Part shown: positions 1 through 64,000 of the stretch, piece after piece
Layout: each line of letters opens with the position of its first letter
How positions within the stretch are numbered: position 1 is the stretch's first letter
Assembly (NCBI RefSeq): GCF_000802205.1
Contig: NZ_CP012850.1
Coordinates: forward strand, 434,001-498,000
Direction of reading: 5' to 3'
From: Candidatus Nitrosocosmicus oleophilus
GTDB taxonomy: Archaea > Thermoproteota > Nitrososphaeria > Nitrososphaerales > Nitrososphaeraceae
Length of the DNA: 64,000 nt
Program-made: the position numbers and the translations under genes
Notes under the pieces: model-generated
Told to the model about the DNA's origin: nothing
The model's database searches: none
Seen by the model: the letters and a program-made list of their open reading frames with translations, nothing else

Positions 1-878
1 GGCTTTTCTACGGGTATAACTTCATTAGATCTATTCTTATAAGCATCAACAATAGGGGCACATCCATTAGGTTGGGCAGCAATTATCCTTAAATTAGAAA
101 TATCAGAAATTAATCCTAGATTCATTATTTCTTCAAATCCTTTACAAATGGCATTCAACATAGCTCCACTTCCCACTGGAATTACTAGTACATCAGGGAC
201 GATCCAATTCAATTGTTCCAATACTTCAAACGCTAGTGTTTTAGAGCCTTCGACGTAGTAAGGTCGCATATTTATATTTACAATTCCATAGCCATTAGAA
301 TCTCCAATTACTGAAGCGATCCTGTTAGCATCATCATAGGTACCATCCACAGCTACAAATTTGCCTCCATATGACAAAGCTTGTGCGATTTTAACATCTT
401 CTATGTCAGAGGGTGCGAAAATGTAACAAGGTAAATTTGCTTTTGCTGCATGAGCGGCGGTAGCAGATGCGAGATTTCCAGTAGATGCACAACCCACGGC
501 AGATAAATTCATCTCTTTAGCTTTTGATACTGCAACCCCTGCGGGCCTATCCTTAAAAGAGAAAGTTGGATTTACAGAATCGTTTTTAATGTATAAATTC
601 TTAAATCCGCCAAGACTATTGCCCAAATTATCTGCTTTTTGTAATGGAGTGATCGCACCATTTAAACTGACTATATTTTTCTTGTCTTCTATTGGAAGAA
701 TTTCAAAATATCGCCAATAAGTTAAATCTGAACGACTTTCAAATGTATTCCTAGTAATGGTAGTATCTATTTTATATTGGACATCTAACGGCCCAAAGCA
801 ATCCTCACAGATATATATAAATCTTGGGGAATACTCTTTATTACATTCTCTACATTTTAGTGCACTTATAATTCCCAT
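1..878 (-). CDS. thrC: Threonine synthase, C-terminus cut by the window edge
   Basis: Reading the minus strand from the ATG at 878 gives a continuous frame of about 292 codons that runs off the left edge without a stop. It begins MGIISALKCRECNKEY, a small N-terminal CxxC zinc-binding segment with a second CxxC near residue 24. The PLP-lysine motif SFKDRPAG follows, then the ASTGNLASATAAHAA segment that grips the PLP phosphate. This is the threonine synthase pattern (O-phosphohomoserine to threonine, fold-type II PLP enzyme). The hisI gene lies 85 bases upstream on the same strand, so the two may be co-transcribed. The remaining C-terminus lies outside the window. Confidence 0.9.
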   Translation of the reverse strand, partial: MGIISALKCRECNKEYSPRFIYICEDCFGPLDVQYKIDTTITRNTFESRSDLTYWRYFEILPIEDKKNIVSLNGAITPLQKADNLGNSLGGFKNLYIKNDSVNPTFSFKDRPAGVAVSKAKEMNLSAVGCASTGNLASATAAHAAKANLPCYIFAPSDIEDVKIAQALSYGGKFVAVDGTYDDANRIASVIGDSNGYGIVNINMRPYYVEGSKTLAFEVLEQLNWIVPDVLVIPVGSGAMLNAICKGFEEIMNLGLISDISNLRIIAAQPNGCAPIVDAYKNRSNEVIPVEK

Positions 879-963
879 TATTTCTGAATACAAGAGAACA
901 ATATGATAGATAAATCTCTCTAAATAATATTTAGTATTACTTAACTTTGCTATTAGGAACCAA

Positions 964-1389
964 TCAGCCTAATTCATTATGAAAACATGAACGATTTCCT
1001 GTATGACAAGCAGGTTTCATAGAATTAACCAGATATAATAATGCATCAGAATCACAATCAACTAATATTTTTTCTACTGGTTGAATATTCCCCGATTCTT
1101 CGCCTTTCATCCACAATCTATTATGAGAAGTGCTCCAAAAATGTGCATTTCCAGTTTCAACGGTTTTGGTTAAGGCGTACTTATTTGCATACCCAAGCAT
1201 CAAAATATCTTTAGTTCTTATATCTTGAACCACTACAGGGATGATTCCATTTCGTTTTTCAAAATCGATTTTATCTATGGATTTTAACAACCTGAAATAT
1301 TGGATCGAAAAGGTATAAGAATTTTCTATAATACTAAAATTTACTCCCAAATCTTGGGGTATTTTTATTAAATAGTATGAGATACTCAT
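964..1389 (-). CDS. hisI: Phosphoribosyl-AMP cyclohydrolase
   Basis: This is the third step of histidine biosynthesis, opening the adenine ring of phosphoribosyl-AMP. The 141-residue product carries the metal-binding VDCDSDALL segment and the PACHTGNRSCF signature, both hallmarks of HisI. No fused HisE pyrophosphatase domain follows. The frame is open further upstream to 1500, but that extension overlaps tiaS antisense. The ATG at 1389 gives the normal family length, so I chose it. The divergent tiaS start is only 16 bases away, leaving almost no room for separate upstream promoters. Confidence 0.92.
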   Translation of the reverse strand: MSISYYLIKIPQDLGVNFSIIENSYTFSIQYFRLLKSIDKIDFEKRNGIIPVVVQDIRTKDILMLGYANKYALTKTVETGNAHFWSTSHNRLWMKGEESGNIQPVEKILVDCDSDALLYLVNSMKPACHTGNRSCFHNELG

Positions 1390-1405
1390 TACAACAAAGA
1401 CATAA

Positions 1406-2794
1406 TTGTTGCTAATAAATAATTGGAATAAACCTAGTGACGAGAAAACTCTGCATATAGGATTTGATGACACTGATTCAGTAAATGGAAGATGCACCAC
1501 CCACCTATCTTATTTAATATCAAATATGCTAATAAGAAAATTTCAGGTAGAATTTGTTGATTTTCCACTGTTAATAAGACTAAATCCCAACGTTCCTCTT
1601 AAAACTAGAGGAAATGGTGCAGTCTGTCTAAGAATAAGAGGTGGAAATTATGAAAAAATCAAAGAGGAGATCACTCATTTCATAGAAAACTATTCCGAAT
1701 TAGAAAACGGAGCCAATCCGGGTTTAGTTTTTTATGAAGGAAATAGCATTGACAAAGACTTGACATCGTTTAGTGAAAGTGCTATGGATACCATATTAAG
1801 TAAACAACTAGCCATAAAAATAGCTAGGAAGAATCATATACAATTCAGCATTTTTGGAAAAGGATATGGAATTGTAGGTGCACTTGCAGCAACAGGTTGT
1901 CTTTTAGATTCAGATCACACATTTGAAACAATTGCATACAGAAGTAAAGAAAATATTGGAACTAACAGAAAAACGGATGACTTTAAAGTAAGAAAATTAA
2001 GCGAGCAATCATATCCATATACTTACAATAATTTTGACATTAAAAATAATAGAATACTAATTACCCCTCGTGGGCCTGACCCGGTGTTTTGTGGTATTAG
2101 AGGAGAAGATCCATTTATAACCACATTATTTCTGAAGAACTTGTGTATAGAAGAAGAATTAGACGGCTACATGATATTCAGATCAAATCAAGGAACGAAT
2201 TTACATCTAGTCAAAGAGAACAGTGGAATTAATATTAAACCATATACCTCAGGACGTATAACTTGTCATGTTGTATCTACACCATCGGTAATTAATGGTG
2301 GACATGTAATTTTCAAAATAAGGGATGGGTTTGGCAGTATCTTACCAGTTGCGGTTTACCAACCTACGGGTCTAACAAAGATTGCAAGTATGTTGATAAT
2401 TGGAGATAGGATCGAGGTAGGGTATGGCTCACATTTAAAATCAAATAATCAAATTACACTTAACCTAGAATATCTCATAATCAAAGAATTAGCAAGAGCG
2501 TATAATATTAGAAACCCCACGTGCGAAAAGTGTTCTAAGAATATGAAATCAGAGGGAAAGAATAAAGGATATCAGTGTTATATTTGTAAAACAAGAATTA
2601 GAAATGGTGTAAAAATAAAGACAGAAAAAAATAGAAAACTAAAGTCTGGTCTATATATTCCGGAACCTATTGCTCATCGACATCTCACCAAACCATCATC
2701 CAGGTATGGTATGGAAAAGAGATTTAATAGTATGGAAATAAAGCAGCTACTAAAAAGTACAAAGTGGATAAAAGATAGCGGGGGGTTGATTTGA
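1406..2794 (+). CDS. tiaS: tRNA(Ile2) 2-agmatinylcytidine synthetase TiaS
   Basis: TiaS converts C34 of the CAU-anticodon isoleucine tRNA to agmatidine so that it reads AUA; it is essential in archaea. The 462-residue protein has the family's GFDDTDS motif at residues 19-25, a GNGAVC segment near 70, an OB-fold-like region after about 300 and a C-terminal zinc ribbon (CEKC ... CYIC, about 372-392). The start is a TTG at 1406; no ATG lies in frame before the GFDDTDS motif, and a second TTG follows directly. The last codons (KDSGGLI, stop 2792-2794) are read from bases that also form the acceptor and T-stem of the convergent initiator tRNA gene. Confidence 0.92.
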   Translation: MLLINNWNKPSDEKTLHIGFDDTDSVNGRCTTHLSYLISNMLIRKFQVEFVDFPLLIRLNPNVPLKTRGNGAVCLRIRGGNYEKIKEEITHFIENYSELENGANPGLVFYEGNSIDKDLTSFSESAMDTILSKQLAIKIARKNHIQFSIFGKGYGIVGALAATGCLLDSDHTFETIAYRSKENIGTNRKTDDFKVRKLSEQSYPYTYNNFDIKNNRILITPRGPDPVFCGIRGEDPFITTLFLKNLCIEEELDGYMIFRSNQGTNLHLVKENSGINIKPYTSGRITCHVVSTPSVINGGHVIFKIRDGFGSILPVAVYQPTGLTKIASMLIIGDRIEVGYGSHLKSNNQITLNLEYLIIKELARAYNIRNPTCEKCSKNMKSEGKNKGYQCYICKTRIRNGVKIKTEKNRKLKSGLYIPEPIAHRHLTKPSSRYGMEKRFNSMEIKQLLKSTKWIKDSGGLI

Positions 2795-2892
2795 ACTTAC
2801 GGCTGGCTTTATAGGCACAGAAACCGCTCTGCGGGTTATGAGCCCGCCGGGATAACCTAGCCCCTAAAAAGGTCTGGCTTCCCCACCCCGCT
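2776..2892 (-). tRNA. Initiator tRNA-Met (CAU) with two non-canonical introns
   Basis: On the minus strand the 117-base gene folds into a perfect 75-base tRNA if two segments are removed: about 17 bases in the D loop (around 2857-2873) and about 25 bases splitting the T-stem after GGTT (around 2797-2821). Mature parts: acceptor AGCGGGG/CCCCGCT, D-stem GGGA/TCCC, anticodon stem GCGGG/CCCGC with loop CTCATAA, T-stem GGTTG/CAACC and discriminator A. The A1-U72 pair and the run of G-C pairs next to the loop mark the initiator. Exact splice points are ambiguous by a base or two. The gene overlaps the tiaS 3' end by 19 bases. Confidence 0.88.
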
Positions 2893-2913
2893 AAATAATA
2901 TTGGTAATATAAG

Positions 2914-2928
2914 GAGTATATATACGGT
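2914..2928 (-). promoter_or_regulatory. TATA box of the initiator tRNA gene
   Basis: The minus strand reads GTATATATACTCC here, a good archaeal box A centred about 29 bases upstream of the tRNA 5' end at 2892, the expected distance for a transcript starting at or near the mature 5' end. Confidence 0.5.
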
Positions 2929-3203
2929 ATAGATGAATGAATTGAATCGAGACTAAGCAAGAAAAAGAGATTTATTCCCGGTTTTTTATTTGCGAGACTA
3001 TGTCTTGTTAGGTAATATAAACAAATCAAAAATATTTGATATGGCGATAACAATTAATTAGTTTATCATTGTAACTTGTCATCTTTCATTGCCAAATAAT
3101 ACTGTATTTGTTGGAGTATATCATCATCTTAAAGGTCTAACATTAGATATAGGCACGCTGGAAAAGGCTTGGATAGGGATAAAAAAGAAACTTAAGTTTC
3201 TAA

Positions 3204-3322
3204 TGCGGGAGATGGGATTTGAACCCACGGACCCCTAAGAGATGAGGTATCTCAATTATCCTGGTTTCTGAGCATCGTGTTTTAAACATCTCACGCCTTT
3301 GACCAGGCTTGGCAACTCCCGC
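3204..3322 (-). tRNA. tRNA-Leu with an anticodon-loop intron (probably UAA)
   Basis: The minus strand gives a leucine-type tRNA: acceptor GCGGGAG pairing with CTCCCGC, the GCCAAGCCTGGTCAAAGGC D-arm, a long variable arm and a TTCAAAT T-loop, with discriminator A. The gene is 119 bases, about 35 longer than a mature tRNA-Leu. The best parse is stem AGATG/CATCT around loop TTTAAAT with anticodon UAA and a 35-base intron after position 37. In this parse the D-stem to anticodon-stem spacing is two bases longer than usual, so anticodon and splice sites are less certain than the leucine identity. A TATA-like ATATATG lies about 24-33 bases upstream. Confidence 0.75.
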
Positions 3323-3373
3323 ATAAAATATTTTTAAAAAGCCCAACATATATTCTAATAAAAAATGTAAAGA

Positions 3374-4300
3374 TCACTCCACACCAGCTCCACCTACAAG
3401 ATTTACAAAAATATCATCTAATGTGATTGGAGATACAGAAAAGGACAAATTATTGCGAACTAAAATATCAGATATTTCTCTTAGATTATGCTCAAAAGTA
3501 AATAGTCTTATAGAGTCAGAACTCATACTAATTGTTTTCCCAAAAGAATTAATGAAGTTTCTTAAATCATAAACATTATAATCCTTTGATATGTTGATGT
3601 CAATTCTTATTTGATAATTTAGAGTATTTCTTAAATCGTTCATGTTGCCTCTAGAAACGACTCTACCTTCATCAATAATGAATATAGAATCAGACAACAT
3701 TTCGGCTTCATCCATATAATGAGTAGTTAAAATAATTGTTATTCCTTTATTTTTCCAATCTTTTATAATAGACCATACCTGTCGTCGTGATACTGGATCC
3801 AAACCTATAGTAGGTTCATCCAAAAATAACAAAGGTGATTCAGTTGCCATGGCCATCCCAACCAAAATTTTCTGTTTCATTCCTCCGGATAGATTCAATG
3901 CAGGAATATCTTTTGCAGAAAAGAGATCAAGTCTTTGTAATATGTCAGATGTTTTCTGCGATGCGGACTCTTTCTTTTCGCCTCGTATCCGCAACCAATT
4001 ATAGATATGATCCCACGGAGTTAATGCACGCAAGGGTCTTCCTTCCTGTGGAACTATAGAAATTTTTTGACGTATTTTTTCTGGAGATTTGAGTACATCG
4101 TCACCGAACACTAATATCCTTCCTGATGTAGGTAACAATTGAGTAGAACAAATACGTATAAAGGTAGTTTTTCCGGCACCATTTCTTCCCAATAATGTAG
4201 ATATCCTTCCTTTTTCGATTTGTAAAGAGATATCACTTAATGCCTTTTTATTGGAATTTTTGTATATTTTGCTTACATTAAAAGATTCTATAGCTAACAT
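3374..4300 (-). CDS. ABC transporter ATP-binding protein (drug/export type)
   Basis: A 308-residue ATPase of the DrrA/CcmA-like exporter class. Walker A GRNGAGKT is at 38-45, a Q-loop VPQEGR near 82, the signature LSGGMKQK near 138, Walker B LLFLDEPT near 157 and the switch histidine in TTHYMDEAE. Its C-terminal extension of about 80 residues is typical for exporters. It lies 35 bases downstream of dnaJ on the same strand and may belong to that operon. No permease partner is encoded next to it: downstream are only the two tRNA genes. It must pair with a membrane protein elsewhere, or act in another role. The substrate is not predictable. Confidence 0.88.
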   Translation of the reverse strand: MLAIESFNVSKIYKNSNKKALSDISLQIEKGRISTLLGRNGAGKTTFIRICSTQLLPTSGRILVFGDDVLKSPEKIRQKISIVPQEGRPLRALTPWDHIYNWLRIRGEKKESASQKTSDILQRLDLFSAKDIPALNLSGGMKQKILVGMAMATESPLLFLDEPTIGLDPVSRRQVWSIIKDWKNKGITIILTTHYMDEAEMLSDSIFIIDEGRVVSRGNMNDLRNTLNYQIRIDINISKDYNVYDLRNFINSFGKTISMSSDSIRLFTFEHNLREISDILVRNNLSFSVSPITLDDIFVNLVGGAGVE

Positions 4301-4335
4301 ATAGTATTGATCGAAATTTGTATGAAAAATAGTTT

Positions 4336-5469
4336 TTATAGTTCATTTTTTTTGAATTCATTTGACAAATCTTTCAAAAGACTTTTTTGGATATCATTAA
4401 TCTTATCAGGCAGTTTTACTTCGATTTTTACGTATTGGCTTCCTCTTCCAAATTTTCCATATCTTGGCAAACCTTTTCCTTTGATTTTAAAAACAGCATT
4501 AGCTTTGGTACAAGCAGGAATTTTCAATTTTTCAGTTCCATCTATGGTTGGAATCCTTGTTTCCGTTCCTAATATCAAGTCAATGAATGAAACATCATAA
4601 TTATACATCAAATCTCCATCATCAAGTACTTTAAAAAGTTGATGTGGGAGTACATGAACACGTACTAATAAATCGCCATTCATTCCGCCCTGAATGCTTT
4701 CCCCTTTTCCTGAAATTCTTAGTGTTACTCCATCCTCAACACCAGAGGGTATATCGATCTTAAGGTTATTTGTTTTTCTAACTTTACCATTACCATGACA
4801 AGTATTACAAGGTTTTTCTATTATTTTACCTTCTCCGTGGCAAGTATTACAGGTATCTAAAGAAATAAAGGTGGAAAACTGATTTTGGTTATAAACCCTG
4901 CGGGTTTGTCCTTGGCCGTTACATGTAGGACAAATTTTTGGTGAAGTTCCTGGGGAAGCGCCTGTCCCGGAACAAACCGAACAGTCTTCGATTGTTGGAA
5001 TTTGTATCTCTTCCTTCTTACCTTTAACTACTTCCTCCAAAGTCATGTCTACGTCATACAGTAAATCTCTGCCTCTTTGTCTTCTGTTTGAGGTTCTGGA
5101 ATTGAAGCTAAAGGGATCATTATTAAAACCGCCACCTCTACCACCGCCCATTCTACCAAAAATCTGTTCAAAAATATCACCTACATTGCCAAAGCCAATA
5201 TCTTTAAAAATTTCTGCGAAATTGTCTTCGGATCCCCTAAATACTTCCTCATTACCCACATGACCGTATGTATCATATCGTTTACGTTTCTCCTGATCGG
5301 ATAGGACAGCGTATGCTTCAGAAATTTCTTTGAATTTTTCTTCTGCTTCAGGCGATTTATTACGATCTGGGTGATATTTTAACGCAAGTTTTCTATATAC
5401 AGATTTTAGCTCATCCTTAGTAACAGTTTTTTGAACTCCAAGTACATCATAATAATCTTTTTTACTCAT
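4336..5469 (-). CDS. dnaJ: Chaperone DnaJ (Hsp40)
   Basis: A full-length type I J-protein (377 residues) that delivers substrates to DnaK and stimulates its ATPase. The J domain occupies residues 5-67 with HPD at 33-35. A Gly/Phe-rich stretch follows ([14 protein letters not shown], near 105-120). Four zinc-binding CxxCxGxG repeats follow ([32 protein letters not shown]), then the C-terminal substrate-binding domains. It is the third gene of a grpE-dnaK-dnaJ series, 39 bases after dnaK. This chaperone set is bacterial in origin and is found in only some archaea, including Thaumarchaeota. Confidence 0.97.
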
Positions 5470-5508
5470 AACAAATCACAAAAATAAAGTGTGGAATTAT
5501 TCTCTTAA

Positions 5509-7434
5509 TCAAGTATTATTTGATTTGTTGGCGGCGGTGGCGTCTTCCGCAGCAGCAGTAGCAGTAGCAGCAGACTTTTGATCGCTATTTTCAGGATTTT
5601 GATTAAAAGTACTATCATTGGGAGGTGGGGTATCGGACCCCACATACCCTGGGTTTGAAGCGTTAGCAGCATTTTGTTGAACGGCTTGATAAGCAGCTGT
5701 ACTTATTTCAGCTAATGCGTTCTTTAAATCGGTTATTTTTGTTTTTATGGCTTCCACATTATTGGCTGATATTGATTCTTTTAATTCCTGGATTGATTTA
5801 TTTACTTTATCCTTTTGCTCTGGGGTTACTTTATCTTTTAAGTCTTGATTAATCAATTTTTCTGCAGAATATAGTAAATTGTCTGATTCATTCTTTAATT
5901 CTGCTTCTTCTCGTTTCTTTTTATCTACTTCAGCAAATGCATCCGAATCTTTCTTTAATTTTTCGATTTCCTCTTTAGATAATTTAGAGCTCGCCGATAT
6001 AGTAATCTTTGATTCTTTAGATGTAGCAAGATCTTTGGCGGTCACGTTCAAAATTCCGTTGGTATCGATATCAAACGTGACCTCTATTTGTGGAACACTT
6101 CTAGGAGCAGGCGGAATACCCGACAAATTAAACATGCCTAGTGAAACACAATCAGAAGCCATAGTTCTCTCACCCTGGACCACATGGATTGTAACTGCGG
6201 TCTGATAATCTGCAGCGGTAGTGAATACCTTACTCTTTTTGGTAGGAATAGTAGTATTTCGTTCAATTAGAGTTTCTTTAAGTCCACCCATAACTTCCAC
6301 ACCAAGAGTCAAAGGAGTAACATCAACCAACAAAATATCAGTAGATACTTCACCTGAAATTATTGCACCTTGAATTGCAGCTCCCAAAGCAACTGCTTCC
6401 ATTGGATCAACACCACGTTCAGGTTCCTTGTTCATGACAGATTTTACAAATTCTCTTACTATTGGCATCCGTGTAGGGCCCCCAACCAAAACTATTTTTT
6501 CGATATCTGAAGCCGACAACTTTGCATCCTTGATAGCTTGTAGCATTGGATTTCTGCATCGTTCTACCACTGGACGCAATAATTCCTCCAATTTTGCTCT
6601 ATTCAAAGGAATAGCAAAGTTCTTTGGACCAGTGGATTGATCGTATGCCAAAAATGGTAGGTTTATTTCCGTGGTGACTATGTTTGATAATTCGATTTTT
6701 GCCTTCTCTGCAGCTTCTCTAACTCTCATCATCGCTGCTTTATCATTTTTGATGTCTATTCCAGATTGGTTTTTAAATTCATTTACAAGATAATCTATCA
6801 AAATATTATCCATATCTGTGCCCCCAAGTTGAGTATCACCTGAAGTACTCTTGACCTCAAATACACCACCACCCATTTCCATAATGGTAACATCTAAGGT
6901 CCCTCCTCCAAAATCAAAGACCATAATTTTGAGATCATGTTGGACTTTATCTAATCCAAATGCTAGTGAAGCAGCGGTGGGTTCATTAATTATCCTTACT
7001 ACTTCTAGTCCGGCAATTTCTCCAGCATCTTTTGTTGCTTGTCTCTGATTGTCATTAAAGTAAGCAGGAACAGTAATTACAGCTTTATTGACCGTATCGC
7101 CAAGAAATGCTTCAGCATCCTTCTTGATCTTTTGAAGAATAAATGCAGATACTTGTTGTGGAGTATATTCTTTCCCTAATGCTTTAAATTTGTAATCAGT
7201 ACCCATTTTCCTTTTAGCGGCAATGACAGTTCCCTCAGGATTTGAAAGCATTTGACGTCTAGCAGGTTCCCCAACCATTAATTGACCATCCTGCGAAAAT
7301 GCAACTACTGATGGAAAGGCTTTCCCTCCTATTGAGGCGCCTTCAGCAGCTTGTATTATAACTGGCTTTCCACCGATCAAAGAAGCAGCGGCAGAATTAC
7401 TAGTTCCTAAATCAATTCCTATTATTTTTCCCAT
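5509..7434 (-). CDS. dnaK: Chaperone DnaK (Hsp70)
   Basis: A 641-residue Hsp70. The nucleotide-binding domain starts [14 protein letters not shown] and contains [10 protein letters not shown] near 178 and VGGPTRMP near 315. The linker is [15 protein letters not shown] and the substrate-binding domain follows from about 370. The tail is rich in Ala, Asn and Ser and ends NKSNNT, not the bacterial EEVD-like end. The ATG starts directly after the grpE stop codon with no spacer, so the two are translated from one transcript. Confidence 0.98.
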
Positions 7435-8088
7435 TTAAACTTCATCTCCTTTTGTATCCTCTTTATTATCATTATCGATATTTTTAATTATCTTTTTGGA
7501 AACCTCTACTAAACTCGGACGAAGGACACGATCATTTAATAAATAACCCTTCCTAATTTCCTTAGTAATAATATTTTCTTCTGCATCATCTTCAACGTAA
7601 GAGAATCCTATAATTTCATGAAAGTTAGGATCAAAAACATTATTCAAAGCTTTGATTTCTAAAACATTTTCTTTTTCTAAAAAGAGATCAATATTTTTTA
7701 GTATATTCATCAATCCTTCGAGAATTGAAATATCGACTTTGTGGTGTTTTAATGTATCTAATGCACGTATAAAATCTTCGCGGAAATTCACCACGGTTGA
7801 CAAAATATCTGCCTTCACGGAAAGTACCCTCAAGGCATTTTGTTTTTCAATATTTTTTCTATAATTATCGAAATCTGCTAAACTATATTTTAATTTGTTA
7901 AATGTCTCGTCATACAATTTTCGATAGTGTTCCAAGTCGTCTCTTGTTTCCTTTAATTCGGCAGCCATATCTTCAATGGATAAATCAGTTTTTAAATTTT
8001 GATTAGATTTATCAGTGTTATCATCTAATAACAGATAATCATTATCTTGATCATTTTTTACTTGATCTTTGTTTTTAGTCTTATCCAT
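7435..8088 (-). CDS. grpE: Nucleotide exchange factor GrpE
   Basis: A 217-residue GrpE that releases ADP from DnaK. The charged, disordered N-terminus (residues 1-40) is followed by a long coiled coil (about 40-95, LKETRDDLEHYRKLYDETF). The C-terminal beta wing follows, with NVFDPNFHEIIGF near 155 and the closing VLRPSLVEVSK. It is the first gene of the grpE-dnaK-dnaJ series. The 118 bases upstream separate it from aIF2-beta and should hold the operon promoter. Confidence 0.95.
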   Translation of the reverse strand: MDKTKNKDQVKNDQDNDYLLLDDNTDKSNQNLKTDLSIEDMAAELKETRDDLEHYRKLYDETFNKLKYSLADFDNYRKNIEKQNALRVLSVKADILSTVVNFREDFIRALDTLKHHKVDISILEGLMNILKNIDLFLEKENVLEIKALNNVFDPNFHEIIGFSYVEDDAEENIITKEIRKGYLLNDRVLRPSLVEVSKKIIKNIDNDNKEDTKGDEV

Positions 8089-8206
8089 AATAATAAATTT
8101 GGTTAAATCTAATAATTACATATCGATTATAGCGAAACACGGAAGCAAAGAAAATAAGATAAGAATATGTTGCATCCAGCCGATATCACGATTTGTAATC
8201 AAGTAA

Positions 8207-8638
8207 TCAAGCATAATTACTTTTTATAGAAGATCTGGCACCACAAGCTTCACATATCATAAAGCCTAACTTTTTAATTTTTTCTGTCCTAGTATCTGGG
8301 CTACCGCAAACAGGACAAATAACATAGTCCTTTACGTATCGATCTATCAAACCTCCGAATGAGGATATAGGTTTTCTGCCCAAAAAAATAACCCGTTCAC
8401 CAGTAATATACCCTGCAGATGCTAATTCCTTATTTAAATATAGTAATAATTTTTCAGGATCACGTCTTAATGCCTTTGGAAAATCCATGAAATTTCTAAA
8501 AATTGTTCGTTGGCCAACCCATATTACTCTTGGAACAGGAACTTCAAGTCTGGCAACTTCTTTCTTTACCACATTTCCTAGTTTATTTTGTAACCTATCT
8601 AACAAGGACACATAACCAGATTCATCTTGGATTGACAT
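8207..8638 (-). CDS. Translation initiation factor aIF2, beta subunit
   Basis: The 143-residue protein matches the archaeal a/eIF2-beta layout: a short N-terminal helix that binds the gamma subunit, a central alpha-beta domain (VPRVIWVGQRTIFRNFMDF) and a C-terminal zinc ribbon CPVCGSPDT ... CEACGA. With aIF2-gamma and alpha it carries initiator Met-tRNA to the ribosome. It lies between the chaperone operon and the replication genes, all on the same strand. Confidence 0.93.
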   Translation of the reverse strand: MSIQDESGYVSLLDRLQNKLGNVVKKEVARLEVPVPRVIWVGQRTIFRNFMDFPKALRRDPEKLLLYLNKELASAGYITGERVIFLGRKPISSFGGLIDRYVKDYVICPVCGSPDTRTEKIKKLGFMICEACGARSSIKSNYA

Positions 8639-8713
8639 GTTATAGATTACAACAAACCAATTAATGTACGTTGTGAATAATAATTAATTTAAATAATTTA
8701 CAAGTAATAAGAA

Positions 8714-9328
8714 TCAGAATACTGATCTAAACCCAGATGTATTATTTTGAATTATCCAATCCACAAATGGATGCAAGGTATTATAAGGCAAATTGGCAGA
8801 TTTTTCCACATTATAGCTTAACATAACCATCCGATTCAACAATAAATTATGTAATTTTTTATCTAATTGATCTCTTTTAAAAGGATCATAAATTTCAAAA
8901 AAACATTTTTGCCTGTGGTATGAAATATGATGTGCATAACAGTACATAAGCAAAGTAGGATCTCGGCTAATCCTTTTATTTATCTCCCTTTCTTCAAATG
9001 CAGGGCTGTTTTGCATTTCAACATAGATTTGAAGAATCCGTCTTTGATAATTTTCTTTAATCAATTCAATATTAGACGGACCTATGTTTTTTGATAGAAA
9101 AATTTCACGCTTTAGTTGATCAATAGTTTTTCGTGTGATATCTTTTGCAGATAACACATCCAAATCATTTTTGACTCCAAAATCTTTTCCGAAGAGAAAA
9201 AAAATACCTAAAATTTCATCTTGATTGACGAAAGGAAAGTCCAAATCGCCATCAAGAAATTTTGATAATCTTTCATAAATGTTACCGGGTAAAAAGAATC
9301 CCATATAGGAATCAGAAACTATAGTCAA
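8714..9328 (-). CDS. Uncharacterised protein downstream of mcm
   Basis: I do not recognise this 204-residue protein. It is predicted to be mostly helical and soluble, with no signal peptide and no zinc or nucleotide motif. The most distinctive segment is TLLMYCYAHHISYHRQKCFFEIY (positions about 8893-8960), rich in aromatic residues and His. It follows mcm by 90 bases on the same strand and precedes aIF2-beta by 75. Position suggests a link with replication or translation, but that is inference only. An internal ATG at residue 9 is an alternative start. Confidence 0.7.
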   Translation of the reverse strand: MTIVSDSYMGFFLPGNIYERLSKFLDGDLDFPFVNQDEILGIFFLFGKDFGVKNDLDVLSAKDITRKTIDQLKREIFLSKNIGPSNIELIKENYQRRILQIYVEMQNSPAFEEREINKRISRDPTLLMYCYAHHISYHRQKCFFEIYDPFKRDQLDKKLHNLLLNRMVMLSYNVEKSANLPYNTLHPFVDWIIQNNTSGFRSVF

Positions 9329-9418
9329 GGCAATTGAAGAGGCATATACATATAATAAATATTTTTTTGTGCTATATTGGTTGTTTGGCTGTCTGGCTGT
9401 TTACATAAAGAATAGTCC

Positions 9419-11545
9419 TTAGGCTTTAGAATAGAATCCAGCTTTTCTTTCATAAATTTGACCATCGTTCATTGCCTTTTTTATGTGCAATTTAGCGTCT
9501 GAATCACTAAATTTACCTGTTTTTACTAGTTCTCCAATGAACACATTCTCTTCAACGTCATTCTTTTCTTCTCCGGAAAGACTTGAAAATATCTCCATGA
9601 AAAGCTTTAGTTTTGATATTTCGCTGAAAGGTTTTCCATGCAATACACCCAGATCAACTTTACCAGTATTGACATCAACGCCTGCGGTTTCTAGCATTCT
9701 TTGAACTAGAAACAATGATCTTTCTGCATCCTCTCTTTCGACTTTGTCTTTTAATAGCAATCTAGCGCGAGCAGTAGCAAGCCTCACTAGCCCCTCTAAT
9801 TGCCTGGGTGTAACGGTAATCATACTGTCTGAATCAACATTTCTCATCTTCATATAATAATCACGGATAATATTTATCGCCTCTCGGGTCAGCTCGGGTT
9901 CAACAATTTGTTTAGCAAATGCCAAGTATTTACTGAAGAGATCTATATTAATAGCGGCTTGAGATGATTTTTGGACATCCTTATGGATTTCTAAAATATG
10001 GCTGGCGATTTTACTATCCTTTTCCTTTTCTGGAAGATCGCGTATCACATAAACAAGATCAAACCTCGTAAGAAGAGGAATTGGAAGATTTACATTTTCA
10101 GTGATATTTTTATAAGGATCATATTTGCCATACATGGGATTCGCAGCGGATAGTATAGAGGTTCTCGCGTTTAATGTTGCCACAATACCACCTTTAGCAA
10201 CCGAACAAGTTTGTTGTTCCATAACTTCGTGAAGCGCTGAACGATCCTCAGCTTTTATTTTGTCGAATTCATCGATACAAACCAACCCTTGATCTCCAAG
10301 TACTACAGCACCTGCTTCAAGCATCATTATTCCGGATTTATCTCGCACTACAGCAGCAGTTAGTCCTGCTGCAGTGGAGCCTCTTCCAGAAGTATATAAT
10401 CCCCTAGGAGCTATTTTTGCGGCAAATTTAAGCATTTCAGACTTGGCTGTTCCCGGATCACCAACCAATAAGACGTTGATATCACCCCTTCTTGTTGATC
10501 CATCGTCTAATTTTTTGGTTATAGACCCCACAATTAGAAGCAAAATGGATTCTTTTATGACTTCGTGTCCATAGATATGTGGAGCAAAGGATGATACTAG
10601 CTTATCGTAGATATCAGGTTTTTTTGACAAGATTAGTATTTGTCGTTCATCTTCTGCACTGATTGAAATCCTTTCTATTGATCGAGTTTTCTTATCTCCA
10701 GCCCTACCTCCAAGATATTCTATATTATTACCTTCCATTCGTAATCTAAACAGAGAAGTCCTTTGAGTGGTGGAATTGCCCGAAACAAAAGAAGCTTCTT
10801 GATCTATTCTAATGATTCCTGTCAACATAATCCTATCCCCTGGTCTGCATTGGTCAACCAAATCACCAAGAATTGTCACCTCTATATAGTGAGGGAGTTG
10901 TCCTGCAGGAAGATCCTCAGGCAATTCTTGTAATCTAACTAATTGAAAATCGATAAAGAGGCTACTTTCTACATCCATCTCCATTTCTTTTTCTGAGCAA
11001 TTAAGGCATCTTTGTGGTTTTTTTAAAGATAATCCCTTTAACTGTGAAAAACTAATTTGATTGCAATTTAGACATCTATAGGCAATTCTTTTTCCTAATG
11101 GTTTAACTTCTGAGGACCGTACTACCATTCCGGAAACACCCAGTAACTTATTAATAACATCGGCATTTATGTCACGCAGCCCTTTTTGAACAGCGTAATT
11201 TCCTATTCTTACCCGAATATGCTCTCTAATCTCATTTGTATAATCTGGATGAATTTCCAATAGAACAGAAATAACGGCCTCATTAAAAGCTGAAAGCATT
11301 TCATCTGGATTGTGCGTGATATCCTTTGCAAGTAGTGGACTGAAACTATCAAAATCAATATAATCAATAGTAATAGAAGTTGAAGATGTCGCCATCATAT
11401 TATTAATTTTATCAAAATACTTGTAATTACCATCACGATCCTTAAATGAACGTAAAAAAACCTCCAATTCATTGGATAATGCAGATATGGTTTGTTGTTC
11501 TTGTTCCTGCATATTTGATTGATTAGGAGGATCAGTATTACTCAA
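9419..11545 (-). CDS. mcm: Replicative helicase MCM
   Basis: A 708-residue archaeal MCM, the hexameric 3'-5' DNA helicase of the replication fork. The N-terminal domain has a zinc site formed by CLNCNQ and CLNCSE, and an OB fold follows. The AAA+ core has Walker A GDPGTAKSE (about residue 357), Walker B VCIDEFDK and the arginine finger LTRFDLVY. A small winged-helix-like C-terminus (about 620-708) closes it. Its start overlaps the GINS stop by 8 bases, so translation is probably coupled. No intein is present. Confidence 0.97.
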   Translation of the reverse strand: MSNTDPPNQSNMQEQEQQTISALSNELEVFLRSFKDRDGNYKYFDKINNMMATSSTSITIDYIDFDSFSPLLAKDITHNPDEMLSAFNEAVISVLLEIHPDYTNEIREHIRVRIGNYAVQKGLRDINADVINKLLGVSGMVVRSSEVKPLGKRIAYRCLNCNQISFSQLKGLSLKKPQRCLNCSEKEMEMDVESSLFIDFQLVRLQELPEDLPAGQLPHYIEVTILGDLVDQCRPGDRIMLTGIIRIDQEASFVSGNSTTQRTSLFRLRMEGNNIEYLGGRAGDKKTRSIERISISAEDERQILILSKKPDIYDKLVSSFAPHIYGHEVIKESILLLIVGSITKKLDDGSTRRGDINVLLVGDPGTAKSEMLKFAAKIAPRGLYTSGRGSTAAGLTAAVVRDKSGIMMLEAGAVVLGDQGLVCIDEFDKIKAEDRSALHEVMEQQTCSVAKGGIVATLNARTSILSAANPMYGKYDPYKNITENVNLPIPLLTRFDLVYVIRDLPEKEKDSKIASHILEIHKDVQKSSQAAINIDLFSKYLAFAKQIVEPELTREAINIIRDYYMKMRNVDSDSMITVTPRQLEGLVRLATARARLLLKDKVEREDAERSLFLVQRMLETAGVDVNTGKVDLGVLHGKPFSEISKLKLFMEIFSSLSGEEKNDVEENVFIGELVKTGKFSDSDAKLHIKKAMNDGQIYERKAGFYSKA

Positions 11546-12164
11546 TCTTTAACACCAGTTTTTTAAAATCAGACGTCATCTTGTGGAAATTTTCATAGAG
11601 AAGTTTTTCTTCTGATGATAGTTTTTCTTCAAGTTCTGGTACCAAAGGAGAAGAAGCAGAGAGTTTGACTATCTTTTGTAGCCTAGAAGCTATGAATGGA
11701 TTCAAAGACACTATTAATGATTCCCTATCTTTATCTTCGATGGTACGAAGATAATTATTTACGCGTGCGTAAAAATCTGGTTCTATTGTAGATACCTCAT
11801 GGCTAGGCGATATTCTTTCTCGATTTAATGCTCTTTTAATATAAGATAATTGATCATCATCATGAATTTCTACTACGCCTTGTTCGCTCAAAATAATAGA
11901 GATCCATCTCGGAACCGAAGTCATATCCCCTTCTTTAGCGCTAATAAAAATAAGTGGTTTTATCGATATTTCAATATCCTTTAAATATATTACTCGTACA
12001 TCCTTTAGGAGATAGTCTAGAGTAGAAAAAGTATAGAGGATTGAAATATCGTCTATACCTGAAATTAAGTTATTTGCAACAACAACATCAACATTAACAT
12101 TAACATTAACATCATCAATATCATCATGTGACGGCAGCAATGAATTCACAAATGTAATTATCAT
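11538..12164 (-). CDS. GINS-family replication protein (Gins23-like order)
   Basis: GINS joins MCM and Cdc45/RecJ to form the active fork helicase. This 208-residue protein has a B-domain-like stretch (EGDMTSVPRWISIILSEQG, about 78-96) followed by a helical A-domain-like region containing IEPDFYARVNNYLR (about 125-138). The B-then-A order fits Gins23. The DFY motif is more usual in Gins51, so the subtype is uncertain. Overlap with mcm supports the assignment. An unusual run of alternating Asn/Asp-Val (DVNVNVNVDVVV, about 19-30) comes from a short repeat in the DNA near 12080-12110. Confidence 0.72.
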   Translation of the reverse strand: MIITFVNSLLPSHDDIDDVNVNVNVDVVVANNLISGIDDISILYTFSTLDYLLKDVRVIYLKDIEISIKPLIFISAKEGDMTSVPRWISIILSEQGVVEIHDDDQLSYIKRALNRERISPSHEVSTIEPDFYARVNNYLRTIEDKDRESLIVSLNPFIASRLQKIVKLSASSPLVPELEEKLSSEEKLLYENFHKMTSDFKKLVLKIE

Positions 12165-12257
12165 TCTTAGTTAATAAAATTTCAATGTAAGATTAACGGT
12201 ATCCTCTACAGAGTATTAAATAATTTTAAATTAGAAAAAGATGGACAGTACATCACC

Positions 12258-13277
12258 ATGGAAAAACGGCACCAGGAGCAGAAGCCAGAGGTTATTTCTG
12301 ATATTATGTGGGTCGAAAAATACAGACCAAAACATCTAGCTCAAATAATTAATCAAAAAGAAATTGTAAAAGGCTTAGAAAATTTAATGAAAAAACCTAA
12401 CGAATTACCACATTTATTGTTTACAGGATCTGCAGGGATAGGCAAAACTACTACAGCTTTATGCCTTGCAAGACAATTGCTAGGAGATAACTGGAAAAGA
12501 GATATTCTAGAGCTCAATGCATCAGATGAAAGAGGAATAAAAATGGTTCGTGAAAGAGTAAAAGAATTTGCATCGATCATGAAACTTTCAATAAATCAAG
12601 AAAAAAACGAGAAGCCGTTTAAGATCATTATTTTGGATGAAGCGGATGAAATGACTACAGAGGCTCAAACAGCTTTGAGAAGAATAATAGAAGATAGTGC
12701 CAGAACTACTAGGTTTATTTTTATTTGTAACTATCTTTCGCATATAATTGAACCAATACAAAGTAGATGTGTAATTTTTCGATTTTCAAAGGTTTCCGAG
12801 GAAGAGGTAATTGAATATTTGAAAGATATTTGTAAAAAAGAGGAAGTAAAAGTCGAAGAAAAAGCACTTCGTAAAATATATGAACATACAAATGGTGATT
12901 TAAGACATTCAATCAATATATTGCAAGCTGCCTCAGTGAACGGAAATATAAGTGTCCAGCAGGTTCAAAATGCAATAGGTATATCTGGAAAAAGCATAAT
13001 AGCTGAAATAATAAAATTAGCCATTAATTCCAAATTTAATGAGTCAAGAATAAAATTATTAGAATTATTATATGTTTATGGAGTTTCAGAAACAGATTTT
13101 CTAAAATATGCCAATGAAGAGATTTATAAGCTTGATCTGAAAGATCCCTACGAAATTTCATCTTTAATTGCAGAATACGATTATAGACTTGCAAACGGTG
13201 CACACCCTGAAATACAACTAGCAGCCTTTTTAGCACAATTAGGCAAGATAAACTTGAAAAAAGACAAATCTAATTAA
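12258..13277 (+). CDS. rfcS: Replication factor C small subunit
   Basis: A 339-residue AAA+ clamp-loader subunit that, with the large subunit, loads PCNA onto primed DNA. The N-terminal box WVEKYRPKHL is at 18-27, Walker A GSAGIGKT at 57-64, the Walker B segment IIILDEADEM near 121 and the SRC arginine-finger motif (PIQSRCVIFRF) near 168. It faces away from the GINS-mcm pair across 93 bases, so a bidirectional promoter region may serve all three. Its last 4 bases overlap the convergent zinc-ribbon gene. Confidence 0.96.
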   Translation: MEKRHQEQKPEVISDIMWVEKYRPKHLAQIINQKEIVKGLENLMKKPNELPHLLFTGSAGIGKTTTALCLARQLLGDNWKRDILELNASDERGIKMVRERVKEFASIMKLSINQEKNEKPFKIIILDEADEMTTEAQTALRRIIEDSARTTRFIFICNYLSHIIEPIQSRCVIFRFSKVSEEEVIEYLKDICKKEEVKVEEKALRKIYEHTNGDLRHSINILQAASVNGNISVQQVQNAIGISGKSIIAEIIKLAINSKFNESRIKLLELLYVYGVSETDFLKYANEEIYKLDLKDPYEISSLIAEYDYRLANGAHPEIQLAAFLAQLGKINLKKDKSN

Positions 13278-13546
13278 AAATCATCCTCAAATTCATCGCC
13301 ACCATCCTCTTCTGTTACATCATCGAAATCTTCTTCGAATTCTTCACGTTCTTCCGCGGTCTTATATGGGATATCTGCTTCTCCTAAATTACCACAAACT
13401 GGACACTTAAATTCAATTGTTTGACCTTCAAGGTCTAATAGAAATTCTTTGGTGAAGACCTCATCACAGTTTGAACAAACAAGAGTAGTTTGTATATTTT
13501 CTTGAGTGAATTTATGCGACTGTACCCGAAAGATTGTGTTCACCAT
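13274..13546 (-). CDS. Small zinc-ribbon protein with acidic tail
   Basis: A 90-residue protein with a CSNC ... CPVCG zinc ribbon (about 23-51) and a strongly acidic C-terminus from residue 67 on (EEREEFEEDFDD, then EEDGGDEFEDDF). Acidic tails of this kind often mediate protein contacts with basic partners. Not assigned to a named family. It ends tail-to-tail with rfcS, overlapping by 4 bases. Confidence 0.75.
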   Translation of the reverse strand: MVNTIFRVQSHKFTQENIQTTLVCSNCDEVFTKEFLLDLEGQTIEFKCPVCGNLGEADIPYKTAEEREEFEEDFDDVTEEDGGDEFEDDF

Positions 13547-14151
13547 ACTTATTTTACCTATAAAGATTCGGTCTTTATTATAACCTTATCTTTTTATAAA
13601 TCTAAGGTTTTTTACAAAATAATGGCTGGGCTATTAACTTAGGCATTTAGCACCCTCGTTATGTATTTTCATAATATAAGCCAATTTTTTTGACATGATT
13701 TAGTTCATACTTTTGATTCTACGGAGAAAGTAATCGTCAAATTCTTCCTCAATCTTATCTTTTTTTTATGTACTTTATCCTTGCTATGGAGCATTAATCG
13801 AACTTTTCTAGGATTGAAATTATGTTGTTATGTTGATGTAATTGTTTTGTGTTTTTTTCAAAGTTTTTTAGTATTTCAATGCCATTGACTCAGAACTTGA
13901 GTACAAGTAGAATATTTAAGCATTAAAATTTTCACCAAACTTTTAAAGAACTTATAGAAATTTTGGAAATTCCCAAATGAAATTTTTTTAATAAAAGTAG
14001 CATAGACTTTTATATACTTGATAAAAATGATGTATATAGAAATGAACGTTTAGATTCACAGGACGTTGTTAACTTAGCATTTACACCCACTTATAATATT
14101 CTATAGTCATGTCGCTGAGTTAACAGCGCCAAAACAACCAACTAAAAAATA
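13547..14151. other. 605-base gap with a diverged repeat pair
   Basis: No convincing gene. Two related segments, TTAACTTAGGCATTTAGCAC (13634-13653) and TTAACTTAGCATTTACACCC (14069-14088), lie 435 bases apart in the same orientation with similar flanks. The rest is AT-rich. It separates two minus-strand units, so it should contain the promoter of the zinc-ribbon gene at 13546. Confidence 0.5.
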
Positions 14152-14961
14152 CTAACTCATGCCCAATAATTTATGCATTTGTGGAATCACTCTTACATCT
14201 TTATAAAAACTACAAACTTCATCATATATTTTCAATATTTGCTTAGTAGAGGGAGAGTCAAATTGATAGCTAGGCTGAAGTGTTATGCCACTCAAATTAC
14301 TAATATTTGGACGCTCAAAAACTCTAGAGAGCAAGTCTCTAACTTCATTTAATGTTGTGGAATTTGTAAATACGATTTTTATAAATGAAATTTTATCGCT
14401 CCTATTTAATGATATATCTAAACAGCTTAGTTCGTTTTGTAAAAGGTCTTCATAGGATTTGGGTTCGATTACTTTTGAATCAGATGTTTTAAATTCAACT
14501 TTACAAATATCAAAATAAGGTAAAACCAATTCAAACCTTTTCCAATCAAAACACGAAGATTCCAGATATGTTTTAATTTTTAACTCGTTTTTAACAAAAT
14601 CTGCAAGTGCAATCAAAGATCGAGTTTGTAATAAAGGTTCTCCTCCGGTAAAATTGATTTTATAGATATTTGGTTGAAGATGTTGAAGGATCAGATATTT
14701 AGCTTCACTAATGGTATAACTTTTGCCACTTGTAGGCGATAGAGAATATTTTGTATCACACCAATGACATTTGAGATGACAGCCTGAAAAACGGATGAAA
14801 AGAGTCTTTGTTCCTGCAAGTATACCCTCGCCTTCAATGCTTACAAACATTTCATTTAATTGAACCTTGTTATGTTTGTTGGTAACAGAAAGACCGTAAT
14901 TATGATCCACATAATTATCAGTACTGTTATCATTATTGATTTTTGGATTAATAACTGACAT
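14152..14961 (-). CDS. queE: 7-carboxy-7-deazaguanine synthase QueE
   Basis: A radical-SAM enzyme making CDG from carboxytetrahydropterin on the way to preQ0, the archaeosine precursor in archaea. The iron-sulphur motif CxxxCxxC is at C61, C65 and C68 (CHLKCHWCDT), preceded by the substrate and SAM-binding SIEGEG segment near 41-46 and followed by TGGEPLLQ near 104. Length 269 with an unusually long, polar N-terminal extension of about 30 residues. Its start lies inside the end of queC (14-base overlap), so the pair is co-translated. Confidence 0.93.
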   Translation of the reverse strand: MSVINPKINNDNSTDNYVDHNYGLSVTNKHNKVQLNEMFVSIEGEGILAGTKTLFIRFSGCHLKCHWCDTKYSLSPTSGKSYTISEAKYLILQHLQPNIYKINFTGGEPLLQTRSLIALADFVKNELKIKTYLESSCFDWKRFELVLPYFDICKVEFKTSDSKVIEPKSYEDLLQNELSCLDISLNRSDKISFIKIVFTNSTTLNEVRDLLSRVFERPNISNLSGITLQPSYQFDSPSTKQILKIYDEVCSFYKDVRVIPQMHKLLGMS

Positions 14962-15679
14962 AAATTGTTTTATCCTCCAAACCAGCTTTCAAAATTGCTT
15001 GTTTTCGATTCATGCAAGATTCACAAATCCCACAGTGTTTTGAAATGTTAGTTTTTTTATCTGTAGATCCCAAATAACAGCTCCATGATTGAAAAATCTT
15101 GTCGCCCAATATCTCATAGCCTATCAAAAGCAATTCAGATTTACTTAAGTTATCCATGGCCGGAGACCAAATATGAAGCTTTTTTCTTATCCCCAATTTA
15201 ATTCCATCAATTTCAGACAGATAAAGTACTTTTTCTAGAGAACGTGTAAAAGAGGGGCGACAATCAGGATATCGAGTATCTCCCGAATGAGCTCCATATA
15301 TTACCAGAGGAATATTTAAAGAAGTTGCCCATACAGAAGCAAGAGTCAAAAAAACAGTATTTCTTAAAGGTACTACCATACTGTAGTCAAAAGTTGATGG
15401 AATTTTAGATTTGGATCCGGTCAAAATATTTGTTTTCCCAAGCAAGGTTTTTAGAAACGATATGTTAATTATTTCGTGTTTTTTACTCTTCAATAATTTT
15501 GAAAAGCGCTTTGCAACGAACAATTCATTGGATGCGCGTTGTCCATAATCAAAAGAAATCAAATACAATTCTAATCCCATTTTTTTTAGATACGTAGCTG
15601 TGCTGATAGAATCTAAGCCACCGCTAAATATACAAACAGCCTCAGAAAAATTATGAATGGAACTAGATTTTTCTTTCAA
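14948..15679 (-). CDS. queC: 7-cyano-7-deazaguanine (preQ0) synthase QueC
   Basis: An ATP-dependent ligase of the PP-loop family that converts CDG to preQ0. The PP-loop FSGGLDS is at residues 18-24, SFDYGQR near 44, and the C-terminal zinc site is formed by CYLG and CGICESC. Length 243. In archaea preQ0 is inserted into tRNA at position 15 by TGT and becomes archaeosine. Forms an operon with queE and probably with the membrane protein 22 bases upstream. Confidence 0.94.
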   Translation of the reverse strand: MKEKSSSIHNFSEAVCIFSGGLDSISTATYLKKMGLELYLISFDYGQRASNELFVAKRFSKLLKSKKHEIINISFLKTLLGKTNILTGSKSKIPSTFDYSMVVPLRNTVFLTLASVWATSLNIPLVIYGAHSGDTRYPDCRPSFTRSLEKVLYLSEIDGIKLGIRKKLHIWSPAMDNLSKSELLLIGYEILGDKIFQSWSCYLGSTDKKTNISKHCGICESCMNRKQAILKAGLEDKTIYVSY

Positions 15680-15701
15680 TTATGATTACTACCCTCATTC
15701 A

Positions 15702-16280
15702 CTAATGTAAACCTGGCGATGATGCTGCGGGAGCATTGTCATCAGTGTTCTTAAAATATCCCACTAGTCCCCCTATTCCGTATGAAACTGAAATCATGAC
15801 TCTAGTAGAAAATAGTATCATCTCATAATGATCTGTGTAATTATAATAAATTGTAACAATTAACAAAGATGAAAGGAGCAATGCCCCAGTTATCAATTGT
15901 TCGATACTAAATATTTTAGAATATTTTTTTAAAAATATGAAAGTTGAAATGTTACCTAATGATAAACCAGTAAGTAACAAAAATGGATAATATTTTTGGA
16001 AAAAGGGGATCAAAAGAAATGGCAGAGCCCAGGTTAAACCATTTATCAATTTTATAAGAAATGGCCAAGAAATACTTGTTGAGACCCGCTCTCGAAATAC
16101 TTTACGCATTGATAATATAGGTTTCAAAAAAAGTAATAACGAGACAGCAAAGCAGCCTATCCATATGATGTAGTAATAGAAATAACTGAAATTATAAACA
16201 AATACTATATGGGATAAAATCGAAGATAATCCAAACCACACAGATATAAAAAAAAATATGAATGAGAAGACCCTGGTCAT
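15702..16280 (-). CDS. Unknown membrane protein upstream of queC
   Basis: 192 residues with about six hydrophobic segments (near 5-25, 33-52, 70-90, 95-112, 126-144 and 150-170). No family signature that I can identify. Only 22 bases separate it from queC on the same strand, so it is probably co-transcribed with the preQ0 genes. Whether it has a role there, such as transport, is not shown by the sequence. Confidence 0.65.
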   Translation of the reverse strand: MTRVFSFIFFFISVWFGLSSILSHIVFVYNFSYFYYYIIWIGCFAVSLLLFLKPILSMRKVFRERVSTSISWPFLIKLINGLTWALPFLLIPFFQKYYPFLLLTGLSLGNISTFIFLKKYSKIFSIEQLITGALLLSSLLIVTIYYNYTDHYEMILFSTRVMISVSYGIGGLVGYFKNTDDNAPAASSPGLH

Positions 16281-16355
16281 TCACTTTAAAAAACTTCACA
16301 GAGTATATAATTTAATAAGGTAATCCTAAAAATATTTAACTAGTCAGAAATAAAC

Positions 16356-16493
16356 ATGAAGGCCTGTAAATTATGCAATAAAGTAAAATTTTATTCTATT
16401 AATTATTTATTTTCTGACACTTTGTGCAATGAGTGTTATATAATCCTGAAGGAAAAATCAGCCAAAGAAAGGAAAAATCATTCCATTTCCTAA
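16356..16493 (+). CDS. 45-residue zinc-ribbon microprotein
   Basis: A short frame starting ATG AAG GCC and ending TAA, encoding MKACKLCNKVKF ... DTLCNECYIIL and a basic tail. Four cysteines in a CX2C-X16-CX2C arrangement make a compact zinc-binding fold likely. It stands alone on the plus strand, 75 bases from the divergent membrane-protein gene, and runs convergently towards the zinc-ribbon genes at 16500-17581, with only 6 bases between the stops. The cysteine pattern is the main reason to believe it is real. Confidence 0.6.
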   Translation: MKACKLCNKVKFYSINYLFSDTLCNECYIILKEKSAKERKNHSIS

Positions 16494-16499
16494 GGCGAA

Positions 16500-16904
16500 T
16501 TACTCCTGAACATATCCACACTTATTACAAAATTTAGAAGAATATTTGATCGTACCGCCACAATTAATACAGTATTTTTTTTCAATATCTCCAGATTGTT
16601 TAGTAGTGTTTGAAGTGTTTTCATGTTGTGTAGAGTAAAAATCTGCGATAGCGCCAGTGGGTTTAAAGGTCTCATCTATGTCCGGCAGGTATCTAGAAGG
16701 AGGAAACGACATCCCAGTCTTTGATTCGGGTTTATCTTCCAAGTATGAAAGTAGACGAGGAGTAGGTGTATCTGTTTTTGAATCTTTGATATGTTCACCC
16801 AACCAAATCGCAAATTTTTTCAGTGTCATTTCAGGTGTGGAAAAGGTTAGAGAATGGGTGGACATGTAATCTTCAGTAGCCAATCGCCCATTAAAGATTT
16901 TCAT
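16500..16904 (-). CDS. Zinc-ribbon protein with disordered linker
   Basis: 134 residues from the ATG at 16904 (the frame is open up to 16952, but that extension overlaps the preceding gene). A helical N-terminal part (STPEMTLKKFAIWLGEHIK), a polar linker, and a C-terminal CX2C-X10-CX2C ribbon, CINCGGTIKYSSKFCNKCG. The ribbon is of the zinc-ribbon type often found at the ends of archaeal membrane or signalling proteins. It lies 29 bases after a gene with the same kind of ribbon, which suggests duplication of the tail module. Function unknown. Confidence 0.72.
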   Translation of the reverse strand: MKIFNGRLATEDYMSTHSLTFSTPEMTLKKFAIWLGEHIKDSKTDTPTPRLLSYLEDKPESKTGMSFPPSRYLPDIDETFKPTGAIADFYSTQHENTSNTTKQSGDIEKKYCINCGGTIKYSSKFCNKCGYVQE

Positions 16905-16933
16905 AATATATACTAAAAAATTGTGTTTATTAA

Positions 16934-17581
16934 TTATTGTGAATTGCCGCATTTATTACAAAATTTTGCTTGTTTTGGAATTGACGCAGCACAAACAATA
17001 CAGTTTTTTTTCAACCCTTTTGAATCAAGTGAATCTTGCTTAGTAATTATTATATCTACTGGTTTATAGGTAGGAACTTCTTGCGGCAACGGGAAATCGT
17101 ATTCTTCACTTGTAGAAGATGGAGCAGATGGATAAGTAGAATGGGAGGGGGAGGGGGAGGGGGAGGGGGACCCTGCATGGCCACCAGCAGAAATAAAACC
17201 ATCTACTCCAAAACCACCGCCTCCACCACCACTATAACTACCACTACCACCATTCCCTGATCCGGATGGATAAGAGGAGGGAAAAGTAGAGGGGGAAGTA
17301 GAGGGTGGCGAGGTACTTGATCGTTCACCTTTGCCTTTTGTAGAACCAGTTTTATCGAGAGCTGTTTTAAGTTCGAGAATTACACGACACGCTAAAAAAT
17401 TTAAGGCCGAAGAAGATACAAGGAATTCACCCATTCTTGAAAAATATTCATTACTCTCCATTTTTCCTTGTTTAAATAACTGAGTTGAATCAAAAAAAGA
17501 TTCATAATTATCTTGAGTATCATTAACTAATTGTTTTAGTTTCTCGATTAAGAGACCCAGTGTATCCACTCCAAAGGACAT
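16934..17581 (-). CDS. Low-complexity protein with C-terminal zinc ribbon
   Basis: 215 residues. A helical N-terminus (1-85), then a Ser/Pro/Gly linker (about 92-165) with runs such as PSPSPSPSHS and GGGGGG, then a CX2C-X10-CX2C ribbon (CIVCAASIPKQAKFCNKCG) at the very end. The PSPSPSPS stretch is encoded by a (GGGGGA)n run on the plus strand, unusual for this AT-rich DNA. It probably forms an operon with the next zinc-ribbon gene. Function not recognised. Confidence 0.7.
   Translation of the reverse strand: MSFGVDTLGLLIEKLKQLVNDTQDNYESFFDSTQLFKQGKMESNEYFSRMGEFLVSSSALNFLACRVILELKTALDKTGSTKGKGERSSTSPPSTSPSTFPSSYPSGSGNGGSGSYSGGGGGGFGVDGFISAGGHAGSPSPSPSPSHSTYPSAPSSTSEEYDFPLPQEVPTYKPVDIIITKQDSLDSKGLKKNCIVCAASIPKQAKFCNKCGNSQ
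17143..17170 (+). repeat. (GGGGGA)n run inside the zinc-ribbon gene
   Basis: Five G-runs of three to five bases, separated by single A residues, lie on the plus strand, which is the template for the minus-strand gene. On that DNA strand they could form a G-quadruplex. In the protein they encode alternating Pro and Ser. Confidence 0.75.
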
Positions 17582-17706
17582 TACTTGAAAATGAATAAGA
17601 ACAAATTTAAATTTATGTAATTACTGCAACTATAGATAGCAATCTATGATAAAATTATACTTGACAATGTTATCATCATATAAAAATAATTCGGGGTGAA
17701 ATAGTT

Positions 17707-19038
17707 GTGAAATTTTTAGAAGACAATTCAGATTTTGGGATAAATCCATTAGATAAGAAATACAAGGTATTATCAGGCAAAAATTTTTTTGTATTATGGT
17801 CCAGTTTAGGCATCGGATTACTGGTAATTTCCGCAGGATCATTTATCTCTTCTTCAAATTTATCAGAAGCAATTATTGCAATAATTGTAGGATCTATTGT
17901 AGGCTCTGTTTTATTAGCCTTAGCAGGCAAAATAGGTAGTGACCATTCAATTCCTTCGATAGTAAGCATGAGACCAGCTTTTGGTCTGCATGGCTCATAT
18001 TTTCTTACAATCCTAAATATCTTTCAATTAATAGGCTGGTCGACTTTTGAGATAACAATATTATCAAAAGCTGCAAACATTTTTAGTAATGGATATATTG
18101 ATTTTCATATTTGGTCGATCGTTTTTGGAATAGTAATTATCCTCTTTTGCATTTTGGGACCCTTGAAAATAGTTAAACAGTGGCTAACCAAGTTTGCCGT
18201 CTGGGTCGTTTACGGTTCAACAATCATCATGCTCATAAATATCATACTAGGTGGTGTCAATAATTTAGATACAGCCAGTTTAATAAATTCAGGTTCTAGT
18301 GATTTTAGTTTTTTTAATTCTCTAGACTTAGTCATTGCTATGCCATTATCATGGCTACCGCTAGTAGCAGATTATAATAGGTTTGCTAAAAAAAGCAAAA
18401 ATGCTTTTTTGGGAACATTTATTGGATTTTCAATTACAAACTGTCTTTTTTATGTAATTGGGCTCCTATTAGGCATTAGTGACATATTTGCAATACTACT
18501 TGCAATTCAAACCTTCTTTTACGGATTTGTTCTACTGGTATTAATCGTTGATGAAGTAGATAACGTCTTTGCAAATATTTTCTCATCTGCAATGTCATTT
18601 AAGAACATATACAACAAAATAAATTACAAATATCTTGTTGTTTGTTTCACAATAGTAGGAGTAGTACTGTCCAATTTAATTCCAATTTATCAATATGAAA
18701 ACTTTTTATTGATAATAGGAGCACTATTTGCCCCGCTATTTGCAATTGTTTTGACGGATTACTACATCATAAGGAAGGGTCGAATATCTGTCGAGAAATT
18801 CTATGAAAAAAATAATAGGATCAAAATATCATCCTTTTTTTCATTTTTCGTTGGAAGTATTACTTACTTTATTCTCTCCCCCATTTCGCCGCTTCATGTA
18901 GAAGACTTTGCACTAAATATAGGTTCAACGATTCCAAGTATAGCAATCTCGATTATAGTCTTCTTAGTAATAGAACTTTTAATAAAAAAAGTTAAATTGA
19001 AAAATAAAGAATATTCTACAGATAAGAAAATTGAGTAA
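17707..19038 (+). CDS. NCS1-family nucleobase:cation symporter
   Basis: A 443-residue membrane protein with about twelve hydrophobic segments. The N-terminal NPLDKKYKVLSGKNFFVLWSS and the MRPAFGLHGS and LNIFQLIGWSTFE segments match the cytosine/purine/hydantoin permease family. Likely substrate: a nucleobase, hydantoin or related base, driven by Na+ or H+; the exact one cannot be read. The start is a GTG at 17707. The NDH-2 gene follows after 14 bases on the same strand. Ending at position 17582, 124 bases upstream, is the divergent zinc-ribbon gene. Confidence 0.87.
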   Translation: MKFLEDNSDFGINPLDKKYKVLSGKNFFVLWSSLGIGLLVISAGSFISSSNLSEAIIAIIVGSIVGSVLLALAGKIGSDHSIPSIVSMRPAFGLHGSYFLTILNIFQLIGWSTFEITILSKAANIFSNGYIDFHIWSIVFGIVIILFCILGPLKIVKQWLTKFAVWVVYGSTIIMLINIILGGVNNLDTASLINSGSSDFSFFNSLDLVIAMPLSWLPLVADYNRFAKKSKNAFLGTFIGFSITNCLFYVIGLLLGISDIFAILLAIQTFFYGFVLLVLIVDEVDNVFANIFSSAMSFKNIYNKINYKYLVVCFTIVGVVLSNLIPIYQYENFLLIIGALFAPLFAIVLTDYYIIRKGRISVEKFYEKNNRIKISSFFSFFVGSITYFILSPISPLHVEDFALNIGSTIPSIAISIIVFLVIELLIKKVKLKNKEYSTDKKIE

Positions 19039-19052
19039 AATGATGATGTAGA

Positions 19053-20303
19053 ATGTCGACGTTGAATAAGAGAATAGTAATTCTGGGTGCAGGTTATGCA
19101 GGGATTTTTCTTAGTACTAACCTTTCATCAAAATTAGACAAGGATTCAAATGAAATAATACTAATAGATAGAAACAATTATCATCAGCTAATGCAAGAAA
19201 TACATCTAGTAGCATCTGGTTTTAGAACTGCAGACCAATTGAAAATTCCAATCTCATCCTTAATTCAAGGGAAAAATGTACATTTTATTCAAGACGATAT
19301 AAAGAGAATAATTCCTGACAAGAACCTTATATCTTTGAATTCAGGAGATATCAAATATGATGAATTGATAGTTTGTTTGGGATCTTCCACAAAATACTTC
19401 AATATACCAGGTGCTGATAAGTATACTCTTCCTATTAGATCAATATATGATGCTTCAATTATTCATGATCACATTTCAAAAATAATTAGCGATGAAAATA
19501 AGAAACACAATATAGTAATAGTAGGAGCAGGGGCCACAGGTATAAGTCTTGGAAGTGCCTTGGCAGAGATGATAAACGCCTCACCAAATAAAGGCAATAT
19601 TAAAGTAAACATAATCGAAGCCACCTCAACTATATTACCTGGATGGGATATCAGAGTCAAAAATAAGACTGAAGAGATCCTAAAAGACAAAGGTATAAGG
19701 ATTTTCCATAACTCACTTGTTGAAAGAGTAGAAGAACGTACTCTATTTCTTAAGGATGGTCTAGAGATTAACTCTTCATTAATAATTTGGACAGCAGGAG
19801 TAAGAGGATATAACATAGATATAGAACCTACAATCGACAAGACCAATGATGGTAGAATAATAGTTAATGAATATTGCCAAACGAATCAATATAAAAACAT
19901 CTATTCGATTGGTGATTTGGCGGCAATGAAAAACTCTAAAGGAACATTATATCCTCCACTAGCACAAATCGCAGTAAGGCAAGCACGTTATTTGGCAGAC
20001 AACATGGCAGAATATTATATCAAAGGAAACGAACCAAAAGAAAAATTTGATTATGAAATAAAAGCTCAAATAATTTCTGTGGGTAGTGACGAATATGTGG
20101 GGTTGTTAAATAATTACGTAGTGAGTGGAGATCTTGCAAAGATGATTGATGAATTTACCAAACAAACATACATGAAATCGTTAAAGACTGGAGGGAAAAA
20201 CATATCTGTCAATCTATATGAAAATGACTTTTTTTCGCAAGTAATGGCAGGTATAACCTTTGCTGGATTCACATTCTTTAAAGGTTTAGAAAAATTGGCA
20301 TAA
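19053..20303 (+). CDS. NDH-2-like NAD(P)H:quinone oxidoreductase
   Basis: A 416-residue FAD-dependent pyridine nucleotide-disulphide family enzyme. The FAD-binding GAGYAG is at 12-17, the NAD-binding GAGATG near 157-162 and a second FAD contact YSIGDLAAM near 285. It has the organisation of type II NADH dehydrogenase, a peripheral membrane enzyme passing electrons from NAD(P)H to quinone without proton pumping. The C-terminal 40 residues are amphipathic, as expected for membrane attachment. It lies close behind the NCS1 permease. A sulphide:quinone reductase-like role is less likely because conserved cysteines are lacking. Confidence 0.85.
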   Translation: MSTLNKRIVILGAGYAGIFLSTNLSSKLDKDSNEIILIDRNNYHQLMQEIHLVASGFRTADQLKIPISSLIQGKNVHFIQDDIKRIIPDKNLISLNSGDIKYDELIVCLGSSTKYFNIPGADKYTLPIRSIYDASIIHDHISKIISDENKKHNIVIVGAGATGISLGSALAEMINASPNKGNIKVNIIEATSTILPGWDIRVKNKTEEILKDKGIRIFHNSLVERVEERTLFLKDGLEINSSLIIWTAGVRGYNIDIEPTIDKTNDGRIIVNEYCQTNQYKNIYSIGDLAAMKNSKGTLYPPLAQIAVRQARYLADNMAEYYIKGNEPKEKFDYEIKAQIISVGSDEYVGLLNNYVVSGDLAKMIDEFTKQTYMKSLKTGGKNISVNLYENDFFSQVMAGITFAGFTFFKGLEKLA

Positions 20304-20523
20304 GGCTTTAAGAAAAGAAAAGATACTCTAATTTTTTACTCCTTTGTATCAATCATGAAACAGCTTTTAAAAAAAATAACACAAATGCAGTTTTTCCTTA
20401 TTTGGATTCAAAACTAAGTAACAATAGAATTACTTTTCAATATCAATTTGGTACTTTGAATTAGCAAAAAACCTCAAAATCTCAAAAAAATAGACAAAGA
20501 AAAAAAATTGACTTGATGGACCT

Positions 20524-21429
20524 TTATGGATGTTTATGTTGATGTTCATGTCGATGTTCATCGGTGTGTAAGTGGGGATGTGAGTGAGATACACCACCAT
20601 GGCTATGTGAATGATATATTTTCTTAAAGACAGCATATAAAGCTGTTATTCCAAAGGCCAAAGTAATAAACATGACGATAGTGGGACCAGATGAAGAATC
20701 CAAAAAGAAACTAGCGTACATGCCACAAAATGATGCAACCGATCCTATGATAATCGATAGAAATATAACACTTGAAAAATTATTTGATAACATCCTGGCA
20801 GAAATGGCTGGACCTACTATTACTGACGCGAGTAATGTTACTCCAATTGAAGACATTGAAACAATAATTATCGTAGCCAAGACAAATGAAAAAAGTAGTT
20901 CGATATGTGAAGTTTTAATCCCACTTATTTTGGCACTTTCGTTATCAAAAAAGGAAAAAACTAAGCGCTTATGGAGGAAAAAGAAGAAGGCACCTGAAAG
21001 TATTGTTACTGAAACAATGATATAAAGATCTTGTTCGGTAATGGCCAAAATATTTCCAAACAAAAGTGATTCGAAATTCCTGGTATACCTATTTGTAATG
21101 CTTACTAGTAACACTCCAAATGCAAAAATAGCGGTGGTAACCAGCCCTATTGCAGCATCAGGTTTAATTTTATTTCTTTTGCTTATTTCATAGATTACAA
21201 AAGAGGCCAAGTAGCTCCAAACAATTGCTCCAACATAATAGTTCAAACCTGCAATACTTCCCACTATTGCTCCTCCAAAAGCAGCATGCGAAAGGCCATG
21301 ACCAACATAACTTAGTCCTCTTAAAATAATATATACTCCAGCTAGGCCACAAATACCCCCAAGCAAAACTGAAACTATAACTCCCCTTACAAAAAATTCA
21401 TAATGAAAGGGTAACAGAAGATCAATCAA
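20524..21429 (-). CDS. Metal ABC transporter permease with His-rich tail
   Basis: ZnuB/MntB-type permease, 301 residues with about eight membrane segments and the family's GLSYVGHGLSHAAFGGA segment near 40-56. The last 30 residues are packed with histidine (HSHSHGGVSHSHPH, then HEHQHKHP), a cytosolic or extracellular metal buffer. It is the last gene of a binding protein-ATPase-permease series. Proximity to urease genes and their His-rich UreE makes nickel as plausible as zinc. Confidence 0.88.
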   Translation of the reverse strand: MIDLLLPFHYEFFVRGVIVSVLLGGICGLAGVYIILRGLSYVGHGLSHAAFGGAIVGSIAGLNYYVGAIVWSYLASFVIYEISKRNKIKPDAAIGLVTTAIFAFGVLLVSITNRYTRNFESLLFGNILAITEQDLYIIVSVTILSGAFFFFLHKRLVFSFFDNESAKISGIKTSHIELLFSFVLATIIIVSMSSIGVTLLASVIVGPAISARMLSNNFSSVIFLSIIIGSVASFCGMYASFFLDSSSGPTIVMFITLAFGITALYAVFKKIYHSHSHGGVSHSHPHLHTDEHRHEHQHKHP

Positions 21430-21439
21430 ATGATCTTCA

Positions 21440-22180
21440 CTATTTTATTTTGTAATCTGAAAGTCCATACGTTTTTAGAAGGTTATCTTCTTTAAGAATA
21501 TCTTGTGGACGACCTTCAGCGATCACATATTTATTAAAACAAATAACCCAGGGAGAACGATTGGCGATGTGAGTTATATCATGAGTGGATAAAATTACTG
21601 TCATACCATTGTTGCTGAGTGTTTTTAAAATATCAAATATTTTTTCTCTTGAAACATAATCTAGACCCGTTGTTGGCTCATCCAAAATGAGAACATCAGG
21701 GTTTCTAATCAATGCCCTGCCCAAAAACACACGTTGTTGTTCTCCTCCAGAAAGTGCACGAATGTGTCGTTTTTCATAGCCACTTAATCCCAATGTCTTT
21801 AAAGTATCTTTTATTTGATTTTTCAATTTTTTATCTAACCATGGAAGGTAGCTTTTGTAGTTCCATGATCCCATGGCTATTACCTCCTGTACAGAAACTG
21901 GAAAATTCCAATCAATAGTTTCTATCTGTGGAACATATCCAACAGACGGATAATAGAAAATTGAATCACAGTCATTGCAAATGTACTCGATATCTCCATT
22001 CCAAGGTTCGTAAATTCCACACATTAGTTTTAGTAAAGTGGTTTTTCCAGATCCACTAGGACCTACTATAGAAACAAATCGACCTCTTGGTATAGACAAA
22101 TTGACTCCCTCGACTACAAAATCATGATAGGTAAATCCATAGGATACACCAGTTAATTTCAGATATTCAAAGGAGCCCAT
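21440..22180 (-). CDS. Metal ABC transporter ATP-binding protein
   Basis: A 246-residue ZnuC/MntA-type ATPase: Walker A GPSGSGKT near 39-46, signature LSGGEQQR near 146, Walker B VLILDEPT near 166 and H-loop STHD. It has an unusual CNDCDS insertion near residue 66-71, just after Walker A, that could bind metal. It follows the binding-protein gene by 43 bases and precedes the permease by 10. Confidence 0.92.
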   Translation of the reverse strand: MGSFEYLKLTGVSYGFTYHDFVVEGVNLSIPRGRFVSIVGPSGSGKTTLLKLMCGIYEPWNGDIEYICNDCDSIFYYPSVGYVPQIETIDWNFPVSVQEVIAMGSWNYKSYLPWLDKKLKNQIKDTLKTLGLSGYEKRHIRALSGGEQQRVFLGRALIRNPDVLILDEPTTGLDYVSREKIFDILKTLSNNGMTVILSTHDITHIANRSPWVICFNKYVIAEGRPQDILKEDNLLKTYGLSDYKIK

Positions 22181-22223
22181 CTTAATGATATCATTTGAGA
22201 TGTTTATTAATATTTAAAAAAAA

Positions 22224-23249
22224 TTATGGTGTGTATGTATTCTCAGGATTTATGTTAGATAGGCTACTAGTATTTCCCCCTAATGGGACTACCATGTTCT
22301 CCATATTATCAAGCATCATTCCCACATACGTATGGTTAGGACTTGTTAAATTGCCAGGAAGTGCGTCATCTCTCAAGGTCTGTACAATATTTACACCAGC
22401 TTCTTTAGCGATTTGATCAGTGATTCTATTTGAAAAGACCTCTGATGCAAAGATAGCCGGTACCTTTTCAGCCTTTATTTGATCTATCAATTTGGCTATA
22501 TCAAGAGGTGACGGTTCTGAAAAATCTGATGGTTGTACAGCACCAATCACGGTCATGTTATACCTTGGTGCAAAGTATGCCCAAGAATCATGATAAGTTA
22601 CTAGCTTTCTATTTTCCGGCGGTACACTTTGTACGGCTGTTTTTATTCCTTCATCTAGCTGTTTTAGTAAAGCAATGTACTTTTCGGCGTTCTCTGCATA
22701 ATAAGCAGTATTATTTGGATCCATCTCGATTAACTTATCTTTAGTTAAATTAGCAAACTTCATAGCGTTTACTGGATTTAACCATAAGTGAGGATTAGGA
22801 TGACCCTGTTCTTTAGGAAAACTAAAATCAAATATCCAACCTGTTGAATTAATGGTACCATCAGCAAGTTTTAACAATTGAATGTCTGGTTTGTTCTTCA
22901 AAGACTCATTTACAACTTTTTCCATATTGTCCTCTAGAAACAATCCGTTAATGATAACAAGATCTGCATTGCTTAATTTTACTATATCAGACGGAACGGG
23001 TTCAAAGGTATGTGAATTTACACCCTCTGGGACCAAACCAGTTAGGTTTATTTTATCTCCTGCTATATTTTTAACAATATTAGTTATTGGAGATACAGAT
23101 GTAATGACGTTTAATGTTTTATTGGCTGCATAAACCGAATTCAGATTATTATCAACACTTGTGGAGGAGACCACCGCTAGCAAAGACAAAAGTATTGTAA
23201 ACGTAGCTACAAACATTATTTTGGTGTTTTTAAAAAAATTTTCTGACAT
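22224..23249 (-). CDS. Metal-binding protein of ABC importer (ZnuA/cluster 9 type)
   Basis: 341 residues. A signal sequence (residues about 10-40, IMFVATFTILLSLLAVVSS) exports it. The metal ligands of this family are visible: GVNSHTFEP, NPHLWLNP, TYHDSWAYF and FASEVFSNR. The His-rich loop between the first two sites seen in zinc proteins is short here (EQGHPNPH). It captures Zn, Mn or possibly Ni outside the cell for the ATPase and permease encoded downstream. The 98-base region upstream holds a TATA box and a palindrome. Confidence 0.9.
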   Translation of the reverse strand: MSENFFKNTKIMFVATFTILLSLLAVVSSTSVDNNLNSVYAANKTLNVITSVSPITNIVKNIAGDKINLTGLVPEGVNSHTFEPVPSDIVKLSNADLVIINGLFLEDNMEKVVNESLKNKPDIQLLKLADGTINSTGWIFDFSFPKEQGHPNPHLWLNPVNAMKFANLTKDKLIEMDPNNTAYYAENAEKYIALLKQLDEGIKTAVQSVPPENRKLVTYHDSWAYFAPRYNMTVIGAVQPSDFSEPSPLDIAKLIDQIKAEKVPAIFASEVFSNRITDQIAKEAGVNIVQTLRDDALPGNLTSPNHTYVGMMLDNMENMVVPLGGNTSSLSNINPENTYTP

Positions 23250-23300
23250 TCTGAATCTTTACAAATGATCTTATTAATTTTTATAATAGCGAGTTATGGG

Positions 23301-23313
23301 TTTTGGGCCAAAA
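23301..23313. promoter_or_regulatory. Palindrome at the metal-importer promoter
   Basis: TTTTGGGCCAAAA is a perfect 6+1+6 inverted repeat. It lies just downstream of the minus-strand TATA-like CTATAAAT (23319-23326), between that box and the predicted transcription start near 23296. A repressor bound here would block initiation. A metal-responsive regulator (DtxR/MntR or NikR type) is a reasonable guess but none is encoded nearby. Confidence 0.45.
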
Positions 23314-23318
23314 AATGC

Positions 23319-23326
23319 ATTTATAG
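23319..23326 (-). promoter_or_regulatory. TATA box of the metal-importer operon
   Basis: The minus strand reads ACTATAAATGC, a good box A, about 70 bases upstream of the binding-protein ATG at 23249, implying a leader of roughly 45 bases. Confidence 0.4.
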
Positions 23327-23347
23327 TAGTATATGAGGCCTTTTAGG

Positions 23348-24283
23348 TCATATCTTTCTCATTTTGCTAAAAGAAACATTTAGAATATTTTTTCTTACTA
23401 TTCTAACTATAGAATAAATAATGTTACGGATATCATAAACAAATGAGCCTAACAACCGGATTAATAAACCATTTTCACCGGGCAATTTTGTACATCCACC
23501 AATAGCTTCTTTTGTTCCAGACAAAATTTCTAGTATTTCATTTTGTATGATGTTTATTTTATCCTTAGGGGTTAGAATATAAACACTCCCCAGTATTTCA
23601 TAATTATTGAATATTCCAAAAGATCGTATATTTTCCGCCTTGGGTTCTATTTTTGCTACATCAAGTAGTCTTAATTTATCATCTTGATTTACTGACTTGA
23701 CTTTCATATAGCATATATCGTATTCAAAAGACTCATTGCTAGCAACCCTACCAGGCGATAACATTTCAGAATAAATACAGGTAGCTTCATCATGAACCTT
23801 AATATTTGAAACCTGATAAAATCTGGAATCTCTAAATGGTATTATTTGATCAGGTATATATTCCAAGTAACAATCTTTATCAACATTCAAATTTATTATT
23901 TGAGATCCAAAGTTTTTATTCATCCTGTATATTCTAGTAGCACTTTGAGTAGTAACATGTGATTTAGCTGAATTAGTAAGTGTGATGTCAATTCTATACC
24001 TATCACCTTGTAAAACGCCTCCAGATGGAGAAATAATATAAACATAAGCCATCTCAGGAAATGTCTCTTCAAGATAAAGGGCACGTTTTATGCACAAAGG
24101 AACCTTGTAATATTGGTGTTTTATGGATGTTTTATGACTACTTGGATTATATTCTAGACAAAGGTGTAAAATACCTAATTTGCCAGACTGTCCTACTGCC
24201 AATTGTTCCAATGGATTATCGTAATTTAAAATTTCAGCAGGAATATTTTCAGGAGTACAATAGGCAAGATTATACGAACTCAT
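23348..24283 (-). CDS. ureD: Urease accessory protein UreD
   Basis: A 311-residue UreD/UreH scaffold that joins apo-urease and recruits UreF and UreG for nickel insertion. The family segments SPSGGVLQGDRYRIDI (about 84-99) and TTQSATRIYRMN (about 111-122) are present, as is DQIIPFRDSRFYQ near 145. It is the last gene of the ureA-to-ureD stretch, 16 bases after ureG. Confidence 0.92.
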   Translation of the reverse strand: MSSYNLAYCTPENIPAEILNYDNPLEQLAVGQSGKLGILHLCLEYNPSSHKTSIKHQYYKVPLCIKRALYLEETFPEMAYVYIISPSGGVLQGDRYRIDITLTNSAKSHVTTQSATRIYRMNKNFGSQIINLNVDKDCYLEYIPDQIIPFRDSRFYQVSNIKVHDEATCIYSEMLSPGRVASNESFEYDICYMKVKSVNQDDKLRLLDVAKIEPKAENIRSFGIFNNYEILGSVYILTPKDKINIIQNEILEILSGTKEAIGGCTKLPGENGLLIRLLGSFVYDIRNIIYSIVRIVRKNILNVSFSKMRKI

Positions 24284-24299
24284 TGAAATCAGTAAAAGA

Positions 24300-25010
24300 T
24301 TAATTGATGGCTACCGATTTAGGAGGTGCATCAAATAATACGTCCTTTACGATTTGTTCTGCCACGGTTTTAACACCCTGACCAGTTTTGCTATTAACAA
24401 AAACATATGGTTTATCATTTCGAACAACTTTGGCGTCTCGCTCCATGATACTTAGGTCGGCACCTATGAAAGAGGCAATATCTATCTTGTTGATTACCAA
24501 TAAATCAGACGTTTCGATTCCAAGTCCACGCTTTCTTGGATATTTATCCCCTCCAGAAACATCGATGATATAAATAAAATAGTCGGCCAATGCAGGGCTG
24601 AATGTGGTTGTAATGTTATCACCTCCACTTTCAATTATTATCAAATCAAGATTGGGGTGCTTGGATTCCATCTCCTCTACAACAGATATATTAATTGAAG
24701 GGTCTTCTCTCACTGCAGTATGAGGGCAGCCTCCGGTAGCAATGCCTATTACTAGATCCTCTGGCATTAACCCTCTTTCGGTGGCAAGGTTTTTTCTCAT
24801 TCTATCGGCATCTTCTCTAGAAACAACATCGTTAGAAATAATTCCAACATTATATCCATCTTTCTTTAAAATAGGAACTAATTGTTCGATTAACATGGTT
24901 TTTCCTGATCCAACAGGTCCGCCTATACCTATACGTGGTATTCTTGAAAGTGCCACAAAAAAATAAAGGAAAAAATCAAGTAATAAACATTTTTGAATCC
25001 ATCTGTTCAT
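24300..25010 (-). CDS. ureG: Urease accessory GTPase UreG
   Basis: UreG is the SIMIBI-class GTPase that delivers nickel to urease. P-loop GPVGSGKT, then [10 protein letters not shown], the metal-binding CPH within GGCPHTA, ESGGDN and NKID motifs are all present. From the ATG at 25010 the product is 236 residues with an odd hydrophobic lead ([10 protein letters not shown]). A GTG at 24956 would give 218 residues starting [13 protein letters not shown], closer to the usual length, so the start is unsettled. With the longer start it overlaps ureF by 35 bases. Confidence 0.94.
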
Positions 25011-25725
25011 GATGCATTTGAATTATATCAAGTTGAGGAATAAATTGCCACATACTGTCAAGAGGTCTATTGATATTTTTTTTCACCGTTGAGAGAATTA
25101 CTGGTTTCATCTCGTCTATAAGCTTCTGCCCTTCAATATGTTGAAGAATACCCAATCTAAGAGCAGCTCCAATTACACTGACAACAAATCCATACAGCAA
25201 CATCAAACCAGATCGCTCTTTAGTTATTTTCATAGAATTGCATCCCAAGGCGTATGATAAAGGATAAACTCCCTTTGCATGCCCGCTCTTAATATTTTTT
25301 GAATAGAAATCCAAATATTCATCATTATGAATAAATGCAGAAACACATCTTAAGAACTGAATTCCTGATCTTGTTGAGGCCGAGCGAGTTTCATCTACCA
25401 GTCTCATAAAATAATATGTATTATCCAATTCTAATAACGAGATAAAGTCTTTCTTTTGAATACAATTATACACATTACCTACAACGCAGCAATCTGTAGG
25501 TCCTATTTGCTGTACAAGGTAAGCTTTGATGAAATCCGAAATCTCGCCGTACGTTAGCTTTCTGTTTTTATCATAAAACAATAATTCCAGTCCATTTGAA
25601 GTCGTGTACAAACCGGTTGGAAAAAAAGAATCAGATAATTGTAAGAAACTTAAATCCGCAATGGACGGGATTGATTCGATATCCCTATCAGTGTGCATGA
25701 ATGTCAAATCCCTGATCAGGTTCAA
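24976..25725 (-). CDS. ureF: Urease accessory protein UreF
   Basis: An all-helical 249-residue protein that acts with UreD as an activator of UreG. The conserved [21 protein letters not shown] segment (nucleotides about 25590-25650) and [12 protein letters not shown] fit the family. The ATG at 25725 overlaps ureE by 38 bases; an ATG at residue 10 (25698) would overlap by only 11 and is a fair alternative. Confidence 0.92.
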
Positions 25726-26422
25726 AAATGAGTTGCTCTGAACGAATTTCTATATAGTCTTTTAGATCTGACAACAATCTCAAAAATAGGTTTATTTCAT
25801 CTGGACTTTGAATAGGAAAAATTATATCACGATTTTCGATTTTTAGTGGCCTATGTAAGTTTCCAATAGTATGTCCTACCTTTAGTGCCACATTAGTGAG
25901 TTCATAATCGTTAGCTTGGTCATGCTTGTGTTCATGGTCATGGTCCTCATGTTCATGCTTGTGTTCATGGTCATGGTCCTCATGTTCATGCTTGTGTTCA
26001 TGGTCATGGTCCTCATGTTCATGCTTGTGTTCATGGTCATGGTCCTCATGTTCATGCTTGTGTTCATGGTCATGGTCCTCATGTTCATGCTTGTGTTCAT
26101 GGTCATGGTCCTCATGTTCATGATTATTGTGTAAATGATTTTTAATATTCAAGATAGCCACAAGCTCAGGAGATAATTTTATCACTATCATTTTAGTATC
26201 ATCAAGAAAAACTACATCACCGTCTTTAAGATGGGTTCTAGAAGGCAAAATAAATCCGATATCAGTTTCTTTGTCTGAAACTTTTCTCATTCTAACCTTC
26301 TCGGTTTCAGATCTCTGAATTACTACGTTCTCGACGGTATCTTTTTTAACAGACTCTTCATATTTTTGATGTAATTGTGGATCTTTCTTTATGTTTCCTA
26401 TAATAGTCGTAATGGTTAACAT
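25688..26422 (-). CDS. ureE: Urease nickel metallochaperone UreE with expanded His-rich repeat
   Basis: UreE carries nickel to UreG. Residues 1-90 form the peptide-binding domain, then a central stretch (about 101-167) consists of six exact copies of an 11-residue unit HEHEDHDHEHK. The metal-binding domain follows, with VGHTIGNLHRPLKI near 180. In most UreE proteins the His-rich segment is C-terminal and short; here it is inserted between the first domain and the conserved GHTIGNLH region and is very long. It probably stores many Ni2+ or Zn2+ ions. Total length 244. Confidence 0.9.
   Translation of the reverse strand: MLTITTIIGNIKKDPQLHQKYEESVKKDTVENVVIQRSETEKVRMRKVSDKETDIGFILPSRTHLKDGDVVFLDDTKMIVIKLSPELVAILNIKNHLHNNHEHEDHDHEHKHEHEDHDHEHKHEHEDHDHEHKHEHEDHDHEHKHEHEDHDHEHKHEHEDHDHEHKHDQANDYELTNVALKVGHTIGNLHRPLKIENRDIIFPIQSPDEINLFLRLLSDLKDYIEIRSEQLIFEPDQGFDIHAH
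25921..26118. repeat. Six tandem 33-bp units in ureE
   Basis: Six head-to-tail 33-base units starting at 25921, 25954, 25987, 26020, 26053 and 26086, apparently identical in base sequence. They keep the reading frame and encode HEHEDHDHEHK. Identity at silent positions means recent expansion or homogenisation. Confidence 0.95.
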
Positions 26423-26538
26423 CAGATATCATATAGAGGTCAATCTTATCCATAAAAACAATTTCAATATTTTGATCTTATTTCAAGTCAAGCTAAGATG
26501 TTCGTCAAAATTATTTTGGGACAGAATTATCTTGAAAT

Positions 26539-26955
26539 TTACGTTTTATTGTCTCTACTGACGTTGTTATTAAGACTTTCTAGATCATTTGTGTTGTTTT
26601 TTGGATCATCTGGATTCGGATTCCTTATTTTGTTCACAGCGGTTATCATATTTTGTAAATTTTGAGTATAATCATACTTTCCGTAGTGTTTATAGTTGCT
26701 AGGATCTAATTCGGCAAATACTAACCCTCCATCAGATATTTCAATTTTTGAACCAACCTCAAATTTTTGAGCTACCACACATTGTCTTACCAAGTGATAA
26801 GGATAATCAAGATTGAGGTGAGATTTGGGATCAATCAAACCTGAAATCGAAAACAATTTTCCAAATTTGATAATTACGTGTCTAATTTGCAAAGGGTCGA
26901 CGATTAACATAGAATCATCAATATTAGATTTTTCAGTACAATGTCTAATTTGCAA
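26539..26955 (-). CDS. Unknown protein between thermosome and ureE
   Basis: 138 residues, no family recognised. A folded N-terminal part (about 1-90) with alternating hydrophobic strands (RHVIIKFGKLFSISGLID, KIEISDGGLVFAELD) and an Asn/Asp-rich disordered tail (about 108-138). The protein starts 6 bases after the thermosome stop and precedes ureE by 116 bases, so it is transcribed with them. Confidence 0.7.
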   Translation of the reverse strand: MQIRHCTEKSNIDDSMLIVDPLQIRHVIIKFGKLFSISGLIDPKSHLNLDYPYHLVRQCVVAQKFEVGSKIEISDGGLVFAELDPSNYKHYGKYDYTQNLQNMITAVNKIRNPNPDDPKNNTNDLESLNNNVSRDNKT

Positions 26956-26961
26956 TAGTAA

Positions 26962-28521
26962 TCACCTTTTTGAATCAGCAAGTGCTTGAGGATTGAGGTC
27001 ATCTGCAGCTAAATTCTTATCAATCCTTAAAACAGATTTAGCCATTTCACCTGATGCTTCCAATGCCATTGTTTTTACCAAAACTGGATCCAAAACACCT
27101 TTAGAAACCATATTTACAATTTCACCACTGTCGATATCAACTCCATAGCCATCTGGGGAAGCCTTAGCATTCATTACTTTTTCTAAACCGTTAAATCCAG
27201 CATTTGTTAATATTTGTCTCATAATACTTTCGAGTGCAGATGTTACCACTTCTAGGCCTACTTGCTCTAATCCACTGAGTTTGAGTTTTTTAATTTTTTC
27301 AATTATATGCAATTCGGCAGCACCACCACCTGGAACAATTCCATAATTTAATGCAGCTTCTGCAGCATTGATTCCATCAATTGTTGATCTCCATCTCTCT
27401 AACGATGTTTCTTTCGTAGAACCTGATATCAGCACAGTGATGATCTTCTTTCCTCTTCCATTTTCCAAATATATTATACCGTTATCCTCATCCTCGTATA
27501 TTTTCTCAGAAACACCAAGGATATCTTTATTTTTTAGATCATCTAGTGTTCGCACTGGTTTTGCACCCGTATATCTTGACAAATATTCTATTTCTTCATT
27601 TGAAATGTGGACCGCAAATAATCCCTTTGATACAAAAAGATCTTCGACTATTTGATCCACTTCAGGTGAAGCAATAAAAAGAGTATTTGCTCCCGTTTCA
27701 ACTATGGTATCAACAATTTTTTTTGATTTTTCCAAACGATCTTTTTCCATAGTAAGAATATCTTGATATTTACTATTTTCTTTGATCCACGACTCTTTTA
27801 CGGGTTTTAAATCCAATCTCAGAATTAGAATTTTCGAATTTTCAACTTTGCTTGGAAGTTCTGGATCTATTCTTTTTCTCTCCAAAACAATGCCATTAAA
27901 AATTTTATCCTCAATGTCTACTCTTCTTATTACCTGTACTGCCTTATCAAAATCATATAATCCGTTGTAAATCGCATCTTTTCCCACGGTACGTAACGCA
28001 TTAACTACCAACGTATGCAATACTCGACCATCCAATTTTGATGACAAGCTCGTTTTTACGATTTGATCGAGTTCAGGAGCATCAAGGTTTATCTTTATGG
28101 CACTTTTTTTTAGCAATTCGCATGAATGTTTTATACCACTTTCAATGCCTTCAACGACCTTAGTAGGATGCACCGCAAGTTCACGAATTAATCTTTTACC
28201 TTCTTTAATCATCTCGGCTGCCAAAATTACAGCCGTTGTTGTTCCATCGCCTACTTTTTGTTCTTGTCTTTCTGCAATTTCTACTATCATTCTTGCGACA
28301 GGATGAATTGCTCTCAACGAAAGTAATATGGTAACACCGTCGTTAGATACATGTCTATTCATTGATTGATCGATCAAAAGTTTATCCAACCCTTTTGGTC
28401 CTAGGGTGGTTCTCACCGTTTCAGCTACGGCCATTACCGCGTTTGAATTAGACTCTAAAGCATTGAATTCAATATTTTCAGCTATTGGTTTCCAAACTCC
28501 AAAATTTTGTGGCGAAGACAT
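26962..28521 (-). CDS. Thermosome subunit (group II chaperonin)
   Basis: A 519-residue CCT/thermosome protein that folds proteins in a lidded double ring. The ATP-binding motifs TLGPKGLDKLL near 38-48 and GDGTTTAVIL near 92-101 are intact, as is VPGGGAAE near 395. The tail (LADSKR) lacks the usual Gly/Met-rich end. It sits between ureC and ureE on the same strand, an unusual place for a chaperonin. Confidence 0.97.
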   Translation of the reverse strand: MSSPQNFGVWKPIAENIEFNALESNSNAVMAVAETVRTTLGPKGLDKLLIDQSMNRHVSNDGVTILLSLRAIHPVARMIVEIAERQEQKVGDGTTTAVILAAEMIKEGKRLIRELAVHPTKVVEGIESGIKHSCELLKKSAIKINLDAPELDQIVKTSLSSKLDGRVLHTLVVNALRTVGKDAIYNGLYDFDKAVQVIRRVDIEDKIFNGIVLERKRIDPELPSKVENSKILILRLDLKPVKESWIKENSKYQDILTMEKDRLEKSKKIVDTIVETGANTLFIASPEVDQIVEDLFVSKGLFAVHISNEEIEYLSRYTGAKPVRTLDDLKNKDILGVSEKIYEDEDNGIIYLENGRGKKIITVLISGSTKETSLERWRSTIDGINAAEAALNYGIVPGGGAAELHIIEKIKKLKLSGLEQVGLEVVTSALESIMRQILTNAGFNGLEKVMNAKASPDGYGVDIDSGEIVNMVSKGVLDPVLVKTMALEASGEMAKSVLRIDKNLAADDLNPQALADSKR

Positions 28522-28621
28522 ATTTTTTAAAATTAAAGACCAAGAGATAAATGTATCAGAAATATTAATGCGGAATAGAAATTAAAGAAACTTTAGAAAA
28601 AAAGAAGGCTGGGAAGAACCC

Positions 28622-30349
28622 TTATGCCATAAAGTATCTTTGTGCTAAAGTTAGTTCCTTTGCGGGATCAACAGTAGCGATCTGCCCGTCAATCTTTACT
28701 TCATATGTCTCATGATCTACAGTAATTTCTGGTGTTTTATCATTCCACAGCATGTCTTTCTTTCCTATACTTCTGCAGTTTTTAACAGCCAATGTAGTTT
28801 TTTCTAATCCTAGTTTCTCAGGAACACCAAGATCTAATGATTTTTTTGACATGAAGGTAAAAGAAGTCTTCTTTACAGCACGCCCCATGGCACCAAACAT
28901 TGGTCTATAAAAGACCGGTTCTGGTGTTGGCAAAGAAGCATTTGGATCGCCCATGATAGACCAAGCAATAAATCCACCCTTAAAGACCATTTTTGGCTTT
29001 GCGGCAAAGAAAGCATTGTTGTACATGACTATATCAGCATACTTTCCTACTTCAAGAGATCCAAGATAATCTGCGACACCATGAGTTATGGCAGGATTAA
29101 TGGTTGTTTTTGCAATATAGCGCTTTGCTCTTAAATTATCGTTGTCTCCTTCCTCATCTTTTAGTTTTCCTTTCATTTTTTTCATTTTGTCGGCAGTTTG
29201 CCATGCACGAATTACAACCTCTCCAATTCTACCCATAGCTTGACTGTCTGATGAATACATACTAAGAACTCCCTCATCATGCATTACATCCTCGGCTGCA
29301 ATTGTTTCGGCTCTAATTCTAGAGTCTGCAAAAGCGACATCTTCTGCAACACCAGGGTTAAGATGGTGACAAAACATGAGCATATCAAGGTGTTCATCAA
29401 TAGTATTAACAGTAAATGGCCTTGTAGGATTGGTTGAAGAGGGTAAAACGTTTGCTTCTGCTGCGATGGCAAGTATATCTGGAGCGTGACCACCACCTGC
29501 TCCCTCTGTATGATAGCTGTGGACAACTCTTCCATCGATGGCATTAACGGTATCCTCTAAATAAGCACATTCATTTATGGAATCAGTGTGTATTGCAACT
29601 TGAACATCAGTTAAATCAGCAGCACGAAGTGATGCATCCAAAACAGCAGGAGTAGTTCCCCAATCTTCATGATCTTTTAGTCCACAAACACCGGCTTCGA
29701 TTTGTTCCATTTGTGTGGCTAACGACGGATGAGAATCATTGCCTTTGCCCAAAAATCCATAATTCATTGGAATGTCCTCTACGGATTCTAACATCCTACT
29801 AATGTTAAATGTACCTGGAGTACATGTAGTAGCATTAGTACCATCTGCAGGACCAGTACCACCACCTATCATATTACATATACCATTACTGATTCCATCT
29901 ATGTACTGCTGAGGAGAAATCATGTGAATGTGAGTATCAAAGTGTCCTGGAGTACAGATTGTGTGTTCACCAGCTGTTGCCTCAGTGCATGCGGATACGA
30001 TTAGGTTTCTATCAACACCATCCATTACTAATGGATTTCCGGCTTTTCCGATACCTGCAATTTTACCATCTTTAATACCTATATCACCCTTCACTATCCC
30101 AATCACAGGATCAAGCACTACAGCATTTGTGATAACATAGTCCAAAGCACCTCCTGCACTGGTAACACCAGGTGTTTGAGCTTGACCATCCCGGAGTGTT
30201 TTGCCTCCTCCAAATACACATTCATCTCCATGGGTTATGAGATCCTTTTCAATCTCAATTAAGAGATCTGTATCGCCTAAACGAATCTTGTCGCCTGTAG
30301 TTGGACCAAAATGATCAGTATATTGTTTTTTTGTTACTTTTAAGACCAA
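28622..30349 (-). CDS. ureC: Urease alpha subunit UreC
   Basis: Catalytic subunit of urease (urea to ammonia and carbamate, binuclear nickel). Length 575. Nickel ligands are recognisable: HFDTHIHM (His pair, about 137-140), the lysine that is carbamylated in [19 protein letters not shown], the [12 protein letters not shown] segment, the flap MFCHHLNP and SSDSQAMGR. All catalytic residues appear to be present. ureB lies 12 bases upstream. 100 bases downstream of its stop the thermosome gene ends the contiguous urease structural block. Confidence 0.98.
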
Positions 30350-30361
30350 TAATATCCTCTC

Positions 30362-30736
30362 CTAATTACCCATTCCTTTAAAACCAAAGAACTTGGCTTT
30401 TTCCATTGCAGATTTGTTTATATTTGTTGATCTCATGCTTCCATTTGTTAAACCATTAAATCCAAAGCAAACTTTTGAACCTCCAAATTCACACAATTCT
30501 ACTTCCTTTGTATCACCTGGCTCAAATCTGACTGAAGTGCCAGCTGTTATGTTTAATCGATAACCAAATGCTTGCTCTCTTGGAAAATCAAGAACTTTGT
30601 TGATTTCAAAGAAGTGTGTATGAGACCCTATTTGACATGGTCTGTCACCAGTATGCTTTACAGTAATCTTTATGGTTTTTCTGTTTTCGTTGCAAGGTAC
30701 ATCGCCTTCAGATAAAACATATTCTCCTGGAATCAT
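30362..30736 (-). CDS. ureB: Urease beta subunit UreB
   Basis: 124 residues with the family's MIPGEYVLSEGDVPCN start, the VKHTGDRPCQIGSHTHFFE core and RFEPGDTKEVEL. A separate gene, not fused to ureA. Structural subunit of the urease trimer. It follows ureA by 64 bases. Confidence 0.96.
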   Translation of the reverse strand: MIPGEYVLSEGDVPCNENRKTIKITVKHTGDRPCQIGSHTHFFEINKVLDFPREQAFGYRLNITAGTSVRFEPGDTKEVELCEFGGSKVCFGFNGLTNGSMRSTNINKSAMEKAKFFGFKGMGN

Positions 30737-30800
30737 TATAAATTAAAACCTCCGTATAAATTCAATTTAGAAATAATCTTAATTGTCATTCATAACTCAC

Positions 30801-31103
30801 CTATTGAACTGGATCATGAACTGTAACTAATTTTGTCCCGTCTGGAAATGTAACTTCCACCTGTACTGTATGTATCATCTCAGGCACTCCCTCCATAACA
30901 TCCGCTCGTTTTAAAATATTTCTTGCAGACGTCATTAATTCGGCGACTGATTTTCCTTCTCGTGCTCCTTCTACAACAAAATTGGCTATATAAGCAATTG
31001 ATTCAGGATAATTTAGTTTTACTCCTTTCTGTTTTCTTCCCTCGGCAATTTGTGCTGCCGTCCAAATCATCATTTTTTCAATCTCTCTTGGGGCTAACAT
31101 CAT
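30801..31103 (-). CDS. ureA: Urease gamma subunit UreA
   Basis: 100 residues with [25 protein letters not shown], the [10 protein letters not shown] segment and the C-terminal [16 protein letters not shown], the standard gamma chain. It is the first gene of the ureA-B-C set. A TATA-like TCATATATATTG lies on the minus strand at about 31161-31172, and a 22-base palindrome 18 bases further upstream. Confidence 0.97.
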
Positions 31104-31160
31104 GTTTAATTCACATATAACAAACCTAGTGAGTTATTTTAAAATTCAAAATAATAATCA

Positions 31161-31172
31161 ATATATATGAAC
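31161..31172 (-). promoter_or_regulatory. TATA box upstream of ureA
   Basis: CATATATATTG on the minus strand, about 60-70 bases upstream of the ureA ATG, implying a start near 31140 and a leader of some 35 bases. Confidence 0.4.
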
Positions 31173-31189
31173 AATTACCATTATCAGAT

Positions 31190-31211
31190 ATTTAGTCGAT
31201 GTCGACTAAAT
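31190..31211. promoter_or_regulatory. 22-bp palindrome upstream of the ureA promoter
   Basis: ATTTAGTCGA, two centre bases, then TCGACTAAAT: a perfect 10+2+10 inverted repeat. It lies between the unknown gene ending at 31218 and the ureA TATA-like box. Loop of only two bases makes an RNA hairpin less likely than a dimeric regulator site. Confidence 0.6.
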
Positions 31212-31217
31212 CGAATG

Positions 31218-31808
31218 TCAGTAGTCAGAAATTTTAACAGGTAAACATGTCTTTAACCAATATAATGTTTTGTCATAGGGACCGTTTTTGCCAGTTGAAA
31301 GTCTGAATTCATATTTTTCCTTCACTGTATGAATGACAAGGACATTTTCATTTATAGCGGTACCAAGCATATTAGAAATCAAAGTTCTGGTATCAGGGTA
31401 AAATACCATTTTTTTTATATCAGGATATTTGATAGAAAATTCGTTAGACATTTTTGATCCTGCTGCTGAATCTTGTTCTTTAGAAATAAATGAATCCTTT
31501 ATCTTAATATCAGAGAATTTTATTTTTTCAGACAGAACATAATAAAGATACGGCCCAATTCCAGCAACAAAACCCGGATCTGTCATTTTTCGTAGCACAT
31601 TTTTTTTAACCATGATAATTCTAATCGGAGTAAATGTAAGAAGATAGTCAATCTTCATAGGTTTGCTTTTAATATATCCCGAAAGCCTCAACACAATAGG
31701 TTCGATATTTTGAGCGAGCATCAAATCATACAACTTCTTGATTTTTTGACTATCGGACATTTTTGAACTGGATTTGATTTTTTTCAGATTTATTTCAAGC
31801 TCGGACAA
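31218..31808 (-). CDS. Unknown protein between ureA and the urea channel
   Basis: 196 residues, soluble, alternating charged helices and strands (KPMKIDYLLTFTPIRIIMVKK; KYEFRLSTGKNGPYDK). It looks like a PH-like or other small beta domain, but I cannot assign it. Alternative start at residue 17 (MSDSQK). Position within the urea locus is the only functional clue. Confidence 0.7.
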   Translation of the reverse strand: MSELEINLKKIKSSSKMSDSQKIKKLYDLMLAQNIEPIVLRLSGYIKSKPMKIDYLLTFTPIRIIMVKKNVLRKMTDPGFVAGIGPYLYYVLSEKIKFSDIKIKDSFISKEQDSAAGSKMSNEFSIKYPDIKKMVFYPDTRTLISNMLGTAINENVLVIHTVKEKYEFRLSTGKNGPYDKTLYWLKTCLPVKISDY

Positions 31809-31986
31809 TACAGTATTAAGATAAAAGATGTAAAATATTACTTTAATTGAATGATTTTAAGACGACTAATTAGTTCAAATCGGGAAATTCAAGAACAGAT
31901 GAAACAAAAGAAAATGAAAATTTAGTTGAGCTGTTGATCGGTTGGTTTGTGAGAGTGTGGGTTGGTAGGTCCTGAATAAAACTGGA

Positions 31987-33117
31987 CTATCCTGCTCTAG
32001 ACCATCCTATCCCTGCAGGTATGTTATAGAATCCGAAGATAGCGATCATGTAAACCCATGCAGTGAATACAAATGGTCCCGTAAGTGCAGGTAATCCCCA
32101 TTGGCCAAAGAACTTTTGGAGAGCAGGCATTACCACCACGGAACAAGTTACTGTGGCAAGAATCGCCAGTAAGAACGACTGTGGAGTAAGAGGCACAAAA
32201 CTAGTTAATGCGATCATTACCAGGACCTGATTAAACCCATGCAAACCAATTCTAGTCTCATGAGTAGGTAACTTCATCACTATGGATAAAGCAGCACCAA
32301 TAGCGGATCCTATTAAGGCCATAACTCCAGCAAGATATAACGGCGAATATTCATTCCATCCTGATGTATACGCGTTTGTAAATAAACCTCTGTCCTGAAC
32401 ACCAGCTATAAATGGGGCCAATTCAAATGCCAAAGTCAGACCTACGACCCAGAAAACACCAGTCTTCCAATTCTCCACAAAGGTAACCTGAGATACACCT
32501 TTGAGAGTAGAAATGATGAATTCTTTGGCGGTCCATTTGAAGTTCTCAGGCACTAATTGGACAGGATTATCACTTCCGGGAATTTTGTCCTCTTTAACAG
32601 CAGGAGGTGTTTCGGGCCAAACATCATGTCCATATCGTTTACTTGCATACATCATAGCCCAAGTAGTGAAGATAAACGAAGATGTAAATCCAGGGATTGC
32701 CACAGCATTAGTAACACCGGGCGCCTGTGGACTAAATATATCTCCCATAAAATGTGAGAACGCCATCCAAGCTACTGCGGTTATGACTGCTCCAAATAGC
32801 GAGAGTGTCAATGTCACCCTATTGGCTTTTACAAATGGTCCAGACCAGAAGGCCATTCCAGTTAATATGGAATTGTATCCAAACAACCCAAAGGTAACTA
32901 GTCCATAATCGGCACCCAGTAGTAACGCAGTTGCTGCACCAATTAATCCTGCTGCTACCATCATGATACCTGCTTTGCGTGAAGCTATGAGGACACCTGC
33001 AAGAATAAAAATACCAGTTACTGGCGAACTGAATAAAGGAACTTCAGAGATGCCATTAAACAGTATATAGAAGAAATCTAGAAGGGGGTCTCCTGACGAA
33101 TATGTTGCTGACGCCAT
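31987..33117 (-). CDS. Urea transporter, UT family channel
   Basis: 376 residues with about ten hydrophobic segments in two related halves. The UT signatures are visible: NGISEVPLFSSPVTGIFILAG near 17 and, in the second half, GLPALTGPFVFTAWVY near 345. Such proteins are passive urea channels in bacteria and animals. Located in the urea block between ureA and a DUR3-like symporter on the same strand, giving the cell a low-energy uptake route. Confidence 0.93.
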   Translation of the reverse strand: MASATYSSGDPLLDFFYILFNGISEVPLFSSPVTGIFILAGVLIASRKAGIMMVAAGLIGAATALLLGADYGLVTFGLFGYNSILTGMAFWSGPFVKANRVTLTLSLFGAVITAVAWMAFSHFMGDIFSPQAPGVTNAVAIPGFTSSFIFTTWAMMYASKRYGHDVWPETPPAVKEDKIPGSDNPVQLVPENFKWTAKEFIISTLKGVSQVTFVENWKTGVFWVVGLTLAFELAPFIAGVQDRGLFTNAYTSGWNEYSPLYLAGVMALIGSAIGAALSIVMKLPTHETRIGLHGFNQVLVMIALTSFVPLTPQSFLLAILATVTCSVVVMPALQKFFGQWGLPALTGPFVFTAWVYMIAIFGFYNIPAGIGWSRAG

Positions 33118-33198
33118 ACTAGGATTTTGTACAGGTATAGTTTAACGATTTGTATTGAATATCGGTTTATTAATCAACATAAACCTTAGTCCCACAAA

Positions 33199-35535
33199 TT
33201 AATTTAGTAATAATACGGGTTTGTTAGATTCAGAAAGAATTTTCCTTGTTACATGTCCAAAGTCATCAGAATTTCCTAATCCTTTTGTTCCTAGAACTAT
33301 GAAGTCTACATTCAAGTCATTGGCAGTTTTAATAATTTTATTAGCAGGGTCCCCTATTTTCACAACTCTCTCACATCTTTTAGAATTCTTTATAAGGATA
33401 CTAGATAACATTAGTCGTCCTTCTTTTTCAACTCTTTTCATTAGCTCAGTATCGTACTCAGTATCTTGTTCGTAGTCATCAGGCCATTCAATTATATGTA
33501 CCACATAAATTATAGAGTCGGCTTGGAAAGCATGACTAGCATAATCTAATGCTCTTATTGAGGATGTGGAACCATCAACAGCGACTAGAATTCGCTTAAA
33601 ACTTGTATTGACAGGATTTTCAGAGGGATTGTTTTTGGACATAGAAAATTTATGGTCATAATTTCTAATTTGAAATTTTGATCTGATAATAAACAAAAGA
33701 TTTGATAAAACAATTGAAATTTCTCGTTTTGATTCAATAATAGGTTTTACTATAAGAAAACATGCTGCAGATATTGTCCAGACAATACTTAGTAAAATCC
33801 AAAACAAGAAAAACTCGTAGGAAAATATATACCCAGAAAAAAACAATGGTAATGGCCATATAACAACCAAAATGAGTGTAAAAAAGATTCCGTATTTGTA
33901 CCCAAAAATAGTTCTCTTCTTTAAAAACGATTCATCATTATCTTCTTTTATCAAAGATCTGATTCTTTCCTCTACAACTATGATCCGTTGCTTCGTAATG
34001 TTGAAATTAAAGTTGTCTGGTCTAATTAAACTCCCTAAAATAACTAGAACAAATCCAGATACAAATGATGTTAAATTGCCCAACAAGAGAGGAATATCAT
34101 GACTGGTAGAAGCTACCGAGATATTCCCATACAAAGAAAAAGCCGAAAAAAGCCATACAATAACACCCAGCAAAAGCCCACACAATGCTGAAAAAGAAGC
34201 AGAGATCTTGTTGGTTTTTTTCCATATCAAAGACAAGGATATAGGCCCTACGGCCGAGCCTATAAGAATACCCATTGATAAATAAATGTACTGTAGGCTC
34301 AATCCTATGTGATATAGGGATAAGGAAAGTACGCCTATGCCGAATCCAAACATCAAAACAGAATATTTTGAAACACGCATTAATTGCCTACCAGACGCCG
34401 ATGGTTTAAAATAGGTTCTATAAACATCAAATGTAAATAGAGAAGAGAACGCGACAAGTTCTGCTGATCCCGCGCATGTTACTGCGGTAAATAACATAGT
34501 CAATATTAGAATACCACCTACTTCTCCTAAGAGAGTAGAGATCGTTATAGGTGCAACCAATCCATGACTAACTTCTAAAGGAGAGAGATCTAAATGCATT
34601 GCAATACCCGCGAGTCCTAAAGAAGTTGCAAGGGCAAACGGAATAGCAAACCAAGCCAGTCCACCTATGAAAAATCCTTTTATTAGAGATTTAGGTCGTG
34701 CTGCAATAGCCCTCTGCCAAAAGGCCTGATCCACAAAAACTGTTCCAAAATTTCCAATTATATTGATAATACCAAAAATAAGGGCTCCAATCGAAGCCAA
34801 AGTTAAGAATGAACCACCCGAGTTTCCTTCTACAGGATTAAGAGTACTTGCTAATTGTAGGCCTTCAAATAATCCTGTTATTCCCCCTATGTGTGGATTG
34901 AAGAAATAAATACCCACTACTAAAATCAGAATCACTATAAAAATAAATGAGGTATTTAGATAGTCTGCAAAGAAAGTGGCCTTCAAGCCTCCAAAATAAG
35001 TATACATCATTATGCTCAAAGGTATTATAAAACAAGCTATTGCAATGTCAATTCCCGTTAGAGCATTCAAGGCTACGGCCCCACCTAACACAAGCATAGC
35101 CATAACGATGGAATTGGCCAGTAATGCAAAAATCAAGAATACCTTGTGACCAAACTTTCCTAATCTAAGGTACAGAAATTCTGTAAAAGTATGAGAAGAG
35201 GGAGCTCGCTTTTTTAACTCAAGAGCAACCACAGCAAAAAGAATGATTTGTATACTTGCTCCGGCAGCGTACCAAAATGGGCCACCTATACCATATTTGT
35301 ACGCGACAGTGGATGATTCTAAAAGCGTTGCAGCCCAAATCCAGGCAGATATTACAGATGATGCCAAAAGGCCACTTTTAATACTCCTCCCGGCTGTGGA
35401 AAACCACTCAAATGTTTTTCTTGTCCCAAGCCATTTGGTATCCACAAAAATGAGCAACAATACGATAGCAGTCATTATCAGACCACCCCCGATGAAGATC
35501 AGGTAACCTGTTTCATCAGAGAGGATGAATGACAA
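33199..35535 (-). CDS. Sodium:solute symporter (DUR3-like) fused to a universal stress domain
   Basis: 778 residues. The first 550 form an SSS-family transporter with thirteen or more membrane segments; STAGRSIKSGLLASSVISAW near 47 and the following AATLLESSTVAYKYGIGGPF resemble DUR3 urea permeases. A linker with two further membrane segments follows (about 550-600). The last 140 residues are a UspA fold: RILVAVDGSTSS, FIVLGTKGLGNSDDFGHVTRKIL and the closing KPVLLLN, including the ATP-binding GX2GX9GX-like pattern. The start is TTG at 35535. High-affinity, Na+-driven urea uptake is the likely job. Confidence 0.88.
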   Translation of the reverse strand: MSFILSDETGYLIFIGGGLIMTAIVLLLIFVDTKWLGTRKTFEWFSTAGRSIKSGLLASSVISAWIWAATLLESSTVAYKYGIGGPFWYAAGASIQIILFAVVALELKKRAPSSHTFTEFLYLRLGKFGHKVFLIFALLANSIVMAMLVLGGAVALNALTGIDIAIACFIIPLSIMMYTYFGGLKATFFADYLNTSFIFIVILILVVGIYFFNPHIGGITGLFEGLQLASTLNPVEGNSGGSFLTLASIGALIFGIINIIGNFGTVFVDQAFWQRAIAARPKSLIKGFFIGGLAWFAIPFALATSLGLAGIAMHLDLSPLEVSHGLVAPITISTLLGEVGGILILTMLFTAVTCAGSAELVAFSSLFTFDVYRTYFKPSASGRQLMRVSKYSVLMFGFGIGVLSLSLYHIGLSLQYIYLSMGILIGSAVGPISLSLIWKKTNKISASFSALCGLLLGVIVWLFSAFSLYGNISVASTSHDIPLLLGNLTSFVSGFVLVILGSLIRPDNFNFNITKQRIIVVEERIRSLIKEDNDESFLKKRTIFGYKYGIFFTLILVVIWPLPLFFSGYIFSYEFFLFWILLSIVWTISAACFLIVKPIIESKREISIVLSNLLFIIRSKFQIRNYDHKFSMSKNNPSENPVNTSFKRILVAVDGSTSSIRALDYASHAFQADSIIYVVHIIEWPDDYEQDTEYDTELMKRVEKEGRLMLSSILIKNSKRCERVVKIGDPANKIIKTANDLNVDFIVLGTKGLGNSDDFGHVTRKILSESNKPVLLLN

Positions 35536-35646
35536 TTAATTGTTAAAATTGAAATGATTTATTTAAATTAATATTATATGGATGTATTTTTTATCAAGTC
35601 TTATAACTTAAATTGTTGTAGAATTACATTGAAATTAAAATTCTAA

Positions 35647-35656
35647 ACTATAAATA
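35647..35656 (+). promoter_or_regulatory. TATA box of the Lrp-type regulator
   Basis: CTATAAATAA lies 32-41 bases upstream of the ATG at 35688, so the transcript should have a very short leader. Confidence 0.45.
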
Positions 35657-35687
35657 ATTAGACCAATTATTTCGTAATATTAAATCA

Positions 35688-36227
35688 ATGATAGATCCCA
35701 TAGATGAGTTAATTCTTTCTGCTTTGAGTAAGGATGCCAAACAGGATTTGAATGAAATTTGGGATTTCTTAAGAAATTATGGACATGATTTAAGTTTGGA
35801 GGAGATAGATTCCCGCATAAAAACACTCGAAGATGAAAAAATAATTTCAAGATATACAATTTCGATCGACACCAAAAAATTACGACATAGAATAATCAGA
35901 GTAGTTTTGGTAACTTTTAGGCCCTCACAGCACTTGGGAAGTCGAGTAGAAGGATTGAAGAAGTATCTTCGTGATGCGCCGTTTGTCTTATTTTCAGGAA
36001 AAACAAGGGGTGGATATGACTGGATCACAATTCAAGTATTTTCATCGCCCGAAGTTGCTGACGAGGAGAGCGATATTTACAGAAACTTGTTTGGAGACAT
36101 AATCCAAACCTACGAAGTATATGATTTTTCCCCTCTAAAGGAACCTACATTTAATGCTTTTACCTATACGGATAAAGAATATAAAAAATTCTTGAATGAA
36201 TGGATGCCTCCATTTCTTGGAAGATAA
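35688..36227 (+). CDS. Lrp/AsnC-like transcriptional regulator
   Basis: 179 residues. An N-terminal helix-turn-helix (IDELILSALSKDAKQDLNEIWDFL, then LEEIDSRIKTLEDEKII, residues 4-57) is followed by an alpha-beta ligand-type domain containing RVVLVTFRPSQHLG. The gene is divergent from the symporter gene, with 152 bases between the starts, so it may control urea uptake. The HTH is somewhat longer than in standard AsnC proteins. Confidence 0.75.
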   Translation: MIDPIDELILSALSKDAKQDLNEIWDFLRNYGHDLSLEEIDSRIKTLEDEKIISRYTISIDTKKLRHRIIRVVLVTFRPSQHLGSRVEGLKKYLRDAPFVLFSGKTRGGYDWITIQVFSSPEVADEESDIYRNLFGDIIQTYEVYDFSPLKEPTFNAFTYTDKEYKKFLNEWMPPFLGR

Positions 36228-36260
36228 TAGTAGGTGGAAGATTCAAATAATTATTTCGGG

Positions 36261-37157
36261 TTATTTTAGATATCTTGTAGGTTTAGTTATTTTTAAGTTT
36301 TTAAATCTAATTGTATCATCGATTAACGAGTGAATTTTAAGACGCAAGTCCATCAAAAAGCTTATGATATCTGTACTTTGACTTGGTTCAAAATTTAGCT
36401 GAACTTCCTCTATTATACTATCTAGTCTAGCAAGAGTAATTTTTAAAGCAAGGGAAGTTTTCTTTGTTATTTTAAGTGTTTTTATATTCTTAAAATTAAT
36501 ATTTTCGTTTGCAATTAATTCCAAGTCGTCACCTGATATACCTTGTTTGGAAAATACAGCTTTTACCTCTCTAATTTGTCGAATGGTTAATTCATTTTCT
36601 ATAATATGATCTGTAAAATGAATAATCTGATTCGGCGAAACAGTAGTTAGTTCCAAGGCTTGACTTACACTCAACTTGTTTAGCATTATTTTTTCTTTGA
36701 CATCCTGTGGAAGTTTTAAAAGTTGAATCCTGTGTGAAACATACTCCTCACTTTTACCTATTTTTTTAGCCAGTTCAGTAACACCTCCCCAGCCCAGGTC
36801 TTGGACATATTTCCTAAAAGCCTCTGCTTCCTCAAGTGCACTCATCGATTTTCTCTGAATGTTTTCCGTTAATTGAATTTCAAATGCTTGTTTGTCATTC
36901 ATTTCCCTTATTTTGCACGGGATATGACGCCACCTAAGAGACTTGCATGCATAAAAGCGCCTGTGGCCAGCAACTATTTCAAAGTTATTTTGATAAGGAC
37001 GTATCAAAATGGGTTGGAGTAACCCATGCTCTTTGATACTCGAAACGAGTGATTCTACTTCTTGATAATCATTAAACTTATCTCTAATTGAAAACTGTGA
37101 TGGGCGAATCATTTTTATTTCAATATGTTCCACTATACTGGTATCGAAGGCATGCAT
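36261..37157 (-). CDS. ParB/RepB/Spo0J-family protein
   Basis: 298 residues. The ParB/sulfiredoxin-like N-terminal domain contains LVSSIKEHGLLQPILIRP (about 34-51), the CTPase-type motif VAGHRRFYACKSL (about 62-74) and LTENIQRKSMSALEEAEAF. The HTH domain follows (ELAKKIGKSEEYVSHRIQLL). The C-terminal 100 residues are unlike bacterial ParB. No ParA ATPase is adjacent, so it may act as a solitary DNA-binding CTPase, as in some archaeal chromosomes. Two A-rich direct repeats lie upstream. Confidence 0.88.
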   Translation of the reverse strand: MHAFDTSIVEHIEIKMIRPSQFSIRDKFNDYQEVESLVSSIKEHGLLQPILIRPYQNNFEIVAGHRRFYACKSLRWRHIPCKIREMNDKQAFEIQLTENIQRKSMSALEEAEAFRKYVQDLGWGGVTELAKKIGKSEEYVSHRIQLLKLPQDVKEKIMLNKLSVSQALELTTVSPNQIIHFTDHIIENELTIRQIREVKAVFSKQGISGDDLELIANENINFKNIKTLKITKKTSLALKITLARLDSIIEEVQLNFEPSQSTDIISFLMDLRLKIHSLIDDTIRFKNLKITKPTRYLK

Positions 37158-37531
37158 AATTTAAATAAATTAATCTAATACTTATATGTTTTTATCTCAT
37201 CTATTTAAATCTTATACAAAATCTAAAAAAAATTGTAAATACCATAATTTTGTGATTAATGCTATAAATTATTTATATACACATGTATGCCACAAGGAAT
37301 AGGTATAATAATAAAGACTTTTCTCTCTAGTGAATTTCAACCCCATTTCCTGAATAAGTATTTGGTTCTAATATATAGAGCAAGGATTAAGATTCTTCAG
37401 AGATCTTAAATCCATTAGCTGTTATTACACTTTTAATGCGATAAGATCTTACTACTACTAAGAACAAAAATCTAAAAAAAATTGTCTTAATCTATTAAAA
37501 TATAATTTGATTGATCAAATTATATTCAAAT
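37158..37531. other. 374-base gap with a 19-bp direct repeat
   Basis: No gene seen. The sequence AAAATCTAAAAAAAATTGT occurs at 37218-37236, just upstream of the ParB-like gene, and again at 37467-37485. Both copies sit within ACAA...TTGT ends, giving a loose dyad. Confidence 0.55.
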
Positions 37532-37969
37532 TCATTGTCCAAACGGTGGGGTCATTGGATAGACACCAACCTGATCTGAATATGCTGGCTTTGGATCCTT
37601 ATCGTCTTTTGGTTCCATAGTAACAAATAGATCAGTATACGTGTATGGGTAAACTTGTGTTGATTTATAACTAAAAGTCCCATCCTCCTTGACCATGCCT
37701 ACAGTCAAAGGATATTGAGATGCGCCGTAGTTTCCATCATAAAGCCATACTTCAAAAACTTTACCTTCTGGAGGAATGTAGTTCACTACTCCGTCGATAT
37801 CTAGTGAATGGCCATCTGATTTAATGTCTACCAACCCAAATACATCAGCTTGACGCCCAACTATTATTCCGGATTGATCAGTGGTTAGAGCGTATCCATT
37901 TGAAACATAAACTACGCCAATTAACAATGCTACGGACATAAATAATATGGTAATTCTTAGCGAAAACAT
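37532..37969 (-). CDS. Secreted RskA-like domain protein
   Basis: 145 residues with a signal sequence (about 5-26, ITILFMSVALLIGVVYVSNG). The mature part VFEVWLYDGNYGASQYPL, then GMVKEDGTFSYKS and VTMEPKDDKDPKP resembles the extracytoplasmic domain of anti-sigma-K factors (a small beta sandwich), here without the cytoplasmic anti-sigma part. Archaea lack sigma factors, so the domain must do something else at the cell surface. Confidence 0.65.
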   Translation of the reverse strand: MFSLRITILFMSVALLIGVVYVSNGYALTTDQSGIIVGRQADVFGLVDIKSDGHSLDIDGVVNYIPPEGKVFEVWLYDGNYGASQYPLTVGMVKEDGTFSYKSTQVYPYTYTDLFVTMEPKDDKDPKPAYSDQVGVYPMTPPFGQ

Positions 37970-38226
37970 CTACCGACTAATAAATGGTTCTTGTATATAA
38001 AGATTGAATGATACTTCAAACCTATCTATTTTCTCATTTAGAAGACCAAAAGAAATACTAATCGTATTAATAGTTATTAACCTTTTATATCCATATTATC
38101 TGACAACAAACTATACTCAAAACGATATCAAAATAATAGGATGCGATTACATAATTTGAGAGTTTTTTTTCTTGTGAATTTTATACTAAAATTAAGACAT
38201 TTATACTTGTTCTTATAAGAGGAGTT

Positions 38227-38658
38227 ATGAAATCATATAGTCGGAATACAAAAAAAGCAGGGATCGCTTTTGGTATTGCCATTTTAACAGTATCCATAAT
38301 GCTAGGCAATAGTGATATGTTATATCAAAATAAAGCAGTAGCACAAGTTGATAATTCTACTGTAATTCAAGAATTTAATGGAAAGCTTGATCAAATACAG
38401 GCAAAATTTAAAGAGTTTGTTGAACAGAATAAGATCAATACTACGTCACTAACTTTACCCAATAGCACTGGTATATCCGAAGCTTTACAAAAATTAAATT
38501 CAACTAAAATACTTGAAGAAGTATCTAATGCATTTAACAATGCTTTAAGCGAAGCAGGGATTACAAATGCAACTGAAGGGATGAAGCAAAAATATGGTGG
38601 AGATTTATCCATGCTCGTTCAAAAGTTTGACGAGATAAGAGGGAATTCCACAAATTAG
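38227..38658 (+). CDS. Small secreted helical protein
   Basis: 143 residues. A hydrophobic leader (about 11-29, AGIAFGIAILTVSIMLGN) and an Ala-Gln-rich cleavage-like region (AVAQVDNST) suggest secretion. The rest is helical and rich in Asn/Gln (FNGKLDQIQAKFKEFVEQN). An SD-like AGAGGAG at 38218-38224 stands three bases from the ATG. No family recognised. Confidence 0.7.
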   Translation: MKSYSRNTKKAGIAFGIAILTVSIMLGNSDMLYQNKAVAQVDNSTVIQEFNGKLDQIQAKFKEFVEQNKINTTSLTLPNSTGISEALQKLNSTKILEEVSNAFNNALSEAGITNATEGMKQKYGGDLSMLVQKFDEIRGNSTN

Positions 38659-38760
38659 TTTACAAAACTCTTTTTTCATAAATGTTGAGCATAATATTTT
38701 ATCTCTAGAAAAGACCTTTTTAACCATATGTCCTAAATGATTGGATTTGGACATTATTTA

Positions 38761-39407
38761 TTATTCTAATATTACTAATTGATGGGAAGAACTTGAATAT
38801 TTATCCTTAAAACGCTTTTGGTAACTTATTTTCAATATTAGAAGTATTGGTAAAATGGAAATTGGAATTATAACAGCAATACCGTAATATAGAAAAGATA
38901 CAACCAGAGATATGGTGTATACGATAGGGATCACACAAACCTGAATCAGGAAATATCGGCCCTTATGACCCAAAGTCCTTTGTGTTTTAATAATGTTCAC
39001 CAATGTAATTAAAAGTATTCCAGCTAAGATTTGAACAATACAAGAAAAAATTAGAGAATATTTATTTCTTAATTCCACGAGCCCTATTAGAGCAACAGAA
39101 GTAAGAGTCACTGTTACCAAAAATACTAAAAACACTAGTGAAGTGAAAATGGTAACACCTTCCAAGTTCTCTGCGTAGTCTAAAAGCAGAGTAAATCTAG
39201 ACCAGTAAAAAAATACAACTATGAAGCTGCATATATAAGCTATAAGAGCATGATAAAATACATCAGGTTCAAAAACTCCGGTTCGGAAGTCACTAAAGTA
39301 GCAAGATTATAAACAAGCAGTACCACACCTACAATCAACACTGAATCACTGAATGACCTTAACCTATCAGTTGTAAGAAATCCTTTCTTTACCTTGTCAA
39401 TGTCCTG
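38761..39407 (-). pseudogene. TMEM175-like (DUF1211) membrane protein, frameshifted
   Basis: Two frames together make one protein. From about 39407, the frame reads DRLRSFSDSVLIVGVVLLVYNLATL, the first-helix FSD signature of TMEM175-type potassium channels, and then stops. A different frame, open from about 39310, continues with DVFYHALIAYICSFIVVFFYW and runs into the 134-residue end of the gene (start-like TTG at 39165). The first part also lacks a start codon after the in-frame TAG at 39408-39410. A one-base error or mutation near 39290-39310 would explain the shift. Confidence 0.65.
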
Positions 39408-39712
39408 CTATGACCTTATTTTAATCATAATTGTAATTATATCACTACGTTTTCAAAAAATTGTTTTTACATTGAATTCATAGATCTTTTTCATCCATGG
39501 TGAGTTTGGTGAAATATCGTTAAAAATTCCTTTGGATTTTAATCAAAAGTTTTCATTATTTCATATTTTTGGCTTCCTGACAAAATATTATTTCTTGATG
39601 TATATTTAGAATAAGAGAACATAATTTGTAAAATCAAAATCCACTAAAAACAGAATTTTATGATCCTCTTTACATATTGTTATTAGCTAACCTAAGACAA
39701 GTCATATTGTTT
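39408..39712. other. 305-base gap
   Basis: AT-rich, no gene or strong structure seen. It separates the TMEM175-like remnant from the FUSC-like gene, both on the minus strand. Confidence 0.4.
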
Positions 39713-40681
39713 TCATCCTTGTCTTATACGAGATGATATATTTGGGATCAGAATACCAAAAAAGTAAGCCAAACTTACACCTAACAATGTTCCTAATACT
39801 CTTTCATCAAAGTGATATTCGATATTGGCAGATGTAGGATCACCGTACAACACAGACCAAAAAACCAAAAAAGTTGTAAATGCAGGTGAGATATACCAAC
39901 GACTCGAAATTGTAGCTGATGCAGTTACTAATGATATCGCACAAAGAGATGCAATAACTACTGGTGGTAGGCTCTGACCCAAAAGCCAAGATGCTATCAG
40001 AGCGCCCACAAACACTGAAATTGCACGTCCTACACTGCGCAACTTTTGGACTTCTTTGCGTGGTCACATTACAAACAATGCTGCACCAACAAGCCAACCG
40101 ATATGTTCAAATCCTAGTGCAAAACCCATAGTGGTTGCTGTAGCGGCCATCAGACCCAACCGTAAACCATAATTTCGCGATTGTTTGCTACTCATTAATG
40201 GTCTTTCAGCAGGTTGTTCTTGTTTATGCTCCTTAAAACATAAGGACCATCCGTAAGCAACAACTGAGCCTATGATATAGAGTAAAGACAAGGGAACTGA
40301 ATTAACAAGTCCTGGATAACTGAGTCCAACACCTGCAATTGGTAAACAGATTGTTAATGCTACGATACCAATTGTTCTTCTAGACAAAAGTAGTGCTGCA
40401 CCAAATGCTAGCAAGAACATACCTGGAATTGCAACTATGGCCCATTGTGCCATAAATGAACCCAGCATTAAGAATACGCCTATAAGTATTCCAATAACAA
40501 TTATCTTTCGACGTTGTTTAAGAGTTGGAGGTAGACCCATAATTGAAGCAGGTGATGCCCCAAGAAGCAGTGACAATCCAGCTTCAACATGACCGGTGGC
40601 GATAATAAAAACAAGAATTGCTGCGATCACAGCAGTAAAACGAGCATTACGCCAACTCCATATGAGATTGTTACTTTTCAT
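39713..40681 (-). pseudogene. FUSC-like membrane protein interrupted by an in-frame TGA
   Basis: One continuous frame of 323 codons (40681 to 39713) is broken only by a TGA at 40066-40064, between FVM and PRKEVQKLRSVGR. The first part, 205 residues, has about eight hydrophobic segments, and the second continues with more. The position of the stop is where aromatic-acid exporter/FUSC proteins have Arg (VMRP-type motif), so a CGA to TGA change is the simplest explanation. A second start-like TTG exists at 40042. Either a pseudogene, a base error, or readthrough. Confidence 0.65.
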
Positions 40682-41024
40682 GGGCCGTTGTTGCTTATTT
40701 CTGAAAAAGTATATTTATTATGAGTTTCTTGCTGTAAGTCATGTTTAATACGATTTATAATAGACGTCACAGTTTTCATCTAAATGATTAATCCCAAAAA
40801 TGAAATCAATATTTAAGAAGGTCATTAGATCGAGTCGTAGGATTTTCTAAACTTAACCTAATCAATTATGACTTTTTAATTACCACAGTACCTAAACTCC
40901 ATCACATAATTAATCATATTAAAGGATTTTTATTTTAATTAATTTCTGTTTGCTAGAAAAAAATATAGATCTATAACAATTTACTACGTTAAAGTTAATA
41001 TACAATACTGATTTTAATACTTCA
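40682..41024. other. 343-base gap with a divergent promoter region
   Basis: No gene seen. On the plus strand TTAATATAC at 40995-41003 is a possible TATA box 22-30 bases upstream of the CHRD-protein ATG, implying an almost leaderless transcript. Confidence 0.35.
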
Positions 41025-41546
41025 ATGAAAATTAATACCATCTTTTTGCTGACTGCCATTGGAGTGTTTGCAACTTTTTCATTATTGACAATGTCGACCA
41101 CCACCAACTTTAATGCAGCTGCTCAATCTAATGAAACCGAAAATAATCCAAATTTCTATGCAAATTTTACAGCTCCACCAGGATCTAATTCCGAGGCAAC
41201 AGGTAATGCGACCTTCACTGTTGGGGATGACCCAAATACAATGTTGTATGTAATTAGCGGGAATGGGCTAGGGAATATTTCTCAAGTTGTTATACTACAG
41301 AGTACAGGCGGCCGTACTACTGATTTGGTTCAACCGCTTTATTATGCTCCAACTTCAGGATTATATACAAAAGGTTCTGGAACTGCGGATGGGAATTTCA
41401 CATCTGATAATTTCGTGAACATACTTAAAGGAAAACCGATGACAGAATTAGTCAAAAAAATTATTGATGGAGAGGTGTATCTTGCAATAAAGACAGTTGA
41501 TTTTCCACTTGGTGAAATTGCAGGAAAAATAACACCAGTAAAGTAA
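41025..41546 (+). CDS. Secreted CHRD-domain protein
   Basis: 173 residues. A signal sequence (about 5-28) ends before AAAQSNETEN. The mature part fits the CHRD (chordin) domain: APPGSNSEATGNATFTVGDD, LYVISGNGLGNISQVVIL and the C-terminal GEVYLAIKTVDFPLGEIAGKI. Such domains are common in secreted proteins of Nitrososphaerales; they may bind other surface proteins. No anchor is seen. Confidence 0.75.
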   Translation: MKINTIFLLTAIGVFATFSLLTMSTTTNFNAAAQSNETENNPNFYANFTAPPGSNSEATGNATFTVGDDPNTMLYVISGNGLGNISQVVILQSTGGRTTDLVQPLYYAPTSGLYTKGSGTADGNFTSDNFVNILKGKPMTELVKKIIDGEVYLAIKTVDFPLGEIAGKITPVK

Positions 41547-42137
41547 GATAAGCTCCAAACATTTTTTTTAATTATTTACAATTTTGAGAATATCAACTAC
41601 ATGCTGCAGCTTGTTTACAGACGATATTGATGCGAGTTCCGCTAGTTAATTTTTTGTTAAAGGCTTGGTTTAATGTTATTTGATCTTTTTCATTTATGAT
41701 TGATTTAATACTCATTTGTGAGGACATAACTCATAACCGGTTCTAGTCACAATAAATCAATTTACTGGATTTCGTTCTTTATGAACAAATTTGAAAGAGC
41801 AAAATAACTATGCAAAGTTTAAGGTTAATTTATGTTGATTAAATAGATTTGAAATTTTCAAGAATCATTTGAACTATGGTAATGGAAGTATTTTAGAGGA
41901 GTAATCGGTCAAATCTCATCATTTAATCGAAAATAAATATGCATGATGTAATAATAAAATAAACCAATTCTAAATTCTAATTCATTTTTGGTTGAGCTAA
42001 AAGTAAGTGAATGTATCAATAAACGAAATTAGTATTATTTGTTCATTATTTTCCAAAATAAAAAATTGTTGAAATCAAACGTGATTAAGCGGGTTCTCAC
42101 CCACTGAATCACTTCTAATTTTATCTTTTTGACAATA
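41547..42137. other. 591-base gap between convergent genes
   Basis: No gene. AT-rich. Contains the hairpin at 42081-42112, listed separately. Confidence 0.4.
42081..42112 (-). terminator. Hairpin after the DUF308 gene
   Basis: GTGATT pairs with AATCAC and AGCGGG with CCCACT (one mismatch) around loop TTCTCA, 26 bases beyond the DUF308 stop. The minus strand then becomes T-rich. Likely transcription end or RNA 3' stabiliser. Confidence 0.4.
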
Positions 42138-42707
42138 CTAGCCTTTTGTTGGCTTTGGTATTGATAACCTCGCACCAGTTACACCAGCGACAATAATTTG
42201 GATACCGACGACCAGTAGTGCTATAGATATCAATATGCCTGCTATAACAGCACCCCATATTGGAGACACCATAATTAATATGGCTATTATAATGCTGAAT
42301 ATACCTGCAATTATACCAAATATTCTTGATCCTGCATGCATACCTCTGCCAGCCAAGCTATGAACTATTCTAGCTATACCATCACAGAACAGTGCAATAG
42401 CAAGTACAAACAGGATAAATACAGTAGAGCCCAGAGGATATACCACAACAATACTTGCCACTATAAGGACAATAATCCCAAGACCGATTGTACCCCATCT
42501 AGATGATCCCGGAGATGGACTGAAAATTCCAATTAAAATTCTTTCAATTCCTACAAAGAACAGAACTATTCCAAGTATGTAAACAACAGTGAAAGTTGCG
42601 ATTGCAGGGAAAAATAGAGCTATCATTGATCCGACAACAGCTATTACTCCTAAAACAATCTGTACTGCACGCATCCATCCTGGAGACTTTGTTTCAGATA
42701 ACGTCAT
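42138..42707 (-). CDS. DUF308/HdeD-type membrane protein
   Basis: 189 residues, six hydrophobic segments in three related pairs (GVIAVVGSMIALFFPAI; LGIIVLIVASIVVVYPLGS; IIAGIFSIIIAILIMVSP), with the Gly-rich loops typical of the HdeD/DUF308 family. In bacteria HdeD protects against acid; the role in archaea is unknown. Short polar N- and C-terminal ends. Confidence 0.8.
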   Translation of the reverse strand: MTLSETKSPGWMRAVQIVLGVIAVVGSMIALFFPAIATFTVVYILGIVLFFVGIERILIGIFSPSPGSSRWGTIGLGIIVLIVASIVVVYPLGSTVFILFVLAIALFCDGIARIVHSLAGRGMHAGSRIFGIIAGIFSIIIAILIMVSPIWGAVIAGILISIALLVVGIQIIVAGVTGARLSIPKPTKG

Positions 42708-44300
42708 ACACTATTGAATAATGTCTGCTTATATAAGGGTTAAATAACAAGTAACAATGTTAATGTTCTTTTATATTTTTTATCTCCATTGTATTGGTGT
42801 CTAACTATATAGTTGGATAGCAAATAAATAATCTTTGCTCGAGAATGTTAGCTAATTTTTTTATAATATGAATCTTGTTAGGTGATAAAATCCGTCTTTA
42901 ATGCTACTTTTTTAGAATCTCACATTTAGGGTTAAAAATAAGGTAAAAAAATAACGATAAATCCCTATGGCTTCAAATTTACCTATTATCTAAATAGATT
43001 ATATCAATCATCCATTTTGTCTATGATAGTCTATGATAGTCAAATAAAATCACAATCAAGATCTCAGATAATAGATTAAATCCTAGTAATATCTCTTAAA
43101 AAACTAACAGATTGAAAGGACATACTCAATAAACAGTATGATAGTAACTAAAATTCAAAACAAAGGGAAAGGATAGATATCAATATGACAAATGAAGCTA
43201 TCGAAAGAGCAAAGGAATGTATTTATTAATATTCATTCCGGTTTAGAAATAAAGACAATAAGATAATCACATTAAGATAATCACATTAAAAATAATTAGA
43301 TAGGAGGTATGCGATAGCAAATTGTTTATTGCACCAGTCAATCAGGTTGGGCGAATAATTCTAAAATCAAATCTATTGGTCTAATTAGTTTGGTTCATCT
43401 AAATAAATTGCACCATTTCAAATTTTCAATGTCATTGTTAGGATTCAAATAAGAAGAAAAACGATACTTAAAATATGATTGCTTAGCCTGTTTACGTTAT
43501 TGATACCAATATATAGTACTATTTAAGAATAATTAGGGTATATCATACTCACCAACAATTATCCCTTTCGACTTTGTAAAATAAATATTGTTTAATAGAA
43601 GAAATAAGGATGTAATATCTTGATGGTAACTTAGATTACTAAGTATAAGATGCAATAAATTATAGAATACACTTTTCGGATTTAATCTGCAGAAAAGCAA
43701 GGTAAAAAAATCCTCACCATATTAACACGATCTTTTATTGTTTGGTATTTTAAGTCATGAAAGATCAAGAAAGAATTATCTCAACTAGAATTATAGGATA
43801 GGAAAGAAAAGACACATAGTATTTCTAAATTGTATAATTAAATAGAAAGAAGTTACCTGATTGATATTTTTGATTAGATGGATACACTGGATTTCTATTG
43901 TTAATACTTATGTATCACGAGCAAGAGTCAATAGGAATTCTTCAAATAAATATTAAATGAAAGAACATGTTTGATACAGTCCAGGGTTTATGATTAATTA
44001 AATCAAGCTATATAATTACTTGACACTAAATCATGTCGAAAGTTTTTAGTACCATCTTTTGCTTATTTCTAATATGTTAAGGGATATAAGAATCTCAATC
44101 CAACACTTCTTGGATGTAATGAAACAGTTGGAGTAATGCTTATCATCCTGTAAAAGGAATAATTAACTAAAGCAGATAGGTGAAATAGAGTTGAATAGTT
44201 TATGTTTTATTTAGAAGTAATATCAATACTTTACTCTACAGAACCAATTTTGAGGCATATTGCTTTTTATAATAAGAAGTACACTAATTAGCAGAATAAC
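42708..44300. other. 1.6-kb gap, no clear gene
   Basis: AT-rich and full of stops in all frames. Short tandem repeats occur: CTATGATAGT twice at 43021-43040 and AAGATAATCACATT twice at 43260-43287. The start MTNEAIERAKECIY (43184-43228) looks like the beginning of a lost gene. A promoter for the UspA gene lies at the right end. No tRNA-like folding was found. Confidence 0.4.
44264..44275 (+). promoter_or_regulatory. TATA box of the UspA gene
   Basis: TTTTTATAATAA lies about 26-37 bases upstream of the ATG at 44301, the spacing for a nearly leaderless transcript. Confidence 0.4.
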
Positions 44301-44756
44301 ATGTTTTCTAAAATTTTAGTTGGTATAGATGGATCGGAATATTCTAGAAATGCTGTTAATTATGCTTTAGATCTTGCTGTAAAGGATGGATCGGAATTAT
44401 TTCTCTTAGCGATCGTTCCTTCCAAGGTTCATCATGGTGACTCATCAGGAGTATTTGGCATGGTATCTCCATCTTATTTTGATGAATATAAGAAGGAAGC
44501 TGAAAAATGGTTTGAAGAAATAATAAATCATATAAACAAGGAAACTACAATGGACGCCAGTACTAGAGTCAAATCAGAAGTAATTACCACCCCATTCTCC
44601 ACTCCGGCTTCAATTCTAAATTATGCAGAAGAGAGAGATGTCGACTTGATAGTAATCGGCACTAGGGGAAACTCGGGTTTTAAAAAAAGGTTACTTGGTA
44701 GTGTAGCTTCAGATGTTGTTACTTATGCTTATTGCCCTGTTTTGGTAGTAAAATAA
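44301..44756 (+). CDS. Universal stress protein UspA
   Basis: 151 residues, one Usp domain: KILVGIDGSEYSRNAVNYALDLA at the start and the ATP-binding VIGTRGNSGFKKRLLGSVASDV near 126-147 with VLVVK at the end. The GX2GX9GS pattern is intact, so it probably binds ATP. It is a stand-alone relative of the Usp domain fused to the symporter at 33199-33600. Confidence 0.93.
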   Translation: MFSKILVGIDGSEYSRNAVNYALDLAVKDGSELFLLAIVPSKVHHGDSSGVFGMVSPSYFDEYKKEAEKWFEEIINHINKETTMDASTRVKSEVITTPFSTPASILNYAEERDVDLIVIGTRGNSGFKKRLLGSVASDVVTYAYCPVLVVK

Positions 44757-44878
44757 GATCTATTTTTTTACCTTTTATATGAATCACGTGGGCAATAGTA
44801 TAAACAAGATTAATAGCATCCATAGATATCAAAATTAAAATATTTTATTGAGAACGATACATAGAAAGGATTTACAAA

Positions 44879-45397
44879 TCAAATCAAATCATCTTGATGT
44901 AATTTATCTAATAATGGTCTCAAACTAAGGCCAATTTCTTTTTCCCCTAAAATTATGTTGTAACCGAGGCCCAAAACTATAGATAGCATATTTCTATCTT
45001 CCCTAGCGGTGTAAATTGAACTTCCAAATATTTTGAATTCAAGATGATTGTCATGTATCCACTGCTTCCATTTTCTTGTTCTTTGAGCATTTTGATCTAA
45101 CGAGTTTATCACATAATCCAAATCAATTCCCTCTTCATTATCAAGTAATTGAAGCTTGACCATAGGGAGCATAACATTTCCACCTTTCACCGATTGTTTT
45201 TCTTTATTCATTTGTTCTATGATATTATCTTCAACTTCATGAGCATCTTGTGACTCATCCTTATAATCGTCTATATTAATGTCGTAATTTGGAAAAAAAT
45301 AGCCTGTCAAATTTTTATCCCAATCGTATATTTTGTACACTGTATCAATGTATTCTAATTTCCACAGTGGATTGTCTCTATTTCCCCTTCCAAACAT
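44879..45397 (-). CDS. Unknown 172-residue protein
   Basis: Soluble, acidic, with aromatic residues in the N-terminus (NPLWKLEYIDTVYKIYDWDKN) and a possible helical pair in the middle (DYVINSLDQNAQRTRKWKQW). No signal peptide or known motif. Not recognised. Confidence 0.6.
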   Translation of the reverse strand: MFGRGNRDNPLWKLEYIDTVYKIYDWDKNLTGYFFPNYDINIDDYKDESQDAHEVEDNIIEQMNKEKQSVKGGNVMLPMVKLQLLDNEEGIDLDYVINSLDQNAQRTRKWKQWIHDNHLEFKIFGSSIYTAREDRNMLSIVLGLGYNIILGEKEIGLSLRPLLDKLHQDDLI

Positions 45398-45553
45398 AAT
45401 AAAACAAAGTGTAAGTTGGTATTTTTATGTTGATAAAATAATGGAATCATTGTTTAAGATTTTCTTGATATGAAAAATGAGAAGCTCTATATTGATTTCT
45501 ACTACTTCTTGTATTGGATAATCTTAAAAATGTTAAAATCCAGAGCTCTGCTC

Positions 45554-45577
45554 AAGTAGAATAACATGATTCTACTT
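45554..45577 (-). terminator. Strong hairpin downstream of the 75-residue gene
   Basis: AAGTAGAAT pairs perfectly with ATTCTACTT around loop AACATG, 64 bases beyond the stop of the small gene ending at 45641. A second palindrome, CAGAGCTCTG, lies at 45541-45550, followed on the minus strand by a T-rich run. Confidence 0.45.
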
Positions 45578-45640
45578 CTAGATAAACTGCAGCTGTCTGG
45601 TTCTCGTATGAATACTAAATGTTAAAAAATGGGTTTTGTC

Positions 45641-45868
45641 TTAGACTTTGTATGACTGTAGTTCGCTTAAGCTGATTTTTAAAAATACTTCTGCGCCATT
45701 GTATCCTTCAACTTTATCTTTTGGTAAACTATACTCCTTGCGATCTCCCTGAGATGTAATTATTACTGAATCGTCATTTACAGCATCCACATTCCCTGCA
45801 TCTTCAAAGTCTTTTGATCTCACGTTTTTATGTATAATACTTTCCCAATCTTGTATTGCATCTTCCAT
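45641..45868 (-). CDS. Small PRC-barrel-like protein (DUF2171-like)
   Basis: 75 residues. The pattern NVDAVNDDSVIITSQGD, KEYSLPKDKVEGYNGAEVFLKI resembles the short PRC-barrel/DUF2171 beta domain. Weak match: could be an unrelated small beta protein. Confidence 0.55.
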   Translation of the reverse strand: MEDAIQDWESIIHKNVRSKDFEDAGNVDAVNDDSVIITSQGDRKEYSLPKDKVEGYNGAEVFLKISLSELQSYKV

Positions 45869-46192
45869 ATTAATTCAACGTAATGTCATTGACGAATTAT
45901 TTAAGCATTTATTTAATAATTGTTTGAAAAAAGTATTTTTGTAATATTTGTGTAGACGATTTTCTTACGATGGATAGAATCAGCAGAAATATAGCATCAC
46001 GATATTCAATCTTAAAGGACAGAAGTATGAAGGATTAAATGGATTAAATGGGGAGTGGAGATAGATAACAAAAGACCCAAATTAACTAGACAGTCATTGA
46101 AAACCCAGTGTTTTATTTTAAATGAAAATCAAAATGGTTTAATAATAAAGTTTAGTTGCTTTCATATTCTCAACCAAGAAAATTAAACCATA
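45869..46192. other. 324-base gap
   Basis: No gene seen. A short direct repeat GGATTAAAT occurs twice near 46033-46050. Confidence 0.35.
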
Positions 46193-46384
46193 TCATAATT
46201 CAGACAGTAATATCTCATAGTTTTCCGATTTGACACAAATCTCTATTACTCTTCCAGGTTTAATATTGTTAAGTTTCACAGGTTCACAAGTCAATTCTTG
46301 TGTTATTACCTTTGTTTCAAACACGGATTCTTCCTTTACGATTACATTTTCTTTAAGTGGTCTTTTAATTATTGTTACTTTCAT
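46193..46384 (-). CDS. Small basic protein of unknown function
   Basis: 63 residues (MKVTIIKRPLKENVIVKEES ... NYEILLSEL) of alternating beta-type sequence. No family recognised. Start ATG, complete stop; supported only by codon-level plausibility. Confidence 0.45.
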   Translation of the reverse strand: MKVTIIKRPLKENVIVKEESVFETKVITQELTCEPVKLNNIKPGRVIEICVKSENYEILLSEL

Positions 46385-46691
46385 GTTTTAACCCGATCTC
46401 CATTCTTTTGGTTTCCTTCTAGATTCTTTTATTATTTGTATATTTCTTCTATAGTCTTTTCAGCTATTTCTAGGTTCTTTATATTAGCAACAATACAATA
46501 ATGAGTTGATATTATCATGTATTGAAGATGTGATTTAATAAAATAGCGACTAAGCTAGAAAGCAGTTAATAAAGCCGTAATTAATGAACCTTGAAGGTAC
46601 CAGCTTTATCGTAAGACAGACCAGAAACGTAGCATTCTCAGGCTAGTTACTCCAAGATTAAGATCACCTTTTTAAATTACTAAAAATAAGT
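46385..46691. other. 307-base gap with hydrolase promoter
   Basis: No gene. CTTTTTAAATTA at about 46669-46680 is TATA-like, but only some 11-22 bases from the ATG at 46692, so it may not be the main promoter. Confidence 0.3.
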
Positions 46692-47435
46692 ATGTGGATG
46701 TTTCAAGTCTCTGCTGGAAGTCAAACCTTCAACCTAGGACTCATAGTGGTTGATATGCAAAACGGCTTTGTAAGCAAAGGAGGATCTTATGATCTATTAG
46801 GAATGAACACACAGGAATATCAAAAGATCATCCCTAAAACTAAGGAGCTTATTGCCTTTTGTAGAAGCAAGGGTATACCAATATTTTATACAGAAGCTGT
46901 TAGAGAAGCAAGTGGTATAGATCTGTTAACCCGAGTTCATAGGTTGTTACCTTTAGCAAGAGAGGAGCGACTCAAAGTTCCTATAACTGTAAGAGGCACA
47001 TGGGATGCTCAAACAATAGACGAAATTAAGCCTACAGAAAATGATCATATAGTCATTAAGAGAAGAGATGGCGCATTTCAAGATACAGAATTAAGAGTAT
47101 GGCTTCAAAGTGAAGGGATCAATACATTGATTTTTTGTGGAGTAGATACTTCTATTTGCGTTGAAACTTCATTACGAGAAGCATTCAATAGTGGATATGA
47201 CGTAATTGTTGTATCTGACGCTACTGCTTCTGGAATTCATAAACACTATGAAACAACATTAGAAAGGGTACGAGATTATTACGGTTTAGTAGTTGATGTA
47301 GAACGTTTCTATAAAATGATAACATCTCTGGAAAATATTAAATCTGGCCAAATGAGCGATAGCGATATATCAGATAAATATGGTAAATTTCTTAAAGAAT
47401 TCAGTTTACTTGATATCAGAAAAGGTGAAAATTAA
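46692..47435 (+). CDS. Isochorismatase-family cysteine hydrolase
   Basis: 247 residues. The catalytic triad of this family is visible: D21 in VVDMQNGF, K123 in IVIKRRDGAF and C156 in GVDTSICVE, with the cis-peptide region before the cysteine. Such enzymes act on amides (nicotinamide, N-carbamoyl compounds, biuret-like substrates). The C-terminus (about 215-247) is an extra helical extension. The substrate cannot be told from the sequence; a link to nitrogen metabolism is possible. Confidence 0.87.
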   Translation: MWMFQVSAGSQTFNLGLIVVDMQNGFVSKGGSYDLLGMNTQEYQKIIPKTKELIAFCRSKGIPIFYTEAVREASGIDLLTRVHRLLPLAREERLKVPITVRGTWDAQTIDEIKPTENDHIVIKRRDGAFQDTELRVWLQSEGINTLIFCGVDTSICVETSLREAFNSGYDVIVVSDATASGIHKHYETTLERVRDYYGLVVDVERFYKMITSLENIKSGQMSDSDISDKYGKFLKEFSLLDIRKGEN

Positions 47436-48225
47436 TGTAAATAATATAGACAGGATGTAGATTTCCATGTGGTAAAAAGAAATAGAGAAGGACGAAATTA
47501 GTAGTAAATAGTAATTTTGTCTATCACGAGTTCACTTTGATGGATAAATAAATATAACTAACTTTCAAAAAATCGCCAAATAATTTTACTATCTTTAGGA
47601 AATTTTTAAGGTACTCACACGGTTATTTCCCATTACTGTACACGGTCCTTCTGATACTCCTAGAATCATATCAGATTATTAAAGACCAAATCTTATCTTC
47701 TTTTTTCTTTCTGAGAAATAACTATAATCCTGAACAATGTCTTTTTCTGGTAGAAATTAATATAGTTAAAGAAAATTTTGAGACGTCTAAATGGACCACC
47801 TCTAATTGGATGTGATCGGATCTTAGATGCCAAAATAAGATATGAATCAAAATCTTGTTATTCTAATTCCAATCTTTTTCTTTCACCTTTTATTTATTTG
47901 TGAATCCCAACAAAGTAGCAATATGACAGTGGGGGAGGGATTTGAATTGAACCTAGACGTTTATGTTGTTACCTGATCTAAGTATCTCTTCAAATAGATG
48001 AGGTGTTGTATATAGACTATTTATTACGGAGTCGGTGTTTGAGCCAGTGTTTGTTATATACATGTTCCCTTTGCAAGCTATTTCAAAATCTATCTCTAAC
48101 GGGTATCGTGTCTAAAGTCCAATTTATGTCCCAATCAATCACGGAAACAATGTCGGAAAATTGGTTTGGCCACTTACATGTTACGATTGTAAGGATAAGC
48201 CCATTTTTGTAGGATAGAAGGCTAA
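47436..48225. other. 790-base gap with a tRNA-like fragment
   Basis: No gene with support. At about 47930-47960 the minus strand reads AGGTTCAATTCAAATCCCTC and then CCCCA, like the T-arm and acceptor end of a tRNA with an extra TTCAA. No partner for the acceptor was found within 300 bases, so it looks like a remnant. Confidence 0.4.
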
Positions 48226-49407
48226 TTAATAATTGTCCGAAATAATCAAAGATGTTGAAGAATTAGATAAGATAGGTTTTACATTGAACTTATAAGGAGT
48301 TTGAGAAAATAAGAGTGCAGGGTATATTGTCAAGCGTATTACATTTTTAGGAAGATTTTTTATCCACCAGTTTTCTAGAGCAATACATTGTTCAAAATAT
48401 TTATTCTTAAACAAGGTTCCTGCACAATCACATACAAATCTTATTTTTCCAGTTACAGAGAGCATTGACTCCCTTCTTAAGTATCTAACGAAATTTTCAA
48501 GTGGGGCAATGTTATCTGACAATAAATCAATATAGTGTTCTGAAAAATCTATTAACTGAAAATTGTGCTTTTTAACATTCTCCTCATAGTCAATAATTTT
48601 ACTCAGAAATTGGGATGATAAGCTTTCATTTCCAATTCTTGCTGTGACGTAAATACAGCGATCACCTTGCAACAAACCTTCATTTATAAAGTCAGATAAT
48701 GCCCAAGTCATGGAATCATTTAGGAAAAGTTCTTTGTCATCCACTTTCATCAAATCCTGAGATAATTTCTTGTTTATATTATCACCGTTAGTTAAACAGA
48801 TGTAGTGATTACGAAATGGATTATGGAAAAGATTATTGTTACCATTACCACTATTACTGTTTAATCCATTAGTCCAAACTAAGCCGTGATTTAAGCTCAA
48901 TAGTGCATGCTGCTGGGGATTCATTCTTTCAATGTCTTTTCTGTTATACGCATAGATTGTAGAGATTGGAAAAGACAAATAGCTTTGGAGTAACTCACCG
49001 AATTTGATTAACGCGTTTTCGAACTTCTCTATCAGATATTCATCAGCCTCAACAAAAACTCTCAATCCCTTTTTTTTCATCTTCCTTGCATTTGAAACAA
49101 TTTTTTCCCATTCTGCAAGGAACTTTTCAGCGTTAAAATCGCTATAGTGGTAGTGGTACCAATTTGATAGTGGAGTGATTACAACACTGTTGTTACTTTC
49201 CATTCGTTTAGTATCGTCTTTTCCAAATTCACTGTAAATCTTGCGATAGAGTTTATGTATTGATGGTTCTTCTAGCATTATTAAAACAAATTCGTTGTTA
49301 TGCAAACCTTCCTTTAGAAATGAAAAGCAATCATCTATCTCCGTGTCTTTGTTTGGATATACTACAAAAATATGGCTATCATTACCCAACAAATTAGTCA
49401 GATTCAC
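48226..49407 (-). CDS. MEDS-domain protein (duplicated)
   Basis: 393 residues. Two related halves fit the MEDS (methanogen/methylotroph DcmR sensory) domain: first NDSHIFVVYPNKDTEIDDCF, FLKEGLHNNEFVLIML and FVEADEYL; second NDSMTWALSDFINEGLLQGDRC, YLRRESMLSVTGKIRFVCDCAG and YPALLF. MEDS proteins are cytoplasmic sensors or adaptors, abundant in Nitrososphaerales. The second copy has an extra Cys pair (CDC). A small partner gene lies 29 bases upstream. Confidence 0.72.
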   Translation of the reverse strand: MNLTNLLGNDSHIFVVYPNKDTEIDDCFSFLKEGLHNNEFVLIMLEEPSIHKLYRKIYSEFGKDDTKRMESNNSVVITPLSNWYHYHYSDFNAEKFLAEWEKIVSNARKMKKKGLRVFVEADEYLIEKFENALIKFGELLQSYLSFPISTIYAYNRKDIERMNPQQHALLSLNHGLVWTNGLNSNSGNGNNNLFHNPFRNHYICLTNGDNINKKLSQDLMKVDDKELFLNDSMTWALSDFINEGLLQGDRCIYVTARIGNESLSSQFLSKIIDYEENVKKHNFQLIDFSEHYIDLLSDNIAPLENFVRYLRRESMLSVTGKIRFVCDCAGTLFKNKYFEQCIALENWWIKNLPKNVIRLTIYPALLFSQTPYKFNVKPILSNSSTSLIISDNY

Positions 49408-49436
49408 ATTAGTTCACCTTAGTACAAATAGAAACA

Positions 49437-49697
49437 TCAGTAATGCATCATATCTAAAGTTAACTTTAATTCTCCTAATTCTCTATTTATTGCCTCTCTA
49501 TCAGATTCATCTTTTGCATACTTCAGTAACCTATTGCAGGCCTGGATTTGTGCCAATATTATCTCTCTTTTATCAAGACATAGGCTATGAGATGATTCTA
49601 TAAAATGATAGGTAATGCTCTTTTTCTTACTGTACCCACAGGTCTTTGCTTCTATCAAGAATGGTGTCTCAGATTCTAAGATGTTCAATTTTGTCAC
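49437..49697 (-). CDS. Small helical protein upstream of the MEDS gene
   Basis: 86 residues. An N-terminal FLIEAKTCGYSKKKSITYH segment and a long amphipathic helix with heptad-like spacing (IILAQIQACNRLLKYAKDES). No family. Tight spacing to the MEDS gene suggests a two-gene unit. Confidence 0.55.
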   Translation of the reverse strand: MTKLNILESETPFLIEAKTCGYSKKKSITYHFIESSHSLCLDKREIILAQIQACNRLLKYAKDESDREAINRELGELKLTLDMMHY

Positions 49698-49892
49698 CTT
49701 TTAAATGAAGTTTAAGACTAAAATACATCGAGTCTTTGATCCTCTCATATATTTAATACTTTTTGAATTCAATGTTATTGATAGTGGTTATATCCCATAA
49801 TTATATAAAAACAAGGATTCATTTGCAATAAAACGATTTAAAATCATGACAATAATTACAAAACTATTATTCTAGTGTAACGATCTATAACT

Positions 49893-50465
49893 ATGACCAA
49901 GGCAATTAAGAACAACTTACGCCAAAGGGCCGGGTCAGGTAGCGAAAGCATTACTTTGCGATTTGACAAGGCCACAATGAACGAATTGCGTAACGAAGCC
50001 GAACTCAAATTGGAAAGCGTTAACACGCTCCTAAATCAAATAGTCAAGGCTTATACTTTATGGCATAAGCCGGCTGCGAGCACAGGACTGATTTACATTA
50101 ACAAATACCTTTATAGAGATATTTTAGAAAATTTATCAGATGAACAGATAAAAGAAGTTGCTAACAAATTCGTCAGACATTACTTTATTGATATGATAGA
50201 AATGTTTGATAACACCGTGTCGTCCCATGGGTACATTGGAATCCTGCTAAAATGGATTGAAATATCAGAATTCAAATATCGGATTTATGAAGACAGGCAA
50301 TTAGATTATACAACATACAAGTTTCAATTTGACTTGGGATTAAAGTTTAGCCAATTTATGGCTAATTTAATAAGAAACACGATGGAATCTTTAGGTCAGA
50401 CTGGCATAAAGGTCGAGGTAACAGAACACTTGGTTATACTTAGGCTCCCAAAGTCAATCCTTTGA
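49893..50465 (+). CDS. Protein with N-terminal ribbon-helix-helix-like segment
   Basis: 190 residues. The N-terminus (SESITLRFDKATMNELRNEAE, then LESVNTLLNQIVKAY, residues about 18-55) has the beta-helix-helix form of ribbon-helix-helix DNA-binding proteins. The rest (about 70-190) is a helical domain with KYRIYEDRQLDYTTYKF, not recognised. It is divergent from the MEDS two-gene unit (195 bases between starts), so it may regulate it; that is inference. Confidence 0.62.
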   Translation: MTKAIKNNLRQRAGSGSESITLRFDKATMNELRNEAELKLESVNTLLNQIVKAYTLWHKPAASTGLIYINKYLYRDILENLSDEQIKEVANKFVRHYFIDMIEMFDNTVSSHGYIGILLKWIEISEFKYRIYEDRQLDYTTYKFQFDLGLKFSQFMANLIRNTMESLGQTGIKVEVTEHLVILRLPKSIL

Positions 50466-51203
<738 letters not shown>

Positions 51204-54200
51204 TCAATACGTCACAATCAATCCCTTTTCGAGGTATAGTCGGAGAAGATGGGCCGCTCGGGCTGGATTTGTAGTGATGTCTATGAACATGCCGGATAGT
51301 AAACCTCCATGGGTGCCAAAAAAATCTGCAAACGCATGCCGAGGACCTTTCCCCACTACGTCTCGTAAACCCAGGTATCCTCCTGGTTCTATATGTGGTT
51401 GAATCAGAGGATCCTGAGCAAATGTCATACGTGAAGCGCGTTCGACATATTTTCCTCGTGTCGCTCTGGCCAACCCACCGCGTCCAAGTGCCTGGTTTAA
51501 TTCTGCCGGGGATAGGAATCTACTTAGGACCGCGGTATCACCCTGTAGCAAAACATCGTCAAAGTTTTGAGCATGTTGTCTAGCGACCTGCTCTAATCTC
51601 TCAATGAGTTGAACTCGTCGAACTGCTTCAGATTGTGCTACCCCTGTCACGCTCCGTGCATGGCCCAGTATTTGTCGAGAACCGCCTAAAGCATTCTCAG
51701 GATTAAGTCCATACCTAGTCAGAGATTCTCTTTGAATCTCTGCAGCTTTTCCCCTAAATTGCTCCCATCCTTGGACCTTATCACCACCCGTTCTACTCCC
51801 ACCAGTTCCTCCCGGCGGGACTTTTGGAGGTACACCTGGTGATCTAGGTAACGAACGTATGCGTGGCATGTATCGTGTAGGTATGTATGGTGTAGCCGAT
51901 ATACCCATTGAAACAGTAAAGTCCAAATCTTCGCCAAATGAATGCGCCCACTCTTCACTGGCTCCCAATGCTTCCGCACCTGCAGAAGCACCTTTAGAAA
52001 ACAGAGTCCTCTCTTGTTCCCCGGTCCAGATTTGAGTCACTCCTGTAGAGGCATCATCTGCAGCTTTTAATCCAACTGCATATGCCAGCGGCGGAACTGG
52101 AGCAAGTAAACCGGCACCAATGCCTTCACTCACGCCCTGAAATACCCTCACTGCACCCATAGTCCTTATTGCAGGCACCGCCTCTCGCGCCGAAATTTCA
52201 GCTTGAACTTCAGACAAATATTCGTTCCAACCTGCTTCGGACAGTTCTGATATTGCTTCTCTACGATTTTTTTTAGCTACTATAATTCGTTTCTTGAGCT
52301 CGACATTTTCGCCGAGGAGGCGTGTAAGATTGGCTTTGGCAACCTGAATGTTGGCATGAAGGCGAGCTTGCTCAGCTGCGGCTGCAGAGCCTTCTTTTGT
52401 CTTGAGATATGCAGTTAACTCAGAGTCGATGCGTTTTTTTTCTCGGAGTAATTGAACGTATTCTTTCCATTCCTTGGTTGCATGAGGACGCCTGCCAGTG
52501 CCCGTAAGATCAAGTTTATATGGCACTGTTCCATGTATGAGGATTGGGTTTTGCTCTGATAATTCGAGCATATCTTCATCTGACAATGGCACTGTTCCAT
52601 GTATGAGGATTGGGTTTTGCTCTGATAATTCGAGCATATCTTCATCTGACAATGGCACTGTTCCATGTATGAGGATTGGGTTTTGCTCTGATAAAGATAG
52701 CACTTCTTCATCTGACAATGGCACTGTTCCATGTATGAGGATTGGGTTTTGCTCTGATAAAGATAGCACTTCTTCATCCGATATAGGAGGTACAATATAA
52801 TTTTGAATCGGGTCATTATCATCATTGTCGTCAGGTTTTGAGCCACTACGTTGTATATTCCATTGAAGGGATTGTACCTCTTTACTGTTAGTCGGTAGCG
52901 TCTGTTTTGGATTGACTGCTAAACTTGGCTGCTCGAGTCTTCTGCGAATCCAAACATAGGTTGCCGCTCCAAGGCCGCTTATAAACGTCCCATAGAGGTA
53001 CATGAATGCACCAGCACCTGGACTCCATCCACTTCCGGGAATCGCCCAACCTGAGCGAGGGTTGTAAGCACTGTTTATCAACCCACCTAGCCCAAAGCTA
53101 AACGGTCCAGCCTTAGGGCTGCTGAGCGCTCGGTCAAATGCGTCGAAGCCAACATTAAATAATGATCCGGCGATTCCACTCCAATTTAGTCCCGGACCGC
53201 TCGTCCAACCGCTGAAACCTGTCTTGCTCTGCTGCCAGATTTCACGGCTAAGCGCACCATATGATCCGGCGGCTGAGAAAGCAGTGCCTTCCAAGGCCGC
53301 TAGCCCAACGCTTTCCCAATCAATCCCTTCTTGGTTAGGAGCCCGTATGCCCATAAGTTGTCTTGTTAGATTGCCGGAAGCTGCACCAATGCCGAAGCTT
53401 ATAGGTATCGGCACATTAACGCCTGACAATATTGCTGTCACACCAACTTGGACCGCCAGGGACAACGTGTAGGCACCTATAGTCTCCCATATACTAGGTT
53501 CCTCTGGCGGAGGTGGTGGAATTACGATTGGGCGGTCGTTGCCAATTATATCAGCCATCCCAAATAGGTTAAAGGTATTATAAGTCTGAGTATTACGTAC
53601 GGCGGCAGGGATTTCATACGCTCTACCGAATTCGTTATCTGGTAAAGGTTTGAAAGGATCTTCGACGTCGGCGATACCGTTAGCGTAGGCAATCAGGTGC
53701 CATAGCGCACCATCACCGTAATTCACTTCAGCGATGTCGAACAAAGACTCGCCTTTTTGGACCACATGACGCGAAGTGCCACTAACAGAGACATCGCTTA
53801 TAGGAGTATAAGAGTAATCGTAATTCATCCCTATGGCAGGACGACCTATCTCAATAGTACCACCTGGCCAATATGGGGTGGCATATCGCTTTATGATAGT
53901 ATCAGCAAAATCAAATTTCGTCCCGTTAGCTAGGCGACCTATCCCTATAGTACCAACCATGCGATTACCAATATAGAAATAAGTCTGTTGTCCCTTTTTT
54001 TCATCTGGTAATCTGCCCTGAGAATTGGTCAGTATTAGGTCGGTATTTTTCAAGATTATTTTGCCTTCTGCATTGTAATCGTAGAGGCGATCATCGCGAA
54101 AGTAGGTAAATGGAAAGTCTGAGTCTTGTAGACCGCCCTCGCTCATGGAGGCGTCAGGATACAGCTGATCAACAGATTCCTTTGTAAGGCGACCCAAGGC

Positions 54201-57200
54201 ATCGTACTCCTTTATAGTTTTGAGATTAAATGTACGATCATGAATTTGCTTCACAACATACGTGCCGTTTTCGTAATTGTATGTATAAACAAATCTAGTG
54301 TTAACTCCTACATGATCAAAGCGGGTTGCAGTAAAATCATAATAGTTGAGCAACCCAGTACGCCTATCGTAATTATTTAGAATTGAGGTACTATTGACGG
54401 GGTCGAGTGCATCATATTTTGACGAGTGTATTTGCCCGTCGTCAAAATATGACGTGTTCGTAGTGCCCAACAAAATGGGAGCCGGATCAACCTCCATACT
54501 GTTAGGTGAGATCCAGTTACGAGCCCATTGTTGAATGCGCTTGACATCGCCGCGCAGGTTTACATCGCGCGTTGACTGCGTATGCCAGTGACCAGATCCG
54601 CTCTGATCTGTTGGTGGGATTTGGCCGTTTTCATTTATTATAACGACATTGGTATGACGGGTGCGCATTTCGATTAGGCGCAAGTGGCCAAGATCGTCGT
54701 ATGTATATCGCTGGTCACCCATGATGTCCCATTTACTGAGAGGGGGCAATCCCGGGCTAAAGCCCCGTCCAAAATACCTTTCAACCTCACTGCGACGACC
54801 CACGTTATCATAAAGGATGCGAACGCTATTCGATACCCTTTCCTTGAGTTGAATCGTTCCTTCGTCCGACAATACACCATTGGACACTAGCATGCGGCCC
54901 TCGGAGTCGTAATCGTAATAACTTTCGCTCGATTCAGGTTCATCGTTACCCGTATAGAGGAATTTGGCTTGAATGCGGCGAACGTTACCCCATTCATCAT
55001 ACGCATAGCGCAAGTCACACCTGGGACCCTCCTGTATGCTATATCCCTCGACTTTTGACATCCTCCTTTGAATGTCGTAACTAATGAGATTAATATGCGT
55101 GGATTCGTTGTCTTGGCGGCTTTCCGCTACTAACTGACCGTGTGTATCATAGCTGTAATAGGTTGTCTCTTCATTATTGAAATTGGTGTTTGGGTTGATA
55201 ACTATCTGTCTTATCAGTCCATTATCATGGTAAAAGTACCTAGTTATGGCGTTACCCACCGAGGCGTACCTGACCTCTCCAAAATCATTATATTCAAAAC
55301 TTCCGTTGCTACCAGGCTGTAGAATGCGCTCGATTCGGCCTACTATATAGTCCTCAGTTGATGCGATCCACCTCTTTTGATTTCCAGCGGTATCAATTTC
55401 CTCTGCTTTGTTGCCGAAGGGGTCAAATTTGCAGCTGGTCACCCTTCCCATCACATCACGCTGCTGGACAACCAAATCTCGTCCATCCATCCAGGTATAT
55501 GACCAGGGAGCATTTCCTATGTCAATAAAAGTTCTTGTGGCAAAACGGCGACTTGCTTGATCATATCGGAACGTCTTAAGATACGTACGCTTTACTGTGC
55601 CTGTTCCAACGTGACTGTTATATTCGCCGTCACCATTTGCATTTGTGGTACGTAGGACACCGTAGAAAAGCAGGTTGCCGTTACGATCATAACGATTGAA
55701 CATTACGGTGCCTTGTGCGTTGCGGGTGCCAAGCCTCTCGCCATAAATATTGTAAGCATATTCACTCTTTATGGTAGTCGCATCTATTTCCGCAATTAAT
55801 TGACCGACACTGTTGTACTCCTTATGTCGAGTTCGCGAGCTTATCAAAACTTCTGATTGAGGATCCCAAGCTTCATCGACTTCCTTGACGACATTTCCCA
55901 ATAGGTCACGAAATGTCCGTTTAGAGATCAAAGCATTACCCGTGATACCACTTTTTGAGACAAAACTTTGTGTTCCGAGGTGTTCGTATATAACCTTGTT
56001 GTTATCATCATACAAGTATCCACGATAAAATGGAAAACCAAGTGAAGGTTGGCCGTTAACGAATTCGTAGCCCCCTTCATCGGTGCTGAGGACGTTCCCC
56101 CAACGATCGAGAGTATAATCAGAGTAAGGAGTCACATATCCATATTCTGTTTCTGTGCCGGCCGCAACATCGGCCCAAAATTTTGGCCTTCGAATCATAA
56201 TAGTACGACCCAGTACATCATACTGATATTCCGTAATGCGTTTTGGGTACGTACCGTCAGTAACAATAGTATTGCCACGCCTTTCTTCTCGCGTGATCTG
56301 CCCAAGCAAGTTGTAAGAATAAATGGTATACCCATCACCAGCAACTTTACCAACCAAGTGACCCGCGTTGTCGTAGTCATATCTGGCTTTTCTGGCCGAA
56401 TTAAGCGATGCTGGATCTAGGTTACCAGGTCCCCATTTATATCGCTCTTCAACAATCTCGCCAAAAGCATTATAGCGAACAGACTTTCCACTTTGCATCT
56501 CTTCACTACCTTCTTGGTAGACATCTAGAGTATCAGTGAGCTGTCCAAGTGCATCATATACATAACGCCGCTCTATTCGATGTTTGTTAATTCCCAACGG
56601 CCCGAGTTGGGAGCGGATTGTTTGCGCCTCTCGGACTACTCTGCCTGCAAAGTCGTAGGAGCGATGTTTGACATAACCCTCCGCATCCTTTATGCTTACA
56701 AGGTTTCCTGCCGCATCATATCTGTTAACAATAAGTCGTCTATCTTCTCGATCTTGTAATGTGGACTGCTCTTGCCATACGGTCCGTCCGAATAGGTCGA
56801 TCTTTATGGATGTGACAAGTCTCTCGGAGATCTGGTCTGAGAATGGATCGACAGCCGCCTCTTCATTAGCAGCGAGTGGCGCTATAATCCGTGTAGGTTC
56901 GATTATCCTCACAGTGTGTCCCAGTGCGTTATAAGAGAAAGAGGTCACATTGCCACCTGCATCGGTTACAAGAAGCGGCTTCCCATATCCATCAAATGTG
57001 GTTGATAAAACTGTGGTCGCAACATCAGAATCCGGATTTATCCATCCCCCACCACCACCTTGGTCTCGATCCCAATAAACAACTCCGTGTTCAACACCGT
57101 TTGCATCGGTATATCTCAAGCCGAAGCGATCCGTGCGGATTTGTTGGTTAAGAGCGTTGTACACAAACCCAGTGATGCGGTTCATGCCATCCTCATTTCC

Positions 57201-60200
57201 GGTAAGCTCTTTTTGCAGTATCAGATTGCCTATTGGATCATAGGAGGTGATTGTGATATATCCAGCCGCATCGACACATCGAATTAGACGTCCCATTGTA
57301 TCTCGAGTATAGGATGTGTCTTGCCATTCAACAATGTTGTTAGCCCGGACTCTTTGTTTGATAACGTCGCCAAAAGTATTGTAATCGTAACGCGTTAAAG
57401 CAGCGTCTAGATCGCCTGACACAGAATCAGGATTTGGCCGATAGTAATTAGAGTGGCCTAGATTACCAGGAGTATGAGTTGAGTAAAACGAAGCTGTTGG
57501 GTGTGTAACAATCACCTTACGGCCGAGTTTATCATAACTTAGTCTTATAGTGCGTGCTAAAGTATCTTCCATTGCATTCCCATTTTCATCATATCCCCTA
57601 ATCAGTAACGGGTCGATCTCACCAGGAGTCCAATAGAATCCATTTTGAGGAGTGCCTGGGGATATAGTTACGCTATAACGAGTAACAGTTTCTTGTTCAC
57701 CAAACAAGTTATATGAATATCGGGTTACTTTCATAAGCGGATTGATCTCGTGAACTACACGTCCATGACAATCATATGTTTTCCACATATACTGAAATGC
57801 ACTGATATCCGTACGTGTGCCGATGTGGACCATATTACCCATCGAGTCGTAAGTTATTGAAGATTCGGGCTTGAAGCGAGTGGTATCCGGTTCAGGTTCC
57901 ACTGAACCTGTAACTATATCATAGTAACCGTTGTAGCGAGTTCCGGTGGGCCGACCAATCTTGTCGAAAGAATACTCCGTGATAACGGAATTGTTTACGT
58001 AATTAGCCGCCTCAATCTTACGTATCATATTTCCAAACGCGTCGTATTGAAATCGAGTCTCAATTATTCGGTTAGGAGAATCTGTGTTGCTCTCTTCGCC
58101 ACGCAACTTGAACTTTAGACTGGGTGTTGCCTCTAAGGTCTTTCTACCCTTGCGGTCGTAAGCATATACAAACTTGTTCCCATTCTTATCGATCCAACGT
58201 AAGTTGTCACCAAACCCATTGTATTCATATCGTTCAGTGTTTCCCAAAGCATCCACTGCGATAGTGAGCCTACCGGCTGCGTCAAATTCGCTAGCATGGC
58301 CCCGTGTGCCAGAATCACCGATTGCATGGTCCCCTCGAAGGATAATCATCTCTGATTCTGTCCTAAGAGTGTTGTCCGATAGTTTGAAATCGAAATGAGC
58401 GAATTCTGTCATCTGATCGAGACCATCATATTTTCTCTCGAGGAACGATAGATCGGCCATTATCTCAAAACGTATGCGTCCAGCGGCATCGTGTATATAG
58501 GTGGTAGTTCGATCGTTTGCAGGATCCAATACTAAAGCACTCTCGATTAAAGATTTGTCAAACTGCATCAAATCAATAGGCAAAGCATAGTCAATCCGCT
58601 GAACTAGTTGTCCCAAGGCGTTATGGATTTTCTTCGTCACATGGTACTTACCAACTGGTCCTCCGACACGAGATAATCTAGCTTGCAGCTCCTCCACTAT
58701 GAAAACCTGCCTGCCTGCTGAATCATAGAAAAGCATTGACAGACGATCTTTTGTACGGTCAGCTACCGTTAGAACAGAAGCTGCCAGGTCGGCCTCAACG
58801 TATGAAGAAAGATGACCCACTGTGGCTGCATACAATCGACATTCAGTCATCCGGCCCAAGGAGTCATAGCGCCGTTCTTCAATAGAGTGCTTGCCAGCTG
58901 ATCCGACATTTGGTTCGATAACGTTTATTGTAAAACGTAACTGTCCAATAGTATCATATACAAAATGCTGTATACGATTAAGAGGATTACTATGATCTAC
59001 AGCGATGGCTATCGCACTCTCAGTATATTCAGCCAGGGTAAGAGGCAATGCGAACTGAACAGTTGTGGTCTTGTCACCAAGAGCGTCATAGGAGTTCTCA
59101 GCAATACAACCCAATGCATTGATAGTAAAGCGCAATCGATTCAGCCGGTCGTAGACAAAGTGGGAGCGTTGTACATTGGTCAGTGAAGCAGGTGCAACAT
59201 CGTTATAGCCTAAAGTCGCCAACTTATCAAATACATCTTGCTCAAGTATACCCCTTGTTGGTGTTGTGTCGTTCGCAGTTATCCACGCTTCAGAAATATA
59301 GCGATCGTATTTGCGCGATTCAATAACGTTATCAAAGGAGTCATAGCGATTCTCTGAAACCGTCCATTGTCCTGGCTTGTCTGCTTCAAGTACGAATCTA
59401 TTTCTTCCTTCAATATCGTTAACATAATGACTCTTACGGTCATTTGTAGATGTAGTAGCATTCACGGCAGCTTCAATGGTTAGATAGTTGAAATTTGCAA
59501 GAGAACCTATGGCATTTACACATCTAGTCATCCGGATTATGCGACCAAATGTATCATAATCTTGCTTTATTACCTGATGTTTGTTTTCATTCAATGTCTG
59601 CAAGGCGTAAATAGCCCGACCCAAGGCGTTATAGGCATAATGATAAACTCTGTCCCGCGTTGAATCACCAGCATTCCGCATTATGGCGTCGACCGTGGCC
59701 TTGTCAAATGCATCCAACGCCACAGTTGTAGCGTATTCAGTACTCTTTACCACTTGTCCGAACGAATCGAACTCTTTGGCGCCCACCTTATACATGAGCC
59801 TATTACCATCTGGCGACACAGTTTGTAACTGATAAACTTGACGACCCCCCTGATCGAACACAAAGTATAAAACCCTATCTCTTTGCAGGTCGCCGGTCCC
59901 AACGGCACCTGCTATAGTTTCCTCATTTATAGCCAAGAGCGGCACGGCACTCGCATACGAGGTAATGTGGACAAGCTGACCTAATGCATTCATATCCTGT
60001 CGACTTACCTGGTAAAGAGGATTTTCCCCTTCCACCGAAAGCCTCAGTACATTATAGCGAATGTTATCTAATGCATCATGAACATGCTGTTCGATACGAT
60101 TCGCAGAATGGTTACGATATGGGATAACTTCCGCCGAGATGGCCTCTTCAGAATATTCTCCCAATTGTGTTCGCTGTGCGAATCTCTCAATACAGATTGT

Positions 60201-63200
60201 TCTACCAAGTCCATCAAAGGTATGCTCAGTGATAGAGCCCAATGCGTCTACAGTAAAACGAATCTGGTTGACTTTATTATACACAAAGTGCGTAGGACGA
60301 TTTCTGGGATCGGATTGCAAGGGGTTTACTGCCGCAGCGATTGTTCTTTCGTCATATTGAGTTAGTGTCGACAGGTGGAGGGACGAAGCAAAGCGGGTAT
60401 TTGTAAGCAAATTGCCATTAGCATCGTATACATTTTCTGTGACGTTACCAAGTGGATCAATTACAAAGCGAAGACGCCCTTCTAGATCGTAGACATTATG
60501 GGTAACCTGGTTTTCATCGTCATTTCGCAAAGAAACGAGTACGGCAGTAACATCAGCTTCCGTCAAAGAATCATTGGTAAAGGAAGCCCGTCGTGCGAAC
60601 CTTGTTGTTGTTACGACATTGTCCAATGCATCGTATATATTTTCAGTCACCGAACCTGTAGCAGTGATTGCAAAGCGAAGACGATTAGCACCGTCATATA
60701 CACGACGGATAATATAGTCATATTTGGAGGGCAAACCCTGTAATGCTGCCGAAATGGCGCTTTCGTTGTACTGTAACAACTCGGGCCGTTTGGCCCAGAG
60801 CCTGGTCATAACTATATTACCTAGCGAATCATAGATAGTCTCCTCAATAGAACCCAATGCATTGATAGTAAAGCGCAGTTGGTTCACTGCATTGTAAGCA
60901 TAATGCGTCAACCTGTTGTCTGAGTTATTGCGGTCGACCGCAGATTCGATAGCGATTTCTGTATACTCTAGTAGTTCAGGGCGAATGGCAAACTGCAGTA
61001 TTGCTACGACGTTGCCAGATGTATCATATAATCTCTCATTTACAGATCCAAAAGAATCAACTGTAAAGTGCTGGCGGTTGTTACCATCATATGTCATGAA
61101 TGTGCGCTGCAAGCCCACCAAACTAATAGGATCGTCGTCATCATATCCCAAAGTACGTAACATCTGTTTGATTTCCTCCACTCTAATACCAGACAAAGAG
61201 GGCTCTTCTAGAGCTGAAATAATGGCTTCAGGTGTAAACCTGTCGTATGTACGCTTTTCAATAATGTTATAGTCGATGTCGTAACGATTCTCATCAACGA
61301 TCCAACCTGTGGTGGCGTCTACAGATTTAAGACTAAAACGTAGTTGATTATCACCGTCATATACTATATGGGTGCGTTTATCGCCAGGCATGGGTGCAGG
61401 GTTTGTGATTGAATCAATGGTCACATCACCTAGTCCTTCAAGAGCGATAGATGGTAGCCGATCGAGGTAGTGATGACTGTAAACCATTTGGCCTTTTGCA
61501 TCATACCGGCTATCAACAACCTCTCCCAATGCACTAATGCTTCTCGTAAGATGGCCAGTCGCATCATAGATCCGCCATGTGCTGTTACCGTTGCGATCAA
61601 TAAGGCGTGTCAGATGACCAGCCACATCGTAACGATAATGCGTTACAAGGTTGAGTGCTCCTGAAGGGCCAGCATTAAACACAGAGTTTGGTGCAAATAT
61701 TTCTTTTAATCGTCGGCCCAGATTGTCAAATTCATATAATATCACATGCTGATTAGGGATCGCGACGGTCCCACGTGCGACAGAGATAAGACGATCCAGA
61801 TCATCGTATGCATTTGTAAAACAAAGCTGTAACCCATCTGTTGCTGACGCATCCAAAACGACTCTTCTCATACGACCTTTACGGTCATAACTATATGTTG
61901 TAAATCGTTCTATGGCAGTCCCATTCGCCTCGGTAACCTCAATTTGCTGGCCGAAAGCATCGAACCTAAATAGTGTAACTAGATTCATGCCCTCTGGGTC
62001 CACCTGCTTTTTAACTACATAATTCCGCTGATTGTAACTGAAGCGAGTCACCGTCCCACGTGCATCTATCATCGCTATCTTACGGCCACTCTTATCGTAA
62101 ACTGTTTGAGAGATTATTTGACCCAGAGGATCAACTATGCTGGTCGGCTTGCCATCTAGGTTATATTCATAATATATAACATTACCTCGTCCATCTGTGA
62201 GGCTTCTCGTTTCACCGTGCCGTGTCTTTGAAGTAGTTATTTGCCGTCCTTCTGGAGTGGTTACCATCACGATACGATTTGTCTCGTCATATGTATACAC
62301 AGTCTCGTTTCTAAGTGCATCAATCAGGCGATACTCGCGACCGAAAGCATCAAAATCAGTGCGCATTACATGTTGCAACGGATCTTTTATCTCAACGCTT
62401 CTACCATTATCAGGATAAAACTTTGTAGTTACCCAACCCAATGCGTCAATCGATCGAATAATACGACCGAAAGCATCAAATTCCAACCGTGTATTTGAGT
62501 TAATTCCCCCCACATCTTCGGTCTGCGATACTAAGTGTCCGACCAGATCGTAATCGAACTGGCTGGTAGTGCTCTGACCTTTCTGAGTAGATTGCACTCT
62601 GGCAACCAACTCTTGAAAGTCGTTATAGATATTCTCTGTAAATCCTTCTTCTGAATCTTCCTGTTTTACTAGCTGGCCACGACGATCATATTCATACCGG
62701 GTGATCTGATCAGCACTTGGGTTGGCAATCAAAGACAACATATCAAATAAGGATTGATCGGCCAATCCACCACCCTCACCACTTCCGCTATCTCTATAGA
62801 GTAACTGATTCATGTTAATATTGTTCAGAAGTGCAGCATAGCGATGAACCTGTTCTGGTTGCCCGAAACTGTTGTAAAAAGTTTCGGACACTTCACCGGC
62901 AAGACTACTGTCCTCCTCATATCCAACGACATTAACCGAATGGGTTTGTCGATTCTCACGGTCATAATAATAAATAGTCAAGTTGCCATTAGCATCAATG
63001 CTTCGCACCAATTGACCTAGCGTGTCGTATGCGTAGGAAGTACCATATTCACGTATTGCCTGCTCTATTCTCTCCGGAGTTGGGTTCGCCCCTAGCCAGG
63101 CATCGCCTTCGCCTCCCAAACTCGCCGTTACCTCGTTATAGGCGTTATAAAAAGTACGCTGTGCGCGTTCTTCGTCAGTACCTCTTGCTGTGATCACACG

Positions 63201-64000
63201 GATAAGGCGACCAACCGGGTCGTACTCATTGTGTGTCAGCGTTGATCCGTCATGCCCTGTGACCTCTAGAATCCTCCCAAAGTTATCATATTGTACAAAG
63301 GATACAAGATGAGGTATCCCTGCCCTGTTTTTTAAGGAATCTAAAGAGTCCGTTTCTGTAACAACTACCGGCGACATGTATCGCAGTGTTCGCTGGGTAT
63401 TAAGCGCGTCATTGTATATCGTCTCAGTCAGAAATTGCTGCTCGTCTACGGATCCAGTTACACGGGCCTGTTTATCATAATATAGGTAACTTCGCAGCCC
63501 GCTTGTATCGACAGGTAGCCATGCCGAGACTTGATTGCTCCCCACAGACTGATTGGGGGTCACCATGGCCTGCTTGTGAATTCGTAATGACAGAGTTCTT
63601 TCAGTCGATTTACCGTTGGGATTAATGACCTGAAAACGAATGCTGTAGAATCCTTCATAGCTACAAGCTCCAGTAATCGACCGAGTAATGGCATCAAACG
63701 ATAGCCCAGGCGGCAATCCTCCAAGTACTCGATAGATGAGCATTGATCCAATCGCTTCTGGGATTACATGGTTCACAGGTACATTTGCTACCAAGTCCAA
63801 CGGAGATAGTGTAATCCATTCAGGCCCTGCTCCGCCTCCTGTTTCTCCCCCATCTACTGTCTGCTCGTCTGATGAAGGGACTGGAAGGAAATTGAAAGGT
63901 AAAGTAATATCAGAGGCTCCACCGCGGTCATCTTCGACACGCAGGGCTATGCTTTCATTAGTTACTGCTAAAGGAGGGTTTCCACGCAACGTACATTTAT
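51204..64000 (-). CDS. Giant RHS/YD-repeat protein with LysM and toxin-like C-terminus, N-terminus outside window
   Basis: At least 4,261 codons from a TTG at 63989; the frame is open past the right edge, so the true start is outside. Order (residues counted from 63989): Ig-like (He_PIG) segment GLPPGLSFDAITRSITG near 90-107; YD repeats from about 160 to 3,380 (typical YDxxGRLxxxxDxxGN), including, near 900-1,950, a dozen units of about 75 residues sharing RLRFTINALGSIxExxYD; LysM (RHVVQKGESLFDIAEVNYGD, about 3405-3450); proline run IPPPPPEEP; Gly-rich hydrophobic stretch; four 22-residue repeats (about 3736-3822); a coiled-coil part and a Gly/Pro linker; and a toxin-like end with TTNPARAAHLLRLY. 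The canonical RHS core-end motif (DPxGL) was not seen. Confidence 0.9.
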   Translation of the reverse strand, partial: KCTLRGNPPLAVTNESIALRVEDDRGGASDITLPFNFLPVPSSDEQTVDGGETGGGAGPEWITLSPLDLVANVPVNHVIPEAIGSMLIYRVLGGLPPGLSFDAITRSITGACSYEGFYSIRFQVINPNGKSTERTLSLRIHKQAMVTPNQSVGSNQVSAWLPVDTSGLRSYLYYDKQARVTGSVDEQQFLTETIYNDALNTQRTLRYMSPVVVTETDSLDSLKNRAGIPHLVSFVQYDNFGRILEVTGHDGSTLTHNEYDPVGRLIRVITARGTDEERAQRTFYNAYNEVTASLGGEGDAWLGANPTPERIEQAIREYGTSYAYDTLGQLVRSIDANGNLTIYYYDRENRQTHSVNVVGYEEDSSLAGEVSETFYNSFGQPEQVHRYAALLNNINMNQLLYRDSGSGEGGGLADQSLFDMLSLIANPSADQITRYEYDRRGQLVKQEDSEEGFTENIYNDFQELVARVQSTQKGQSTTSQFDYDLVGHLVSQTEDVGGINSNTRLEFDAFGRIIRSIDALGWVTTKFYPDNGRSVEIKDPLQHVMRTDFDAFGREYRLIDALRNETVYTYDETNRIVMVTTPEGRQITTSKTRHGETRSLTDGRGNVIYYEYNLDGKPTSIVDPLGQIISQTVYDKSGRKIAMIDARGTVTRFSYNQRNYVVKKQVDPEGMNLVTLFRFDAFGQQIEVTEANGTAIERFTTYSYDRKGRMRRVVLDASATDGLQLCFTNAYDDLDRLISVARGTVAIPNQHVILYEFDNLGRRLKEIFAPNSVFNAGPSGALNLVTHYRYDVAGHLTRLIDRNGNSTWRIYDATGHLTRSISALGEVVDSRYDAKGQMVYSHHYLDRLPSIALEGLGDVTIDSITNPAPMPGDKRTHIVYDGDNQLRFSLKSVDATTGWIVDENRYDIDYNIIEKRTYDRFTPEAIISALEEPSLSGIRVEEIKQMLRTLGYDDDDPISLVGLQRTFMTYDGNNRQHFTVDSFGSVNERLYDTSGNVVAILQFAIRPELLEYTEIAIESAVDRNNSDNRLTHYAYNAVNQLRFTINALGSIEETIYDSLGNIVMTRLWAKRPELLQYNESAISAALQGLPSKYDYIIRRVYDGANRLRFAITATGSVTENIYDALDNVVTTTRFARRASFTNDSLTEADVTAVLVSLRNDDENQVTHNVYDLEGRLRFVIDPLGNVTENVYDANGNLLTNTRFASSLHLSTLTQYDERTIAAAVNPLQSDPRNRPTHFVYNKVNQIRFTVDALGSITEHTFDGLGRTICIERFAQRTQLGEYSEEAISAEVIPYRNHSANRIEQHVHDALDNIRYNVLRLSVEGENPLYQVSRQDMNALGQLVHITSYASAVPLLAINEETIAGAVGTGDLQRDRVLYFVFDQGGRQVYQLQTVSPDGNRLMYKVGAKEFDSFGQVVKSTEYATTVALDAFDKATVDAIMRNAGDSTRDRVYHYAYNALGRAIYALQTLNENKHQVIKQDYDTFGRIIRMTRCVNAIGSLANFNYLTIEAAVNATTSTNDRKSHYVNDIEGRNRFVLEADKPGQWTVSENRYDSFDNVIESRKYDRYISEAWITANDTTPTRGILEQDVFDKLATLGYNDVAPASLTNVQRSHFVYDRLNRLRFTINALGCIAENSYDALGDKTTTVQFALPLTLAEYTESAIAIAVDHSNPLNRIQHFVYDTIGQLRFTINVIEPNVGSAGKHSIEERRYDSLGRMTECRLYAATVGHLSSYVEADLAASVLTVADRTKDRLSMLFYDSAGRQVFIVEELQARLSRVGGPVGKYHVTKKIHNALGQLVQRIDYALPIDLMQFDKSLIESALVLDPANDRTTTYIHDAAGRIRFEIMADLSFLERKYDGLDQMTEFAHFDFKLSDNTLRTESEMIILRGDHAIGDSGTRGHASEFDAAGRLTIAVDALGNTERYEYNGFGDNLRWIDKNGNKFVYAYDRKGRKTLEATPSLKFKLRGEESNTDSPNRIIETRFQYDAFGNMIRKIEAANYVNNSVITEYSFDKIGRPTGTRYNGYYDIVTGSVEPEPDTTRFKPESSITYDSMGNMVHIGTRTDISAFQYMWKTYDCHGRVVHEINPLMKVTRYSYNLFGEQETVTRYSVTISPGTPQNGFYWTPGEIDPLLIRGYDENGNAMEDTLARTIRLSYDKLGRKVIVTHPTASFYSTHTPGNLGHSNYYRPNPDSVSGDLDAALTRYDYNTFGDVIKQRVRANNIVEWQDTSYTRDTMGRLIRCVDAAGYITITSYDPIGNLILQKELTGNEDGMNRITGFVYNALNQQIRTDRFGLRYTDANGVEHGVVYWDRDQGGGGGWINPDSDVATTVLSTTFDGYGKPLLVTDAGGNVTSFSYNALGHTVRIIEPTRIIAPLAANEEAAVDPFSDQISERLVTSIKIDLFGRTVWQEQSTLQDREDRRLIVNRYDAAGNLVSIKDAEGYVKHRSYDFAGRVVREAQTIRSQLGPLGINKHRIERRYVYDALGQLTDTLDVYQEGSEEMQSGKSVRYNAFGEIVEERYKWGPGNLDPASLNSARKARYDYDNAGHLVGKVAGDGYTIYSYNLLGQITREERRGNTIVTDGTYPKRITEYQYDVLGRTIMIRRPKFWADVAAGTETEYGYVTPYSDYTLDRWGNVLSTDEGGYEFVNGQPSLGFPFYRGYLYDDNNKVIYEHLGTQSFVSKSGITGNALISKRTFRDLLGNVVKEVDEAWDPQSEVLISSRTRHKEYNSVGQLIAEIDATTIKSEYAYNIYGERLGTRNAQGTVMFNRYDRNGNLLFYGVLRTTNANGDGEYNSHVGTGTVKRTYLKTFRYDQASRRFATRTFIDIGNAPWSYTWMDGRDLVVQQRDVMGRVTSCKFDPFGNKAEEIDTAGNQKRWIASTEDYIVGRIERILQPGSNGSFEYNDFGEVRYASVGNAITRYFYHDNGLIRQIVINPNTNFNNEETTYYSYDTHGQLVAESRQDNESTHINLISYDIQRRMSKVEGYSIQEGPRCDLRYAYDEWGNVRRIQAKFLYTGNDEPESSESYYDYDSEGRMLVSNGVLSDEGTIQLKERVSNSVRILYDNVGRRSEVERYFGRGFSPGLPPLSKWDIMGDQRYTYDDLGHLRLIEMRTRHTNVVIINENGQIPPTDQSGSGHWHTQSTRDVNLRGDVKRIQQWARNWISPNSMEVDPAPILLGTTNTSYFDDGQIHSSKYDALDPVNSTSILNNYDRRTGLLNYYDFTATRFDHVGVNTRFVYTYNYENGTYVVKQIHDRTFNLKTIKEYDALGRLTKESVDQLYPDASMSEGGLQDSDFPFTYFRDDRLYDYNAEGKIILKNTDLILTNSQGRLPDEKKGQQTYFYIGNRMVGTIGIGRLANGTKFDFADTIIKRYATPYWPGGTIEIGRPAIGMNYDYSYTPISDVSVSGTSRHVVQKGESLFDIAEVNYGDGALWHLIAYANGIADVEDPFKPLPDNEFGRAYEIPAAVRNTQTYNTFNLFGMADIIGNDRPIVIPPPPPEEPSIWETIGAYTLSLAVQVGVTAILSGVNVPIPISFGIGAASGNLTRQLMGIRAPNQEGIDWESVGLAALEGTAFSAAGSYGALSREIWQQSKTGFSGWTSGPGLNWSGIAGSLFNVGFDAFDRALSSPKAGPFSFGLGGLINSAYNPRSGWAIPGSGWSPGAGAFMYLYGTFISGLGAATYVWIRRRLEQPSLAVNPKQTLPTNSKEVQSLQWNIQRSGSKPDDNDDNDPIQNYIVPPISDEEVLSLSEQNPILIHGTVPLSDEEVLSLSEQNPILIHGTVPLSDEDMLELSEQNPILIHGTVPLSDEDMLELSEQNPILIHGTVPYKLDLTGTGRRPHATKEWKEYVQLLREKKRIDSELTAYLKTKEGSAAAAEQARLHANIQVAKANLTRLLGENVELKKRIIVAKKNRREAISELSEAGWNEYLSEVQAEISAREAVPAIRTMGAVRVFQGVSEGIGAGLLAPVPPLAYAVGLKAADDASTGVTQIWTGEQERTLFSKGASAGAEALGASEEWAHSFGEDLDFTVSMGISATPYIPTRYMPRIRSLPRSPGVPPKVPPGGTGGSRTGGDKVQGWEQFRGKAAEIQRESLTRYGLNPENALGGSRQILGHARSVTGVAQSEAVRRVQLIERLEQVARQHAQNFDDVLLQGDTAVLSRFLSPAELNQALGRGGLARATRGKYVERASRMTFAQDPLIQPHIEPGGYLGLRDVVGKGPRHAFADFFGTHGGLLSGMFIDITTNPARAAHLLRLYLEKGLIVTY
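52522..52785. repeat. Four tandem 66-bp units in the RHS gene
   Basis: Units start at 52522, 52588, 52654 and 52720 and encode 22 residues each (PLSDEEVLSLSEQNPILIHG and TV). Two variants: EEVLSLS twice, then EDMLELS twice, differing only in the middle of the unit. This pattern suggests stepwise duplication of single units followed by pair-wise copying. Confidence 0.95.

Follow-up and report, generated by a model that had tools for sequence, protein, structure and literature searches.

Urease cluster and adjoining metal importer

The window analysed here, a 64,000-bp stretch of the Candidatus Nitrosocosmicus oleophilus genome (a single contig of 3,430,706 bases, 99.75% complete), contains a urease cluster in the order ureA, ureB, ureC, a thermosome subunit, a 138-aa ORF, ureE, ureF, ureG and ureD. 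The named genes are on the minus strand. The genes ureA (30801–31103), ureB (30362–30736) and ureC (28622–30349) were assigned from their ORFs and from a gene order conserved in relatives, and the thermosome subunit gene between ureC and ureE (26962–28521) is syntenic in Nitrosocosmicus and Nitrososphaera. The 138-aa ORF (26539–26955) and another of 196 aa (31218–31808) have no Pfam match and are syntenic in the same two genera. The gene for the nickel metallochaperone of urease, ureE (25688–26422, 244 aa), lies in the same operon as ureF, ureG and ureD. Judging from the ORF list and the sequence, ureF (24976–25698) probably starts at an ATG at 25698 that overlaps the end of ureE. The ureG product (24300–25010; cobW/HypB/UreG, E = 8.9e-31) is without a His-rich N-terminus, and ureD (23348–24283) was named from gene order and sequence, its place between ureG and the ABC genes being conserved in the genus. 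A scan of promoters and terminators gave a result no better than chance level.

Adjoining ureD are the minus-strand genes of a ZnuABC-type metal importer (20524–23249) with a ZnuA-type component (E = 5.4e-76), an ATPase and an ABC-3 permease (E = 1e-58). These genes come after ureD, on its strand, in the window and likewise in all examined Nitrosocosmicus contigs except G015, where they were not found within the stretch read, and G017, where the contig ends. The permease (20524–21429) has a His-rich C-terminus, HSHSHGGVSHSHPHLHTDEHRHEHQHKHP, that is conserved among intact Nitrosocosmicus orthologues and is also present in other Nitrososphaeraceae; in three genomes of other genera (G062, G042 and G026) the tailed orthologue lies roughly 10–38 kb from ureE. 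The other ABC-3 permease encoded in this genome has no such tail. Searches of the genome for the nickel transporters NicO and CbiM gave no match. A [NiFe]-hydrogenase large subunit was not found either, and its absence makes urease the likely main nickel client. The importer beside ureD is a candidate source of metal and a candidate nickel importer; its family name says zinc.

An internal array of histidine-rich repeats in UreE

The window UreE matches the UreE_N family (PF02814) with E = 8.5e-12, which passes the cut-off. Its gene contains a perfect tandem array (25920–26122, minus strand, as are all ureE features below) of a 33-bp unit present in 6.15 copies, each encoding EHEDHDHEHKH. TRF reported these limits with period 33, 6.2 copies, 100% matches and a score of 406, and an exact-period script found the same maximal period-33 run of 203 bp, with six in-frame units at 25922–26119. 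The original prediction had described six identical 33-bp units of eleven residues with about five His each; this is borne out, the coordinates it gave (25921–26118) being one base off the codon register. Each unit holds exactly 5 His, for a count of 30 in the array, 33 in the whole loop (residues 94–168) and 39 in UreE, and the 33 loop His include 25 HxH motifs. A perfect array of 203 bp far exceeds chance expectation. With the tract as query, no second His tract of this kind was found in the same genome, in a search where low-complexity filtering might mask some. Pfam matches to Nop14 and CDC45 were dismissed as artefacts of composition.

Predicted fold of UreE and position of the loop

We modelled the window UreE as a monomer with AlphaFold2, using an alignment of 72 archaeal UreE. 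Block-mean pLDDT is mostly above 90 in the core and falls to ∼51–53 for residues 101–170. The model has the two-domain UreE fold with a ferredoxin-like metal-binding domain. The N-terminal domain, which also has the UreE_N match, spans approximately residues 1–83 (26174–26422), and the subsequent elements (E86–93, H169–187, E194–196, E199–203, H209–216 and E224–231) are ordered as in the UreE metal-binding domain. All 23 PDB matches of the model at E ≤ 0.001 are UreE, and the model resembles the solved structures from H. pylori, P. mirabilis, K. aerogenes and S. pasteurii (best E = 4.9e-10). The UreE fold was recovered by this structure comparison even though the UreE_C family (PF05194) has no HMM match anywhere in the genome, a miss that probably arises because the loop interrupts this domain and its sequence is divergent. 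A phmmer match to SlyD in the PDB (E = 1.9e-4) reflects His composition, and SlyD was dismissed as a homologue.

In the model, the His tract is a disordered loop (residues 94–168; 25919–26143) between strand 1 and helix 1 of the metal-binding domain. By DSSP, strand 86–93 (26144–26167), the first of this domain, stands directly before the loop, and helix 169–187 (25862–25918), its first helix, stands directly after it and runs into the GHTIGNLH motif (residues 183–190; 25853–25876). The tract is thus inside the protein ahead of this motif and not at the C-terminus, as originally predicted. Across the 72 archaeal UreE, G187, N188 and H190 are invariant and the GH of the motif is nearly so. Judged by the motif, H190 corresponds to His96 of K. 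aerogenes UreE, the conserved Ni ligand (PMC7055735). The C-terminus carries only a short conserved HxH, a nearly invariant HAH (H242 and H244; 25691–25699), in place of a His-rich stretch of the K. aerogenes type.

Loop variation and repeat turnover among relatives

To compare relatives we counted the residues lying between strand 1 and the start of the LTNVA helix, an interval that extends a few residues beyond the structural loop 94–168. In one Nitrosocosmicus clade (G012–G015) this loop has 14–16 aa with 0–1 His, and the order of the urease cluster is unchanged. The other Nitrosocosmicus clade ranges from 17 to 81 aa and from 5 to 33 His: 17 aa with 5 His in G006, 22 with 7 in G017, 22 with 8 in G011, 28 with 7 in G018, 28 with 6 in G007, 29 with 6 in G008, 32 with 6 in G005, 35 with 13 in G010, 59 with 26 in G009 and 81 with 33 in the window. 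The region is compact and without a tract in Nitrososphaeraceae outside Nitrosocosmicus, the readable UreE of other archaea are likewise compact, and by profile alignment the loop of S. pasteurii UreE is still shorter. Compact outgroups favour growth of the loop in the second clade over shrinkage in the first. In one further genome, the MAG G016, the reading frame of ureE is broken just ahead of a long tract by a single additional T within a run of T (L071:9385–9410); this is probably a sequencing error and less likely a true loss of the gene.

A tree of UreD, UreG, UreF and the UreE core places the window with G016 (support 99) and G009 nearby (weak support, 35). Identity to the window locus is 95.5% over 13.9 kb for G016 and 91.3% for G009. 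The tract periods are 33 bp in the window, 24 bp in G009 and 18, 24 and 42 bp in G016, all of them multiples of three. The different periods in the two nearest long-tract genomes indicate that the copy structure turns over fast. At 4.5% divergence from G016, an array dating back to that split should show a few mismatches among its copies; the window has none, and by this rough estimate its array was formed or homogenised afterwards. The recent origin that had been read from the identity of the copies is therefore upheld, and the variation in copy number anticipated among strains is here observed between species.

Expected metal capacity and probable dispensability of the tract

UreE of K. aerogenes binds ∼6 Ni per dimer; removal of the tail lowers this to 2, and urease is still activated (PMC7055735). 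For P. mirabilis UreE the count is 5 Ni with the tail and 3 once it is removed (PMC13044922). These published values correspond to ∼4 Ni for the 20 tail His of a K. aerogenes dimer and 2 Ni for 16 tail His in P. mirabilis (PMC13044922). At these ratios the 66 loop His of a window UreE dimer would hold about 8–13 Ni, and the dozens of ions first proposed are an overstatement. With 33 His and 25 HxH motifs in the sequence, binding of Ni or Zn is a natural expectation, and the loop could bind Zn, Cu or Co as well as Ni.

N. franklandus (PMC4830249), N. arcticus (PMC6657660) and N. agrestis (PMC8573960) are reported to grow on urea, as are Nitrososphaera viennensis and Nitrososphaera gargensis according to citations in PMC4830249; N. 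exaquare produces nitrite from urea (PMC5398378). Among the genomes assigned to these urea users, none exceeds 6 His in the loop. The assignment of G005 to N. agrestis SS is firm, and the others are inferred (G007, N. franklandus; G008, N. exaquare; G006, N. arcticus; G042, Nitrososphaera viennensis; G026, Nitrososphaera gargensis), as is that of G025 to Nitrososphaera evergladensis. Relatives with a short tract or none use urea, which argues that the tract is not required for urease and suggests that it is dispensable for urease activation. The original prediction had named ureolytic relatives lacking the repeat as evidence against it; such relatives largely exist and count against a requirement, and they leave a buffering role unrefuted.

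Proposed role of the loop

We consider it probable that the tract serves an otherwise ordinary UreE as an accessory loop for holding metal, probably nickel, and that its length drifts freely while its His are kept. In favour of this reading are the place and disorder of the loop, the UreE fold with its conserved GHTIGNLH and C-terminal HxH residues, the retention of His across tracts of different repeat units, the extra Ni taken up by bacterial His tails, and a urease cluster that adjoins a metal importer in a genome where urease is the likely main nickel client. About 33 His per monomer, mostly alternating with Asp or Glu and some Lys, would form a flexible cluster of low affinity. The loop would collect several Ni(II), probably 8–13 per dimer, or other divalent metals if these are abundant, and hold them near the dimer-interface site at H190, from which metal would pass to UreG and urease. 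We infer metal binding, a preference for nickel and a buffering role; what the analysis establishes directly is the sequence, its position and variability, the disorder of the loop in the model and the conservation of the core. The tract would act as the C-terminal His tails do in bacterial UreE, but from a site ahead of the helix running into the metal ligand. Length would drift by in-frame gain, loss and homogenisation of repeats, with His content retained, because urease maturation does not need the loop. A counterpoint to the accessory-loop reading may be seen in the sequences of the clade G012–G015, all of which have 0–1 loop His and yet the same urease cluster order.

The alternative that survives best, though we think it unlikely, is mostly neutral repeat drift, in which slippage or unequal recombination expands and contracts a His-rich seed that a disordered loop tolerates, and length brings no benefit. 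The 100% identity of the array copies, the three different periods in three near relatives, and the range of 17 to 81 aa among close relatives beside the compact loops elsewhere in the family are what such drift would produce. Against it, His codons in the tracts never change to Gln, whereas the spacer codons vary freely. In five tract blocks, with the window unit counted once, 70 of 70 CAN codons are CAY (His) and none is CAR (Gln), while the GAN codons of the spacers comprise 24 GAY (Asp) and 30 GAR (Glu). The spacers also differ by lineage (HD, HE, HK, HN, HR and HS), and His is retained at high density throughout alongside these several residues. Third-position changes present at the spacers and absent at His support selection for His, and this support stops short of proof because duplicated codons are not independent. 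A His-rich seed under neutral duplication also remains His-rich, which counts against the codon argument, and the in-frame tracts indicate only that the ureE gene is kept.

A general detoxification role, in which the loop would buffer zinc, copper or surplus metal and not nickel for urease, is improbable. His- and Asp-rich sequences take up many divalent metals, Cu, Co, Zn and Cd all bind to K. aerogenes UreE lacking its tail (PMC7055735), and the neighbouring importer is of the ZnuA family, but the host protein is the nickel chaperone of urease within the urease cluster. An assembly artefact, by which the copy number would be wrong or the array false, is very improbable: perfect short repeats are prone to miscounting, but the genome is one nearly complete contig, 203 bp fits inside ordinary reads or read pairs, and independent assemblies of relatives have long His tracts at the matching site.

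Comparison with known histidine-rich systems

The closest counterparts are the UreE of K. aerogenes and P. mirabilis, which share with the window UreE the chaperone role, the fold, the interface His and a flexible His-rich extension from which binding of additional Ni is expected. Their extension is a C-terminal tail with 10 and 8 His, respectively, whereas that of the window is an internal loop with 33 per monomer, built of perfect 33-bp repeats in which His alternates with mostly acidic residues. The UreE of H. pylori and S. pasteurii, which lack a His tail, and the compact UreE of other Nitrososphaeraceae have the same core fold, the GN-H motif and one or two C-terminal His, but a short loop without an internal His tract. 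Hpn, Hpn-like and the SlyD tail are, as in the window UreE, His-rich low-complexity metal-holding stretches tied to nickel enzymes; they are separate proteins or terminal segments, in contrast to a loop inside the UreE metal domain. HypB of rhizobia has a His-rich nickel-binding stretch as well. In one UreE from a bacterial plasmid (Providencia), the His stretch is C-terminal. We found no paper on an internal His tract in UreE in the literature searched. Its novelty is judged from the solved structures, the survey of archaea and this literature, which together cover a part of all known UreE.

The relatives provide a natural series of otherwise very similar chaperones, in which one loop contains from 0 to 33 His and with which the role of His-rich stretches on nickel chaperones can be tested, a question left open by the removal of the K. 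aerogenes tail without loss of urease activity. Urea is an ammonia source of soil ammonia-oxidising archaea, and the supply of nickel for their urease appears little studied; the urease-linked importer is a testable candidate for nickel import. More speculatively, and with considerable doubt, Nitrosocosmicus may have a nickel relay in which the His-tailed importer hands metal to the reservoir of the UreE loop beside the interface site, and lineages may tune their nickel capacity quickly through changes in repeat number.

Another tandem repeat in the window lies in a 4261-aa ORF (51204–63989) that has many YD/RHS-type repeats and extends nearly to the window end. Its unit is 66 bp (22 aa), present in 3.7 copies with 96% identity at 52520–52760.
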